A stretch of 31,300 nucleotides of DNA, from the IMG/VR virus record IMGVR_UViG_3300044678_001328, positions 1 to 31,300 of that record. One strand, 5' to 3'. Positions 1 to 31,300 of the stretch are shown here, in pieces; positions within the stretch are counted from its first letter, which is position 1; each line of letters opens with the position of its first letter. The position numbers and the translations under genes are program-made. Source of the stretch: a virus. The notes under the pieces were generated by a model. That model had not been told where the DNA came from. It ran no database searches and saw only the letters and a program-made list of their open reading frames with translations.

Positions 1-127
1 ACATAGGAACCTATTGTGAAATAGTCAAGGACAAAGCAACAAGACGCACAATCATTCAATCTGCTAAAGGCATTGTATCCCAAGCGGTAGATGATGACGT
101 GCCAACAAGCGAGCTAGTTCTCAACTA
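1..127. repeat. 127-bp terminal direct repeat, left copy
   Basis: Bases 1-127 are identical to 31174-31300, as read directly. The repeat lies inside the helicase reading frame, and joining the two ends keeps that frame open (31,173 is divisible by 3). A 127-base end overlap equals a maximal k-mer commonly used by short-read assemblers. I therefore read it as the overlap of a circular assembly and not as a true terminal repeat. It implies a circular or circularly permuted genome. Confidence 0.95.
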
Positions 128-1037
128 TTCTAAGGCGGTAAGTGATTTGCATAGAGGAGTCAGCAAGTCACCTATGATTAAGCTAGGTCAAGCCATGAGT
201 CAATGGGATGATGAACTTCTGAGCGAGGAACCTAGCAAGCTATACACAACGGGGTTCCCAAGTCTTGACAAGGTTTGCGGTGGATTCGGAGCAGGTGACC
301 AAGTAATCGTAGGTGCTTATTCAGGCATGGGTAAAACTGCATTTGCGTTTGAGTCCGTGATGCTATCCAGCAAGAAGACGAATAAGCCTTGGATTATCTT
401 CTCTCTGGAGATGAACGCCAACCAGCTTATATCACGCTTCGTACAATCCAGAACGGGGATTGGCATAAACCGTCAGCGTCAGAGACAATTTACGGATGCT
501 GAATATACGAGCATGAGCAACTACCTTGAGGAGTTCTACCAACTTCCGATATACATTGTAGATTCTGGAAGGGTAGACCCTTCGACCATCAAGGCAAGAT
601 TACTAGAGGTAGCAGAGCAACACGGCGAAGTAGCAGGGTTCGTCATTGACTACTTGGGGATGGCGGTTAAGACGACCAATACCCAACAACGAGCATCAGC
701 GGTAGAGCAGTACTGTTTTGAAACCAAGTCACTTGCCAAAGAGTTTGAATGTACGTCCGTTATTCTCTCGCAACTTGCTAGGGATTCCGTCAGGTCTGAG
801 GGTAGGACTCCAGAGGCTCCAAGTCTCTACCATCTTAAGGAATCGGGTGGCATTGAAGCGAGTGCTGATATTGTACTAGGCTTACACCGTCCTGAATATT
901 GGCTCGCTAAGAAAGAGGAACGCAAGGAAACCAAGGCTCCAGCATACGTTCATATCTTAAAGCAACGGTACGGGGCAACGGATGTTGTCGAACTAGAGTT
1001 CACCCCTTGGCAAGCAAGGTGGCACGAGGCACGATGA
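1..1037 (+). CDS. dnaB: Replicative DNA helicase, DnaB family (3' part; gene continues from 30903)
   Basis: This is the C-terminal three quarters of a DnaB-type hexameric helicase that unwinds DNA at the fork. Joined to 30903-31173 the product is 435 residues, a usual DnaB length. Visible motifs, numbered in the joined protein, are a Walker A loop SGMGKT ending near residue 203, a Walker B segment FVIDYLGM near 304-311, the ILSQLAR sensor motif, and a C-terminal LKQRYG segment where the arginine finger is expected. The frame is open from base 3, so the GTG at 99 is an internal codon and not the start. The stop TGA overlaps the next ATG as ATGA. The replication initiator gene lies directly upstream across the join and presumably loads this helicase at the origin. 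The assignment is firm. Confidence 0.95.
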   Translation, partial: IGTYCEIVKDKATRRTIIQSAKGIVSQAVDDDVPTSELVLNYSKAVSDLHRGVSKSPMIKLGQAMSQWDDELLSEEPSKLYTTGFPSLDKVCGGFGAGDQVIVGAYSGMGKTAFAFESVMLSSKKTNKPWIIFSLEMNANQLISRFVQSRTGIGINRQRQRQFTDAEYTSMSNYLEEFYQLPIYIVDSGRVDPSTIKARLLEVAEQHGEVAGFVIDYLGMAVKTTNTQQRASAVEQYCFETKSLAKEFECTSVILSQLARDSVRSEGRTPEAPSLYHLKESGGIEASADIVLGLHRPEYWLAKKEERKETKAPAYVHILKQRYGATDVVELEFTPWQARWHEAR

Positions 1038-1213
1038 CCTACAACCCTGACAGGAAAAGCAATGCAAGGAAGAGACAGGAAAGGGTGAAGCTACTTGCAT
1101 ACCATGAAGCAGACAGGTGGTGGCTAGAGGAAGAAGCAGGGATGCTCACAAAAGATACACTAAAACGACTTGAACTTTACAGAATTGAAAAACAAAGAGG
1201 TAAGATAAAATAA
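1034..1213 (+). CDS. Small basic protein, 59 aa, unknown function
   Basis: The ATG is part of an ATGA overlap with the helicase stop, and the TAA overlaps the next ATG as TAATG, so it is translationally coupled on both sides. The protein is short, strongly charged and mostly helical in appearance: a basic N-terminus (NPDRKSNARKRQERVK), a WW pair near residue 30, and a Lys/Arg-rich C-terminal helix. A longer version with a start at 1007 is possible but would overlap the helicase much more. I recognise no family. Its position between helicase and recombination genes and its basic character would suit a nucleic-acid-binding accessory protein, but that is inference. Confidence 0.75.
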   Translation: MTYNPDRKSNARKRQERVKLLAYHEADRWWLEEEAGMLTKDTLKRLELYRIEKQRGKIK

Positions 1214-1362
1214 TGGCAATAAAGAAAAACACAAACATCGAACGGTTGCAGTACCTGATTGCTCTTGGGGTTCCCAAGTCAGAGGCTGCGAGACAACTAG
1301 GCATATCACGGACTACCGTGTACTACTATGTCAAGAAAGGACTGGTAGGATGCAAGCGTTAA
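1213..1362 (+). CDS. Helix-turn-helix DNA-binding protein, 49 aa
   Basis: A very short gene that begins on the last base of the preceding stop codon (TAATG). Residues 22-42 read SEAARQLGISRTTVYYYVKK, a textbook helix-turn-helix like that of resolvase/Hin-type or sigma region 4 recognition units. Almost nothing else is present, so it is a bare DNA-binding module that would need to dimerise or work with a partner. Its 3' end overlaps the next gene by 13 bp. A role as a small transcription regulator or as an accessory to replication or recombination is inferred from fold and neighbours. The reading frame and motif are clear. Confidence 0.8.
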   Translation: MAIKKNTNIERLQYLIALGVPKSEAARQLGISRTTVYYYVKKGLVGCKR

Positions 1363-1607
1363 GCGAGGGGCAACTGCTTCGGAACCTAGTTCCCCATGCT
1401 ATGCCCGTCTACGGGAGCAAGACTCGTGCTATGCTCGCTCACAAGGTAGCAAGGGTGATATGCTTCGACCATACAACAGGTTGTTATAGGGCAGAATCTT
1501 GGGTAGACCTTACGGAGAAGCACCAAGCACTAGGCATGGACAACAGCAAGAAAATAATTTACATCGGCAAAAAATGGTGGATAAATTGGAAGCAGATAGA
1601 CTTCTGA
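1350..1607 (+). CDS. Hypothetical protein, 85 aa
   Basis: Starts at an ATG inside the end of the helix-turn-helix gene (13-bp overlap) behind a weak GGTAGG site. The product has a mixed N-terminal half with LVPHAMPVYGSKTRAML, a middle carrying one Cys and a YRAESW segment, and a C-terminal IIYIGKKWWINWKQ strand-like stretch rich in tryptophan. There is no signal peptide, membrane segment or recognised motif. Two antisense frames over its end are shadows. The gene is supported by its place in a tightly packed operon and by having no better frame here. Function unknown. Confidence 0.65.
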   Translation: MQALSEGQLLRNLVPHAMPVYGSKTRAMLAHKVARVICFDHTTGCYRAESWVDLTEKHQALGMDNSKKIIYIGKKWWINWKQIDF

Positions 1608-1637
1608 TTGTGATACTATACTGACAGAGAGGACAAC

Positions 1638-2180
1638 ATGGACAACACATACCAAATAGTTGATAATTTCGTAGTAGACCAGGACGGGGTAGTACTTGGA
1701 GAGGTCGTGACAGAGGGAGCCATCGCATCTCAAGAGGCACTAGAAGTAGTGCTTGAGCGAATGGCAGACGTTGAGTCCCAACTCGTGGCACTCAAGACCA
1801 AGCACGAGGCAATCATTGAGAATTGCCGAAAGCTGGAGGTCAAGAAGGCTAGCTACCTTGCATACCTCAGGGGGGTATATAGCAATCCGATTGAGGCTTA
1901 CGCCAAGTCAAGACTTGAGGGTCAGAAGTCTCGCACTCTTACCACTCCTTACGGTCAAGTAAGTTTTAGAACCGTGAAAGGTGGGTTGAAGGTAGTTGAC
2001 CCAAATCTTGCCCTCGACTACGCTCAACTCAATGGCTTTACGAATGCAATCAAGGTTACCGAGTCATTCCAGATAAGCAAGCTTGACCCCGCTCAAAGAG
2101 AACTGATTGAGTCAAAACTCCCTGAGGGCTTTGAGCTGGTTCCCGACAAGGAAACAATGAGCATCAAGGTGGTGGGCTAA
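1638..2180 (+). CDS. Gam/Gp157-like candidate, coiled-coil protein upstream of the recombinase (180 aa)
   Basis: Residues 30-75 form a coiled coil (EALEVVLERMADVESQLVAL onward). A compact C-terminal half follows, with TPYGQVSFRTVKGGLKVVDP and a final LVPDKETMSIKV strand. This arrangement, a helical hairpin and then a G-x-V-x-F-R basic beta segment, resembles Mu Gam-like end-protecting proteins and the Gp157 family found next to phage single-strand annealing proteins. Gam-type proteins shield DNA ends from host exonuclease. The gene lies one base before the Rad52-type gene, with its stop at 2178-2180 and that ATG at 2182, which fits a recombination module. The resemblance is by eye and the family call is tentative; the gene itself is solid. 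Confidence 0.7.
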   Translation: MDNTYQIVDNFVVDQDGVVLGEVVTEGAIASQEALEVVLERMADVESQLVALKTKHEAIIENCRKLEVKKASYLAYLRGVYSNPIEAYAKSRLEGQKSRTLTTPYGQVSFRTVKGGLKVVDPNLALDYAQLNGFTNAIKVTESFQISKLDPAQRELIESKLPEGFELVPDKETMSIKVVG

Positions 2181-2181
2181 G

Positions 2182-2838
2182 ATGGACAAAGACTTAATTA
2201 TCAGGGAACTTCAGAAGCCACTTGATAGTAGCGTCATCAAGCAACGTGACCAAGCAGGTAGAAGCCTAAGTTACATTGAGTCGTGGCACGCCATTGCAGA
2301 AGCTAACCGTATCTTTGGTCATCTATCTTGGGATAGACAAACCTATAGCATGAACATGGTTCAATGTGAGCAGAAGGGAGACAAGGGGCTATGGTACGTC
2401 AGCTATACAGCACGTTCAGTCATCACCTTTGATGGAGTCACTAGAGAAGGCACAGGATTTGGTCAAGGTATTGACCGTGACTTAGGCAAGGCTCATGAGT
2501 CAGCTATCAAGGAAGCAGAATCAGACGCTATGAAGCGTGCATTGATGACCTTTGGCAACCCATTCGGGCTAGCCTTGTACGACAAGGAGCAACGTGGCGT
2601 AGCTAAGGAAATGTCAGTTGAAGATGCTCGAAAGCTGATGATGAAGCAGGTTGCTACCACTTGGAAGAACATGGGTGGAACGGCAGCACAATTCAAGGAG
2701 CTGGGCTCTAACCTTGCGGTAGCAAACATTGACGTCTATGAATTCGTACACTCAAGTATTCTTGACCAGGAACTAGAAACCATTGAAGCTATTCAAGAGT
2801 TTGCAAATGAGGTCGTTACTAAGGGTAAGACTCGTTGA
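2182..2838 (+). CDS. Rad52/22-type single-strand annealing protein (218 aa)
   Basis: The protein looks like a phage member of the Rad52/Rad22 superfamily, which coats single-stranded DNA and anneals complementary strands. Family hallmarks visible are the Y-x-E-x-W-x-x-I-x-x-A-N-x-x-F-G opening (residues about 30-47), an aromatic W-D pair at SWDR, and the conserved helix KEAESDAMKRALMTFGNPFG (about 112-131) ending in LALYDK. Residues after 140 form a probable helical tail involved in protein contacts. It lies between a Gam-like gene and SSB, with a RusA resolvase after that, so the set forms a complete annealing and resolution module. Such systems support concatemer formation for headful packaging. 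Confidence 0.88.
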   Translation: MDKDLIIRELQKPLDSSVIKQRDQAGRSLSYIESWHAIAEANRIFGHLSWDRQTYSMNMVQCEQKGDKGLWYVSYTARSVITFDGVTREGTGFGQGIDRDLGKAHESAIKEAESDAMKRALMTFGNPFGLALYDKEQRGVAKEMSVEDARKLMMKQVATTWKNMGGTAAQFKELGSNLAVANIDVYEFVHSSILDQELETIEAIQEFANEVVTKGKTR

Positions 2839-3052
2839 CGTTTATGAAGGCGAGGCACTATTCATCGTTGACTCTGATTCCGTTTGGGGTCAGAGTTATG
2901 AAGTCCATATTAACAAACATGGGCAAACTACCTGCGAGTGCATGGACTCTGTGTACCGCAGGAAAACTCCCCACTTCGTTGACCTTCTCAGGGGCAACAA
3001 TGACCATGCCTGCAAGCATATGCAAGCGATAAGAAGAGAGATAACCAAATGA
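2807..3052 (+). CDS. SWIM-type zinc-finger protein (81 aa)
   Basis: The C-terminal half contains C-x-C at TCECMDSV and, about 24 residues later, C-x-H at ACKHM. This is the CxCx(n)CxH signature of SWIM zinc fingers, which bind DNA or proteins. It is preceded by the usual beta strands (ALFIVDSDS, YEVHINKHG). I chose the ATG at 2807 because AAGAG lies seven bases upstream; a TTG at 2783 would add eight residues without a better ribosome site. It overlaps the Rad52-type gene by 32 bp and joins SSB by an ATGA overlap. SWIM proteins are recurrent partners of recombination proteins, so a recombination accessory role is plausible. Confidence 0.82.
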   Translation: MRSLLRVRLVDVYEGEALFIVDSDSVWGQSYEVHINKHGQTTCECMDSVYRRKTPHFVDLLRGNNDHACKHMQAIRREITK

Positions 3053-3432
3053 ACAAGATTATTGTTATAGGAAGGATAACTAGGAATCCTGAACTTAAGA
3101 ACATTGGAGATAAGAAACTAGTTGAGTTCTCCATTGCAGTCAACAAACGTGTTAAGCCAAAGGAAGGTAATGACGCTGACTTCTTCTATGTCAAGGCATG
3201 GGGGCAGACTGCTGGTTACGTTAGTGAGTACCTTGATAAGGGACGCCTGGTAGCCATTGATGGTAGGTTAGATACCAATACCTACGAGAAGGACGGTAAG
3301 CAAGTGACCTCGTACTACATTACCGCTGACAATGTCAACTCACTTGATAGACCAAAGGACAATGCAGGTATGAGCAAGTCTAACAAGTCGAAGTCAAGTG
3401 GTGATGAATACTCACCTTGGGACGATGAATAA
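3049..3432 (+). CDS. ssb: Single-stranded DNA-binding protein (127 aa)
   Basis: A classic bacterial-type SSB. An N-terminal OB fold opens with MNKIIVIGRITRNPELK, continues with FSIAVNK and FFYVKAWGQTAGYVSEYLDKG, and ends with the GRLDTNTYEKDGKQV strand and YYITADNV. Residues 105-127 form a flexible Ser/Lys tail ending in acidic EYSPWDDE. Unlike cellular SSB, the tail does not finish in a Pro-Phe dipeptide; the aromatic residue is a Trp three residues in. The start overlaps the SWIM gene (ATGA) and the end overlaps the RusA start. It protects single strands made by the helicase and supplies substrate to the annealing protein. Confidence 0.95.
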   Translation: MNKIIVIGRITRNPELKNIGDKKLVEFSIAVNKRVKPKEGNDADFFYVKAWGQTAGYVSEYLDKGRLVAIDGRLDTNTYEKDGKQVTSYYITADNVNSLDRPKDNAGMSKSNKSKSSGDEYSPWDDE

Positions 3433-3796
3433 GGTTACGGTTCCCATCCCACCTAGTCTCAACTCTGCCTATTTCAATATAGGCAGGAGACGAGCAAAAG
3501 CAAAGTGCTATACCGATTGGGAGAAGGAAGCACATCCAGTCATCAAGGCAAGCATGGTCAAGGCTACGCAACCAGTCTTCATTGAATACTTATTCACTCT
3601 TGGAACTTCTTTTCGGGGAGATGTTTCAAATAGAATAAAATTAGTTGAAGATGCGTTGGTCAAATGTGCTATACTAGAAGATGACAACCACAAGTTTGTA
3701 AAGGGTTTTTCAGTTAATCTGGACTACGCAAAGCAAAAACATTCGACACTTACATTAACGATACATGAATTAGGTAACACTAATTCGAGTAACTGA
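3425..3796 (+). CDS. rusA: RusA-type Holliday junction resolvase (123 aa)
   Basis: RusA-family endonucleases cut four-way junctions. The protein opens with VPIPPSLNSAYFN, typical of the family. It carries the acidic metal-binding set: RGDVSNRIKLVEDALV (Asp66, Asn69, Asp76) followed by ILEDDNH (Asp86, Asp87). I chose the ATG at 3425, which overlaps the SSB stop by 8 bp and gives the usual MNKVTVPIPPS opening; an ATG at 3398 would add nine residues that do not look homologous. The gene completes the Gam/Rad52/SSB recombination block. Its expected job is to remove branches from replicating concatemers before packaging. Confidence 0.92.
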   Translation: MNKVTVPIPPSLNSAYFNIGRRRAKAKCYTDWEKEAHPVIKASMVKATQPVFIEYLFTLGTSFRGDVSNRIKLVEDALVKCAILEDDNHKFVKGFSVNLDYAKQKHSTLTLTIHELGNTNSSN

Positions 3797-3819
3797 AACT
3801 AAAGGAGACACTTAGTAAC

Positions 3820-4227
3820 ATGAACAGCACACAACTGAAACTTAAAGAGTATTTCGACGAACTTCTCAACGAGACAAGCCACACCGCAAGATACGGTGAC
3901 CACTCAAGTCATTCTGGATACTTTAATCCAGAGAACGGATGCGGTGAACCACCCTATACTGGTGATGGATTGGCTGCAACAATGGACATTCAAGAGTGGG
4001 ACGAGTTTATGAATGACCCACTCGCCATGTTTGACTGGGATTACATTGAGCAGATGCCAGAACTAGCAAAGCTAGCTTACGAAAAGTGGTTAGACATTCA
4101 AAACTTTTCGGTGACATACGCTACTACTCACCTTGTGCCAGCATACAGAGTCTTCGTAGTGCAAGCCTTCGCCCGTGACTTCTATCAGGTGGCAACTGGT
4201 AAGAACTTTGAGGTGGTGCAGATATGA
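3820..4227 (+). CDS. Hypothetical protein, 135 aa
   Basis: Preceded by AAGGAGA at 3802-3808, a strong ribosome site though rather far (about 11 bases) from the ATG. The product is acidic and aromatic, with a Ser/His/Gly-rich segment near 22-45 (ARYGDHSSHSGYFNPENGCG) and then helices such as EWDEFMNDPLAMFDWDYIEQ. No membrane segment, zinc-finger spacing or known catalytic motif is seen. It is the first gene of the run of small genes ending at 5808. The TGA forms ATGA with the next start. Function unknown. Confidence 0.75.
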   Translation: MNSTQLKLKEYFDELLNETSHTARYGDHSSHSGYFNPENGCGEPPYTGDGLAATMDIQEWDEFMNDPLAMFDWDYIEQMPELAKLAYEKWLDIQNFSVTYATTHLVPAYRVFVVQAFARDFYQVATGKNFEVVQI

Positions 4228-4493
4228 TTGACCTCAATGCACTTACAAACGGAGACACTATCTGGCAAGTTGACTTTAACGGTACAGATGTCTCGCTTAG
4301 GAAAATCAATGTGAGTTACTTGCATCAAATTGCTGGAAAGTATTGGATTTCGGCAGAGCAAGAAGGTTCGTTAGATGGCATTATGTTAAAAGCAGACTCT
4401 CACCTATTGTTTGACACTAAGGCAAATGCAATCGACTATATGTCGGCATTGTGGTATTCGTTGAAGGAGGCAATTACAAATGAGACTGAGTGA
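4224..4493 (+). CDS. Hypothetical protein, 89 aa
   Basis: Starts in an ATGA overlap with the previous gene. The sequence alternates short beta strands (DTIWQVDFNGTDVSLRKINV, GKYWISAEQ) with a C-terminal helix (TKANAIDYMSALWYSLKEAI). This strand-rich pattern with a final helix is common in small phage proteins that carry a degenerate SH3-like or WYL-like barrel, but I cannot assign a family. An AGGAGG site inside its 3' end at 4465-4470 serves the next, overlapping small gene. Function unknown. Confidence 0.75.
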   Translation: MIDLNALTNGDTIWQVDFNGTDVSLRKINVSYLHQIAGKYWISAEQEGSLDGIMLKADSHLLFDTKANAIDYMSALWYSLKEAITNETE

Positions 4494-4587
4494 CTTTCTA
4501 TTCGGCGTTCCCTCTTCCGATAAGGGGGAGGCAGTTGAAACGCCTAGAATGGGATTTTGGCAAGCAATACGGAGGTGGTTTAGATGA
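4480..4587 (+). CDS. Small protein, 35 aa
   Basis: This short gene is supported by a near-perfect AAGGAGG site ending nine bases before its ATG at 4480, and by an ATGA overlap between its stop and the next start at 4584. Its own start lies within the last 14 bases of the preceding gene, in another frame. The peptide begins MRLSDFLFGVPSS and ends with an amphipathic, tryptophan- and arginine-rich helix MGFWQAIRRWFR. Such a tail could bind a membrane surface or nucleic acid. Function unknown. Confidence 0.7.
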   Translation: MRLSDFLFGVPSSDKGEAVETPRMGFWQAIRRWFR

Positions 4588-4931
4588 TTCAATGGGAAGA
4601 GGTAGAACTGAAAGATGCAACCCACGTTGAAATCAACGGGGAGGTGCATGAGATAAAAGAGAGAGACGGGATTGTTGAACGTTCTGTCGACTTCGGTTGG
4701 ATTGACATTTTAGTAGGTGAAAACAAATGGGCAAACATTCCACAAGAGGCATTCTTCGCCCTTGGCATCAGATGCCTTCGGAAGTTTAAGCCAACGCCGA
4801 TTGAATTTGAGGCAGAGTTTGTTATGTACGATGGCTGTTGGCAAACGTTACATAGCTTAGAAGATAGGTTCCCTAACAATTGCAAGCGGGCAAAGTTCAA
4901 GTGCGTTGAAATCTTGGAGGATGAGGAATGA
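4584..4931 (+). CDS. Hypothetical protein, 115 aa
   Basis: Coupled on both sides by ATGA overlaps. The protein is acidic and mostly beta-like: WEEVELKDATHVEINGEVHE, then KERDGIVERSVDFGWIDILV and a final FKCVEILEDEE. Several aromatic residues (YDGCWQTLH) sit in the middle. No recognised motif, signal or membrane segment. The antisense reading frame over the same bases is a shadow. It belongs to the terminal small-gene block of the early operon; its role is unknown. Confidence 0.75.
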   Translation: MIQWEEVELKDATHVEINGEVHEIKERDGIVERSVDFGWIDILVGENKWANIPQEAFFALGIRCLRKFKPTPIEFEAEFVMYDGCWQTLHSLEDRFPNNCKRAKFKCVEILEDEE

Positions 4932-5008
4932 AGATTTTAGGAATACTCCGACCTACCGACAATGGTTGGGTATGGGAGACAGAACTAACAGCGGAGGAGA
5001 AGAAATGA
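4928..5008 (+). CDS. Micro-protein, 26 aa, coupled by ATGA at both ends
   Basis: The reading frame 4928-5008 fills exactly the gap between two genes. Its ATG forms ATGA with the stop of the upstream gene, and its TGA forms ATGA with the ATG at 5005. The start is preceded by GGATGAGG, and an internal GGAGGAG serves the next gene. The peptide (MKILGILRPTDNGWVWETEL and then TAEEKK) looks like two short strands and a charged tail. Double coupling makes chance less likely, but at this size conservation in relatives is needed to be sure. Confidence 0.55.
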   Translation: MKILGILRPTDNGWVWETELTAEEKK

Positions 5009-5247
5009 ATTGGCAACCTATTGAGACTGCACCAAAAGATGGAACATTGATACTTACCTATTCAAAAGATTACAGAGCAGAATATTCTGTATCTTATTGG
5101 TGCCAATTTGACGAAGAATGGCAAACGGATTTTAGGCAAAAAGGTGCTTACCAACAAGTTGTGGACTTAGCTTTAAGGGTGGACAAAAACGGAAATGTAC
5201 TCCCACAAAGAGAAATTAAACCTACCACAGTTAAGGAGGAGAAATGA
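5005..5247 (+). CDS. DUF551-like small phage protein (80 aa)
   Basis: The ATG at 5005 is preceded by GGAGGAGAAGAA, and the product opens with NWQPIETAPKDGTLIL. This W-x-P-I-x-T-A-P-x-D-G-T motif is the hallmark of a widespread small phage/prophage protein family (DUF551 and relatives) of unknown function. The following YSVSYWCQFDEEWQTDFR is typical of the beta-rich remainder. A longer frame from 4906 exists, but its extra residues overlap the neighbours and lie before the conserved opening. It joins the next gene by ATGA. The family assignment is from motif recognition. Confidence 0.8.
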   Translation: MNWQPIETAPKDGTLILTYSKDYRAEYSVSYWCQFDEEWQTDFRQKGAYQQVVDLALRVDKNGNVLPQREIKPTTVKEEK

Positions 5248-5339
5248 AGATTGTTCTTGGCATCTTGGTCTTCGTCCTAGTGGTGTTCTTCATTGTGTCG
5301 TTTGCCTTTCTTTCGGCAGAGGAGTTTGGGGAAGAATGA
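5244..5339 (+). CDS. Single-pass small membrane protein, 31 aa
   Basis: AAGGAGGAG at 5233-5241 lies two bases before the ATG at 5244 (six bases from the AGG core). The stop is part of ATGA with the next start. Residues 3-24 (IVLGILVFVLVVFFIVSFAF and two more) form one continuous hydrophobic segment, followed by an acidic tail (SAEEFGEE). It should insert as a single transmembrane helix. Early operons of phages often carry such membrane micro-proteins; roles in superinfection exclusion or host membrane modulation are possible but unproven. Confidence 0.75.
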   Translation: MKIVLGILVFVLVVFFIVSFAFLSAEEFGEE

Positions 5340-5608
5340 GGGACTACGAGAAAGCGGTGCAAGCCATGAAGCGGCTTATGAAACCAGATTATAGTGACTA
5401 CGAGAGGGCGGTGCAAGCCTTGGACTGGCTCAACCGTAACACCGACTACCGAGCCAATAACATTAGCGGAGAGTACTGCGAGTGTTACAAAGAAAAAGTT
5501 GGTGGGCGGTTTGGTTTGTCCAACTACGACACCAAAGAATCAATCGAAATTCTGACGGGTGACGAGCTAATAGCATTTGCCAAGAAGGAGGGCTGGAAGG
5601 AAGAATGA
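5336..5608 (+). CDS. Hypothetical protein with an internal 18-residue duplication (90 aa)
   Basis: I placed the start at the ATG overlapping the membrane micro-protein (ATGA). A frame from 5195 is open further upstream but would overlap two well-supported genes. The first 40 residues contain two copies of a helical unit, DYEKAVQAMKRLMKPDYS and DYERAVQALDWLNRNTDYR, produced by a 54-bp tandem duplication. The C-terminal part has a C-E-C pair and a helix DELIAFAKKEGWKEE. The repeat resembles a TPR-like or helical-hairpin unit without matching one clearly. It ends in ATGA with the next gene. Function unknown. Confidence 0.75.
   Translation: MRDYEKAVQAMKRLMKPDYSDYERAVQALDWLNRNTDYRANNISGEYCECYKEKVGGRFGLSNYDTKESIEILTGDELIAFAKKEGWKEE
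5342..5419 (+). repeat. Tandem 54-bp duplication inside a coding gene
   Basis: The 24-base segments 5342-5365 and 5396-5419 match except for two A-to-G differences and are 54 bp apart, an exact multiple of three. The reading frame is therefore kept, and the protein gains a second copy of an 18-residue helical unit. Confidence 0.85.
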
Positions 5609-5808
5609 GTCTTGAGGATGCTATCAAGGTGTTAAAGCAGAACGGATACCGTGTACACGCAACTGTATCTACTCCTCATAATAAGAGAGCTATCCTTGTA
5701 ACCATCAACGCAACTATGGAAGAAATTCCAGAGCGAGTAGCCATCAACAAGGCAGAAGAGATACTCAAATTTAATGAGAGTTACACGCAAGAAAGCATGG
5801 ACTTTTAG
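5605..5808 (+). CDS. Hypothetical protein, 67 aa, last gene of the early unit
   Basis: Begins in an ATGA overlap with the preceding gene and is followed by a strong terminator at 5863. The product (LEDAIKVLKQNGYRVHATVS, RAILVTINATMEEIPERVAI, then a helix) has a compact alpha-beta look. Its opening resembles the small anti-repressor-like or helix-first phage proteins, but no confident family emerges. No membrane segment. Function unknown. Confidence 0.72.
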   Translation: MSLEDAIKVLKQNGYRVHATVSTPHNKRAILVTINATMEEIPERVAINKAEEILKFNESYTQESMDF

Positions 5809-5862
5809 AGTAGAATAACATTGGATTGTTGAAAGACAGTTCTGTGTGTGTCCGTTCATGTA

Positions 5863-5895
5863 CCCCACCCCTTAAAAGGTGGGGGTTTCTTTTTA
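5863..5895 (+). terminator. Rho-independent terminator of the early operon
   Basis: CCCCACC (5863-5869) pairs with GGTGGGG (5878-5884) across an eight-base loop, followed after one G by TTTCTTTTTA. It lies 55 bp after the last gene of the rightward chain. Confidence 0.9.
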
Positions 5896-5918
5896 TTAGG
5901 TTCAAACGTCTTAGCATT

Positions 5919-6269
5919 ATGGATAGAAAACTCTCGCCACCAGAAGCAATGATTTCCGCTCTTAAGAAAGGGATGGAATTACACAAGATGGGACTCTCAG
6001 GAAATGGATTGCAACCTGATACTGTTACATGGGCAAAACGGTTTATCGCTGGAGATGATGCAACACCAGAAAAGATAGCCAAGGGTAACAAGTGGTGGGG
6101 TCGAAATGAGAGGTTCTTGAAAGAGCCAGACAAGTCTCCTGCAATGGTCGCTGCCCTACTTTGGGGTGGGGCTTCTGGACGAGACTGGTTCCGAGCCATG
6201 TTTGAAGAAATGAACCACGAAAAGAAAGAAAAAAAGATGGGCTACAAAGATATGGAAGATAAGTCTTAG
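5919..6269 (+). CDS. Phage protein with WGG motif, isolated cassette (116 aa)
   Basis: The product opens LSPPEAMISALKKGMELHKM, continues GNGLQPDTVTWAKRFIAGDD and ends AALLWGGASGRDWFRAMFEE, with a Lys/Glu-rich tail. I recall this order, a helical G-x-x-L-x-x-x-T-v-x-x-A-x-x-i-a-x-G block followed by W-G-G-x-x-G-x-x-W, as a small domain of unknown function seen alone or fused to other proteins in many phages. It probably binds DNA or protein, but no role is settled. I chose the ATG at 5919, the first one after the upstream terminator; a TTG at 5826 would read through the hairpin. No clear ribosome site is visible. The gene lies between two terminators, like a moron. Confidence 0.75.
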   Translation: MDRKLSPPEAMISALKKGMELHKMGLSGNGLQPDTVTWAKRFIAGDDATPEKIAKGNKWWGRNERFLKEPDKSPAMVAALLWGGASGRDWFRAMFEEMNHEKKEKKMGYKDMEDKS

Positions 6270-6316
6270 GTAGAATACAAGTGAGCCTGATTGGTTCAGT
6301 TGTAGAAGATGGGATA

Positions 6317-6346
6317 AGCCTCGTGTCACAGCGGGGCTTTCTTATT
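6317..6346 (+). terminator. Rho-independent terminator after the isolated cassette
   Basis: AGCCTCG (6317-6323) pairs with CGGGGCT (6332-6338), with one G-T wobble and an eight-base loop, followed by TTCTTATTT. It ends rightward transcription before the convergent leftward unit. Confidence 0.85.
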
Positions 6347-6390
6347 TATGACCATATCGGTGACATCAACAAAATGGTTTCATCTTCTCA

Positions 6391-6418
6391 AAGTAAAAGA
6401 CCCCACCGAAGTGAGGTC
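6391..6418 (-). terminator. Rho-independent terminator of the late (leftward) operon
   Basis: Read on the minus strand, GACCTCAC pairs with GTGGGGTC across a TTCG tetraloop closed by C-G (the extra-stable cUUCGg type), followed by TTTTACTT. It lies 52 bp after the stop of the last leftward gene. Confidence 0.92.
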
Positions 6419-6469
6419 TGGGGAATGGAGTTTAGAGGTATCACGTCAGAGCATAATGCCCTAACAAAC

Positions 6470-6709
6470 TTATTCTACCACGTTTTCTGGAATTGCATTT
6501 ACTGCATCCTCAATCATCTTTGCAGTAATCGGGAGCGGAGCAACCACGTCCACAAAGAGTTGATGAATAGGCTTGTCAGCAGTTGAATTAACAAAGCAAT
6601 GCACGAGAACCTTGCCCTTGTTGTTAACGAGGTCATAGGTCAAAGTGTCAGCAACGAAATGAGTGGCGTCAACGCCAATGGGGGTCTTAAGTATTTTAGT
6701 GATTGGCAT
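6470..6709 (-). CDS. Hypothetical protein, 79 aa, last gene of the late unit
   Basis: The start ATG lies inside the 3' end of the preceding 59-aa gene (14-bp overlap). The product reads DATHFVADTLTYDLVNNKGK and VLVHCFVNSTADKPIHQLF, alternating strands, followed by a helix ITAKMIEDAVNAIPE. It has the look of a small beta-sandwich phage protein. Its place after the tail fibre suggests a tail accessory or a fibre-linked protein, but nothing in the sequence fixes a role. The plus-strand frame 6281-6586 over the same bases crosses two terminators and is rejected. Confidence 0.75.
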   Translation of the reverse strand: MPITKILKTPIGVDATHFVADTLTYDLVNNKGKVLVHCFVNSTADKPIHQLFVDVVAPLPITAKMIEDAVNAIPENVVE

Positions 6710-6875
6710 TTTCTTTTACCTCTGGTTGTGCAACCAGCTGATTGCGAATATTTAGTATCTGTTGGATAGCATTGAATACCTCGGATGCTTGCCCAACCGT
6801 TCCGTTAAAGGGAGCGGAGTCAATAACCTGAGTGAGGAGTTCTGCTTGTTCTTTGGTGAGTTCTAGTTTGACCAT
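6696..6875 (-). CDS. Small helical protein, 59 aa
   Basis: AAGGAG lies about 12 bases before the ATG, and the frame is open to a TAA at 6696-6698. The peptide is nearly all helix: VKLELTKEQAELLTQVIDSA, then ASEVFNAIQQILNIRNQLVA. The pattern L-T-x-E-Q-A-x-L-L followed by a second helix ending in QL recurs in small phage proteins found near tail genes, often uncharacterised. It overlaps the downstream 79-aa gene by 14 bp. Function unknown. Confidence 0.72.
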   Translation of the reverse strand: MVKLELTKEQAELLTQVIDSAPFNGTVGQASEVFNAIQQILNIRNQLVAQPEVKENANH

Positions 6876-6891
6876 GACTTTAGTTTACTCC

Positions 6892-7803
6892 TTACGGCCA
6901 TGCTGCTCCAAGTGCAATACGTCTCCATCCTGTTGACTGTCTGACGTACAAGTAGGTGTCATCCCATGCGATGTCGCCAGTCGTACCTGCCGCCGCAGAA
7001 GTTGCTGGAGTTTGAGCGGTTGAAACGTTGATAGCATTAGCACTAAAAGTTGTCTTGCCACCACCACCATTGAAGGTGATGTTTCCAGTTGAACGGGTGA
7101 CTGCCATGACCAAGCCGAGGTCAGCACCAGCATCTGAATACCTTCGTATTTCAAAATCACTTCCAGCATTTGAACCACCTTCTGCCGTAGCGTTGGCAAT
7201 TAATGCCCAACGAGCCGAGGATGAAGTAGTAAGCCGAAAATCTCTTGCTGTTCCAGCTGCCGTATTGCTTCTCACACTTGAAAATGCTTGCATAGGTACT
7301 GGTGCAAAAACTAAAGATGGGTCAATGGTAAACCCTAGCTGTTGAGTTATTGAACCGTTTGCCGTAACATAAAATTCAAGCGAAGTGCCTCTTGCAGTTT
7401 CCGTAAACGCTTGTAAAGCTACCCCTCGTATCTGAGCGGCTGGTACAGTTCCAAAAGTAGATGCCCCTCGCCCTTGCCATTGCAACGAACCAATAATGTC
7501 ATTCGCCGCCAAAGCTGTTGGGGAGGCGTAAGTACCGTTGTTTCGTCTGAATAGAATATGGGTGGTCTGAGCAGATGCATTAAATTGCACAAATCCAGCT
7601 GTTGCTTCAGCCCCTTGGAAGATGGCGATACCGTTGGCATCAATGGCTGGAACTGCTGAGGTTGTACCAAACGCTTGGAATACTGCACCTGGAGTAGTCG
7701 TAGCAGACCCCTTGAATATCTGTTGAGCGTTCCAAGTGTTGGTCGTACCAAACCGAGAAAGAGCTGCCTGTCCCGCATTATCAGAGGTAATTTCTGTAAA
7801 CAT
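6892..7803 (-). CDS. Tail fibre / receptor-binding protein (303 aa)
   Basis: The sequence is rich in Ala, Thr, Gly, Ser and Asn with few Lys and no Cys, as in phage fibres. Segments such as HILFRRNNGTYASPTALAAN, DIIGSLQWQGRG, SSARWALIANATAEGGSNAG with SDFEIRRYSDAG, and the final TGDIAWDDTYLYVRQSTGWR are phrases I know from podovirus fibre proteins, where they form trimeric beta-prism or head-domain modules. There is no N-terminal T7 gp17-like anchor of usual length, so attachment may rely on the 104-aa protein upstream. Its likely role is host adsorption. Confident as a fibre; receptor unknown. Confidence 0.85.
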   Translation of the reverse strand: MFTEITSDNAGQAALSRFGTTNTWNAQQIFKGSATTTPGAVFQAFGTTSAVPAIDANGIAIFQGAEATAGFVQFNASAQTTHILFRRNNGTYASPTALAANDIIGSLQWQGRGASTFGTVPAAQIRGVALQAFTETARGTSLEFYVTANGSITQQLGFTIDPSLVFAPVPMQAFSSVRSNTAAGTARDFRLTTSSSARWALIANATAEGGSNAGSDFEIRRYSDAGADLGLVMAVTRSTGNITFNGGGGKTTFSANAINVSTAQTPATSAAAGTTGDIAWDDTYLYVRQSTGWRRIALGAAWP

Positions 7804-7805
7804 AA

Positions 7806-8120
7806 TTAAGCAATTCCGTAAACGTTAATAGTCGTTGCAGATGCACCAGTTTGCATAGCAACATAGATGTCGCAACCATAAGGCAATTCGTTCATAACTG
7901 AAATAGACATATAAGTTCCTGGATATATCCTAAGTCCCTGAAGCACAACTGCAGAGGATGGAGTCGCTCCACCTGCTGGAACAAGATGCACAAACAATGA
8001 GTGAGTTGCTGATGGATTGGTAATAATAAGACCATTTGAACCACGAGGGGCATCAAGTGCAGAGACAGCAGTAGTCACGGAAGGTGAGGCTACGGTTCCA
8101 TTAAGTTGATAAGTTTGCAT
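7806..8120 (-). CDS. Beta-rich virion protein, 104 aa, fibre-adjacent
   Basis: Lies two bases upstream of the fibre start and about 60 bp after the large ejection protein gene. The product is built of short strands (SNGLIITNPSATHSLFVHLV, SAVVLQGLRIYPGTYMSISV, CDIYVAMQTGASATTINVYG) with no charged runs, typical of a small jelly-roll or Ig-like virion protein. It could be a fibre adaptor or capsid decoration protein. The start is supported by AAGAGAAC upstream. The role is inferred from composition and position only. Confidence 0.72.
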   Translation of the reverse strand: MQTYQLNGTVASPSVTTAVSALDAPRGSNGLIITNPSATHSLFVHLVPAGGATPSSAVVLQGLRIYPGTYMSISVMNELPYGCDIYVAMQTGASATTINVYGIA

Positions 8121-8183
8121 AATTGTTCTCTTGTTTCTATAGACGTTTGAAAGTATTATTTGGATGTATTGCGTGACGTAGGC

Positions 8184-11100
8184 TTACTCATCAGGTCTAC
8201 CTACCTTTTGATTCTTGAGAGGAAGTTGTTGTCTCCAAAATGGAATCTTAGATTGAAACTCACCCTTGACAATATCAAATGCACCTGCATCTTTTTCATA
8301 TTTCTTTCGTTGTGCATCAGCATTTGCAATCTCATCTATTTGAGTTGCTGAATCTCTGACTATCCCTGGAATTAATACATTAGATGTTTTCTTCCCAACA
8401 TATTCTGGCAAAATTGTTGAAGGAGTTGAAGAATTTGTAAGTTCTAATATATCTCTTAGATTGCTTGCAAGCGGATTGTTAGACACCATTTTAATTCCAG
8501 TTGATAAATAAAGGTTTCTTTTGCTGTTTTCATCCATATCAGAATCTAAAGTTTTTCTTAAACCAACTCCTAATAAAAATGGACTTAATGCCCCCCCAAC
8601 TCTATTAAGTAACCCAAAATCTACATACTTTAATCTATCACCTTTAATTTCTGCTGAGATTTTGTCGCCAAGATAGTAGCCTAAAGTTTGCAATGCAACT
8701 CCAGTTAATCCCTTTTTAATCATATCAGTAATAATAAGTGATTCTGCTGGAGAAAGATTTCCTTTACCTTTGATTGCTTTTTGAATTCCCCTTAGTACCC
8801 CGTATCCAGTTCTGTCAAGAGCATCTATCCCAACGTTAGTTATAACTTTTGAAAACCTAAATAATGCTTCATTTAATAAAAACTTTTGACCTTTCGAGGC
8901 ATTGCGTGTAGCAAAATTTTGCAAACCAGATGCCCAGTTATCATTGTTAAATGTTTTATTCAATGCATAATTTTGAGCATTGATTTCAACATCAGGATGT
9001 TCGTCAAGATTGTTAATAATCTCATCACGCTTTTTAGCAATGCTTTCTTTAGTCAATGGAATATTATCTTTCTTTAATAATTTTCTTGCTTTGTCATCAG
9101 CAAAAACATCAATGCCATATTCTTCCCAATATGCCTTGAATGGTAAATCAGTTAAAGCAGCGGCTTGTGTTCCAATACCTTTGCCTCCAAATTTTTCAGT
9201 ACCTAATTCGCTAATTCCATCTTTGATTAATTCAAGATTTGCTTTGGCACGAATTTTAGCTCGTTCTTTTACCCTATCAATTCTTACTTTGCGTTCTCCT
9301 CTAGCAAAATTTTCAACTGCTTGTTGACCAGTCAATCTTTCAAACCCAGCTCCAACCATTTTATTAAACGCCGCATCAGAGACTGTCTTGTCTGCTTTTA
9401 CTAATTGGTTTGAAATATAGTCAGCTATACGAGGAATAGGGTTGGCTAACTTTATTTGAACTGCAATGTTTTCAAGTTTCTCAGCTAGTTCTTTAGGTCG
9501 CTCGGCTTCAAGTTGACTTTTAATTGCTTCTCTTTCATTGCGTTGTTTTAATTGAATTCGCAAGATTTCATCTTGATTTTTTTCATTGTATTGTTTTTTC
9601 AAATCATCAAGACGTTTACGCAAGTCTTCATTTTCTTTGAACGTTGTAGGTTTTGCTCGTTCACCAGGTTTAACATTAGTTCTAATATCCTCGTTAATTC
9701 TTTGAATTTTCTTAATAAGTCTTGAGCGTTCTGCGACAGAACTAGTCTTGCTCTCTTTTTGCAATTGACTTCGAACTACTTTAAGATATTCTTTTTCAAT
9801 GTCGCTTGGGTCAATTAGTTTAATTGGTTTAGGATATTCACCTGACAAAATTAATTTCAAATCTGTATCAGTAATGTTAAGCCCTTCTTCTTGCAATCTT
9901 GTTAACAATGTTCCATAGTCTTCAATGGCTTCTGTTTCAAGCAAGTTATTAATAACTTTGCTGACATCTGATTGGGCATTGGCTAATCCTTGAAAATAAG
10001 ATTGCGTTGCAGGGTCAGACATAAAGTTTTCAAAAAACTTAGGCTCAAGATTTGCTCCAAGTGTTTCAAAAGTTTGAGGTCTTGCAATACCATCTAATTT
10101 AGAAATAGCATTGTTTAAAGCATTTTGAAGTTTTTGTTTTGAATCAGAAGTTTGTTTAGGTCGAACTTTAGGAGCAGACTTTTTAATTGCTTGAACTTGA
10201 GCATCAGCCTTAATAACATCTGGAGTAACGTTTGCATTTTTTGCTTGCAAGTTCTCAATTTGTTTTCTTAACTTTTCATTTTCTGCTTTATGCTTTTCAA
10301 CAATGTCAGTCCACTTTTTAATTTCATCATCAGTTAATGTTTTGCCTTTGATTGTTTCAAGTTCATCAAGAACACGAGTAATGTTTCCAGTATCAAGTTC
10401 TGTTCTTAATGCAATGACTCGTCCAATATCAGACCATTCTGATTTACCTTTTTGGACTTTGTCCGCATACTCCTTAAATATTTTTCTAGCATTATCTCTG
10501 TTTGCAACAAGTTGTGCAATCTCCTGTTCAGACGCTCCTCTACTAATTGCATCTTTAACTGCTTGGATTGCATCTTCGACATTGCGTTCTAGTTTTGTGC
10601 CACCTGCATGAATAGCAGCAATATTATCAGCAGTAATGCCAATTTCTTTGTTAGCAATTCTATCTGCAAGCAATAGGTAATCATCTCTATTGCGATTGCG
10701 TTCATAAATCTCTTTTGCTGATTTACCATTTGCCCCAGGAGCAGACTCAAGTCTTCCAGCAATTTCTGATTCATCAAATGCACGATTTGAAATACCTGAA
10801 AATTGTTGAGTATCTGGTTCAGGAATAGCAGTTGTTGCCGTCTGCGTTGGCGGTACAGGTGGTTGCTCTGCTTGCATGGCAGAAGAGACGGGTGGCTCAG
10901 TTGCTACTGTAGATTTGCCTTCTAAACGGTCAATGCTATCCTTAATAGCTTGACGGTCTGCATTTGTAAATGCAATGTCTATACCAGTACGCTCTCTAAG
11001 TGTGCGAGCAACTAGTTGCAAGGCATCATCAAAGTTGTTGTAACCATACTTAATTGCAAAACTTCTAGCCATTCGAGCCATAGCTTCGTAATCTTCAAGC

Positions 11101-12458
11101 TCAAAACCTGCTTGACGAGTATTCATCTTGCGAGCATAATACTGCTCAAGCCATGCGTCGTCCTCATTAGCAATCGCATTGTATCGCTCTCTAGTTGTAG
11201 GCGTAATGTCTATAATTCGTTCTTGAGTAGGAACAGTTGCTTGACCTGTAATTTCGTCTGCGGTTTTTAATGCCTCATCAATAACAGGATTTGCTGTAGC
11301 AACAACAGGTTGCTCTGTTTCTTGAATTACTTGAGTAGGACTAGGAATAGATGGTTCAACAATAACCTCTGCTTCTTGGAATTTATTCTTTAAGTAGTCA
11401 GATGGATTAACTCCAGAACGCTTTGCTTCTCTACGCAAGTCATTCTTGAATCTTAAAACATTCCCTTCAACTTCTCCCGCATCTCGTAGTTGTCGAACTA
11501 CTGAGTCAAGAGTAATTTCACGCAAGGCAAGGTTGCCAAAAAGTGTATCCTTTGCGTACTCTCTTGCACCTACCTTAATTGCATTTCGTAGTCCACTACT
11601 TAAGCCCTGCTTAAATGCTGATGCCCCTGCGGTAGCAGCTCCAGCAAATTGACCAATAGGAATAGCAGCCAATGCAAGATTTGCTACGGCTCCACCTCGT
11701 TCTTCTAGCGTTGCATTAGGGTCAACAATATTCCCTGTAGACATAGCAAACGTAGTCATAGGATTTGCTATTGCTTCAACAAATCCACCTGCTACTTGTC
11801 CTAGAGTGCTGTCTGATTGCTTAGCATAATCAGCAAGTTCATTAAGTCTTGCTCGAACTCCAAGAACATCTAGCTTGCCAAGTGTTGCATCCTCAAACTG
11901 CTTGACTCCCTTGCGTGTTTCTTCCTCAACAAAGTTAGGATTGAGCCCCGCATTGACTTCATCAAAGGTGTATTTCTCTCTTGTATTTTTGACAATAGGC
12001 TTTCTACCTTGGTCACGTCCTAATCCTTCAAAGTATTGAACAATATCTTTTGTAAGGTTATTGATTGCATTTACATCAGTTCCCTTAAAAATCTTAGACT
12101 CTCTTTCATCAGCAACGTAATCAACAACTCCATACTTAGTGTTAAATGTTTTTTTGACAAGACCTTCAGGAGTTGTTTTTACTGTAGGAGCAACAGTCTT
12201 TTTTTGTAACTCAGATGCAGGAGGCTGCACTTCAGGAAATTCTGTTTTAACTTGAGTAGCTACTGGTAAATTTTGATTTAATTCACGTTGAAGAAAAAAC
12301 TTATTGATTTCTTCAGATGCTTTTTTATCTTCAATAGCTTTTTCTTTTTCAGTTTGCCGTTTAAGAATGTCAAATGCTTTTGCCTGTTCCTCTTTTGAAA
12401 CAGGTGTGACTTTTTTCTTCTTACTTTTGTCAGCTATAAATGCAGTTGGAATTAACAT
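8184..12458 (-). CDS. Giant internal virion / ejection protein (1424 aa)
   Basis: Its place between the 641-aa protein and the fibre, and its size, match T7 gp16-type ejection proteins that form a trans-envelope channel during DNA entry. The N-terminus is basic (DKSKKKK). Small hydrophobic helices follow near 245-285 (GAVANLALAAIPIGQFAGAA). Pro/Thr-rich linkers lie near 370-420 and 530-560, and long charged coiled coils near 620-780 and 960-1040. The last 230 residues contain Gly-rich hydrophobic helices (LTGVALQTLGYYLGDK, ALSPFLLGVGLRK) like the C-terminal domain of large polyvalent phage proteins. I see no transglycosylase motif, which T7 gp16 has. It starts in a TAATG overlap with the gene before. 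Confidence 0.82.
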   Translation of the reverse strand: MLIPTAFIADKSKKKKVTPVSKEEQAKAFDILKRQTEKEKAIEDKKASEEINKFFLQRELNQNLPVATQVKTEFPEVQPPASELQKKTVAPTVKTTPEGLVKKTFNTKYGVVDYVADERESKIFKGTDVNAINNLTKDIVQYFEGLGRDQGRKPIVKNTREKYTFDEVNAGLNPNFVEEETRKGVKQFEDATLGKLDVLGVRARLNELADYAKQSDSTLGQVAGGFVEAIANPMTTFAMSTGNIVDPNATLEERGGAVANLALAAIPIGQFAGAATAGASAFKQGLSSGLRNAIKVGAREYAKDTLFGNLALREITLDSVVRQLRDAGEVEGNVLRFKNDLRREAKRSGVNPSDYLKNKFQEAEVIVEPSIPSPTQVIQETEQPVVATANPVIDEALKTADEITGQATVPTQERIIDITPTTRERYNAIANEDDAWLEQYYARKMNTRQAGFELEDYEAMARMARSFAIKYGYNNFDDALQLVARTLRERTGIDIAFTNADRQAIKDSIDRLEGKSTVATEPPVSSAMQAEQPPVPPTQTATTAIPEPDTQQFSGISNRAFDESEIAGRLESAPGANGKSAKEIYERNRNRDDYLLLADRIANKEIGITADNIAAIHAGGTKLERNVEDAIQAVKDAISRGASEQEIAQLVANRDNARKIFKEYADKVQKGKSEWSDIGRVIALRTELDTGNITRVLDELETIKGKTLTDDEIKKWTDIVEKHKAENEKLRKQIENLQAKNANVTPDVIKADAQVQAIKKSAPKVRPKQTSDSKQKLQNALNNAISKLDGIARPQTFETLGANLEPKFFENFMSDPATQSYFQGLANAQSDVSKVINNLLETEAIEDYGTLLTRLQEEGLNITDTDLKLILSGEYPKPIKLIDPSDIEKEYLKVVRSQLQKESKTSSVAERSRLIKKIQRINEDIRTNVKPGERAKPTTFKENEDLRKRLDDLKKQYNEKNQDEILRIQLKQRNEREAIKSQLEAERPKELAEKLENIAVQIKLANPIPRIADYISNQLVKADKTVSDAAFNKMVGAGFERLTGQQAVENFARGERKVRIDRVKERAKIRAKANLELIKDGISELGTEKFGGKGIGTQAAALTDLPFKAYWEEYGIDVFADDKARKLLKKDNIPLTKESIAKKRDEIINNLDEHPDVEINAQNYALNKTFNNDNWASGLQNFATRNASKGQKFLLNEALFRFSKVITNVGIDALDRTGYGVLRGIQKAIKGKGNLSPAESLIITDMIKKGLTGVALQTLGYYLGDKISAEIKGDRLKYVDFGLLNRVGGALSPFLLGVGLRKTLDSDMDENSKRNLYLSTGIKMVSNNPLASNLRDILELTNSSTPSTILPEYVGKKTSNVLIPGIVRDSATQIDEIANADAQRKKYEKDAGAFDIVKGEFQSKIPFWRQQLPLKNQKVGRPDE

Positions 12459-14383
12459 TACCTAAACGCTCCTTGCCCACCAGGCTTTCGACCACCTTTA
12501 GATTTAGGATTCTTTCTAATATCTGCACCAGCAACTTCTCCAGGAGATGGAGATGCTGGAGGCAAATCACCTGGTAAAGCAGGAGGTCTTGGTGTAGGTT
12601 TAGGAGTAGGTTGCGGTTTAGGGACAGGCTTAGGAGTTCCACCTTGACCTTCAACAATCTTCTTTGCAGTTTGTTTTGCACTTGCAACTGCTTGAGCTTC
12701 TGCTTGAGTCATACCTGCTGGAGCAAATATATTGATAACACTATTCAAGTTGTTTGCTATTTCAGTATCTTCTTCAGCGGTACTTACTCCAAGTTTAATT
12801 TTCTCATCTCGAACAGTTTTTTGCAATCTCAACATTTCTGCTTTTTGTTCGTCTAATGCTCTTTGCATTGATGCAGTTCGGTCTTTACTTGGCAATGCAT
12901 TATAGGCATACTTCATGTCAGCATATTTGCCTTCAGCTTTGTTTCTATTATCAATTAACTTTTGAAGGTCTTTGTTTTGAGTACCATCGCCACCAGATGC
13001 AATGCGTAGTTCACGTTGTCTAGCCAATGCAAGACCTGCTTGTGCAATCGCTAATCGTTGCTTGTCTACTGCTTGTCGCCATTCGAGTGCAAGTGTTGCC
13101 CTTGGCTTACCAGCAATAGCTTTAGGGAACAAGGTTGAGTCTAATCCAAAATCACCAGCAACTTTAGCTATTTGGTTGTTCAACGTTTGTGCCATTTGTT
13201 CAGTAATTACTGGAGCATTTGCAACTGTTTTAAGAATTGAGTCAACGTTTTGTCTAGCAGTAGTTACAGTTTGTAGTCTCAACTTAGCATTATCAATTTT
13301 CTTCTTCTCTTCAAATGCCTGACCCTTTGCTGTCAATCCTATGGTATTAAACTTAGGGAATATATTAGGGTCTTCACCAATAGCAATAGCCGCCTTCTGC
13401 AATGCTTCAATCGCCTTTTGATGTTCTTCTGTAATTTCGTTTTCAGTCTTTGCTTGGTCAATCAACTTTTTGTAAGACTGAGATATTGTTGCCAACTGTT
13501 TAGCCTTGACGTCTGCTTTCTTTGCAGTCAACAAGTTAATAGCACGTTGCTGGATATTACTAATTTCTCGGTAGTTATCTTGTACATTTCGCAGATTAGT
13601 TGCATCAATGTTGTACTTAGTGGTCTCTCGCTGAAGGAGTGCTTGTTCGATACTTGCTTGCTTATTGAAGGCTTGTTGCTCCTGATTAAACTTCTGAGCA
13701 GCCAACTGGTTTGCCATTTCTGTACGCTGCCTAGCTCCAGCAATAGCACCTTGAATAGCTTGTGGTACTGCCTGGTTCCCACCAATAAGCCCAGCAAGAA
13801 AGATAAGTGCTTGGTCTGCTTCCTTAAGTTCTGGTACTTGTAAGTCAGGTGCAGTAGGTGCTTTTGTTTGCAAGTCGGCAATGCGTTGTTGAGCGGCAAG
13901 AATTCCAGAAGCATCTGACTTCTGCAACATAGAATCCATCATTAACTTTTGAAGGTCTTGATTCTCCTTCATCTTAGCTTTAAGTTGCTCATCAAGTGAA
14001 GTGAGTTCTTGAGCACCAGTATTAACAGCGTTTTGGTTTGCCTCAAACTTATCTAGTTCTGTTTGTATTGCATCGTAAGGAGTAACACCATTCATGGCAT
14101 AGTTGGTTATCATGCCCTCTTCAATGCGTTGGTTAACCTTGTTTGCTAAACCTGTGTGCATACCTAAGAACAAGTTAGGCATACTTGACGCTAAGGTCAA
14201 TGCAGTCATTTGCTTAGGAGTTGCTCCTCCAAGGTCAGCGTATGTTTGTTGCGTGTCTACATTGCTAACAAAGTTAGGTAAATCATTTTGCAATGCTTGA
14301 CTTGGAATAGTGCCATCTGGCAAAGGGTTTATTTCTGACCCTTGGTATCCCATATCCACATTATCATACATTGGTGAATTCAT
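12458..14383 (-). CDS. Internal virion / ejection protein, coiled coil (641 aa)
   Basis: Coupled by TAATG overlaps at both ends. The protein is rich in Ala and Gln, with long helical stretches (residues about 105-185, 230-345 and 460-540). One small hydrophobic stretch (ADQALIFLAGLIGGNQAVPQ, near 190) could touch membrane. The C-terminus is a Pro/Lys repeat (KPVPKPQPTPKPTPRPPALP) followed by a basic Gly-rich tail. In gene order it corresponds to T7 gp15, a core protein ejected into the cell. The proline repeat is unusual for that family and may be a spacer or span the periplasm. Function by position and composition. Confidence 0.78.
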   Translation of the reverse strand: MNSPMYDNVDMGYQGSEINPLPDGTIPSQALQNDLPNFVSNVDTQQTYADLGGATPKQMTALTLASSMPNLFLGMHTGLANKVNQRIEEGMITNYAMNGVTPYDAIQTELDKFEANQNAVNTGAQELTSLDEQLKAKMKENQDLQKLMMDSMLQKSDASGILAAQQRIADLQTKAPTAPDLQVPELKEADQALIFLAGLIGGNQAVPQAIQGAIAGARQRTEMANQLAAQKFNQEQQAFNKQASIEQALLQRETTKYNIDATNLRNVQDNYREISNIQQRAINLLTAKKADVKAKQLATISQSYKKLIDQAKTENEITEEHQKAIEALQKAAIAIGEDPNIFPKFNTIGLTAKGQAFEEKKKIDNAKLRLQTVTTARQNVDSILKTVANAPVITEQMAQTLNNQIAKVAGDFGLDSTLFPKAIAGKPRATLALEWRQAVDKQRLAIAQAGLALARQRELRIASGGDGTQNKDLQKLIDNRNKAEGKYADMKYAYNALPSKDRTASMQRALDEQKAEMLRLQKTVRDEKIKLGVSTAEEDTEIANNLNSVINIFAPAGMTQAEAQAVASAKQTAKKIVEGQGGTPKPVPKPQPTPKPTPRPPALPGDLPPASPSPGEVAGADIRKNPKSKGGRKPGGQGAFR

Positions 14384-15105
14384 TATCTTCCTAAATATCT
14401 AAGAGAATTGACTATTCCTGACAATGGAATCTCATTGACTCTATTTACATTGTTTTGCCAATCCATAGAAGTCATATATGGATTTTCCATTCTAGTAGGT
14501 TGAACTGCAGAAGGAGTAGCTTGTGCTTTGGCTTTCTTTTGTTGTTGCTGGTACTGAGATGCAAGACCTGCAATAGTATTTGCTACATTGTTTCCAGGCA
14601 TAGACAATCCTTCACTCATCATCTGCCCACCTAACCCTAGACGTGCTTGTGCTTCTCTTGCCCTTGCTTGGTCTACATACCCTAATGCTTGCTGTTGTCT
14701 ATCCTCAAACTGTTGTTGAGCTTGCAGTCGTTGTGCTTGTTCTCTAAGTAGAGCATCAGAGGTCATAGCCTTTGTACCCATTTCAATAGGTGTATCTCCA
14801 GCCTTGTATCCTAGATTTCTCAAGGAAGTTAACTGATTTCCAAGACCTGTTCGTAAATTCTCAGAGGACATTCTACCAATAAGGTCAAGTGTCTTGGTAG
14901 CATCAAACTCTCCAGCTTGAAGTCGTCGCTGATAATCTTGAAATGCTCTATTAGAATCTTGTGCAAGTTGGTCAATCGCTAAGCGTCGTTGACGTGCCGC
15001 CTCTGCTAGCTGACGTCTTCGCTCATTGTCAGCTTGATTTGCACCAAGCAGTCCTCGAATACTATTAACTGCTCCTAATGCTACGTCTACGGGAATCAAT
15101 GCCAT
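14383..15105 (-). CDS. Internal virion protein, gp14-like by position (240 aa)
   Basis: Opens with an amphipathic, Ala/Val-rich helix (LIPVDVALGAVNSIRGLLGA), then a Gln/Arg-rich coiled coil running to about residue 150 (ERRRQLAEAARQRRLAIDQL onward). A Gly/Met-rich break follows, with a Gln-rich patch QYQQQQKKAK. The charged helix after an initial hydrophobic one is the usual layout of T7 gp14-type ejection proteins. Overlapping TAATG junctions on both sides tie it to the nozzle and the 641-aa gene. The assignment is from order and composition; similarity to T7 itself is not visible. Confidence 0.75.
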   Translation of the reverse strand: MALIPVDVALGAVNSIRGLLGANQADNERRRQLAEAARQRRLAIDQLAQDSNRAFQDYQRRLQAGEFDATKTLDLIGRMSSENLRTGLGNQLTSLRNLGYKAGDTPIEMGTKAMTSDALLREQAQRLQAQQQFEDRQQQALGYVDQARAREAQARLGLGGQMMSEGLSMPGNNVANTIAGLASQYQQQQKKAKAQATPSAVQPTRMENPYMTSMDWQNNVNRVNEIPLSGIVNSLRYLGR

Positions 15106-18100
15106 TACTTAGGTTTACCTCTTGATTGAATACTAAACTCAAGAGCAAATCCCTTGAGACTAGCATCACTTTCGCTACCTGTAAATTTGATATTATGTCT
15201 AATACCAGAAGATACAGATGGATGAAACTTATACCATCTAGACGTATTAACGCCTTCTAATGTACCACTAACATAAGCAGAACCATCTACGCTAACTGCT
15301 GTGTTAATGACATCTGCATAGGACTCGCCATGATACTGTACGCTTGCAAGTCGTGCCTTACCACCATCCCATTGTACTTGTTGCGTGGTAAAGAACCAGT
15401 CAGGAGGAGTAAGACCTGAATCCCTATTTGTGCCACCAATGAATTGACCATTGCGGAAATCTTTTTCAATAATGTCCGTCTCGCCAGTAGACCGAATAGC
15501 AATGTACTTACCATTAGGCGAGAAGACTGCTCTATCCCATTTAACATTTGTTCCAGTAGTGGTTGTATCATAGCAAATTTGCATTGACACATTATCAACT
15601 CGAACGGTTGCAAGTGTTGCAGGGTCAAATATAGCCGCCGCAGAATAAGTTCCAAGTATCCCAATATTTGTATTATTTGGAGGGTCAACGGTTCCAGATA
15701 CTGCTCTTGTTATAGTATGTGTGCCAACGCCAGAAGTTAGTGTAACCTTGATACGCTTTGTGCTTGAGTCTATTACTGTCACGTCAGGATTTAATAAATC
15801 AACATAAACGTTTCCACTTACTGTAGAATCCAGTCCATTGTCAGCAGTTGCAGTACCACTCCAAGGAGCAGGTGAAGCAGGACTTCCAGTTGTTCCAAGG
15901 TAGGCTTCCGCTGTTGATGTTAAGTTAATAAATGCATAAGGCGGTTTTGCTCCACCAGCAGTATATGTTATTTGTACAGTACATACTGTAGCTGAAGCAC
16001 CAGTAGGAAATGTAATAGCATAGTTGGCTGGGTCTTGCCAAGCGGCTAACCATTCTTCTGACTCGTATCGAATATCTATTCCCATTTGCCCAGAGTTTAA
16101 TTGAGACAAAGTAGGAAGAGAAACCATTGTAAATGTTTGAGTTACATCACTTGTTGTAACTACTCTATTTGTAGCAAGGTTTGAACCTATAGGAGTTCCA
16201 TTGTGAGTAGGGTGAGCGTGAATGTTAGTCACTGCTAAGTCACCCGTCTTTGAATCCTCAAGCCTCCAAGATACACCTGTGATTGTAGCGTTTGCAGGAA
16301 TTAATGGAACGGAAGCATATCCATCGCAATCAAGGTATTTAGTCCTATAGTTATTTGCACCCGCACCCAAAGAAAAAGTATTCAAGCAATAGCTATCGTC
16401 GGACGAGAATGGCAAACCAAAATTAGTCCACGTTGTTCCAGTAGAATATTCTGTTGCACTTGCTCCATCCGTAAAATAGCTTGTACAGGTGTTAATGGTT
16501 CCAGTTGATGCAAGTGTGAAGTCATAAAGTTCCCACCCATTGCCTACCATATCTTGTCGAAACACCGCACATCTTTTACCTAAAATGACCCATAGGCTTG
16601 ATGTCTCTTCTTGAAACTCTAGCTTAGTGTCTGTAATATCTAAGTTGGCAATGGCTAACTTCTGCTGGGTGTATAGGTAATCCTTAATCTTCCCACGAAT
16701 AGGCAAACTTATTTCTTGTGGCTTGGCTGATGTATCCTCAATAAAGGTAGGAACAGAACTTACTACCCAGATATTAAGGTCAGGGTCGGCGTATGCACAA
16801 CCCCAATCACCAGTGCTTGCTCTAAATCGTGTACCTGCATAGTAACCTACAATGCCTCGGCTACCAGGAATCTGTCTTGAGGGAGACATTCCAGACGGGT
16901 AATCGCCCGACATTGCATAGGCAGCGTTCTTCCCAATAATAAATGCCGATACGCCTGCTTGTGTTCCCCATACAGGCACGTCTGCTTGGTCATCTGCCAG
17001 AGTGTACTGAGCAGGGATTGTATTGTCCTGAGAGTTGTAAGAACGTGTTGAGTCGTATAATTCTAATGGGTCGCCGACTCTTGAGAACTGCAAGTTCTGG
17101 TACGTTTGATTGACGAGCCAAACCATTGATTGCTTGTACGGGAACGCTCCGACAATGCCAGCAGTTCTAAAGGTTGGGGTAGGAGACGGAGCTGTACCAG
17201 TAACACCTGTTGCCGTAGTTAATGCCGTTAACTCATGCTCCTGATAAGTGTCAATGACTTGGAAGTCCGTACCAGAGTTGAGTTTAGTAGCAAGTATCTT
17301 CCAAGTGCCACCCACCTGTTGTCGAAGAAACTCTATCTCTGTCCAGCTAGTGTTCTGAGTACCAGAGAGTGTAACCCTTCCACCAAAGTATGGAGAAGGT
17401 GGCAACTGGTATCCAGTCATATTTACCTTACTCGCATTGACAATGGTTGCGGTGGAATAACTAGCACCTGTTTTGTACCGTGTAGCATAGTTAACACCAC
17501 TAGCAGAACCGTCTAAAACCGTTATATCAAAGCTATCCCAAAGTCGTTTAGCACTTGTTGTTGCATTAAGGTAGACACCACCTTGCTCGAACGGTTGAAT
17601 GACCAATACAGGGATAGTAGAGTTTGATTGATTGACCGATGCAATCGCACTAAAGGTAACTCGCTCTAGCTTGTCTCTGTCCGCAAATCCTTTGACGTAC
17701 ATGAAAATAACCAATTCGCTTTGGTCTTCATTTACATAGAGCCGATACTCTGGATTCTGGTCAACGCCATTAAACCTTAGTACAGGTTTGTCGGAGTTGG
17801 GAACGCTATAAAAGTTTTGAAAGCTATAGAACGCTCCACCCGTAGTTGGCAACTTCACTCTGATAGCAATGTAATCGTTCTTAGTGACATCCACATTGGC
17901 AGAGAATGTACATTGAATTCTAATCCCACCCTGATTTCCATTGTCATTGGAACTAGGAGCAGATGCGGTTATTGTCCCGCCCGATGGAGGAGCAAAAGTA
18001 ATAGGTGTTCCTAAATTAGTTACGGCAGTTGCAGTAAAAATATCCGATGCGTTCCAAGGTCGAAGCGTTGGAGAGTTAGTGATAATGTTGGTGATTCCAC

Positions 18101-18602
18101 CCGTTGTATTGGTATAGCTAGAATCCTGTACATTTATCCAAGCATTGGTTCCCGTCGTCTCACCAATGAGGTGCTTATATACCGTCTTGACCGCTCCAGG
18201 ATTTATGGCATAAACGTAATCGTTATAGCTTGCAAAATTCCACTTCCCTGAAACCAGAGTATCAGTCCCAATTTGAGTAGGAGCAAGCGTCGTAGCATTA
18301 CGCAGGTAAGGTCGAATAACTGGCGAGACTCCAACGTTCTCAATCGTAATGAATTCTTCCTTCGCCGTAGGACTTGTCTCAGCCGACGTTTGAGATACAC
18401 CCTGAGCCCATCCAAGACCATAGATACCGTTCTCAACAAAGTTGGTCTGCTTGGCTTGTATCGTTGTGTACCCATATCTCATCCAGTAGTCGTAACCCTG
18501 CAACCGCAGGTTTTGTACGTCAAATGGATTCTCCAGCTTTGCAGAACCGTCTAAAACGGCTACTACTCGGTCAAGTCTTGGTAGAGTAATAGTACGTTTC
18601 AT
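15105..18602 (-). CDS. Tail nozzle-like protein, T7 gp12 position (1165 aa)
   Basis: Opens with ITLPRLDRVVAVLDGSAKLENPFDVQNLRLQGYD, where the start of gp12-type tail tube B proteins describes what the virion carries. The region 480-700 has beta-propeller-like blades with phrases seen in podovirus nozzles: MVWLVNQTYQNLQFSRVGDP, then VPVWGTQAGVSAFIIGKNAA and ETSSLWVILGKRCAVFRQDM. Residues about 730-970 are Gly/Thr/Ser-rich and look like inserted Ig-like or carbohydrate-binding beta domains, which explains the length compared with about 790 residues in T7. The C-terminus returns to VSVDGSAYVSGTLEGVNTSR-type strands. It should close the tail tip and keep DNA in. It lies three bases after the 184-aa gene. 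Confidence 0.8.
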   Translation of the reverse strand: MKRTITLPRLDRVVAVLDGSAKLENPFDVQNLRLQGYDYWMRYGYTTIQAKQTNFVENGIYGLGWAQGVSQTSAETSPTAKEEFITIENVGVSPVIRPYLRNATTLAPTQIGTDTLVSGKWNFASYNDYVYAINPGAVKTVYKHLIGETTGTNAWINVQDSSYTNTTGGITNIITNSPTLRPWNASDIFTATAVTNLGTPITFAPPSGGTITASAPSSNDNGNQGGIRIQCTFSANVDVTKNDYIAIRVKLPTTGGAFYSFQNFYSVPNSDKPVLRFNGVDQNPEYRLYVNEDQSELVIFMYVKGFADRDKLERVTFSAIASVNQSNSTIPVLVIQPFEQGGVYLNATTSAKRLWDSFDITVLDGSASGVNYATRYKTGASYSTATIVNASKVNMTGYQLPPSPYFGGRVTLSGTQNTSWTEIEFLRQQVGGTWKILATKLNSGTDFQVIDTYQEHELTALTTATGVTGTAPSPTPTFRTAGIVGAFPYKQSMVWLVNQTYQNLQFSRVGDPLELYDSTRSYNSQDNTIPAQYTLADDQADVPVWGTQAGVSAFIIGKNAAYAMSGDYPSGMSPSRQIPGSRGIVGYYAGTRFRASTGDWGCAYADPDLNIWVVSSVPTFIEDTSAKPQEISLPIRGKIKDYLYTQQKLAIANLDITDTKLEFQEETSSLWVILGKRCAVFRQDMVGNGWELYDFTLASTGTINTCTSYFTDGASATEYSTGTTWTNFGLPFSSDDSYCLNTFSLGAGANNYRTKYLDCDGYASVPLIPANATITGVSWRLEDSKTGDLAVTNIHAHPTHNGTPIGSNLATNRVVTTSDVTQTFTMVSLPTLSQLNSGQMGIDIRYESEEWLAAWQDPANYAITFPTGASATVCTVQITYTAGGAKPPYAFINLTSTAEAYLGTTGSPASPAPWSGTATADNGLDSTVSGNVYVDLLNPDVTVIDSSTKRIKVTLTSGVGTHTITRAVSGTVDPPNNTNIGILGTYSAAAIFDPATLATVRVDNVSMQICYDTTTTGTNVKWDRAVFSPNGKYIAIRSTGETDIIEKDFRNGQFIGGTNRDSGLTPPDWFFTTQQVQWDGGKARLASVQYHGESYADVINTAVSVDGSAYVSGTLEGVNTSRWYKFHPSVSSGIRHNIKFTGSESDASLKGFALEFSIQSRGKPK

Positions 18603-18605
18603 ATC

Positions 18606-19160
18606 TTAGAATGGGAAGTCAACACGGGATTGAATCTGAGCGTAAGCCATGACTCGTTGTGTTGCAAGCAACTCCATAGAGTTAAGACGGTTTAATTGCT
18701 CAGGAGCATCTTCTTGTGAGCCACAAGCAGATTTAATTGCAAGATATACCAAGGGAATATGCAAGTCGGTTGGCAAGTCAGTTACTTGATTATTGTCCGC
18801 AACAATAGGTGTACCACGTCGGTAACCTGTAAGGCTTAATGTCGTGCTAGCGGAAATAGTTGGAACAATCGTAATTTGCTCTCCAATTTGATACCACTGG
18901 TTAGCCTCAAGCATTTGACCGTTGTACTTAACAAGCGTAACAATATACAAAGGAGTAGCAACTGAATTCAAGGAGTATGTCTGCAATCCTGCGGTAATAG
19001 TGACTGGGACATCCGCCACAGGATAGTTAAGCATACGAAAAATCTGGTGCTTGGCGTTATTAAACGCATCAAGTTTTTGAGCAGTAGTTGAGGCAAACAC
19101 AGGATATAAGTCGTTTGCAACTATCTCGTCAAAGGTTGATATAAGTTCGTTTCCAGTCAT
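18606..19160 (-). CDS. Head-tail connector / tail tube protein A-like (184 aa)
   Basis: Lies between capsid and nozzle genes, the place of T7 gp11. The sequence starts with helices (GNELISTFDEIVANDLYPVF, AFNNAKHQIFRMLNYP), has a beta-sandwich centre (VPVTITAGLQTYSLNSVATP, then IYIVTLVKYNGQML and STTLSLTGYRRGTP), and ends in a helix TQRVMAYAQIQSR. The helix-sandwich-helix order and size agree with gatekeeper proteins that bind the portal. It is preceded by a hairpin after the capsid gene. Family recognition is by order and fold pattern. Confidence 0.75.
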   Translation of the reverse strand: MTGNELISTFDEIVANDLYPVFASTTAQKLDAFNNAKHQIFRMLNYPVADVPVTITAGLQTYSLNSVATPLYIVTLVKYNGQMLEANQWYQIGEQITIVPTISASTTLSLTGYRRGTPIVADNNQVTDLPTDLHIPLVYLAIKSACGSQEDAPEQLNRLNSMELLATQRVMAYAQIQSRVDFPF

Positions 19161-19172
19161 AGCATTATAGTT

Positions 19173-19196
19173 GCCCCCTTCCCGAAGGAAGAGGGC
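19173..19196 (-). other. Stable intercistronic hairpin after the capsid gene
   Basis: On the minus strand, GCCCTCTTCC pairs over ten bases with GGAAGGGGGC (one T-G wobble) around a TTCG loop closed by C-G. No T-run follows, so it is not a full terminator. It lies between the capsid stop (19206) and the next start (19160). It may block 3' exonucleases, or partly stop transcription, so that capsid mRNA exceeds tail mRNA. Confidence 0.8.
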
Positions 19197-19205
19197 GTTG
19201 CTCCA

Positions 19206-20345
19206 TTAGAGAGCGGTAAGACCTTCGATAAGTACGCAAGCCTTAGGATTTCGTACAATCGCTTGGTCAGGGAATACCCATCGCAGTCGGTCAGCAGCGT
19301 TGAGGTTAGCGGCTGGAACCAATTCAATGTTGCTCTTTTGCATAGCAGTTCGTGCCATTGCATTAGGCATACCAGGAGTTCCAATGTCAACAAGCAACTG
19401 CCATGTGACGTTAGTTGGAACGTTAGGGTCTGGATACCATGTAACGCCTTCAAACTCAACGCATCGTCCACCATTAACAAGGAGTTTCATTTCCTCGTCA
19501 ATGCGAATTTGTCCGTATTGCTGTCGAAGCAAGAGTTCAAATGCTGCATATCGTGTAAGCGACATAGGAGCAACGAGCTTTCCTGCACCGTTACCATATC
19601 CACGAAGAGCCGCTGCCGCCGCATGAGCTTCTGTAAGAGTTGCGTTTGCGGTTGTACCTGTACCAGGCGCCCAATAATATTGAGCGGATACGGTTGTAGC
19701 TGAAGCAGTTCGTGTTTGACCTGCATAAGAGGCGTAGTTAGATTCATCAGTTCCAATGGAGCTTCGTTGAGCAACCGTTAGACCATCTGAAATCATAGCT
19801 CGGAGCGAACCAAATGAACCGTCTCCTGGCATTTTGTTTGTAGGTATAGTTGCACCAGTTGCTACTGCAAAGAGTGCTTGGCTTCGCTTGGTGATGTACT
19901 CTTGAACAAGTTGGCTAGCCAAGATTTGCTCATAGCTTACATTCGCCGCCCATCCTGCACCTTGACCTTCAATCATTCGAGCCTTGTTTACATATTGACC
20001 ACCGTCAGAATAGTAAGTAGTTCGGAACGCAAGGTCGGTGATGACTTCTTGCGGAGTAAAGGTTGAGATAGTTGCAGTTTGGTTTGCCCTTGTAACATCA
20101 GCACCAAGAGTGGTGTTGTATCCTACGAAGGAGCGAAGAATCCCGCTTCTGATTTCTGCATCGGACAATGCACCGTATGTTGGAACATCTGGTACGTTGG
20201 CAATAATGTTGTTTTGCATCTCCGCATCCTTGCCAAGAAGCAAGCCGTATGTTGGAGCTACAGGTCGTTGTGACGAATAAACGCTACCGTTTTGGATAGC
20301 AAGTTGGACTAATCCAACTTCAAAGTTAGTGGTCGCTAGTGCCAT
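19206..20345 (-). CDS. Major capsid protein (379 aa)
   Basis: The gene follows portal and scaffold, and is preceded by AAAGGAAG. The sequence has an N-arm (MALATTNFEVGLVQLAIQNG), a helix-rich middle (NVSYEQILASQLVQEYITKR), an Ala/Thr-rich insertion near 195-240 (TASATTVSAQYYWAPGTGTT), and a strand-rich C-terminus with GRCVEFEGVTWYPDPNVPTN. This is compatible with the HK97 fold, and the length is usual for podovirus shells. No protease gene is nearby, so maturation is probably without cleavage. Assignment rests on gene order and composition, since the shell fold cannot be read from motifs. A 107-aa frame over its 3' end is a shadow. Confidence 0.87.
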   Translation of the reverse strand: MALATTNFEVGLVQLAIQNGSVYSSQRPVAPTYGLLLGKDAEMQNNIIANVPDVPTYGALSDAEIRSGILRSFVGYNTTLGADVTRANQTATISTFTPQEVITDLAFRTTYYSDGGQYVNKARMIEGQGAGWAANVSYEQILASQLVQEYITKRSQALFAVATGATIPTNKMPGDGSFGSLRAMISDGLTVAQRSSIGTDESNYASYAGQTRTASATTVSAQYYWAPGTGTTANATLTEAHAAAAALRGYGNGAGKLVAPMSLTRYAAFELLLRQQYGQIRIDEEMKLLVNGGRCVEFEGVTWYPDPNVPTNVTWQLLVDIGTPGMPNAMARTAMQKSNIELVPAANLNAADRLRWVFPDQAIVRNPKACVLIEGLTAL

Positions 20346-20349
20346 TTAA

Positions 20350-21180
20350 TTATAAACTTCCTTTGTTCTGTAAGTACCAACGTCTCAAATCATCCCCTGT
20401 CAATTTGGCAAGGTCTGAGCCTGAGAAGTTGCTACCGCTTGCTCCGCTAGATGTTCCCATCTGAGGCGTAGCTTGCTTAGGTTGACGAGTTACCAAGCCT
20501 ACAGTTAATTCTGGATTCGCTTGATGTATTGCAACTAAAAGGTTTTGTGGAGTTACTTGACCTTGTTTTGGTAGAAAGGCTCGTGCTTTCAAAAGATGTT
20601 CTGGCTTGTATTCCAAACTAGACAATGGCTTAATTGCGTTCAGCAGTTTATCTGCATTAGCATTTATCCATTGAGCATCTTTCTTTTCCTGCTCCATTGC
20701 TTGGAGCTTTTGCTCAAGCTGTGTTAGCTTATCGTTCTCGACTACTGAAGCAACTGGTCTGGCTTTTACACCAAGCAGTACTTCAGGGTCAATCCCTTTC
20801 TCCCAGAGCATATCTACAAACTCTTGAACAGCAGTCTGCTCGCCTTCTGCAATCTTATCAAGTGCATTGGCAAATGATTGTGCTTGGCTCAAAGTTGATT
20901 GGACGAATTCCCTGTCTCTATGCAACTTCTCAAATCCAGCCTCAATCTCTGATGCTCGTCGTATAAGTGCGTCCTTATCGCCAGCATCTGCTAGCTTCAC
21001 AAGGTCACCTACATACTTGAGTTCTGTAGTCTCTGGTGCTTCTACACCTACTTCGTTGTCATTGATGTCAATTACTTCAGGGGCAACTTCGGGTGAAACT
21101 GCGTCCGTCTCAGTAAGCTCAATTACTGGGTCTATCTCTACTGCTGGTGTTGTCACCAGTCCCTCATTTGTTGTACTCAT
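20350..21180 (-). CDS. Scaffolding protein (276 aa)
   Basis: A highly acidic N-terminus (residues 1-60, many Glu and Asp) is followed by long charged helices: LIRRASEIEAGFEKLHRDRE and DKLTQLEQKLQAMEQEKKDA. A Gly/Ser-rich hinge (QMGTSSGASGSNFSGS) precedes a short C-terminal helix DLAKLTGDDLRRWYLQNKG, which likely contacts the capsid protein. This layout is typical of internal scaffolds that direct procapsid assembly and then leave. The gene lies between portal and capsid genes. An AGGAG site lies just three bases before the ATG, unusually close. Confidence 0.88.
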   Translation of the reverse strand: MSTTNEGLVTTPAVEIDPVIELTETDAVSPEVAPEVIDINDNEVGVEAPETTELKYVGDLVKLADAGDKDALIRRASEIEAGFEKLHRDREFVQSTLSQAQSFANALDKIAEGEQTAVQEFVDMLWEKGIDPEVLLGVKARPVASVVENDKLTQLEQKLQAMEQEKKDAQWINANADKLLNAIKPLSSLEYKPEHLLKARAFLPKQGQVTPQNLLVAIHQANPELTVGLVTRQPKQATPQMGTSSGASGSNFSGSDLAKLTGDDLRRWYLQNKGSL

Positions 21181-21197
21181 AGTCTCCTGTTGTCAGG

Positions 21198-22868
21198 TTA
21201 CGCAAGTGGAGCTTGTACCCCACTTAAATTGGATAGCATGGCTTGCATCTCTGATGGGATGCCACCTTGCATTTGTGTCTCTAAGTCTGGAGAAGTTGTA
21301 TTAGGTGCCTGAGTAGGTGGAGCTTGCGGTAAGTATTTATCAGGGTCTTCCACGTTCAATGCCTCAATCATCTTCTTAACTGCTTCTGGACTTTGGGTAA
21401 TGGCAAAAATCTTTTCGTACTTAGCTGACTCCATAGCCATCTTAGCAACTGCATCTTGGCTGAAGAGCGACTCGTCCTCAAAGTAAGGAATCTTAGCACC
21501 TTCCCACACAAGTTCACTTGTTCGCATGGGGTCACCATCATTAAAACTAATGGACGCTCCAAGGTAGTTCATTGTGAATGGAGCATTATCAAATCTCTCA
21601 GCAACCTTAGCTAGCTTAACACAGAAACCTGCATGGCTTCTCGTGAATGTTCGCAATAACGCACGATATTGACTATCCATTCGTGAGTCAATGCTTCGCA
21701 CCTCAGTAGCCGTAGTCTCTCCAGAGGTTGTAACTCCCGCCGCACTTGCAGATACCGCTGCTTGCTCCCTGTTGTCATTGATAGAAATATTCAACAAGTT
21801 CATCACGTCAGGGTTTGCACCTACTCGTGGAATCTCAATGAATGGTCTAGCCCCTAACTGGTACAAGGCTCGTGCCTTCTCCGAATCAATTTGCAGGTAC
21901 TCAACTAGCTTTGTATCCCTGTACTTAGCAAGACTCTCAGTCGTAAAGAACCCAGGCTCAATCGCTACAAACCCGTCATTGCGTGACTTGTTGCGAATGT
22001 CTGCGGTCATGGATACAATGTCAATGGCGGAGGAAAGCTGTTGCTCAATAAGTCCCATCGGTAGCAACGCACCCGACGGTTTGAAGTTTGTGTACGACTG
22101 GATTGGTATGCAACCGTACTCATTGTCCCCCTCGAATAACGGTTCATTGGAGAACTGGTCAGGGAACGCAACGTACCTGTCTTGGCTATACCACTCGATA
22201 ACCCTGACTGCTTGGGAGATATACCCAGCAGGATTAAAAAATGTTTGTCGGTATTGGTCAAACTTCTTTCCATCGAACTTGCTCTCAAATTCTGCACGTC
22301 CCATCAAGGAGATAATGCCAACGCCTTCTGAGTCATCAATGTCCCTGTATGGGTCTGAGATAACATCAAGAGGCGAGACATACTTGCCTGTTGCCCTTTG
22401 TGAGTCCTCGTACTTATTAACACAAACTTTGAGGTAGCCAATGCCAAGCATAGCAAAGTCTAGGAACGCTTGGTCGGAGTCGTTCTTAAACGCCGCATAT
22501 CCATCACTACCTTTTGAGCGTTGATTCCACCATGCCTTTCGTGCATCGTTCTGGTAGGTAGGAATACCCTGCCAGTCTGGCGTAATGTCTACTCCTCGCA
22601 CCTGAGAGTTTAAGATTCTCATGTTCTTGAGAATAGGATTGCTCTGCCTCATCTGTGCAAAGCTACGCAAGATAGGTGGAAAATAGAGAAGAGAGGTTGC
22701 TCCTGTAGCTGAATTTACTTGAGGGGTCAAGAGTTCAGGAGCATTGTTTTTAACTTCAGATTCATCCAAGCCGTAACCCATCATAATGAGTTGCAACAAA
22801 CGGTAATGGCTCACCGTGTTAGGCGAGTACCAGTACTGTAATTGTTCTTGGATATCTTGAAGTTTCAT
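21198..22868 (-). CDS. Portal protein (556 aa)
   Basis: Its length and features match podovirus portals, the dodecameric ring at the DNA entry vertex. An N-terminal helical region contains YRLLQLIMMGYGLDESEVKN; a wing follows with conserved acidic and aromatic patches (SDQAFLDFAMLGIGYLKVCV, DVISDPYRDIDDSEGVG). The long stem and crown helices include LIEQQLSSAIDIVSMTADIR and MDSQYRALLRTFTRSHAGFC. The C-terminal 40 residues are Pro/Gln-rich and probably disordered. The ATG overlaps the stop of the preceding coiled-coil gene as ATGA. The order large terminase, coiled-coil protein, portal, scaffold and capsid supports the call. Confidence 0.87.
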   Translation of the reverse strand: MKLQDIQEQLQYWYSPNTVSHYRLLQLIMMGYGLDESEVKNNAPELLTPQVNSATGATSLLYFPPILRSFAQMRQSNPILKNMRILNSQVRGVDITPDWQGIPTYQNDARKAWWNQRSKGSDGYAAFKNDSDQAFLDFAMLGIGYLKVCVNKYEDSQRATGKYVSPLDVISDPYRDIDDSEGVGIISLMGRAEFESKFDGKKFDQYRQTFFNPAGYISQAVRVIEWYSQDRYVAFPDQFSNEPLFEGDNEYGCIPIQSYTNFKPSGALLPMGLIEQQLSSAIDIVSMTADIRNKSRNDGFVAIEPGFFTTESLAKYRDTKLVEYLQIDSEKARALYQLGARPFIEIPRVGANPDVMNLLNISINDNREQAAVSASAAGVTTSGETTATEVRSIDSRMDSQYRALLRTFTRSHAGFCVKLAKVAERFDNAPFTMNYLGASISFNDGDPMRTSELVWEGAKIPYFEDESLFSQDAVAKMAMESAKYEKIFAITQSPEAVKKMIEALNVEDPDKYLPQAPPTQAPNTTSPDLETQMQGGIPSEMQAMLSNLSGVQAPLA

Positions 22869-23437
22869 TGCGTAATCTTAGACAATTCCTCAACCGTGAA
22901 TTCCCATTCCTGAGATTCTCTTATGACAGGTAGAACCTTTAACGATTCCTTTGCATCCTTGACTCTTTGCTGGCAACTTTCAATAGCAGTGGTATATTGC
23001 TCAAGAAATGGTTGGTAGTCTCCTAGGAAGGATTCTAGTTCAGCCAATTTCTTTTGTTCAATATCATACATTTCGGGTTGCTTAGCTTTGTCAATCTTTT
23101 GTAAGAGTGAGCGTTTACCTTCTACCTGCTTTACAGACGCTTCAAGTTTGCTAAGTGCATCTCGTGTTAGTGCTTCCTCTTTTTCAGCCATTCCAATTTC
23201 TCTTTGGAATTTCATAGCCAAATCCTGACGAGTCATTGCAAGATTGATGTCGTATTGACATCGAACAATTACTTTGTTGTCAATAAAATTTGCAGTCCAT
23301 GAACCTTCCTCAAGAGTGAATGAAGATTTATAGGCAAATCCTAGCGAGTGAAACCGTTGAAGGTAAACGTATTGGGCGTAAAAGAGTGCAAATGCACTTC
23401 CTGCTTTTGATGTTTTTACTGGTACGGGTTTTTCCAT
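22865..23437 (-). CDS. Coiled-coil protein between terminase and portal (190 aa)
   Basis: The N-terminal third is mixed alpha-beta (AFALFYAQYVYLQRFHSLGF, SWTANFIDNKVIVRCQYD). The rest is charged coiled coil (EIGMAEKEEALTRDALSKLE onward, then KKLAELESFLGDYQ and TTAIESCQQRVKDAKESLKV), ending in a short strand and helix. It overlaps the terminase end by 22 bp and joins the portal by ATGA, so its expression is tied to packaging genes. I do not recognise the family. Possible roles are a portal or terminase chaperone or a minor head protein; none can be shown from sequence. Confidence 0.75.
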   Translation of the reverse strand: MEKPVPVKTSKAGSAFALFYAQYVYLQRFHSLGFAYKSSFTLEEGSWTANFIDNKVIVRCQYDINLAMTRQDLAMKFQREIGMAEKEEALTRDALSKLEASVKQVEGKRSLLQKIDKAKQPEMYDIEQKKLAELESFLGDYQPFLEQYTTAIESCQQRVKDAKESLKVLPVIRESQEWEFTVEELSKITQ

Positions 23438-24666
23438 GGAAGTTCTTCGGTTAAACTAGGCGATTCTCTCGCCCAGATACTTGCCACCGAGCAAGCATCA
23501 ATCAAGTGGTCACGCTCATTTGCTTTCTTAACTCCTGTAAAGGAAGTCAAACAGCTAAACAAGTCCTGCCAACCTGGGTCTTTAACAATATACAGACGTC
23601 CCTTGGACGCTAATGTTGCCAATGGCAATGCACGTTGACGCTTGTCGCCCTGCTTGCCTCCTATCTGTTGCAACTTTACCATAGTTTTTAAAACATTGTT
23701 TCGTTGCAGTTGATTAAAGATTGCATAGCCTGTGTTGTGAGCCTCAACTACCTGATAGGTGTTTAGACCGTCCTGCATGGCTATCTCCTCCGCTCTAGTG
23801 GTCAAGTCCCCAGGACTAAGCCTCATAGAGATTGGAAAGCGTAGATAAGCGTTCCCGTTATCATCAAAGCCTAGCTTCACGCAAGCAGTTTCATCTGCGG
23901 TTTGTTTCTCGCTGGTAGCAGTATCCCATCCTCTGTACCATGTCTTGAGCATAGGACACTCATGTGGCTCAATAACTCGTTCATGAAAGTAGCTAGCAAG
24001 AAATAGGTAGCTGATGTCGTTCTCAACAAACTTGGCTTCGTACTCCTGTTGAAAGGTAGCCTCGTCCATCATGGGGTCGTTTCTAGCATCTTCGACCTCA
24101 CTAGGTGGGATGTAGGGATTACTAAGGGTTGGTCGTCTAAAGGATGCCCAGTCTTGCTTCTCTGGGTTCTCTCCTAGTTGCCATGCTTCAAAGAACCAGT
24201 TCTTTCCCTTAGGGGTTCCGTAGAAGCAACCTTGTCCTTGGTAGTCCGACAGAGTAGGACGAATAGCCTCTCGCCATATTGTTCCAAGGTCATTCACTAG
24301 ACCTGCTTCGTCTATGCCTACCTCGTGGTACTTTCTACCTCGTCCAGCGTTCTCGTCCTCAAGCGTCCAGAACTCTATTTGCCCACCCGTTATAAACTCA
24401 ATGACCCTATCGGTTCCATTAGAGCGTTTGATAATTGGCTTGCAATACTTGATAATCTTGCGGAACGGTTCGTCTAAGAACTTATAGTTGGGGGCAAACC
24501 ATCCGTAGTATTCGCTATTAATAGCTCGTTTAATGGCACGAATAATTTGATACTCAGTCTTTCCCCACCGTCTGCCACACGCAACGACATTAAACCGCTT
24601 CATCTGGCTTTCGAGTTCCGCTTGACCCTCGTGCATCTTAGGCAATTGAATCTCAATTGTTGGCAT
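23416..24666 (-). CDS. terL: Terminase large subunit (416 aa)
   Basis: The motor of DNA packaging, combining an ATPase with a RuvC-like nuclease. ATPase motifs: Walker A CGRRWGKT (residues 30-37), Walker B HEVGIDEAG (Asp119, Glu120), and the coupling motif YGTPKG (149-154). Nuclease acidic residues: GWDTATSEK (Asp248), VVEAHN (Glu308) and HLIDA (Asp390). Length is usual for compact podovirus terminases. The ATG overlaps the end of the small terminase candidate by 14 bp. Together with the circular assembly it fits headful-type or circularly permuted packaging, though cos or terminal-repeat cutting cannot be excluded. Confidence 0.96.
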   Translation of the reverse strand: MPTIEIQLPKMHEGQAELESQMKRFNVVACGRRWGKTEYQIIRAIKRAINSEYYGWFAPNYKFLDEPFRKIIKYCKPIIKRSNGTDRVIEFITGGQIEFWTLEDENAGRGRKYHEVGIDEAGLVNDLGTIWREAIRPTLSDYQGQGCFYGTPKGKNWFFEAWQLGENPEKQDWASFRRPTLSNPYIPPSEVEDARNDPMMDEATFQQEYEAKFVENDISYLFLASYFHERVIEPHECPMLKTWYRGWDTATSEKQTADETACVKLGFDDNGNAYLRFPISMRLSPGDLTTRAEEIAMQDGLNTYQVVEAHNTGYAIFNQLQRNNVLKTMVKLQQIGGKQGDKRQRALPLATLASKGRLYIVKDPGWQDLFSCLTSFTGVKKANERDHLIDACSVASIWARESPSLTEELPWKNPYQ

Positions 24667-25075
24667 CTACTAATTCTCCATCAATGAAGTTATCATCCTC
24701 ATCCATTGCCATTAAGGGAGTCTCAACAAACTTGACAAGAATAGCCGTAGACTCTAGCTTTTTCCCATCAGAGGTTATATCCATCTGGTAGAGTCCAGCA
24801 ACCTTTGCAAGTTCTGACATGGCAGAGATTTTGTCTCTATTGCTGGAGGTATCTGCATCAATGATAGAAGAAAGTACGGGAATTCTCTCAAGATAGTTTA
24901 GCCTTGCAGTCTCTCGAACAAGTTCACGTTGCTCTTTAATGTTAGTGAGACGTCGTTGTTCAATCTCATGCTTGGTTTCCGCTCTAATCTTACGCTTTTC
25001 AATGGCGTGTTTTTGCTTGCGGCTTAATAACTTAGTCTCTGAATTCTGCGACGAGTTTGTTTGCGATTGCTCCAT
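24653..25075 (-). CDS. terS: Terminase small subunit candidate (140 aa)
   Basis: Located immediately before the large terminase. The N-terminal 60 residues are strongly basic and helical (LLSRKQKHAIEKRKIRAETK), suited to binding DNA. The centre ARLNYLERIPVLSSIIDADT continues with SSNRDKISAMSELAKVAGLY, a phrase I associate with small terminase-like phage proteins. The C-terminus is acidic (DEDDNFIDGELVD) and may contact the large subunit. Its role would be recognition of the packaging site. Assigned from position plus motif. It overlaps the preceding 62-aa gene by 44 bp. Confidence 0.75.
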   Translation of the reverse strand: MEQSQTNSSQNSETKLLSRKQKHAIEKRKIRAETKHEIEQRRLTNIKEQRELVRETARLNYLERIPVLSSIIDADTSSNRDKISAMSELAKVAGLYQMDITSDGKKLESTAILVKFVETPLMAMDEDDNFIDGELVDANN

Positions 25076-25220
25076 GACCTGCTAGTTTAAGTATCTGACG
25101 AATGGTATTCATGTTCTCAACAATCTTTTTGCCAACTGCTGGTTCAATGTCAATAACAAAGATAGCAATGTTTGGGAAGATTTGGCTAATGTTTACGCCA
25201 ATGCGGAAATTCTTCTTCAC
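25032..25220 (-). CDS. Hypothetical protein, 62 aa, GTG start coupled to holin
   Basis: I place the start at a GTG that overlaps the holin stop as GTGA (25220-25217). The longer frame from 25328 would run across the holin gene. The product, KKNFRIGVNISQIFPNIAIF and then VIDIEPAVGKKIVENMNTIR, has a strand-like hydrophobic patch followed by a helix QILKLAGHGAIANKLVAEF. It could be a small soluble regulator of lysis or packaging, but no family is recognised. The 3' end overlaps the small terminase gene by 44 bp in another frame. Confidence 0.65.
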   Translation of the reverse strand: MKKNFRIGVNISQIFPNIAIFVIDIEPAVGKKIVENMNTIRQILKLAGHGAIANKLVAEFRD

Positions 25221-25405
25221 AAACCACCCAACCCTAAGGCAGTCACCGCACCAGAAACAGCACCAGCTACCCACCGTTTGAACGCCAAGACGTAGTCGAA
25301 CTTGGTATCGTCTCCAGATTTCAACCATGCGTTGCAGTCTACTAGAAATGCGGAAACGAATCCACTAATTGCACCTACGATTACTTTTTTGATTTCGTTG
25401 TTCAT
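25217..25405 (-). CDS. Holin candidate (62 aa)
   Basis: Two short hydrophobic segments, VIVGAISGFVSAFLVD (about 6-21) and WVAGAVSGAVTALGLGG (about 45-61), flank a charged loop (AWLKSGDDTKFDYVLAFKR). This is the size and shape of small two-helix phage holins; the phrase GFVSAFLVD-x-NAW is familiar from phage holins of podoviruses. I chose the ATG at 25405 because AGGGTG lies six bases upstream; the GTG at 25414 is part of that same site. It follows the phosphoesterase gene within the lysis cluster. Holins make the hole through which the endolysin escapes. Confidence 0.72.
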   Translation of the reverse strand: MNNEIKKVIVGAISGFVSAFLVDCNAWLKSGDDTKFDYVLAFKRWVAGAVSGAVTALGLGGL

Positions 25406-25415
25406 ATTGTTCACC

Positions 25416-26279
25416 CTATAAAATGGCTCTGCACCGTGTAGACAAGGTTGTACTTTTATCCTTGGTAACTTCCTCGTGCGATAACTCTAGTATAACACCA
25501 CCAAACTGTTGAGGAGAGAGATTCCAGCCCATAGCATAAGACGGAGCAGCGTCTTCTTCCGTTCCGTAGGTCGAGAGGTAGCTACCTGTCATGACGCACG
25601 TTACCTGCTTGGTTGAGGACTTATTGTGCTGACCGTAGTAGTGCATCTTGGTTGCGAGGTCTACGAACTTGTTGTGTTTATGACCAATCCACACACCGTC
25701 TACGTCACCGAGCCATGCCAGCATACGTTGAAAGTCAATGATGCCTTTTGTAACTGGAGCCGCACCACCTGCCCCGTGGTGACGATACATTGTCCAAGTC
25801 GTCTTCTTAGTGCTCCTGAGTAGGTGGATGTTCCAATACCCGCACCAACCGCCAGGTTTGATGTCTACATTCGGTAGTTGGTTCAGACGGTAGAGCAAGA
25901 TAGACATAACGTCTATGTGATGACGCTTTGCAACGTGGGCTTCGTGGTTGCCAATGCCTATAAATTCGATGAGATGGGCATAGGGCTTGAGAAACTCATA
26001 GGCGAGGTCAATCGCCGCATCAATGGGTTTAACTCCCTGCTGAATCAAGGCTCTGTCCATTGCATCAAGGTCAAATCTCTTGAGGTCGCTTGGTAGGATG
26101 AGGTCGAACACGTCACCGTTAATGGCTATCTTGCACTCTGCATCTGCCATTCTTTCTAAGTCGTGCTTAAGTGCTGACTTAGACATGGAGCTTGCTCCGA
26201 AGTGGAGGTCGCTTAAAAGCCCGAGTCTTACCTTTTGATGAACTGAGTTGATGTTAAAGGTTGTCTGTATGTTTTTGAT
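25416..26279 (-). CDS. Calcineurin-like metallophosphoesterase, apparent ATC start (287 aa)
   Basis: All metal-binding motifs of the family are present: GLLSDLHFG (Asp24, His26), NGDVFD (Asp56), GIGNHEAH (Asn111, His112), YRHHG and IGHKHNK. The enzyme should hydrolyse phosphate mono- or diesters, possibly nucleic acid. The first motif lies upstream of the only ATG (26186), in frame, so that ATG would remove Asp24 and His26. Upstream the frame is open to the TGA of the preceding gene with no ATG, GTG, TTG or CTG. An ATC at 26279 lies six bases after AGGGG and would give a natural (M)KNIQTTFNI opening. I place the start there. Read-through of TGA or a base error are alternatives. Confidence 0.85.
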   Translation of the reverse strand: MKNIQTTFNINSVHQKVRLGLLSDLHFGASSMSKSALKHDLERMADAECKIAINGDVFDLILPSDLKRFDLDAMDRALIQQGVKPIDAAIDLAYEFLKPYAHLIEFIGIGNHEAHVAKRHHIDVMSILLYRLNQLPNVDIKPGGWCGYWNIHLLRSTKKTTWTMYRHHGAGGAAPVTKGIIDFQRMLAWLGDVDGVWIGHKHNKFVDLATKMHYYGQHNKSSTKQVTCVMTGSYLSTYGTEEDAAPSYAMGWNLSPQQFGGVILELSHEEVTKDKSTTLSTRCRAIL

Positions 26280-26282
26280 GGG

Positions 26283-26504
26283 TCACCCCTGCCGTCTGTC
26301 TTGCAGTAACAAGTCTATTTTAGCCTCAATCTTTGCAACTTGTATAGGGAGGTTCTTCAAATCAGTATGTCCAGCCTCTAATTGCTTAACTCTATTCTGC
26401 AATGTACCCGTCCAAGCACTACCTGTAAGGATAGCTAATATCCAATGCCACGAGGTGTTCAAGAAGTGGAGAATTGCCGAGTCGTTAGAGGGGTCAGTTG
26501 CCAT
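26283..26504 (-). CDS. Membrane-anchored coiled-coil protein, lysis cluster (73 aa)
   Basis: One hydrophobic segment near residues 11-30 (ILHFLNTSWHWILAILTGSA) is followed by an amphipathic helix with heptad spacing (LQNRVKQLEAGHTDLKNLPI, VAKIEAKIDLLLQ) and a basic end. This resembles small N-anchored i-spanin-like or XhlA-like proteins that act with holins and endolysins. AGGAT lies before the ATG. It lies between the endolysin and the phosphoesterase, with its TGA directly in frame with the latter. Spanin or holin-accessory role is inferred from layout. Confidence 0.72.
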   Translation of the reverse strand: MATDPSNDSAILHFLNTSWHWILAILTGSAWTGTLQNRVKQLEAGHTDLKNLPIQVAKIEAKIDLLLQDRRQG

Positions 26505-26513
26505 AATAATATC

Positions 26514-27059
26514 CTATAGTTTGATGAAGTGCGTCCATGCAGAGCGTAGGCGTGAACGTCTATAGCATCCACCACCATCTCGCTGAGAACCCGTAACTCC
26601 AGATGAGGTATTGCCCTCGATGGAGTTCATGTAGTACGTCCCTGACGTTACTACGATACCCATGTGGTTTCCACCTGCCTTGAGCCATAAGCACAGGTCA
26701 CCCCTTTTAGGGTCATTAGTAATTCTCCCATTTGTCTCTGCCCACTTATGCCACTGGGCAACAGCAGCTGATGCTCTATCAGAAAGTCCAATCTGTTCTA
26801 CCTTGGCAACATCACAACAAAACTCAATCATGGCGGCACACCAAGGATAACCTTCTTCTAGTTTTACGGCTCCAAGGATAGCCTCTATCCATTCTCCATG
26901 ATTATTCTCTCCTTCCTCTCGAACCTTGATGTCATCAGCTAGAACGGCAGCGGCAAGCAGTACACGTTCACTTTTATCTAGGTCGTAGTAGTTAGGGTAT
27001 CTCACAAGAAGAATATTCCTCACTCTTGCCATTGCATCAGAAGTAGTCATTTTGGACAA
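26514..27059 (-). CDS. CHAP-type endolysin (181 aa)
   Basis: A cell-wall hydrolase. The catalytic triad expected of CHAP/NlpC-type amidase-peptidases is visible: Cys74 in YPWCAAMIEFCC, His132 in GGNHMGIVV and Asn150 in SIEGNTSSG. The N-terminal 60 residues are helical and have no signal peptide, so escape should depend on the holin. There is no separate wall-binding domain. Start choice is uncertain: TTG at 27059 lies 11 bases after GAGGAA, while the ATG at 27050 would be 20 bases away. It is the first gene of the leftward unit, so it may be made early in late transcription and held by the membrane. Confidence 0.87.
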   Translation of the reverse strand: MSKMTTSDAMARVRNILLVRYPNYYDLDKSERVLLAAAVLADDIKVREEGENNHGEWIEAILGAVKLEEGYPWCAAMIEFCCDVAKVEQIGLSDRASAAVAQWHKWAETNGRITNDPKRGDLCLWLKAGGNHMGIVVTSGTYYMNSIEGNTSSGVTGSQRDGGGCYRRSRLRSAWTHFIKL

Positions 27060-27099
27060 ATAGAAATACGTTCCTCAAAAGAAAAAAGTACCATTCCCT

Positions 27100-27105
27100 A
27101 TTATA
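27100..27105 (-). promoter_or_regulatory. Leftward late promoter -10 box (candidate)
   Basis: Minus strand TATAAT at 27105-27100, in an AT-rich run and about 40 bases before the endolysin start. No TTGACA-like -35 box lies 16-18 bp upstream; hexamer repeats and the iteron dyad occupy that place. This suggests activator-dependent or alternative use. Confidence 0.5.
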
Positions 27106-27110
27106 TATAT

Positions 27111-27134
27111 ATTTCTGTTTCTGTTTCTGTTTAT
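27111..27134 (-). repeat. Hexamer tandem repeat, four units of A(T/G)AAA(C/T)
   Basis: Read on the minus strand from 27134: ATAAAC, AGAAAC, AGAAAC, AGAAAT. The array starts three bases after the dyad at 27138-27158. The same order, dyad then 3 nt then hexamers, recurs on the plus strand at 28413-28466. Confidence 0.85.
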
Positions 27135-27137
27135 AGG

Positions 27138-27158
27138 AGGGTAGGTATAAGCTACCCT
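27138..27158. repeat. Inverted iteron dyad, copy 1 (21 bp)
   Basis: AGGGTAG (27138-27144) is inverted against CTACCCT (27152-27158) with a 7-bp spacer GTATAAG. The right arm is also the core of the first unit of the adjacent iteron array. Copy 2 at 28413 differs only in three spacer bases. Confidence 0.85.
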
Positions 27159-27183
27159 TAAGCTACCCTTAGGCTAGCCTTAT
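27151..27183. repeat. Iteron array 1, three 11-bp units
   Basis: GCTACCCTTAA, GCTACCCTTAG and GCTAGCCTTAT follow each other with no gap. The 11-bp period is about one helical turn, so bound proteins would lie on one face. Likely binding sites for the replication initiator encoded at 30253. Confidence 0.85.
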
Positions 27184-27319
27184 GTATATAATTTGAACCT
27201 AAAACTAATCAAATATGTAATACAAAGTATATATACTTATACTAAAAAAAATTAGAAAATGAAAGTAAAAAAACAGAAACAAAACAACTAGCTATACGCT
27301 AGTCGAAACATAGCCATAG
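27184..27319. other. AT-rich stretch between iteron arrays (unwinding element candidate)
   Basis: The 136 bp between the two arrays consist almost wholly of A and T in its first 110 bp, with A-runs of 7-8 and a perfect palindrome AAGTATATATACTT at 27226-27239. Such a stretch next to iterons is the usual DNA unwinding element of phage and plasmid origins. Confidence 0.6.
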
Positions 27320-27363
27320 GCTACCCTTAGGCTACCCTCAAGCTACCCTATAGCTACCCTTAT
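27320..27363. repeat. Iteron array 2, four 11-bp units
   Basis: GCTACCCTTAG, GCTACCCTCAA, GCTACCCTATA and GCTACCCTTAT follow head to tail in the same orientation as array 1. The last three positions vary, while GCTACCCT is constant. Confidence 0.88.
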
Positions 27364-27508
27364 CTACTACCTAAAATGTACTGTATGCCAAATGTGTAGT
27401 ATAAGTGATTTTGATGGTTAAAAATTTTATGGTGTGGGTAACGCTAACCGCTCCGCTCCTTCTCCACCCCCCCCCCCTAACCTTACAATCCCATGCCAAC
27501 ACTATATA

Positions 27509-27524
27509 TATATGCATGCATATA
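27509..27524. repeat. Perfect 16-bp palindrome
   Basis: TATATGCATGCATATA reads the same on both strands. It lies in alternating purine-pyrimidine sequence and could be a dimeric protein site or a cruciform/Z-DNA-prone spot. Confidence 0.8.
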
Positions 27525-27684
27525 CACTCTATATATACGGCCTCATACCTGGTCATTCACATTCTAGCTATAGATAGACTTGATAGTATAAGACTCAATA
27601 CTTGGCAGTTAGGATTACATAGCTCATCATCGAACCTATCCGCACAATCTAGATCGATAAGCGTACAATTAACCTAAAATGCAC

Positions 27685-27710
27685 TTTTTTAGACTTTTTT
27701 TTACTTTTTT
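27685..27710 (+). promoter_or_regulatory. Phased T-tracts upstream of the early promoter
   Basis: T6 (27685-27690), T8 (27695-27702) and T6 (27705-27710) have centres 11 and 9 bp apart, close to the helical repeat, and end 11 bp before the -35 box. Such tracts bend DNA and act as UP elements for RNA polymerase alpha. Confidence 0.7.
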
Positions 27711-27721
27711 CTATAACACTG

Positions 27722-27751
27722 TTGACAATCTGCCAAACATAAGCGTATCAT
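27722..27751 (+). promoter_or_regulatory. Early rightward sigma-70 promoter
   Basis: TTGACA (27722-27727), an 18-bp spacer, then TATCAT (27746-27751). Expected transcription starts near 27758, about 30 bases before the first early gene at 27790. The -10 box lies in the 13-mer ATAAGCGTATCAT, which has relatives at 27657 and 28955. Confidence 0.8.
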
Positions 27752-27789
27752 TGTTCATGAGTTCAATTTTGGGCTTATAAAGGAAACGC

Positions 27790-27996
27790 ATGGAAAAGAG
27801 AAAATCATTCTACAACTCAACCACACGGGAACGTGACATCAAAACCCTGATTACCCACATTATGGAATTGGAATCCATGTGGGAAGGTAACGAAAAAATC
27901 ACCATAGGTAAGGGGACACTTATGACACTTGCCGATCTCGCTAAGTCCATTGATGAAAAATCAGCGGATGGAATTTGGATTACCAAAAAGAACTAA
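27790..27996 (+). CDS. First early protein, 68 aa, unknown function
   Basis: The first gene after the early promoter, with AAAGGAAACGC before the ATG. The product begins with a basic segment (EKRKSFYNSTTRERDIKTLI), then helices (THIMELESMWEGNEKI, GKGTLMTLADLAKSIDEKSA) and ends WITKKN. It is small, charged and soluble, as expected for an early host-modifying protein. No family recognised. Being promoter-proximal it would be made first and in quantity. Confidence 0.8.
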   Translation: MEKRKSFYNSTTRERDIKTLITHIMELESMWEGNEKITIGKGTLMTLADLAKSIDEKSADGIWITKKN

Positions 27997-28012
27997 CATA
28001 AGGAAACATAAC

Positions 28013-28222
28013 ATGAAATACATGAACGAACATGACGCAATTGAAGCATATGAGGATATGCTTAACGACTGTTACCCTATGGCGGATATCTGCGGGTATA
28101 AGGTGCAACCTGCATACGCTCTTAAACGCTTCGATCCAACAGCCTACCGCTGTGGGTTTATTGACTGGTTGGACTCTGAGGGGCTAACTACCGATGAGAG
28201 TGAAGCGGACGAGGTGGCATAA
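28013..28222 (+). CDS. Acidic early protein, paralogue A (69 aa)
   Basis: I placed the start at the ATG at 28013 behind AAGGAAACATAAC; the frame is open to 27929, but those residues overlap the first gene. The core DAIEAYEDMLNDCYPMADIC with ALKRFDPTAYRCGFIDWLD is matched by the protein at 29011, so the two are duplicates. The L-K-x-x-D-P-T-A-Y-x-x-x-F-x-x-W-L-D motif is common in small early proteins of many phages; function is unknown. The acidic tail (TTDESEADEVA) is strongly charged and could be a DNA mimic, but that is speculation. Confidence 0.82.
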   Translation: MKYMNEHDAIEAYEDMLNDCYPMADICGYKVQPAYALKRFDPTAYRCGFIDWLDSEGLTTDESEADEVA

Positions 28223-28223
28223 G

Positions 28224-28403
28224 ATGACGCGAACATTCACGCAATCAGAAATAACCGTAGAGCGCATGATTAACGGGGGCTATAGTCTATCCGTCATCAC
28301 TGACACGGGTAACTATTACCGTATGCGTTACTATTTCTACTCACGGAAGGACGCCATGCGGCAATTCTCGCAATACGTCAGGGAACAAGAACAATCTGCA
28401 TAA
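28224..28403 (+). CDS. Hypothetical protein, 59 aa
   Basis: The ATG lies one base after the preceding stop, behind GAGGTGG within the previous gene. The product has strands (FTQSEITVERMINGGYSLSV, TDTGNYYRMRYYFYS) and a final helix RKDAMRQFSQYVREQEQ. This beta-beta-beta-alpha pattern with many Tyr and Arg suits a small nucleic-acid-binding protein, but no family is assigned. A longer start at 28194 would overlap paralogue A and adds basic residues unlike the rest. Confidence 0.75.
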   Translation: MTRTFTQSEITVERMINGGYSLSVITDTGNYYRMRYYFYSRKDAMRQFSQYVREQEQSA

Positions 28404-28412
28404 CCTAGCCTT

Positions 28413-28466
28413 AGGGTAGGTGACAGCTACCCTGACATAAACATAAACAGAAACATAAACATAAAG
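28413..28466 (+). repeat. Inverted iteron dyad copy 2 with hexamer repeats
   Basis: AGGGTAG (28413-28419) and CTACCCT (28427-28433) flank GTGACAG. After three bases follow ATAAAC, ATAAAC, AGAAAC, ATAAAC, ATAAAG (28437-28466). The design is the same as 27158-27111 but in the opposite direction. The last unit carries the AAGGA ribosome site of the gene at 28478. No T-run follows the dyad, so it is not a plain terminator. Confidence 0.88.
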
Positions 28467-28477
28467 GAACTAAACAT

Positions 28478-28735
28478 ATGAAACAATTCGACATATACAT
28501 AAGCAAGTCGCCATACCTTAAAATCATGGCTCTAACCGATGCAGGTATCAAAGCCTATAACGAGCTAGCCTATCAATGCTTGGAAGCAGGGATGACGATT
28601 CACGACATAACCATACACGACCGAGAACGCTTAGTAGGTTCGCTACGAAAGGCAGGTTACACCGTGACGTCAATCATGCCTAAGCATGAACTCAACATGA
28701 GCGATGACGATATCATGCAGGAGCTAGGGCTATGA
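28478..28735 (+). CDS. Hypothetical protein, 85 aa
   Basis: Begins after AAAGGAACTAAACAT, at the end of the dyad-hexamer element. The product has a mixed opening (KQFDIYISKSPYLKIMALTD), a helix AGIKAYNELAYQCLEAGMTI, a short strand (DITIHDRERL), another helix and a C-terminal DDDIMQELGL. It looks like a small alpha-beta protein. The stop overlaps the next start (ATGA). No family recognised. Confidence 0.77.
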   Translation: MKQFDIYISKSPYLKIMALTDAGIKAYNELAYQCLEAGMTIHDITIHDRERLVGSLRKAGYTVTSIMPKHELNMSDDDIMQELGL

Positions 28736-28938
28736 ACGTAGTAGACAGAGTTAAACAGCACCAGGAACTTCAGCGAAAGTATCCACAACTGACGCCCGAT
28801 GATATCGAACTCATGATCATCAGCGGAACATTTCAACCCGAACCAAAACCCAAAAGCCAGGGAATGACCTGGGCGGATGGCTTTTTGATGCTATTTCTGG
28901 CAGCAATCGTCATTTTTGTAGGAATTTTATTAAAATAG
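28732..28938 (+). CDS. C-tail-anchored small membrane protein (68 aa)
   Basis: Coupled to the gene before by ATGA. The first 45 residues are soluble and charged (DRVKQHQELQRKYPQLTPDD, EPKPKSQGMTW). Residues 50-67 (GFLMLFLAAIVIFVGILL) form one transmembrane helix ending in Lys. This places the N-terminal part in the cytoplasm. Early phage membrane proteins of this design often interfere with host functions or superinfection, but no role can be shown here. Confidence 0.8.
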   Translation: MNVVDRVKQHQELQRKYPQLTPDDIELMIISGTFQPEPKPKSQGMTWADGFLMLFLAAIVIFVGILLK

Positions 28939-28954
28939 TAAATTCTGACGAACA

Positions 28955-28967
28955 ATAAGCGTATAAT
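28955..28967 (+). promoter_or_regulatory. Second early promoter element ATAAGCGTATAAT (candidate)
   Basis: A perfect TATAAT (28962-28967) preceded by ATAAGCG, the same context as the -10 of the main early promoter (27739-27751) and of a third copy at 27657-27669. No TTGACA-like box at 16-18 bp. It lies 43 bases before the ATG at 29011. Confidence 0.6.
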
Positions 28968-29010
28968 AGATATACGCACAAAAGCGTAACACAAAAGGAC
29001 ACAAAAGAAC

Positions 29011-29235
29011 ATGAACAACATCGACAGAACGGACGAACACGGATATACCTTCATCAGCGAAGATGACGCCATTGAGCGATTCAATGATATGCTAGACGAG
29101 TGTTTCCCGCTGGTGCAATTCGGTAGCCTGAGTTACTCACCATCAGAGGTACTTAAGAGGGTTGACCCAACAGCGTACCATTGTGAGTTCCTCAATTGGC
29201 TAGATTGCGAAGAATTGACCATTGACGAGGACTAA
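29011..29235 (+). CDS. Acidic early protein, paralogue B (74 aa)
   Basis: Behind AAAAGGACACAAAAGAAC. It has its own upstream promoter-like element at 28955. The core DDAIERFNDMLDECFPLVQF with VLKRVDPTAYHCEFLNWLD aligns along its whole length with the 69-aa protein at 28013, and both end in an acidic tail. It has five extra residues at the N-terminus. The pair arose by duplication within the early unit and has since diverged strongly. Function unknown; the motif is widespread among phage early genes. Confidence 0.83.
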   Translation: MNNIDRTDEHGYTFISEDDAIERFNDMLDECFPLVQFGSLSYSPSEVLKRVDPTAYHCEFLNWLDCEELTIDED

Positions 29236-29290
29236 GGACAAAATCACGACACAACCAGGGGCAGTAATGCCACAACCAGGAGAACAAAAC

Positions 29291-29830
29291 ATGAAAACAC
29301 AGACACCACAAAACGCACTCACCACCGAAGCTATCAGCAAGATAACCGACAACCTACGCAAGGAGAACGAGACGAGCCTAGACGCAAAAGTTCAGGCACA
29401 AAATACCGCCGCCTTCATTGCGAACGAGTTATACCCCGTATTTAGGGCTATCTTTGAGCCAATGGTAGGGCAGAAAATAATCAAGGCTAACGGCTCACTA
29501 CTTGCAAAAGTTGAGGAGCAACTACCCAAAATCCAAAACATTTCAGGGGTGCACGTATACAGGCAAAATAGCGTATTTTGTACCTTGTGCTGGGTTGTAA
29601 AGGTATCGTGTGCTGTTAAAGATAGCCCATTTTGGGAACATAAAGAGGTTCATGTAACTATCGGGTTAATTGATGGCGTGGTGCTCGGTAAATTGGTCGA
29701 TGAGATAGACAAGAAAAGAGATGACTACGACGTAAACGAGATACGACGGCTTCAGGAAGTTTACAGGGCGAAAATGGAAGAGGCAAGACAAGCAGAACGA
29801 GCCCTTTCCCCCTTCAGATACAACGATTGA
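29291..29830 (+). CDS. Hypothetical protein, 179 aa
   Basis: I prefer the ATG at 29291, eight bases after AGGAG in a 20-base leader that is repeated exactly before the next gene; ATG 29267 and TTG 29222 are longer options. The protein starts with helices (TTEAISKITDNLRKENETSL, NTAAFIANELYPVFRAIFEP), has a strand-rich centre (GVHVYRQNSVFCTLCWVVKV, VHVTIGLIDGVVLGKLVD) and a charged coiled-coil end (VNEIRRLQEVYRAKMEEARQ). No catalytic motif is visible. It may be a DNA-metabolism accessory from its place before the replication genes. Confidence 0.77.
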   Translation: MKTQTPQNALTTEAISKITDNLRKENETSLDAKVQAQNTAAFIANELYPVFRAIFEPMVGQKIIKANGSLLAKVEEQLPKIQNISGVHVYRQNSVFCTLCWVVKVSCAVKDSPFWEHKEVHVTIGLIDGVVLGKLVDEIDKKRDDYDVNEIRRLQEVYRAKMEEARQAERALSPFRYND

Positions 29831-29854
29831 CTATAACCAACAGGAGAACAAAAC

Positions 29855-30112
29855 ATGAAACGAGCAAATAGAACAACGTCTGAAGTACTTTCAGATATGA
29901 TGGACATAATAGCAAGGAACCTAGCCGATGGACTGTTAACAGAGGAAGGATTATTTAGCAATGACTTCCGCGACCTTATGGGTGATTCACTCATAGTTAC
30001 CCAAAACATTGACGGTATGACCACGAAAGAGACGGCAGAATGCCTAGCCATTCATACCATTTACACGAGAGCAATGACCATCTTGGAGGAACGAAACAAT
30101 GCCAAAGCCTAA
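29855..30112 (+). CDS. Hypothetical helical protein, 85 aa
   Basis: Preceded by the repeated leader CAGGAGAACAAAACATGAAA. The product is mostly helical: SEVLSDMMDIIARNLADGLL, SNDFRDLMGDSLIVTQN, TAECLAIHTIYTRAMTILEE. There is no membrane segment and no known motif. Its 3' end carries the GGAGGA ribosome site of the next gene, which overlaps it by 14 bp. Function unknown. Confidence 0.75.
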   Translation: MKRANRTTSEVLSDMMDIIARNLADGLLTEEGLFSNDFRDLMGDSLIVTQNIDGMTTKETAECLAIHTIYTRAMTILEERNNAKA

Positions 30113-30260
30113 GGGCGAACCCCGAAAAACAATCGGTATCAATTTGCCCGTCAGGTACTGGTTGTGGCTCAAGGTGCAGCCCGAACCTATGAGGGCATTG
30201 ATAATGAGATTGATTGAGCAAGAGATGAGAAGGATAAAGGAGATTAAAGACCGTGAGTAA
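30099..30260 (+). CDS. Ribbon-helix-helix-like small protein (53 aa)
   Basis: Supported by GGAGGA eight bases before its ATG and by overlaps at both ends. A basic start (PKPKGEPRK) is followed by TIGINLPVRYWLWL, a strand with alternating hydrophobic residues, then two helices (PEPMRALIMRLIEQEMRRIK and a Lys/Asp end). This order, strand-helix-helix in about 45 residues, is that of Arc/CopG repressors. It would bind DNA as a dimer. Its place directly before the initiator suggests control of replication genes. Fold by pattern only. Confidence 0.72.
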   Translation: MPKPKGEPRKTIGINLPVRYWLWLKVQPEPMRALIMRLIEQEMRRIKEIKDRE

Positions 30261-30906
30261 GACAACCCCGACAGGGTGGTTCAAGTTCTATCATCGGGAC
30301 TGGGTAAGTAGTTCGACCATACGCAAGATGTCAATGACCGCTCAAGGTATCTACCTCAATCTGTTGCTACTTCAATGGGAGGATGGACAAGTGCCCGACA
30401 CACTAGAAGAGGCGGGAATGATATTGAGGCTGACAAATGAGGAAATAGACGCCTTTAAGCCCTACTTCTCAAGCCTATTCCCTGACGGTCAAAACCCTAG
30501 GCTCGCACTAGAACGCTCGAAGTCCGTTGAGTACATTGAGAAGCAGAAAAGTCACGGCAAAGCTAAGGGTAGTCCAAGGGTAGCCCCCACTAAGCCAGAA
30601 GGTAGGCAGAAGGTAGCCAAATTTGAACCGCCAACCGTTGAAGAGGTAGCGGGTCATATGCTAACCAGAAGATGGCGAAACCATGAACGCAAGGCTGAAC
30701 AATTCGTAGCATGGTATGAAGGTAAGGGATGGAAGGTAGGCAAGGCATTGATGAAGGATTGGAAGTCAGCCGTCATAACTTGGGAAGGCAAGATGGCAGA
30801 TGATGACTTTCTACCTAAGCCTAAGACGAGTCACAAGCCTGGTGAACTTGTCGAAGGTATTCACTATCAGGTCTTGCCTAGTGGCGAACGGGTGGATATG
30901 CTATGA
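30253..30906 (+). CDS. Replication initiator / helicase-loader protein, DUF1376-like (217 aa)
   Basis: The N-terminal part, GWFKFYHRDWVSSSTIRKMS with AQGIYLNLLLLQWEDGQVPD, is the signature of the DUF1376 winged-helix group found in phage replication proteins. The C-terminal part ERKAEQFVAWYEGKGWKVGK with DWKSAVITW resembles the DnaT/O-like domain that contacts the helicase. Between them, residues about 95-130 form a Lys/Pro/Gly linker. The start is a GTG, overlapping the previous gene by 8 bp. The stop joins dnaB by ATGA. I infer that it binds the 11-bp iterons and loads DnaB. The linker DNA itself carries phased iteron-like cores. Confidence 0.85.
   Translation: MSKTTPTGWFKFYHRDWVSSSTIRKMSMTAQGIYLNLLLLQWEDGQVPDTLEEAGMILRLTNEEIDAFKPYFSSLFPDGQNPRLALERSKSVEYIEKQKSHGKAKGSPRVAPTKPEGRQKVAKFEPPTVEEVAGHMLTRRWRNHERKAEQFVAWYEGKGWKVGKALMKDWKSAVITWEGKMADDDFLPKPKTSHKPGELVEGIHYQVLPSGERVDML
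30565..30616. repeat. Iteron-like cores inside the initiator gene, 11-bp phased
   Basis: AAGGGTAG at 30565 and 30576, and GAAGGTAG at 30598 and 30609, all fall on one 11-bp grid (offsets 0, 11, 33, 44). They are the reverse complement of the origin iteron core CTACCCTT. The first two extended decamers (TAAGGGTAGT, CAAGGGTAGC) match the origin unit in nine of ten bases. Confidence 0.75.
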
Positions 30907-31300
30907 ATCCGCACAACCTAGACGCTGAAAGGTGTGTACTTGGGTCGTGTATCCTAAGCACGAAGGCAAGTAGTAAGGCTATCGCACTACTTAAAGCAGA
31001 CGACTTCTTTCTACCTGCTCATGGTCTGATTTTTGAAAGTATCAAGGCTACGTTATCACAAGGCAGAGAAGTAGACTTTGTAACCGTCCGCAATGGGCTA
31101 GGCTCGAAGTTAGTAGATGCTGGTGGCATTGACTACCTGATGCAAGTTGCGGAATATGTACCTTCGGCAGCGAACATAGGAACCTATTGTGAAATAGTCA
31201 AGGACAAAGCAACAAGACGCACAATCATTCAATCTGCTAAAGGCATTGTATCCCAAGCGGTAGATGATGACGTGCCAACAAGCGAGCTAGTTCTCAACTA
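30903..31300 (+). CDS. dnaB: Replicative DNA helicase, DnaB family (5' part; continues at base 1)
   Basis: The N-terminal domain of the helicase whose ATPase part lies at 1-1037. It begins NPHNLDAERCVLGSCILSTK and continues DDFFLPAHGLIFESIKATLS, the standard N-terminal DnaB helical domain that forms the hexamer collar and contacts primase and loader. The ATG overlaps the initiator stop (ATGA), so both are translated together. The last 127 bases of the window repeat bases 1-127, so the gene should be counted once when the circle is closed. Confidence 0.95.
   Translation, partial: MNPHNLDAERCVLGSCILSTKASSKAIALLKADDFFLPAHGLIFESIKATLSQGREVDFVTVRNGLGSKLVDAGGIDYLMQVAEYVPSAANIGTYCEIVKDKATRRTIIQSAKGIVSQAVDDDVPTSELVLN
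31174..31300. repeat. 127-bp terminal direct repeat, right copy
   Basis: Identical to bases 1-127. See the left copy; it most likely reflects the overlap of a circular contig. Confidence 0.95.

Follow-up and report, generated by a model that had tools for sequence, protein, structure and literature searches.

Where does this uncultured phage begin to replicate its DNA, and which of its proteins recognizes that site? The stretch of DNA analyzed here (referred to as the window; 31,300 bases, IMG/VR record IMGVR_UViG_3300044678_001328) has identical first and last 127 bases and therefore closes to a circle of 31,173 bp. A leftward lysis and structural operon starts at an endolysin gene (27059) and continues with the large terminase gene and further genes, and a rightward early module encodes an initiator, DnaB, a Gam-like protein, an annealing protein, SSB, and RusA. 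The gene for the DnaB-like replicative helicase (first part 30903 to 31300, plus strand) spans the junction of the circle, with its end at 1037. A preliminary description had placed a replication origin between these divergent operons on a closed circle, and both the circularity and the position of an iteron block in this gap were confirmed. The GenBank phage collection held no near DNA match to positions 18000 to 31300, no Rfam family was matched, and no description of this phage group was found in the literature, as judged by titles and the beginnings of abstracts. Between the lysis and terminase genes lies an ORF for a DNA-repair-exonuclease-like protein (25416 to 26186, minus strand) with 98% protein identity to its counterpart in the close relative presented below, yet with just 62% identity at fourfold sites. 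Two paralogous small early proteins encoded in one operon (27929 to 28222 and 29011 to 29235) share PHROG families 9294, 37123, and 9396, and the DNA of the relative aligned poorly at both.

The block contains two repeat arrays. Array A (27137 to 27183, plus strand) comprises an inverted half-site, AGGGTAG (27138), and three direct 11-bp iterons (27151, 27162, and 27173); array B (27320 to 27363, plus strand) comprises four direct 11-bp iterons (27320, 27331, 27342, and 27353), with degenerate units in register upstream at 27298 and 27309. Spacing was exactly 11 bp within each array, so that the 3 + 4 units form tandem direct repeats at the helical period, as in iteron-type origins. The seven units, their common orientation, and their period agreed with the earlier account of GCTACCCTTAR copies, but just three of the seven matched this sequence exactly (two had one mismatch and two had two). 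Sites with two or fewer mismatches numbered 31 in the window, compared to 12.75 ± 3.28 in 100 dinucleotide shuffles (largest value, 21). A single array was unremarkable by itself; 4 of 100 shuffled genomes held a tandem array scoring ≥56, and 9 of 100 held a period-11 array scoring ≥40. The weight of the arrays comes from the fact that two of them share one consensus within 213 bp and are conserved. They stand out because they flank an AT-rich core and because 11 of the genome's 13 CTACCCT/AGGGTAG heptamers cluster within 27138 to 30584.

Three CTACCCT units at 11-bp spacing were found at 14 loci in viral contigs, one of which was the known relative; the other 13 were not counted as support. 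The repeat context was viewed for all 13 and the ORFs for four (L018, L020, L022, and L025), none of which had an initiator/DnaB pair like that of the window. Two of these unrelated contigs carry CTACCCT units at 11 bp that are possibly convergent iterons (L018, 10232 to 10259; L020, 12460 to 12785), close to a gene that by eye resembles a primase or helicase gene.

Between arrays A and B lies a core of exactly 136 bp (27184 to 27319; 76% AT), a probable DNA unwinding element; the AT-rich stretch and its palindrome were thus correctly described before. Two palindromes were read from the sequence, ACTAGC-TATAC-GCTAGT (27287 to 27303) and AAGTATATATACTT (27225 to 27238). Among all 136-mers of the genome, AT content peaks at 77% in the one that begins at 27183 and reaches at most 73.5% outside this region. 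Nearest-neighbor stability reached its genome minimum in windows starting at 27175 to 27205, for window lengths of 50, 100, and 136 bp alike, which places a probable AT-rich unwinding element directly beside the iterons, as in iteron origins. An expected minimum of cumulative GC skew at 27.1 to 27.4 kb did not materialize. Skew was lowest at 29,437, 2 kb rightward of the arrays and within a shallow plateau that extends from roughly 27.6 to 29.6 kb, and highest at 8,182; skew in this genome is confounded with operon orientation. A hairpin within the core (27285 to 27305, minus strand; 8-bp stem, T-rich tail) is terminator-like in the leftward direction, though no gene feeds it, and differs from the relative's version by a single change in the loop.

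The search for related phages yielded a single close relative (L009/L010, IMGVR_UViG_3300044646_000599), with 93% identity in the initiator and 99% in DnaB. With the terminase as bait, the viral contigs returned just this relative, and the species-genome collection returned nothing. The iterons were conserved next to the initiator/DnaB pair in this sole relative, with identities of 46/47 positions in array A, 134/136 in the AT-rich core, and 44/44 in array B. The noncoding block as a whole (27137 to 27440) was 98% identical (298/304), compared to 77% (496/648) at the fourfold-degenerate sites of six shared genes (Fisher test, P = 6e-21), and identity fell to 73% (203/280 alignment columns) in the intergenic DNA immediately to the right. 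Identity so far above that of fourfold sites points to constraint acting on the DNA sequence, the AT-rich part included; since the comparison involves a single close relative, a recent exchange of this piece of DNA by the two phages could be another explanation.

The ORF at 30253 to 30906 (plus strand) probably encodes a replication initiator/helicase loader, with a DUF1376-like N-terminal part and a phrog_15768 C-terminal part. The label "DUF1376-like" given earlier proved weak, as the match to Pfam DUF1376 (PF07120) reached 19.8 bits, below the gathering cutoff of 30.1. The initiator/loader role itself was supported by PHROG matches to primosomal and DnaD-like helicase-loader families and by the DnaB gene, which overlaps the 3' end of the initiator gene. 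Residues 99 to 179 matched phrog_15768 (E = 8.7e-15), a domain common to five phage homologues. NCBIfam had no family for this protein, a search of solved structures gave nothing credible (best E value, 0.11, to an unrelated enzyme), and an AlphaFold model built from two near-identical sequences was too poor to use (mean pLDDT, 42).

The initiator gene itself contains further copies of the iteron. On the opposite strand, an in-register row of five 11-bp positions (30563 to 30617, minus strand) includes good iterons at 30563 and 30574, weaker ones at 30596 and 30607, and one poor unit. The two good copies are GCTACCCTTGG at 30574 and ACTACCCTTAG at 30563, with the 11-bp register running on to 30617; the corresponding place in the relative is occupied by two perfect iterons (GCTACCCTTAA and GCTACCCTTAG). 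This array falls in the linker-coding part of the gene, 3.2 kb from the intergenic arrays. Synonymous-codon shuffles reached the score of the iteron pair in 11 of 2,000 trials for the window and 3 of 2,000 for the relative, and the five-unit score in 13 of 1,000 and 2 of 1,000, respectively. Because 11 is not a multiple of three, the repeat is not explained by a repeat in the protein. No AT-rich stretch accompanies the in-gene array, with every 50-mer of the initiator gene at ≤60% AT.

Tandem repeats were also present in the other initiator genes examined. Ten initiator genes were compared (5 of 28 phage records that matched, three loci from a DnaB search, the window, and the relative), of which those of the window and the relative are not independent of each other and those of L014 and L015 were chosen by position. 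All 10 contained a tandem DNA repeat (scores of 42 to 101), compared to 2 of 12 control genes (scores of 34 and 36). The repeat lay in the linker, except for L014 and L015, where, the proteins being short (166 and 150 amino acids), it fell near the C-terminal end. The distant homologues have in common the phrog_15768 C-terminal segment, with invariant residues, and differ in their N-terminal parts, which are O-like in L029, DnaD-like in L033, and primosomal-like in L032. Per-gene support for the linker repeat was uneven, with the observed score reached, in 500 synonymous shuffles each, 14 times for the window, 4 for L009, 0 for L029, 33 for L030, 25 for L031, 1 for L032, 0 for L033, 58 for L013, 10 for L014, and 23 for L015; the L030, L031, and L013 genes are of low complexity. 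The window's own iteron was absent as a tandem array from the eight distant-relative records searched, six of which held one or two isolated matches each (≤1 mismatch). Distal copies of the in-gene repeats were sought in the whole record for two of the eight distant relatives and in the fetched locus for six (L013 being uninformative owing to its low complexity), and the two whole-record searches, of Vibrio phages 1.061.O and 1.206.O (L029 and L033), found none. These Vibrio phages share the phrog_15768 C-terminal domain and the linker tandem repeats with the window; they differ in the N-terminal domain, in the repeat itself, and in having repeats in the gene only, unlike the window phage and its relative, which have an in-gene site plus a larger intergenic site.

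These observations support the iteron-origin interpretation made earlier, and 27137 to 27363 is probably the main theta origin, at which the product of the ORF at 30253 to 30906 would bind the iterons, melt the core, and load DnaB. Occupying the 11-bp iterons that flank the AT-rich core, in rows phased with the helix, the initiator would melt the core and hand the phage DnaB, encoded by the next gene, onto the single strands. It may also bind the inverted iterons in the linker-coding part of its own gene. That site could be either a remnant or a secondary origin; a role in autoregulation, looping, or fork control is more likely, because the site has no AT-rich neighbor and is oppositely oriented. 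Relative to the preliminary description, the in-gene inverted iterons, the dyads at 27138 and 28413, and the core as the genome's stability minimum are new.

The iteron core also forms dyads of constant spacing (AGGGTAG-N7-CTACCCT), at 27138 and 28413 in the window and at three places in the relative. The first belongs to a composite element (27105 to 27158, minus strand), in which the dyad is followed by ATAAAC/AGAAAC hexamers; it overlaps array A on the leader side of the leftward lysis and structural operon. A second element with a like dyad and hexamers (28413 to 28465, plus strand) precedes the gene at 28478, and its dyad is conserved in the relative. The two elements were identical at 39 of 51 positions (alignment score, 31; maximum of 15 in 1,000 shuffles). 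The hexamers of these 51-bp elements, each of which precedes a gene start, can also be read as AAACAG/AAACAT. The relative has an extra iteron-core dyad in an inserted early-operon stretch (L009, 5573 to 5610), there lacking the hexamers. A reading of the dyads as RNA hairpins was not favored, as their stem consists of the iteron core and no T-run is present. A probable sigma-70 promoter of the rightward early operon (TTGACA-18-TATCAT, 11/12; 27722 to 27751, plus strand) is weak by itself, given five promoter-like sites compared to a shuffle mean of 6.9; 32 of 35 bases of the stretch at 27716 to 27750 were identical in the relative. Words of the ATAAGCGTAYMAT type occur in the early region at 27657 to 27670, 27739 to 27752, and 28955 to 28967, two of which occupy probable −10 positions of promoters.

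The location of the arrays between divergent operons, together with the same-core dyads and common hexamer leader ahead of both the late operon and the gene at 28478, would also suit iterons that act as transcription factor operators for the two operons, with the AT-rich DNA being mere promoter DNA. This is unlikely, as about 360 bp separate array B from the probable early promoter (27722), a PHROG scan of 40 window proteins revealed neither a repressor nor an integrase, duplex stability across the genome is lowest in the core, and inverted iterons in the initiator's own gene better suit a replication protein. Somewhat less probable still is an origin bound by another protein, whether a host factor or one of the small early proteins: several products of the early genes lack an assigned function and the initiator's Pfam match is under the cutoff, but the iteron recurs at the linker of the initiator gene, the very place where distant family members hold their own, different repeats. 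A packaging site (cos or pac), with repeats that bind a small terminase subunit and the AT-rich core as a bend, is highly improbable, for although the block lies just upstream of a lysis gene at the head of the operon with the large terminase and repeats likewise surround a bend site in lambda cosB, the distance to the terminase genes is 2 kb, a gene for the small subunit was not recognized (24656 to 25075 matched no family), and a packaging protein would leave the iterons in the initiator gene and early operon unexplained.

The preferred reading of the block as a replication origin is best framed as a two-site iteron origin that may work like that of Bacillus phage SPP1. SPP1 gp38 is reported to bind direct repeats at oriL, inside gene 38, and at oriR, which is intergenic, both with AT-rich unwinding elements, and a proposed consequence of gp38 binding at oriR is that forks stall and the switch to concatemers is triggered (PMC6316719). 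The window resembles SPP1, as that report presents it, in having two sites with shared direct repeats, one within the initiator gene and the other, accompanied by an AT-rich unwinding element, between genes, in the neighboring DnaB-type helicase, and in the presence of an annealing protein, SSB, and a Holliday junction resolvase (PMC6316719). It differs in that the sites are 3.2 kb apart rather than about 13 kb, the arrays are on opposite strands, the in-gene array lacks the AT-rich stretch present at both SPP1 sites, no separate loader gene lies between initiator and helicase, and initiator binding, reported for SPP1, is here predicted from sequence (PMC6316719). Beyond the SPP1 layout, the iteron motif also forms the two dyad-plus-hexamer leader elements. 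In a broader scheme, which we regard as speculative and rather doubtful, one initiator and one 11-bp word would serve throughout: the protein would melt the origin, the in-gene array would be a roadblock or handcuff that limits the initiator's own expression and forces theta exit, and the leader dyads of the late operon and the early gene would make a joint switch of replication and late transcription.

The lambda ori, like the in-gene array here, is located inside the initiator gene, gene O. According to the account available for lambda ori and the O protein, its iterons lie between the DNA-binding and helicase-contacting parts, and they differ in being 19 bp long and in making up a single origin (PMC3985674); in the present phage, the intergenic arrays are the better ones and the array in the gene is short. 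The putative origin of Francisella phage KIRK is described as lying solely within a gene, of another protein family (PMC7924643).

The block provides an exact origin candidate for an uncultured phage group. Family members examined here have a swappable N-terminal domain, a fixed C-terminal domain, and repeats in the linker-coding DNA, and in the lineage of the window, the linker repeat is found at an intergenic unwinding site too, as it is in SPP1. If this pattern holds, linker repeats could reveal the origins and binding words of uncharacterized phage initiators from sequence.

Follow-up and report, generated by a model that had tools for sequence, protein, structure and literature searches.

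In phage lambda, iterons in gene O stand beside an A+T-rich region in which nearly all purines lie on one strand (PMC5043065). In the iteron plasmids F, P1, RK2 and pSC101, direct iterons in helical phase adjoin an AT-rich region that opens (PMC5043065); the opening region of RK2 contains short 13-mer repeats, and initiators may bind inverted repeats as operators (PMC5043065, PMC13028717). In the F plasmid, RepE dimers bind inverted repeats in the promoter region of their own gene and monomers bind the direct iterons (PMC13028717). In the basal unwinding system of the B. subtilis oriC, which has DnaA-trios and a DnaD recognition element, the boxes are followed by a short periodic single-strand element, and DnaD reads 5'-TnnT-3' on the other strand (PMC10201434).

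The stretch of DNA analysed in this study (the window) is a complete 31300-base viral genome from IMG/VR. It carries a 127-bp direct terminal repeat and is therefore a circular or circularly permuted genome of approximately 31.2 kb. Late genes, including those for an endolysin, a terminase and a portal-like protein, run leftward from 27059, and early genes run rightward from 27790, with an initiator/helicase-loader gene at 30253-30906 in their path that is followed by genes for a DnaB-type helicase (30903-31173 and 1-1037) and for Gam-like, Rad52-like and SSB proteins. A search with TerL found only a 43%-identical stretch in one Paraburkholderia genome, and no nucleotide match to positions 26401-29400 was found among named phages. 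The early region also encodes two paralogous small proteins at 28023-28222 and 29011-29235 (DAIEAYEDML...DPTAYRCGFIDWLDSE and DAIERFNDML...DPTAYHCEFLNWLDCE) and, just upstream of the initiator gene at 30099-30260, a small basic protein of 53 amino acids in which a ribbon-helix-helix is possible by eye and for which a family search gave no significant match. The features on which our argument depends are as follows.

27111-27134, minus strand: left hexamer array, ATAAAC (AGAAAC)2 AGAAAT, continuing into ATATATATATAATA; proposed origin-opening element.
27138-27158: left dyad, AGGGTAG GTATAAG CTACCCT; kept in the nearest relative, L123.
27151-27183, minus strand: iteron cluster A, 11-bp direct repeats TTAAGGGTAGC, CTAAGGGTAGC and ATAAGGCTAGC, 5' of the left array on the A-rich strand.
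27185-27300: AT-rich stretch between clusters A and B, holding the least stable 60 bp of the genome.
27320-27363, minus strand: iteron cluster B, four 11-bp repeats of the CTAAGGGTAGC type, 98-100% identical in L123.
28404-28433: right dyad, AGGGTAG GTGACAG CTACCCT (28413-28433), with its flank CCTAGCCTTAGGGTAGGTGACAGCTACCCT; identical in L123; proposed initiator-binding site.
28437-28466, plus strand: right hexamer array, ATAAAC ATAAAC AGAAAC ATAAAC ATAAAG; altered in L123.
30253-30906, plus strand: replication initiator/helicase-loader gene with a DUF1376-like N-terminal domain; proposed iteron binder.
30563-30617, plus strand: iterons CTAAGGGTAGT CCAAGGGTAGC ... CAGAAGGTAGC inside the initiator gene, in 11-bp register, with no hexamers.

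In its sequence anatomy, this locus is a lambda-type or iteron origin module, unusual in that it stands outside the initiator gene and is partly duplicated in inverted orientation; its hexamer array is one that recurs in the presumed origins of many other phages. As in lambda, the iterons, which are proposed sites of the phage initiator, adjoin an A+T-rich region with purine asymmetry, and in relatives the iterons lie within the initiator gene. However, in lambda the iterons are near-perfect inverted repeats of 19 bp to which O dimers bind, whereas the window has 11-bp direct repeats and one dyad; its putative opening region starts with a regular hexamer array, and its module lies outside the initiator gene and is present twice. 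Phased direct iterons beside an AT-rich region are shared with the iteron plasmids, but here they occur in a phage genome with a DUF1376-like initiator, and the short repeats are 6 nt rather than 13 nt in length. The likeness to the B. subtilis oriC lies in a repeat of short period on one strand that comes a short, constant distance after double-strand binding sites, although the period is 6 nt rather than 3 nt and the initiator belongs to a different family.

We consider it fairly probable that both elements are binding modules of the phage's own initiator (30253-30906), with the left module (27111-27363) serving as the replication origin and the right one (28404-28466) as a second initiator site. 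Initiator binding, DNA opening and origin activity, each of which we infer, would be arranged as follows. The N-terminal domain of the initiator, a predicted winged helix, would bind the 11-bp iterons with the core A(A/G)GG(G/C)TAG, the adjoining purine-rich A(T/G)AAAC array would be the start of the DNA that opens, and the DnaB-type helicase (31 kb/1 kb) would then receive the opened strands. The origin would comprise the left module, both iteron clusters and the AT-rich DNA that separates them, and it would be intergenic, not within the initiator gene as in the relatives. The right module would be a secondary origin, or an operator or titration site.

The first-pass annotation had described two AGGGTAG-N7-CTACCCT dyads with an A(T/G)AAAC array 3 nt beyond each of them, the two elements having opposite orientations, and this description is confirmed. 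The dyad and the array are separated by GAC on the right (28434-28436) and by CCT, on the minus strand, on the left (27137-27135). The fifth hexamer of the right array, ATAAAG, ends in G, and the proposed pattern A(T/G)AAA(C/T) therefore does not describe the last hexamer of that array. On the plus strand, the dyads do differ by only three spacer bases; read in the direction of the hexamers, their spacers match at 3 of 7 positions. Together, the two elements form inverted arms of 58 nt that are 79% complementary (46/58 matches), and in 60 dinucleotide shuffles the arm matches averaged 31.3 (sd 1.2) and reached 35 at most. These two are the only exact matches to the dyad in the window; with up to 3 mismatches, eight matches are found against an expected 0.81, and most of these are neighbouring direct iterons. 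The left array contains three exact AAACAG units, for which 0.04 matches are expected even when 3 mismatches are allowed, and the hexamer arrays are 5/6 purine on one strand.

The half-sites of the dyads are copies of the 11-bp iteron core in inverted order. As direct 11-bp repeats, the same core occurs at 27151-27183, 27320-27363 and 30563-30617, all of which the first-pass annotation had missed; the first two of these provide phased direct iterons of the kind known from iteron origins. They adjoin unstable, strand-asymmetric, AT-rich DNA. Genome-wide, the 60 bp of lowest stability are 27200-27259, and those of L123 lie at the same place (6178-6237). The 60 bp at 27075-27134, which include the left hexamers, belong to the least stable 0.2% of the genome, and the hexamer regions rank in the top 0.2-0.3% for instability. 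The cumulative GC skew was not used as an origin test because it is confounded by gene direction and the early operon; its minimum falls at 29.4 kb rather than at 27.2 kb, and L123 and a second relative, L124, have theirs at comparable positions.

An inverted repeat built from iteron half-sites, as in the operator of a RepE-type initiator, is thus present (AGGGTAG-N7-CTACCCT), and the dyads could be transcription operators for an initiator dimer that tune the late leader on the left and, on the right, the early operon leading to the initiator gene. This explanation comes close to the idea of the first-pass annotation and is compatible with an adjacent origin. It draws support from the inverted iteron cores in the half-sites, from the RepE precedent in the F plasmid (PMC13028717), from the dyad being the conserved part of the right copy and from a third, hexamer-free dyad between early genes of L123. 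Nevertheless, a consensus scan, which covers promoters of the sigma-70 type only, recognised none at either dyad, the nearest strong promoter-like site (27722-27751) is approximately 660 bp upstream of the right dyad, and the hexamer arrays and the unstable DNA are left unexplained. We regard the operator explanation as unlikely. The proposed switch of early and late transcription is likewise conjectural: the same scan found no sigma-70-like promoter at either copy, L124 lacks both copies, and the "late promoter" on the left was an assumption of the first-pass annotation. In position and sequence, the array has the features of a putative origin element, not of a promoter part. An early promoter-like motif, ATAAGCGTAtaAT, is repeated at 27657, 27739 and 28955 and is also present in L123.

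The dyads could also act as RNA hairpins, such as attenuators, terminators or mRNA stabilisers, in the leaders of the flanking genes. The right dyad folds into a 9-bp hairpin with z = -2.2, but the left copy reaches only z = -0.5, neither 27138-27158 nor 28413-28433 has a T-run tail or a terminator call, and no Rfam match was found. Moreover, the arms do not vary between copies and show no compensatory changes, and their core also occurs in direct repeats. We consider a role as RNA hairpins highly improbable. An intrinsic terminator, defined as a GC-rich hairpin followed by a T run, was rejected for both dyads.

L123, whose TerL is 99% identical, has both dyads. The noncoding DNA at 27110-27430 is 95-100% identical between the two genomes, compared with 44-80% for most noncoding DNA just beyond it, and 27110-27149, which includes the left array, is 100% identical. 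Given this conservation, and with the least stable DNA lying between its iteron clusters, we conclude that the left copy (27111-27180, with an extension to 27430) very probably serves as the origin of replication. The right dyad and its 12-bp flank are also unchanged in L123, although the genes to their left have been replaced, whereas the right hexamer array has acquired substitutions and a deletion. The expectation that relatives would keep both copies was therefore borne out for the two dyads of L123, but not for its right array and not for L124 (TerL 88% identical), which is without both elements. With respect to gene order, the early genes left of the right dyad (27790-28390 in the window, 6880-5330 in L123) are those replaced, and the conserved block resumes at the right dyad as if at a recombination joint. 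The third dyad of L123, at 5815-5835, directly follows a stop codon between early genes and has a longer imperfect inverted repeat (AACCTAGCCTTAGGGTAG ... CTACCCTACCTTAAACTAGCC) and no hexamers.

The hexamers could instead be mere A-rich, unstructured translation leaders or products of simple-sequence slippage, with their adjacency to the dyads being coincidental. For the right array, this has some appeal: it runs directly into the ribosome-binding site of gene 28478, it is changed in L123, and most (AAACAT)n arrays of other phages are leaders that immediately precede the ATG start codon. The right hexamers may therefore be the A-rich translation leader of gene 28478-28735, and because its dyad is kept while its array is altered, we describe the right copy as a putative second initiator-binding site. 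The left array, however, stops approximately 50 nt before the next start codon, is fully conserved in L123, and occupies the same place after the same iterons as the coding in-gene arrays of L325-L327, described below. In addition, the hexamer is used in three reading frames, which argues against a peptide-driven origin. As an account of both arrays, the leader or slippage explanation thus appears quite improbable to us.

In L124, the gene of the initiator homologue contains five or six 11-bp GTTCAAC repeats that are directly followed by (AAACAG)7 and ATATAAAAGATTTATAAAA; this exact repeat pair is found within the initiator gene and nowhere else in the genome. Judged from these repeats, the arrangement is anatomically that of an in-gene, lambda-type origin, and it uses the hexamer of the intergenic elements in the window. 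A motif in the divergent intergenic region, TTTATGGTG-GGGTAACGCTAACCGC...C-tract (window 27429-27480, L123 7250-7210, L124 7025-6970), is kept even in L124, where the iterons differ. The last IMG/VR scan added four loci (L325-L328) with initiator N-domains that are 52-53% identical to that of the window. L325-L327 carry the iteron of the window (AAGGGTAGC; CTAAGGCTAGGTCAAGGGTAGC; AAGGCTAGGTCAAGGGTAGC) at 11-bp spacing in the initiator linker, where it precedes AACAGAAACAGAAACA (AAACAG repeats) and is confined to the initiator gene within loci of 11-12 kb; in L328, AAGGCTAGC repeats precede ACAACA. All other initiator homologues have GTTCAAC iterons. Iterons lie within the initiator gene in L124, L325-L327, L158 and L166, and the lambda arrangement, with the putative origin inside the initiator gene, is seen in relatives but not in the window. 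On the 3' side of the iterons inside the initiator gene of the window (30563-30617), the DNA is stable and has no hexamers, as would suit a remnant or an accessory copy in the position that the presumed origin occupies in relatives; since these iterons are still present, the origin could also remain in the initiator gene.

The type of iteron, AGGGTAG or GTTCAAC, maps to a single split of the N-domain tree with a support of 87/90. L158, which has GTTCAAC iterons despite an N-domain that is 48% identical to that of the window, falls on the right side of this split. An initiator with a predicted specificity matched to the iterons is therefore encoded on the same replicon. This co-variation, though indirect, points specifically to recognition of the iteron by the initiator, and because the iteron co-varies with its DNA-binding domain, the initiator is the best candidate for both copies. 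The suggestion that one protein serves both copies is in this way supported; the small HTH/RHH proteins that had also been proposed are unsupported, with nothing for or against them. The product of 30253-30906 is assigned by PHROG as a primosomal or DnaD-like helicase loader, and PF07120 matches below the cut-off. Its AlphaFold model has a mean pLDDT of 71.6, and Foldseek returned no match at E <= 0.001. A further structure comparison gave weak winged-helix matches, including ORC2, the DnaD N-domain and plasmid Rep initiators; all have Z < 5, and the assignment of the N-terminal domain as a winged helix is therefore tentative. Relatives of the initiator in Vibrio, Porphyromonas and Flavonifractor phages have mainly the C-terminal domain in common with it, and no clear AAACAG array was found in named phages with related C-terminal domains.

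The first-pass annotation had also proposed a search of metagenomic contigs. The composite pattern CTACCCT-N3-ATAAACAKAAACA had a sole match, the contig of L123, and the composite element is therefore lineage-restricted. The bare dyad pattern occurs in at least 120 IMG/VR stretches, many of which are unrelated hairpins, and it was dropped as a family marker because of this lack of specificity.

The hexamer itself is more widespread. An exact (AAACAG)4 scan of IMG/VR returned 115 stretches, and in 55 of them the array lies in a replication-initiation gene, meaning a gene for a replication-initiation, O-like, primosomal or DnaD-like helicase-loader protein according to PHROGs or Pfam; cluster representatives were assigned directly, and all others through the BLAST cluster to which they belong. 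The synonymous (AAACTG)4, which encodes the same peptide, was in an initiator in 5 of 38 IMG/VR stretches (Fisher p = 1e-4 versus AAACAG). Of 37 initiators, a count that leaves out 18 near-identical ones with irregularly spaced GTAACG repeats, 27 have iteron-like tandem repeats (z >= 4) within the 80 bp immediately 5' of the array; immediately 3' of it, 1 of 35 has them. The commonest period of these repeats is 11 bp. The arrays are translated as TETE, RNRN (L235), NINI (L315, AAACAT type) or KHKH (L334, AAACAC type), and because the encoded peptide differs, the hexamer array is conserved as DNA and not as peptide. In L315, the AAACAT form stands directly after iterons inside the initiator gene. 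Two other layouts were seen. The initiator genes of L165 and 17 near-identical loci (L140, L161, L163 and others) have GTAACGCGTTAC (inverted) and direct GTAACG repeats, then (AAACAG)n, a dyad-plus-direct-repeat layout resembling that of the window. In L184 (514-2013, minus strand), GTGACG repeats and then (AAACAG)n lie at the 5' end of a ParB-like/methyltransferase gene, and this site is possibly an origin outside an initiator gene.

In the literature searched, in which subscription journals were thinly covered, we found no report of an AAACAN hexamer as an origin element. It is tempting, though on balance doubtful, to regard (AAACAN)n as a sequence-specific opening or strand-recognition element shared by origins in many unrelated phages, where it would usually be concealed within the initiator gene as a TETETE linker and be read on one strand by the initiator or the helicase loader. 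In the lineage of the window, the module would have moved out of the gene and would now stand in two copies of opposite orientation, each of which could load the helicase for one fork. Many of the array-bearing phage proteins are DnaD-like helicase loaders, and the complement (CTGTTT)n, as read from the sequence, contains 5'-TnnT-3' motifs; the parallel in single-strand recognition with the DnaD element is a lead and only an idea.

Phage origins are rarely mapped, and a recurring signature of iterons followed by an AAACAN array would make it possible to find origins, together with the initiators that match them, in uncultured phages from sequence alone. The TETETE linkers of many phage initiators would then be explained as a constraint at the DNA level. 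The lineage of the window is a natural experiment in this respect: the module stands outside the gene, and its parts can therefore be changed without touching the protein.

Follow-up and report, generated by a model that had tools for sequence, protein, structure and literature searches.

The analysed stretch of 31,300 nucleotides (positions 1 to 31,300 of IMG/VR record IMGVR_UViG_3300044678_001328, hereafter the window) carries short iteron cores inside the gene for its replication initiator and iteron arrays between genes at 27-28 kb, raising the question of what the in-gene array represents. The original prediction had offered three answers: a second, intragenic origin, an autoregulatory site, or a relic of the ancestral origin from which the intergenic arrays came. 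We consider the last of these the best explanation, namely that the origin left the gene for an intergenic site and the in-gene array is a leftover block of iterons, with a probability of roughly 0.68. Positions 1-127 of the window are identical over 127 bp to positions 31174-31300, with the DnaB gene spanning the join; this identity marks a phage about 31,173 bp long, either circular or terminally redundant.

Iterons within and outside the initiator gene

The initiator gene is followed by a DnaB-type helicase gene, which extends across the 127 bp shared by the two ends of the window. The C-terminal domain of the initiator matched phrog_15768 (E 9e-15), a likeness to replisome organisers of the PHROG 15768/DUF1376 type, and the N-terminal domain gave weak matches to DUF1376 and primosomal PHROGs, its DUF1376 (PF07120) score of 19.8 bits falling under the Pfam cut-off of 30.1. 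In the predicted structure (mean pLDDT 82), both domains are helical and the linker between them is of low confidence. Residues 9-104, compared with winged-helix initiator N-domains of the RepA/DnaD kind, gave weak fold matches (best Z about 4-5), among them Rep initiator and DnaD N-domains, whilst Foldseek returned no significant fold match for the initiator. We infer a protein of the lambda O/SPP1 gp38 type, in which the N-domain would bind the iterons and the C-domain would recruit the helicase. A DnaB query retrieved a sister genome and distant matches only, and a blastn search of annotated phages with this region gave no match.

Four cores were found exactly where they had been placed, at offsets 0, 11, 33 and 44 and all on the + strand, within codons 105-122 of the reading frame, which form the linker between the two domains:

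30253-30906, + strand: initiator (replisome-organiser-like) gene, 217 aa, with a DUF1376-like N-domain, a linker and a helical C-domain
30547-30621, + strand: linker-coding DNA without an AAACAG tract, homologous to the complete putative in-gene origins of the relatives L229/L230 and positional equivalent of that of the relative G001
30565-30572, + strand: in-gene iteron 1, core AAGGGTAG, matrix score 13.0, a perfect TAAGGGTAGCT in the sister
30576-30583, + strand: in-gene iteron 2, core AAGGGTAG, matrix score 13.6, TAAGGGTAGCC in the sister
30598-30605, + strand: weak core GAAGGTAG in the second 33-bp unit, site score 4.3
30609-30616, + strand: weak core GAAGGTAG in the second 33-bp unit, site 30608 scoring 9.3

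In a genome-wide scan of the window with a matrix made from the seven intergenic iterons, the first two in-gene sites were among the 11 best-scoring places. The GAAGGTAG sites were poor iteron copies, that at 30608 lying within background, and iteron 1 no longer has the final base of AGGGTAGC, a motif invariant in the intergenic copies. Shuffling synonymous codons across the whole initiator gene rarely yielded four phased cores (P = 0.0007), as anticipated, but a shuffle confined to the linker did so often enough (P = 0.15) to leave room for chance, because the linker's own codons already spell the cores; the case for the window array therefore rests on comparison. The related argument that an 11-bp period speaks against a simple protein repeat held in part: the 11-bp step is out of register with the codons, but the 33-bp step fits them and gives an 11-residue protein repeat, clearest in L229/L230 (KPKARSRVANS twice). 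The window array has a gap at offset 22, which corresponds to the one third of the 33-bp unit that contains no iteron.

A search beside the in-gene iterons found no A-rich hexamer tract in the linkers of the window and sister, which are about 50% GC; when linker GC is set against that of the remaining gene, the window (52% GC in the linker) ranks within roughly the highest tenth of the family. Compared with in-gene origins of the lambda/SPP1 type, the linker has the iterons (two good and two weak sites) but no A/T-rich unwinding tract.

The in-gene cores are indeed reverse-complementary to the intergenic iterons; GCTACCCT is located at 27151, 27162, 27320, 27331, 27342, 27353 and 28426. On their own strand these iterons read TAAGGGTAGCT and close variants, and are arranged as follows:

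27101-27182, - strand: intergenic module A, origin-like, reading TAAGGCTAGCC-TAAGGGTAGCT-TAAGGGTAGCT-inverted iteron-AAACAG x3.5-ATATATAT on the - strand
27108-27132, - strand: A-rich AAACAG hexamer tract within module A, a putative unwinding element
27183-27310, no strand assigned: DNA separating module A from the second array, strongly AT-rich (GC content as low as 20%)
27319-27363, - strand: second intergenic array, four phased iterons
27722-27751, + strand: promoter-like TTGACA-18-TATCAT where the early genes begin
28401-28465, + strand: intergenic module B, origin-like, an inverted iteron pair followed by AAACAT/AAACAG hexamers

Module B is a 79% inverted copy of module A, and in both modules phased iterons are followed by A-rich hexamers with the polarity seen across the family. 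The AAACAG tracts of the window and sister are intergenic only. The 27-kb arrays sit at the junction of leftward late and rightward early genes, and module B lies near a gene start.

The pattern GCTACCCTNNNGCTACCCT occurred in 15 stretches of IMG/VR, about the chance level for a 16-base pattern in a collection this large, and stretches other than the sister had no initiator domain within the stretch examined. As a separate observation, 11-bp-spaced GGGTAGC/GGTAGC arrays, mostly intergenic, were present in unrelated IMG/VR phages (L008 12133-12173; L014 8074-8270; L015 7731-8025; L011 135-160; L012 13762-13785), whose initiators were not found within the stretches examined.

Sister genome and outgroups

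The sister genome (L001, IMGVR_UViG_3300044646_000599) encodes an initiator 93% identical to that of the window, the two genes differing at 70 of 654 positions (10.7%). Within the in-gene array, none of the 32 core positions differed, as against 6/20 spacer positions (Fisher P = 0.0019), these spacer changes including three amino-acid changes; the cores also differed less than the remainder of the gene (P = 0.039). Between genes, 7/348 positions of the region 27065-27412 differed, compared with about a quarter or more in the non-coding DNA just downstream, and the iteron part of module B was identical in the two genomes. The sister linker matches the window origin array at 28/29 bases.

Synonymous sites under the cores had been expected to be conserved, and this was so in the sister, where 9/11 and 10/11 linker codons were identical (Fisher P = 0.006 and 0.0009 against 15/44 for the N-domain); it was not so in the window (5/10 and 6/10 identical linker codons; P = 0.29 and 0.16). 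A derived base moves iteron 2 of the sister nearer to the intergenic consensus, whereas most of the array changes that can be polarised occurred on the branch of the window and reduced its match to the iteron. Given the failed synonymous and linker-only chance tests, the window's in-gene array may be decaying. The sister also carries an additional iteron-only inverted module at 3570-3610, beside a small gene missing from the window, and modules therefore seem to multiply.

Two types of outgroup were available. G001 (IMGVR_UViG_3300008261_000079) is 88% identical to the window in its terminase, 66% in DnaB, 60% in the C-domain and 36% in the N-domain of the initiator. Its linker contains five 11-bp repeats of the CAACCACGGTT type, then AAACAG x7.8 and TATAAAA; both the repeats and the AAACAG tract are absent elsewhere in its 33.7 kb record, and no array is present in the part of G001 that corresponds to the 27-kb intergenic region of the window. 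L229/L230 share an N-part 49% identical to that of the window, but have a different C-domain; their records yielded no match to DnaB. Their linkers consist of TAAGGCTAGgtCAAGGGTAGCT units with a 33-bp period, then AAACAG hexamers, and both AAGGGTAGC and the hexamers are confined to the linker. The N-domain of the window initiator is closest to those of L229/L230 and G001, and the arrays of the window, sister, L229 and L230 form an ungapped DNA alignment. These key genomes are metagenomic contigs, and the putatively moved arrangement is present in two of them, the window and sister.

Linkers of the initiator family and known origins

Homologues sharing the C-domain were gathered from annotated phages, IMG/VR and bacterial genomes, their N-domains being variable, and 138 non-redundant homologues chosen by C-domain similarity were surveyed, mostly with a view of 4 kb either side. 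The linker was defined as the 150 bp before the C-domain, and repeats were scored at p<0.05 against a synonymous shuffle. Linker DNA repeats exceeded the whole-gene shuffle in 115/138 genes, compared with 5 for the N-terminal stretch and 5 for the C-domain, and with a linker-only shuffle the excess was found in 103/138 linkers (flanking stretches 4 and 4). Slippage can create functionless DNA repeats in linkers of low complexity, but by itself it does not predict the excess of inverted repeats in the linker (26, versus 1 and 2 in the flanking stretches).

The repeat sequence varies from phage to phage across the family. Where linkers had both elements, GC-bearing repeats lay 5' of an AT-rich short-period tract in 45 of 47, and this tract was A-rich on the coding strand in 45/47 linkers. 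Because the layout matches lambda and SPP1 oriL, we read the linker, by analogy, as the probable usual origin of this initiator family. Iteron arrays outside the gene left the window and sister essentially alone among 124 testable loci. Candidate outside arrays were dropped for L133, where the same gene had been seen under a wrong ORF choice, and for L026 and L159, where they were scattered partial matches. A very clean example of the origin-like in-gene layout was seen in L181, a Desulfobacterales contig (gene 1194-2042), whose linker has three exact 11-bp repeats ACCAGTACCCT, then AAACAG x4. The AAACAG of L181 and L121 was not taken as a sign of descent, being shared hexamer usage, and the N-domain of L181 is unrelated.

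The gene O of lambda, as in Stx phages, contains iterons and an AT-rich tract in mid-gene, ori-lambda (PMC7466680), so that the analogy originally drawn with an origin inside gene O is right. Relatives of the window carry the same mid-gene layout, the likeness being one of layout; unlike lambda, the window's gene has no AT-rich tract, its full module is intergenic and its iterons are 11 bp. The repeats of SPP1 gp38 lie in its own gene (oriL, gene 38) and in a distant intergenic oriR with an AT-rich unwinding element, and gp38 bound at oriR has been suggested to halt replication forks and to bring about the theta-to-sigma switch (PMC6316719). The repeats of the window initiator are likewise divided between its coding sequence and intergenic DNA far from it, but both SPP1 origins have an unwinding element, which the window's in-gene copy lacks. 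In Staphylococcus phage 80alpha the origin probably lies within the initiator gene ORF20, judging from failed trans complementation; the available part of that report mentions no second intergenic array and describes a phage with no helicase gene of its own (PMC5499656).

A proposed move of the origin and its alternatives

Taken as a sequence of events, the ancestral state would have been 11-bp-phased iterons followed by a melting A-rich hexamer tract, embedded in the DNA that codes for the linker. In the lineage of the window, a joining at the linker would have combined an L229-like N-domain and its iterons with a G001-like C-domain and its DnaB, and the melting tract was probably lost from the gene through this swap. 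A domain swap at the linker is the simplest account because the N-part is L229-like, the C-part and helicase are G001-like, and the join falls where the tract is expected. The likely active origin is the intergenic region at 27.10-27.36 kb, which has the same design and polarity, with a second module at 28.40-28.47 kb. The in-gene array is probably still an initiator-binding site, and could act as a satellite, regulatory or fork-pausing site, though it would be unable to melt DNA by itself. The direction and cause of the move are what we infer, with polarity assigned by parsimony. That the array is a relic of an ancestral origin is well supported by linker origins, as read here, in both outgroup types and most of the 138 homologues. 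To the fuller version, in which a gene-locked origin of the lambda type was broken by a linker domain swap, then rebuilt and multiplied intergenically whilst the in-gene iterons stayed initiator-binding, we would give even odds.

If true, the case provides a natural before-and-after set (L229/L230 and G001 before, the window and sister after) and shows how an origin can be uncoupled from its gene even though its sequence also encodes protein. It would also explain why initiator domains shuffle exactly at the linker, the swap point being the origin's place. The linker rule of repeats followed by an A-rich short-period tract would predict origins and iterons for many uncultured phages and prophages and, being a sequence-only rule, would allow initiator DNA-binding domains to be paired with their targets.

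A serious contender, to which we assign somewhat less than an even chance, is that selection preserves the in-gene array because it gives the initiator a second place to bind, for autoregulation, handcuffing or fork pausing. The constancy of the cores against spacers that changed even at the amino-acid level, the synonymous conservation and improved iteron 2 of the sister, and the SPP1 precedent (PMC6316719) all favour such retention, but it sits poorly with the base lost from iteron 1 of the window, with polarisable changes that mostly weaken the match on the window branch, and with a second pair of sites near background.

It is unlikely that the intergenic arrays are instead operators or partition sites and that replication begins elsewhere; their place at the late/early junction near a promoter-like site, and that of module B near a gene start, would suit such a role, but they reproduce the in-gene origin layout, iterons and then AAACAG, in the same polarity. 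A working second intragenic origin, comparable to that of lambda or SPP1 oriL, appears quite improbable: the family rule places an origin in the linker, but here the linker is GC-rich for the family and the A-rich tract is found only between genes. Least credible is a coincidence of codon usage, whereby a Lys/Gly/Arg/Val/Ala linker (AAG, GGT, AGG, GTA) spells the cores by chance, since the weak GAAGGTAG sites and the 15% of linker-only shuffles that give four phased cores are outweighed by the whole-gene shuffle, by the sister linker's 28/29 match, which is hard to explain in this way, and by the L229/L230 alignment, which indicates homologous in-gene iterons and contradicts it.

Besides the proposed move of the origin, some other features of this part of the window were recorded. 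A GC skew near 29.5 kb was set aside as origin evidence, since transcription changes direction nearby. ATAAGCGTA occurs three times in the window (27657, 27739 and 28955), the copy at 27739 lying inside the strong promoter-like TTGACA-18-TATCAT, and is a possible candidate operator of a phage regulator. A 62-bp stretch at 28021-28082 is 73% identical to 29052-29113, and the two small early ORFs that contain these stretches are probably a diverged gene duplication.
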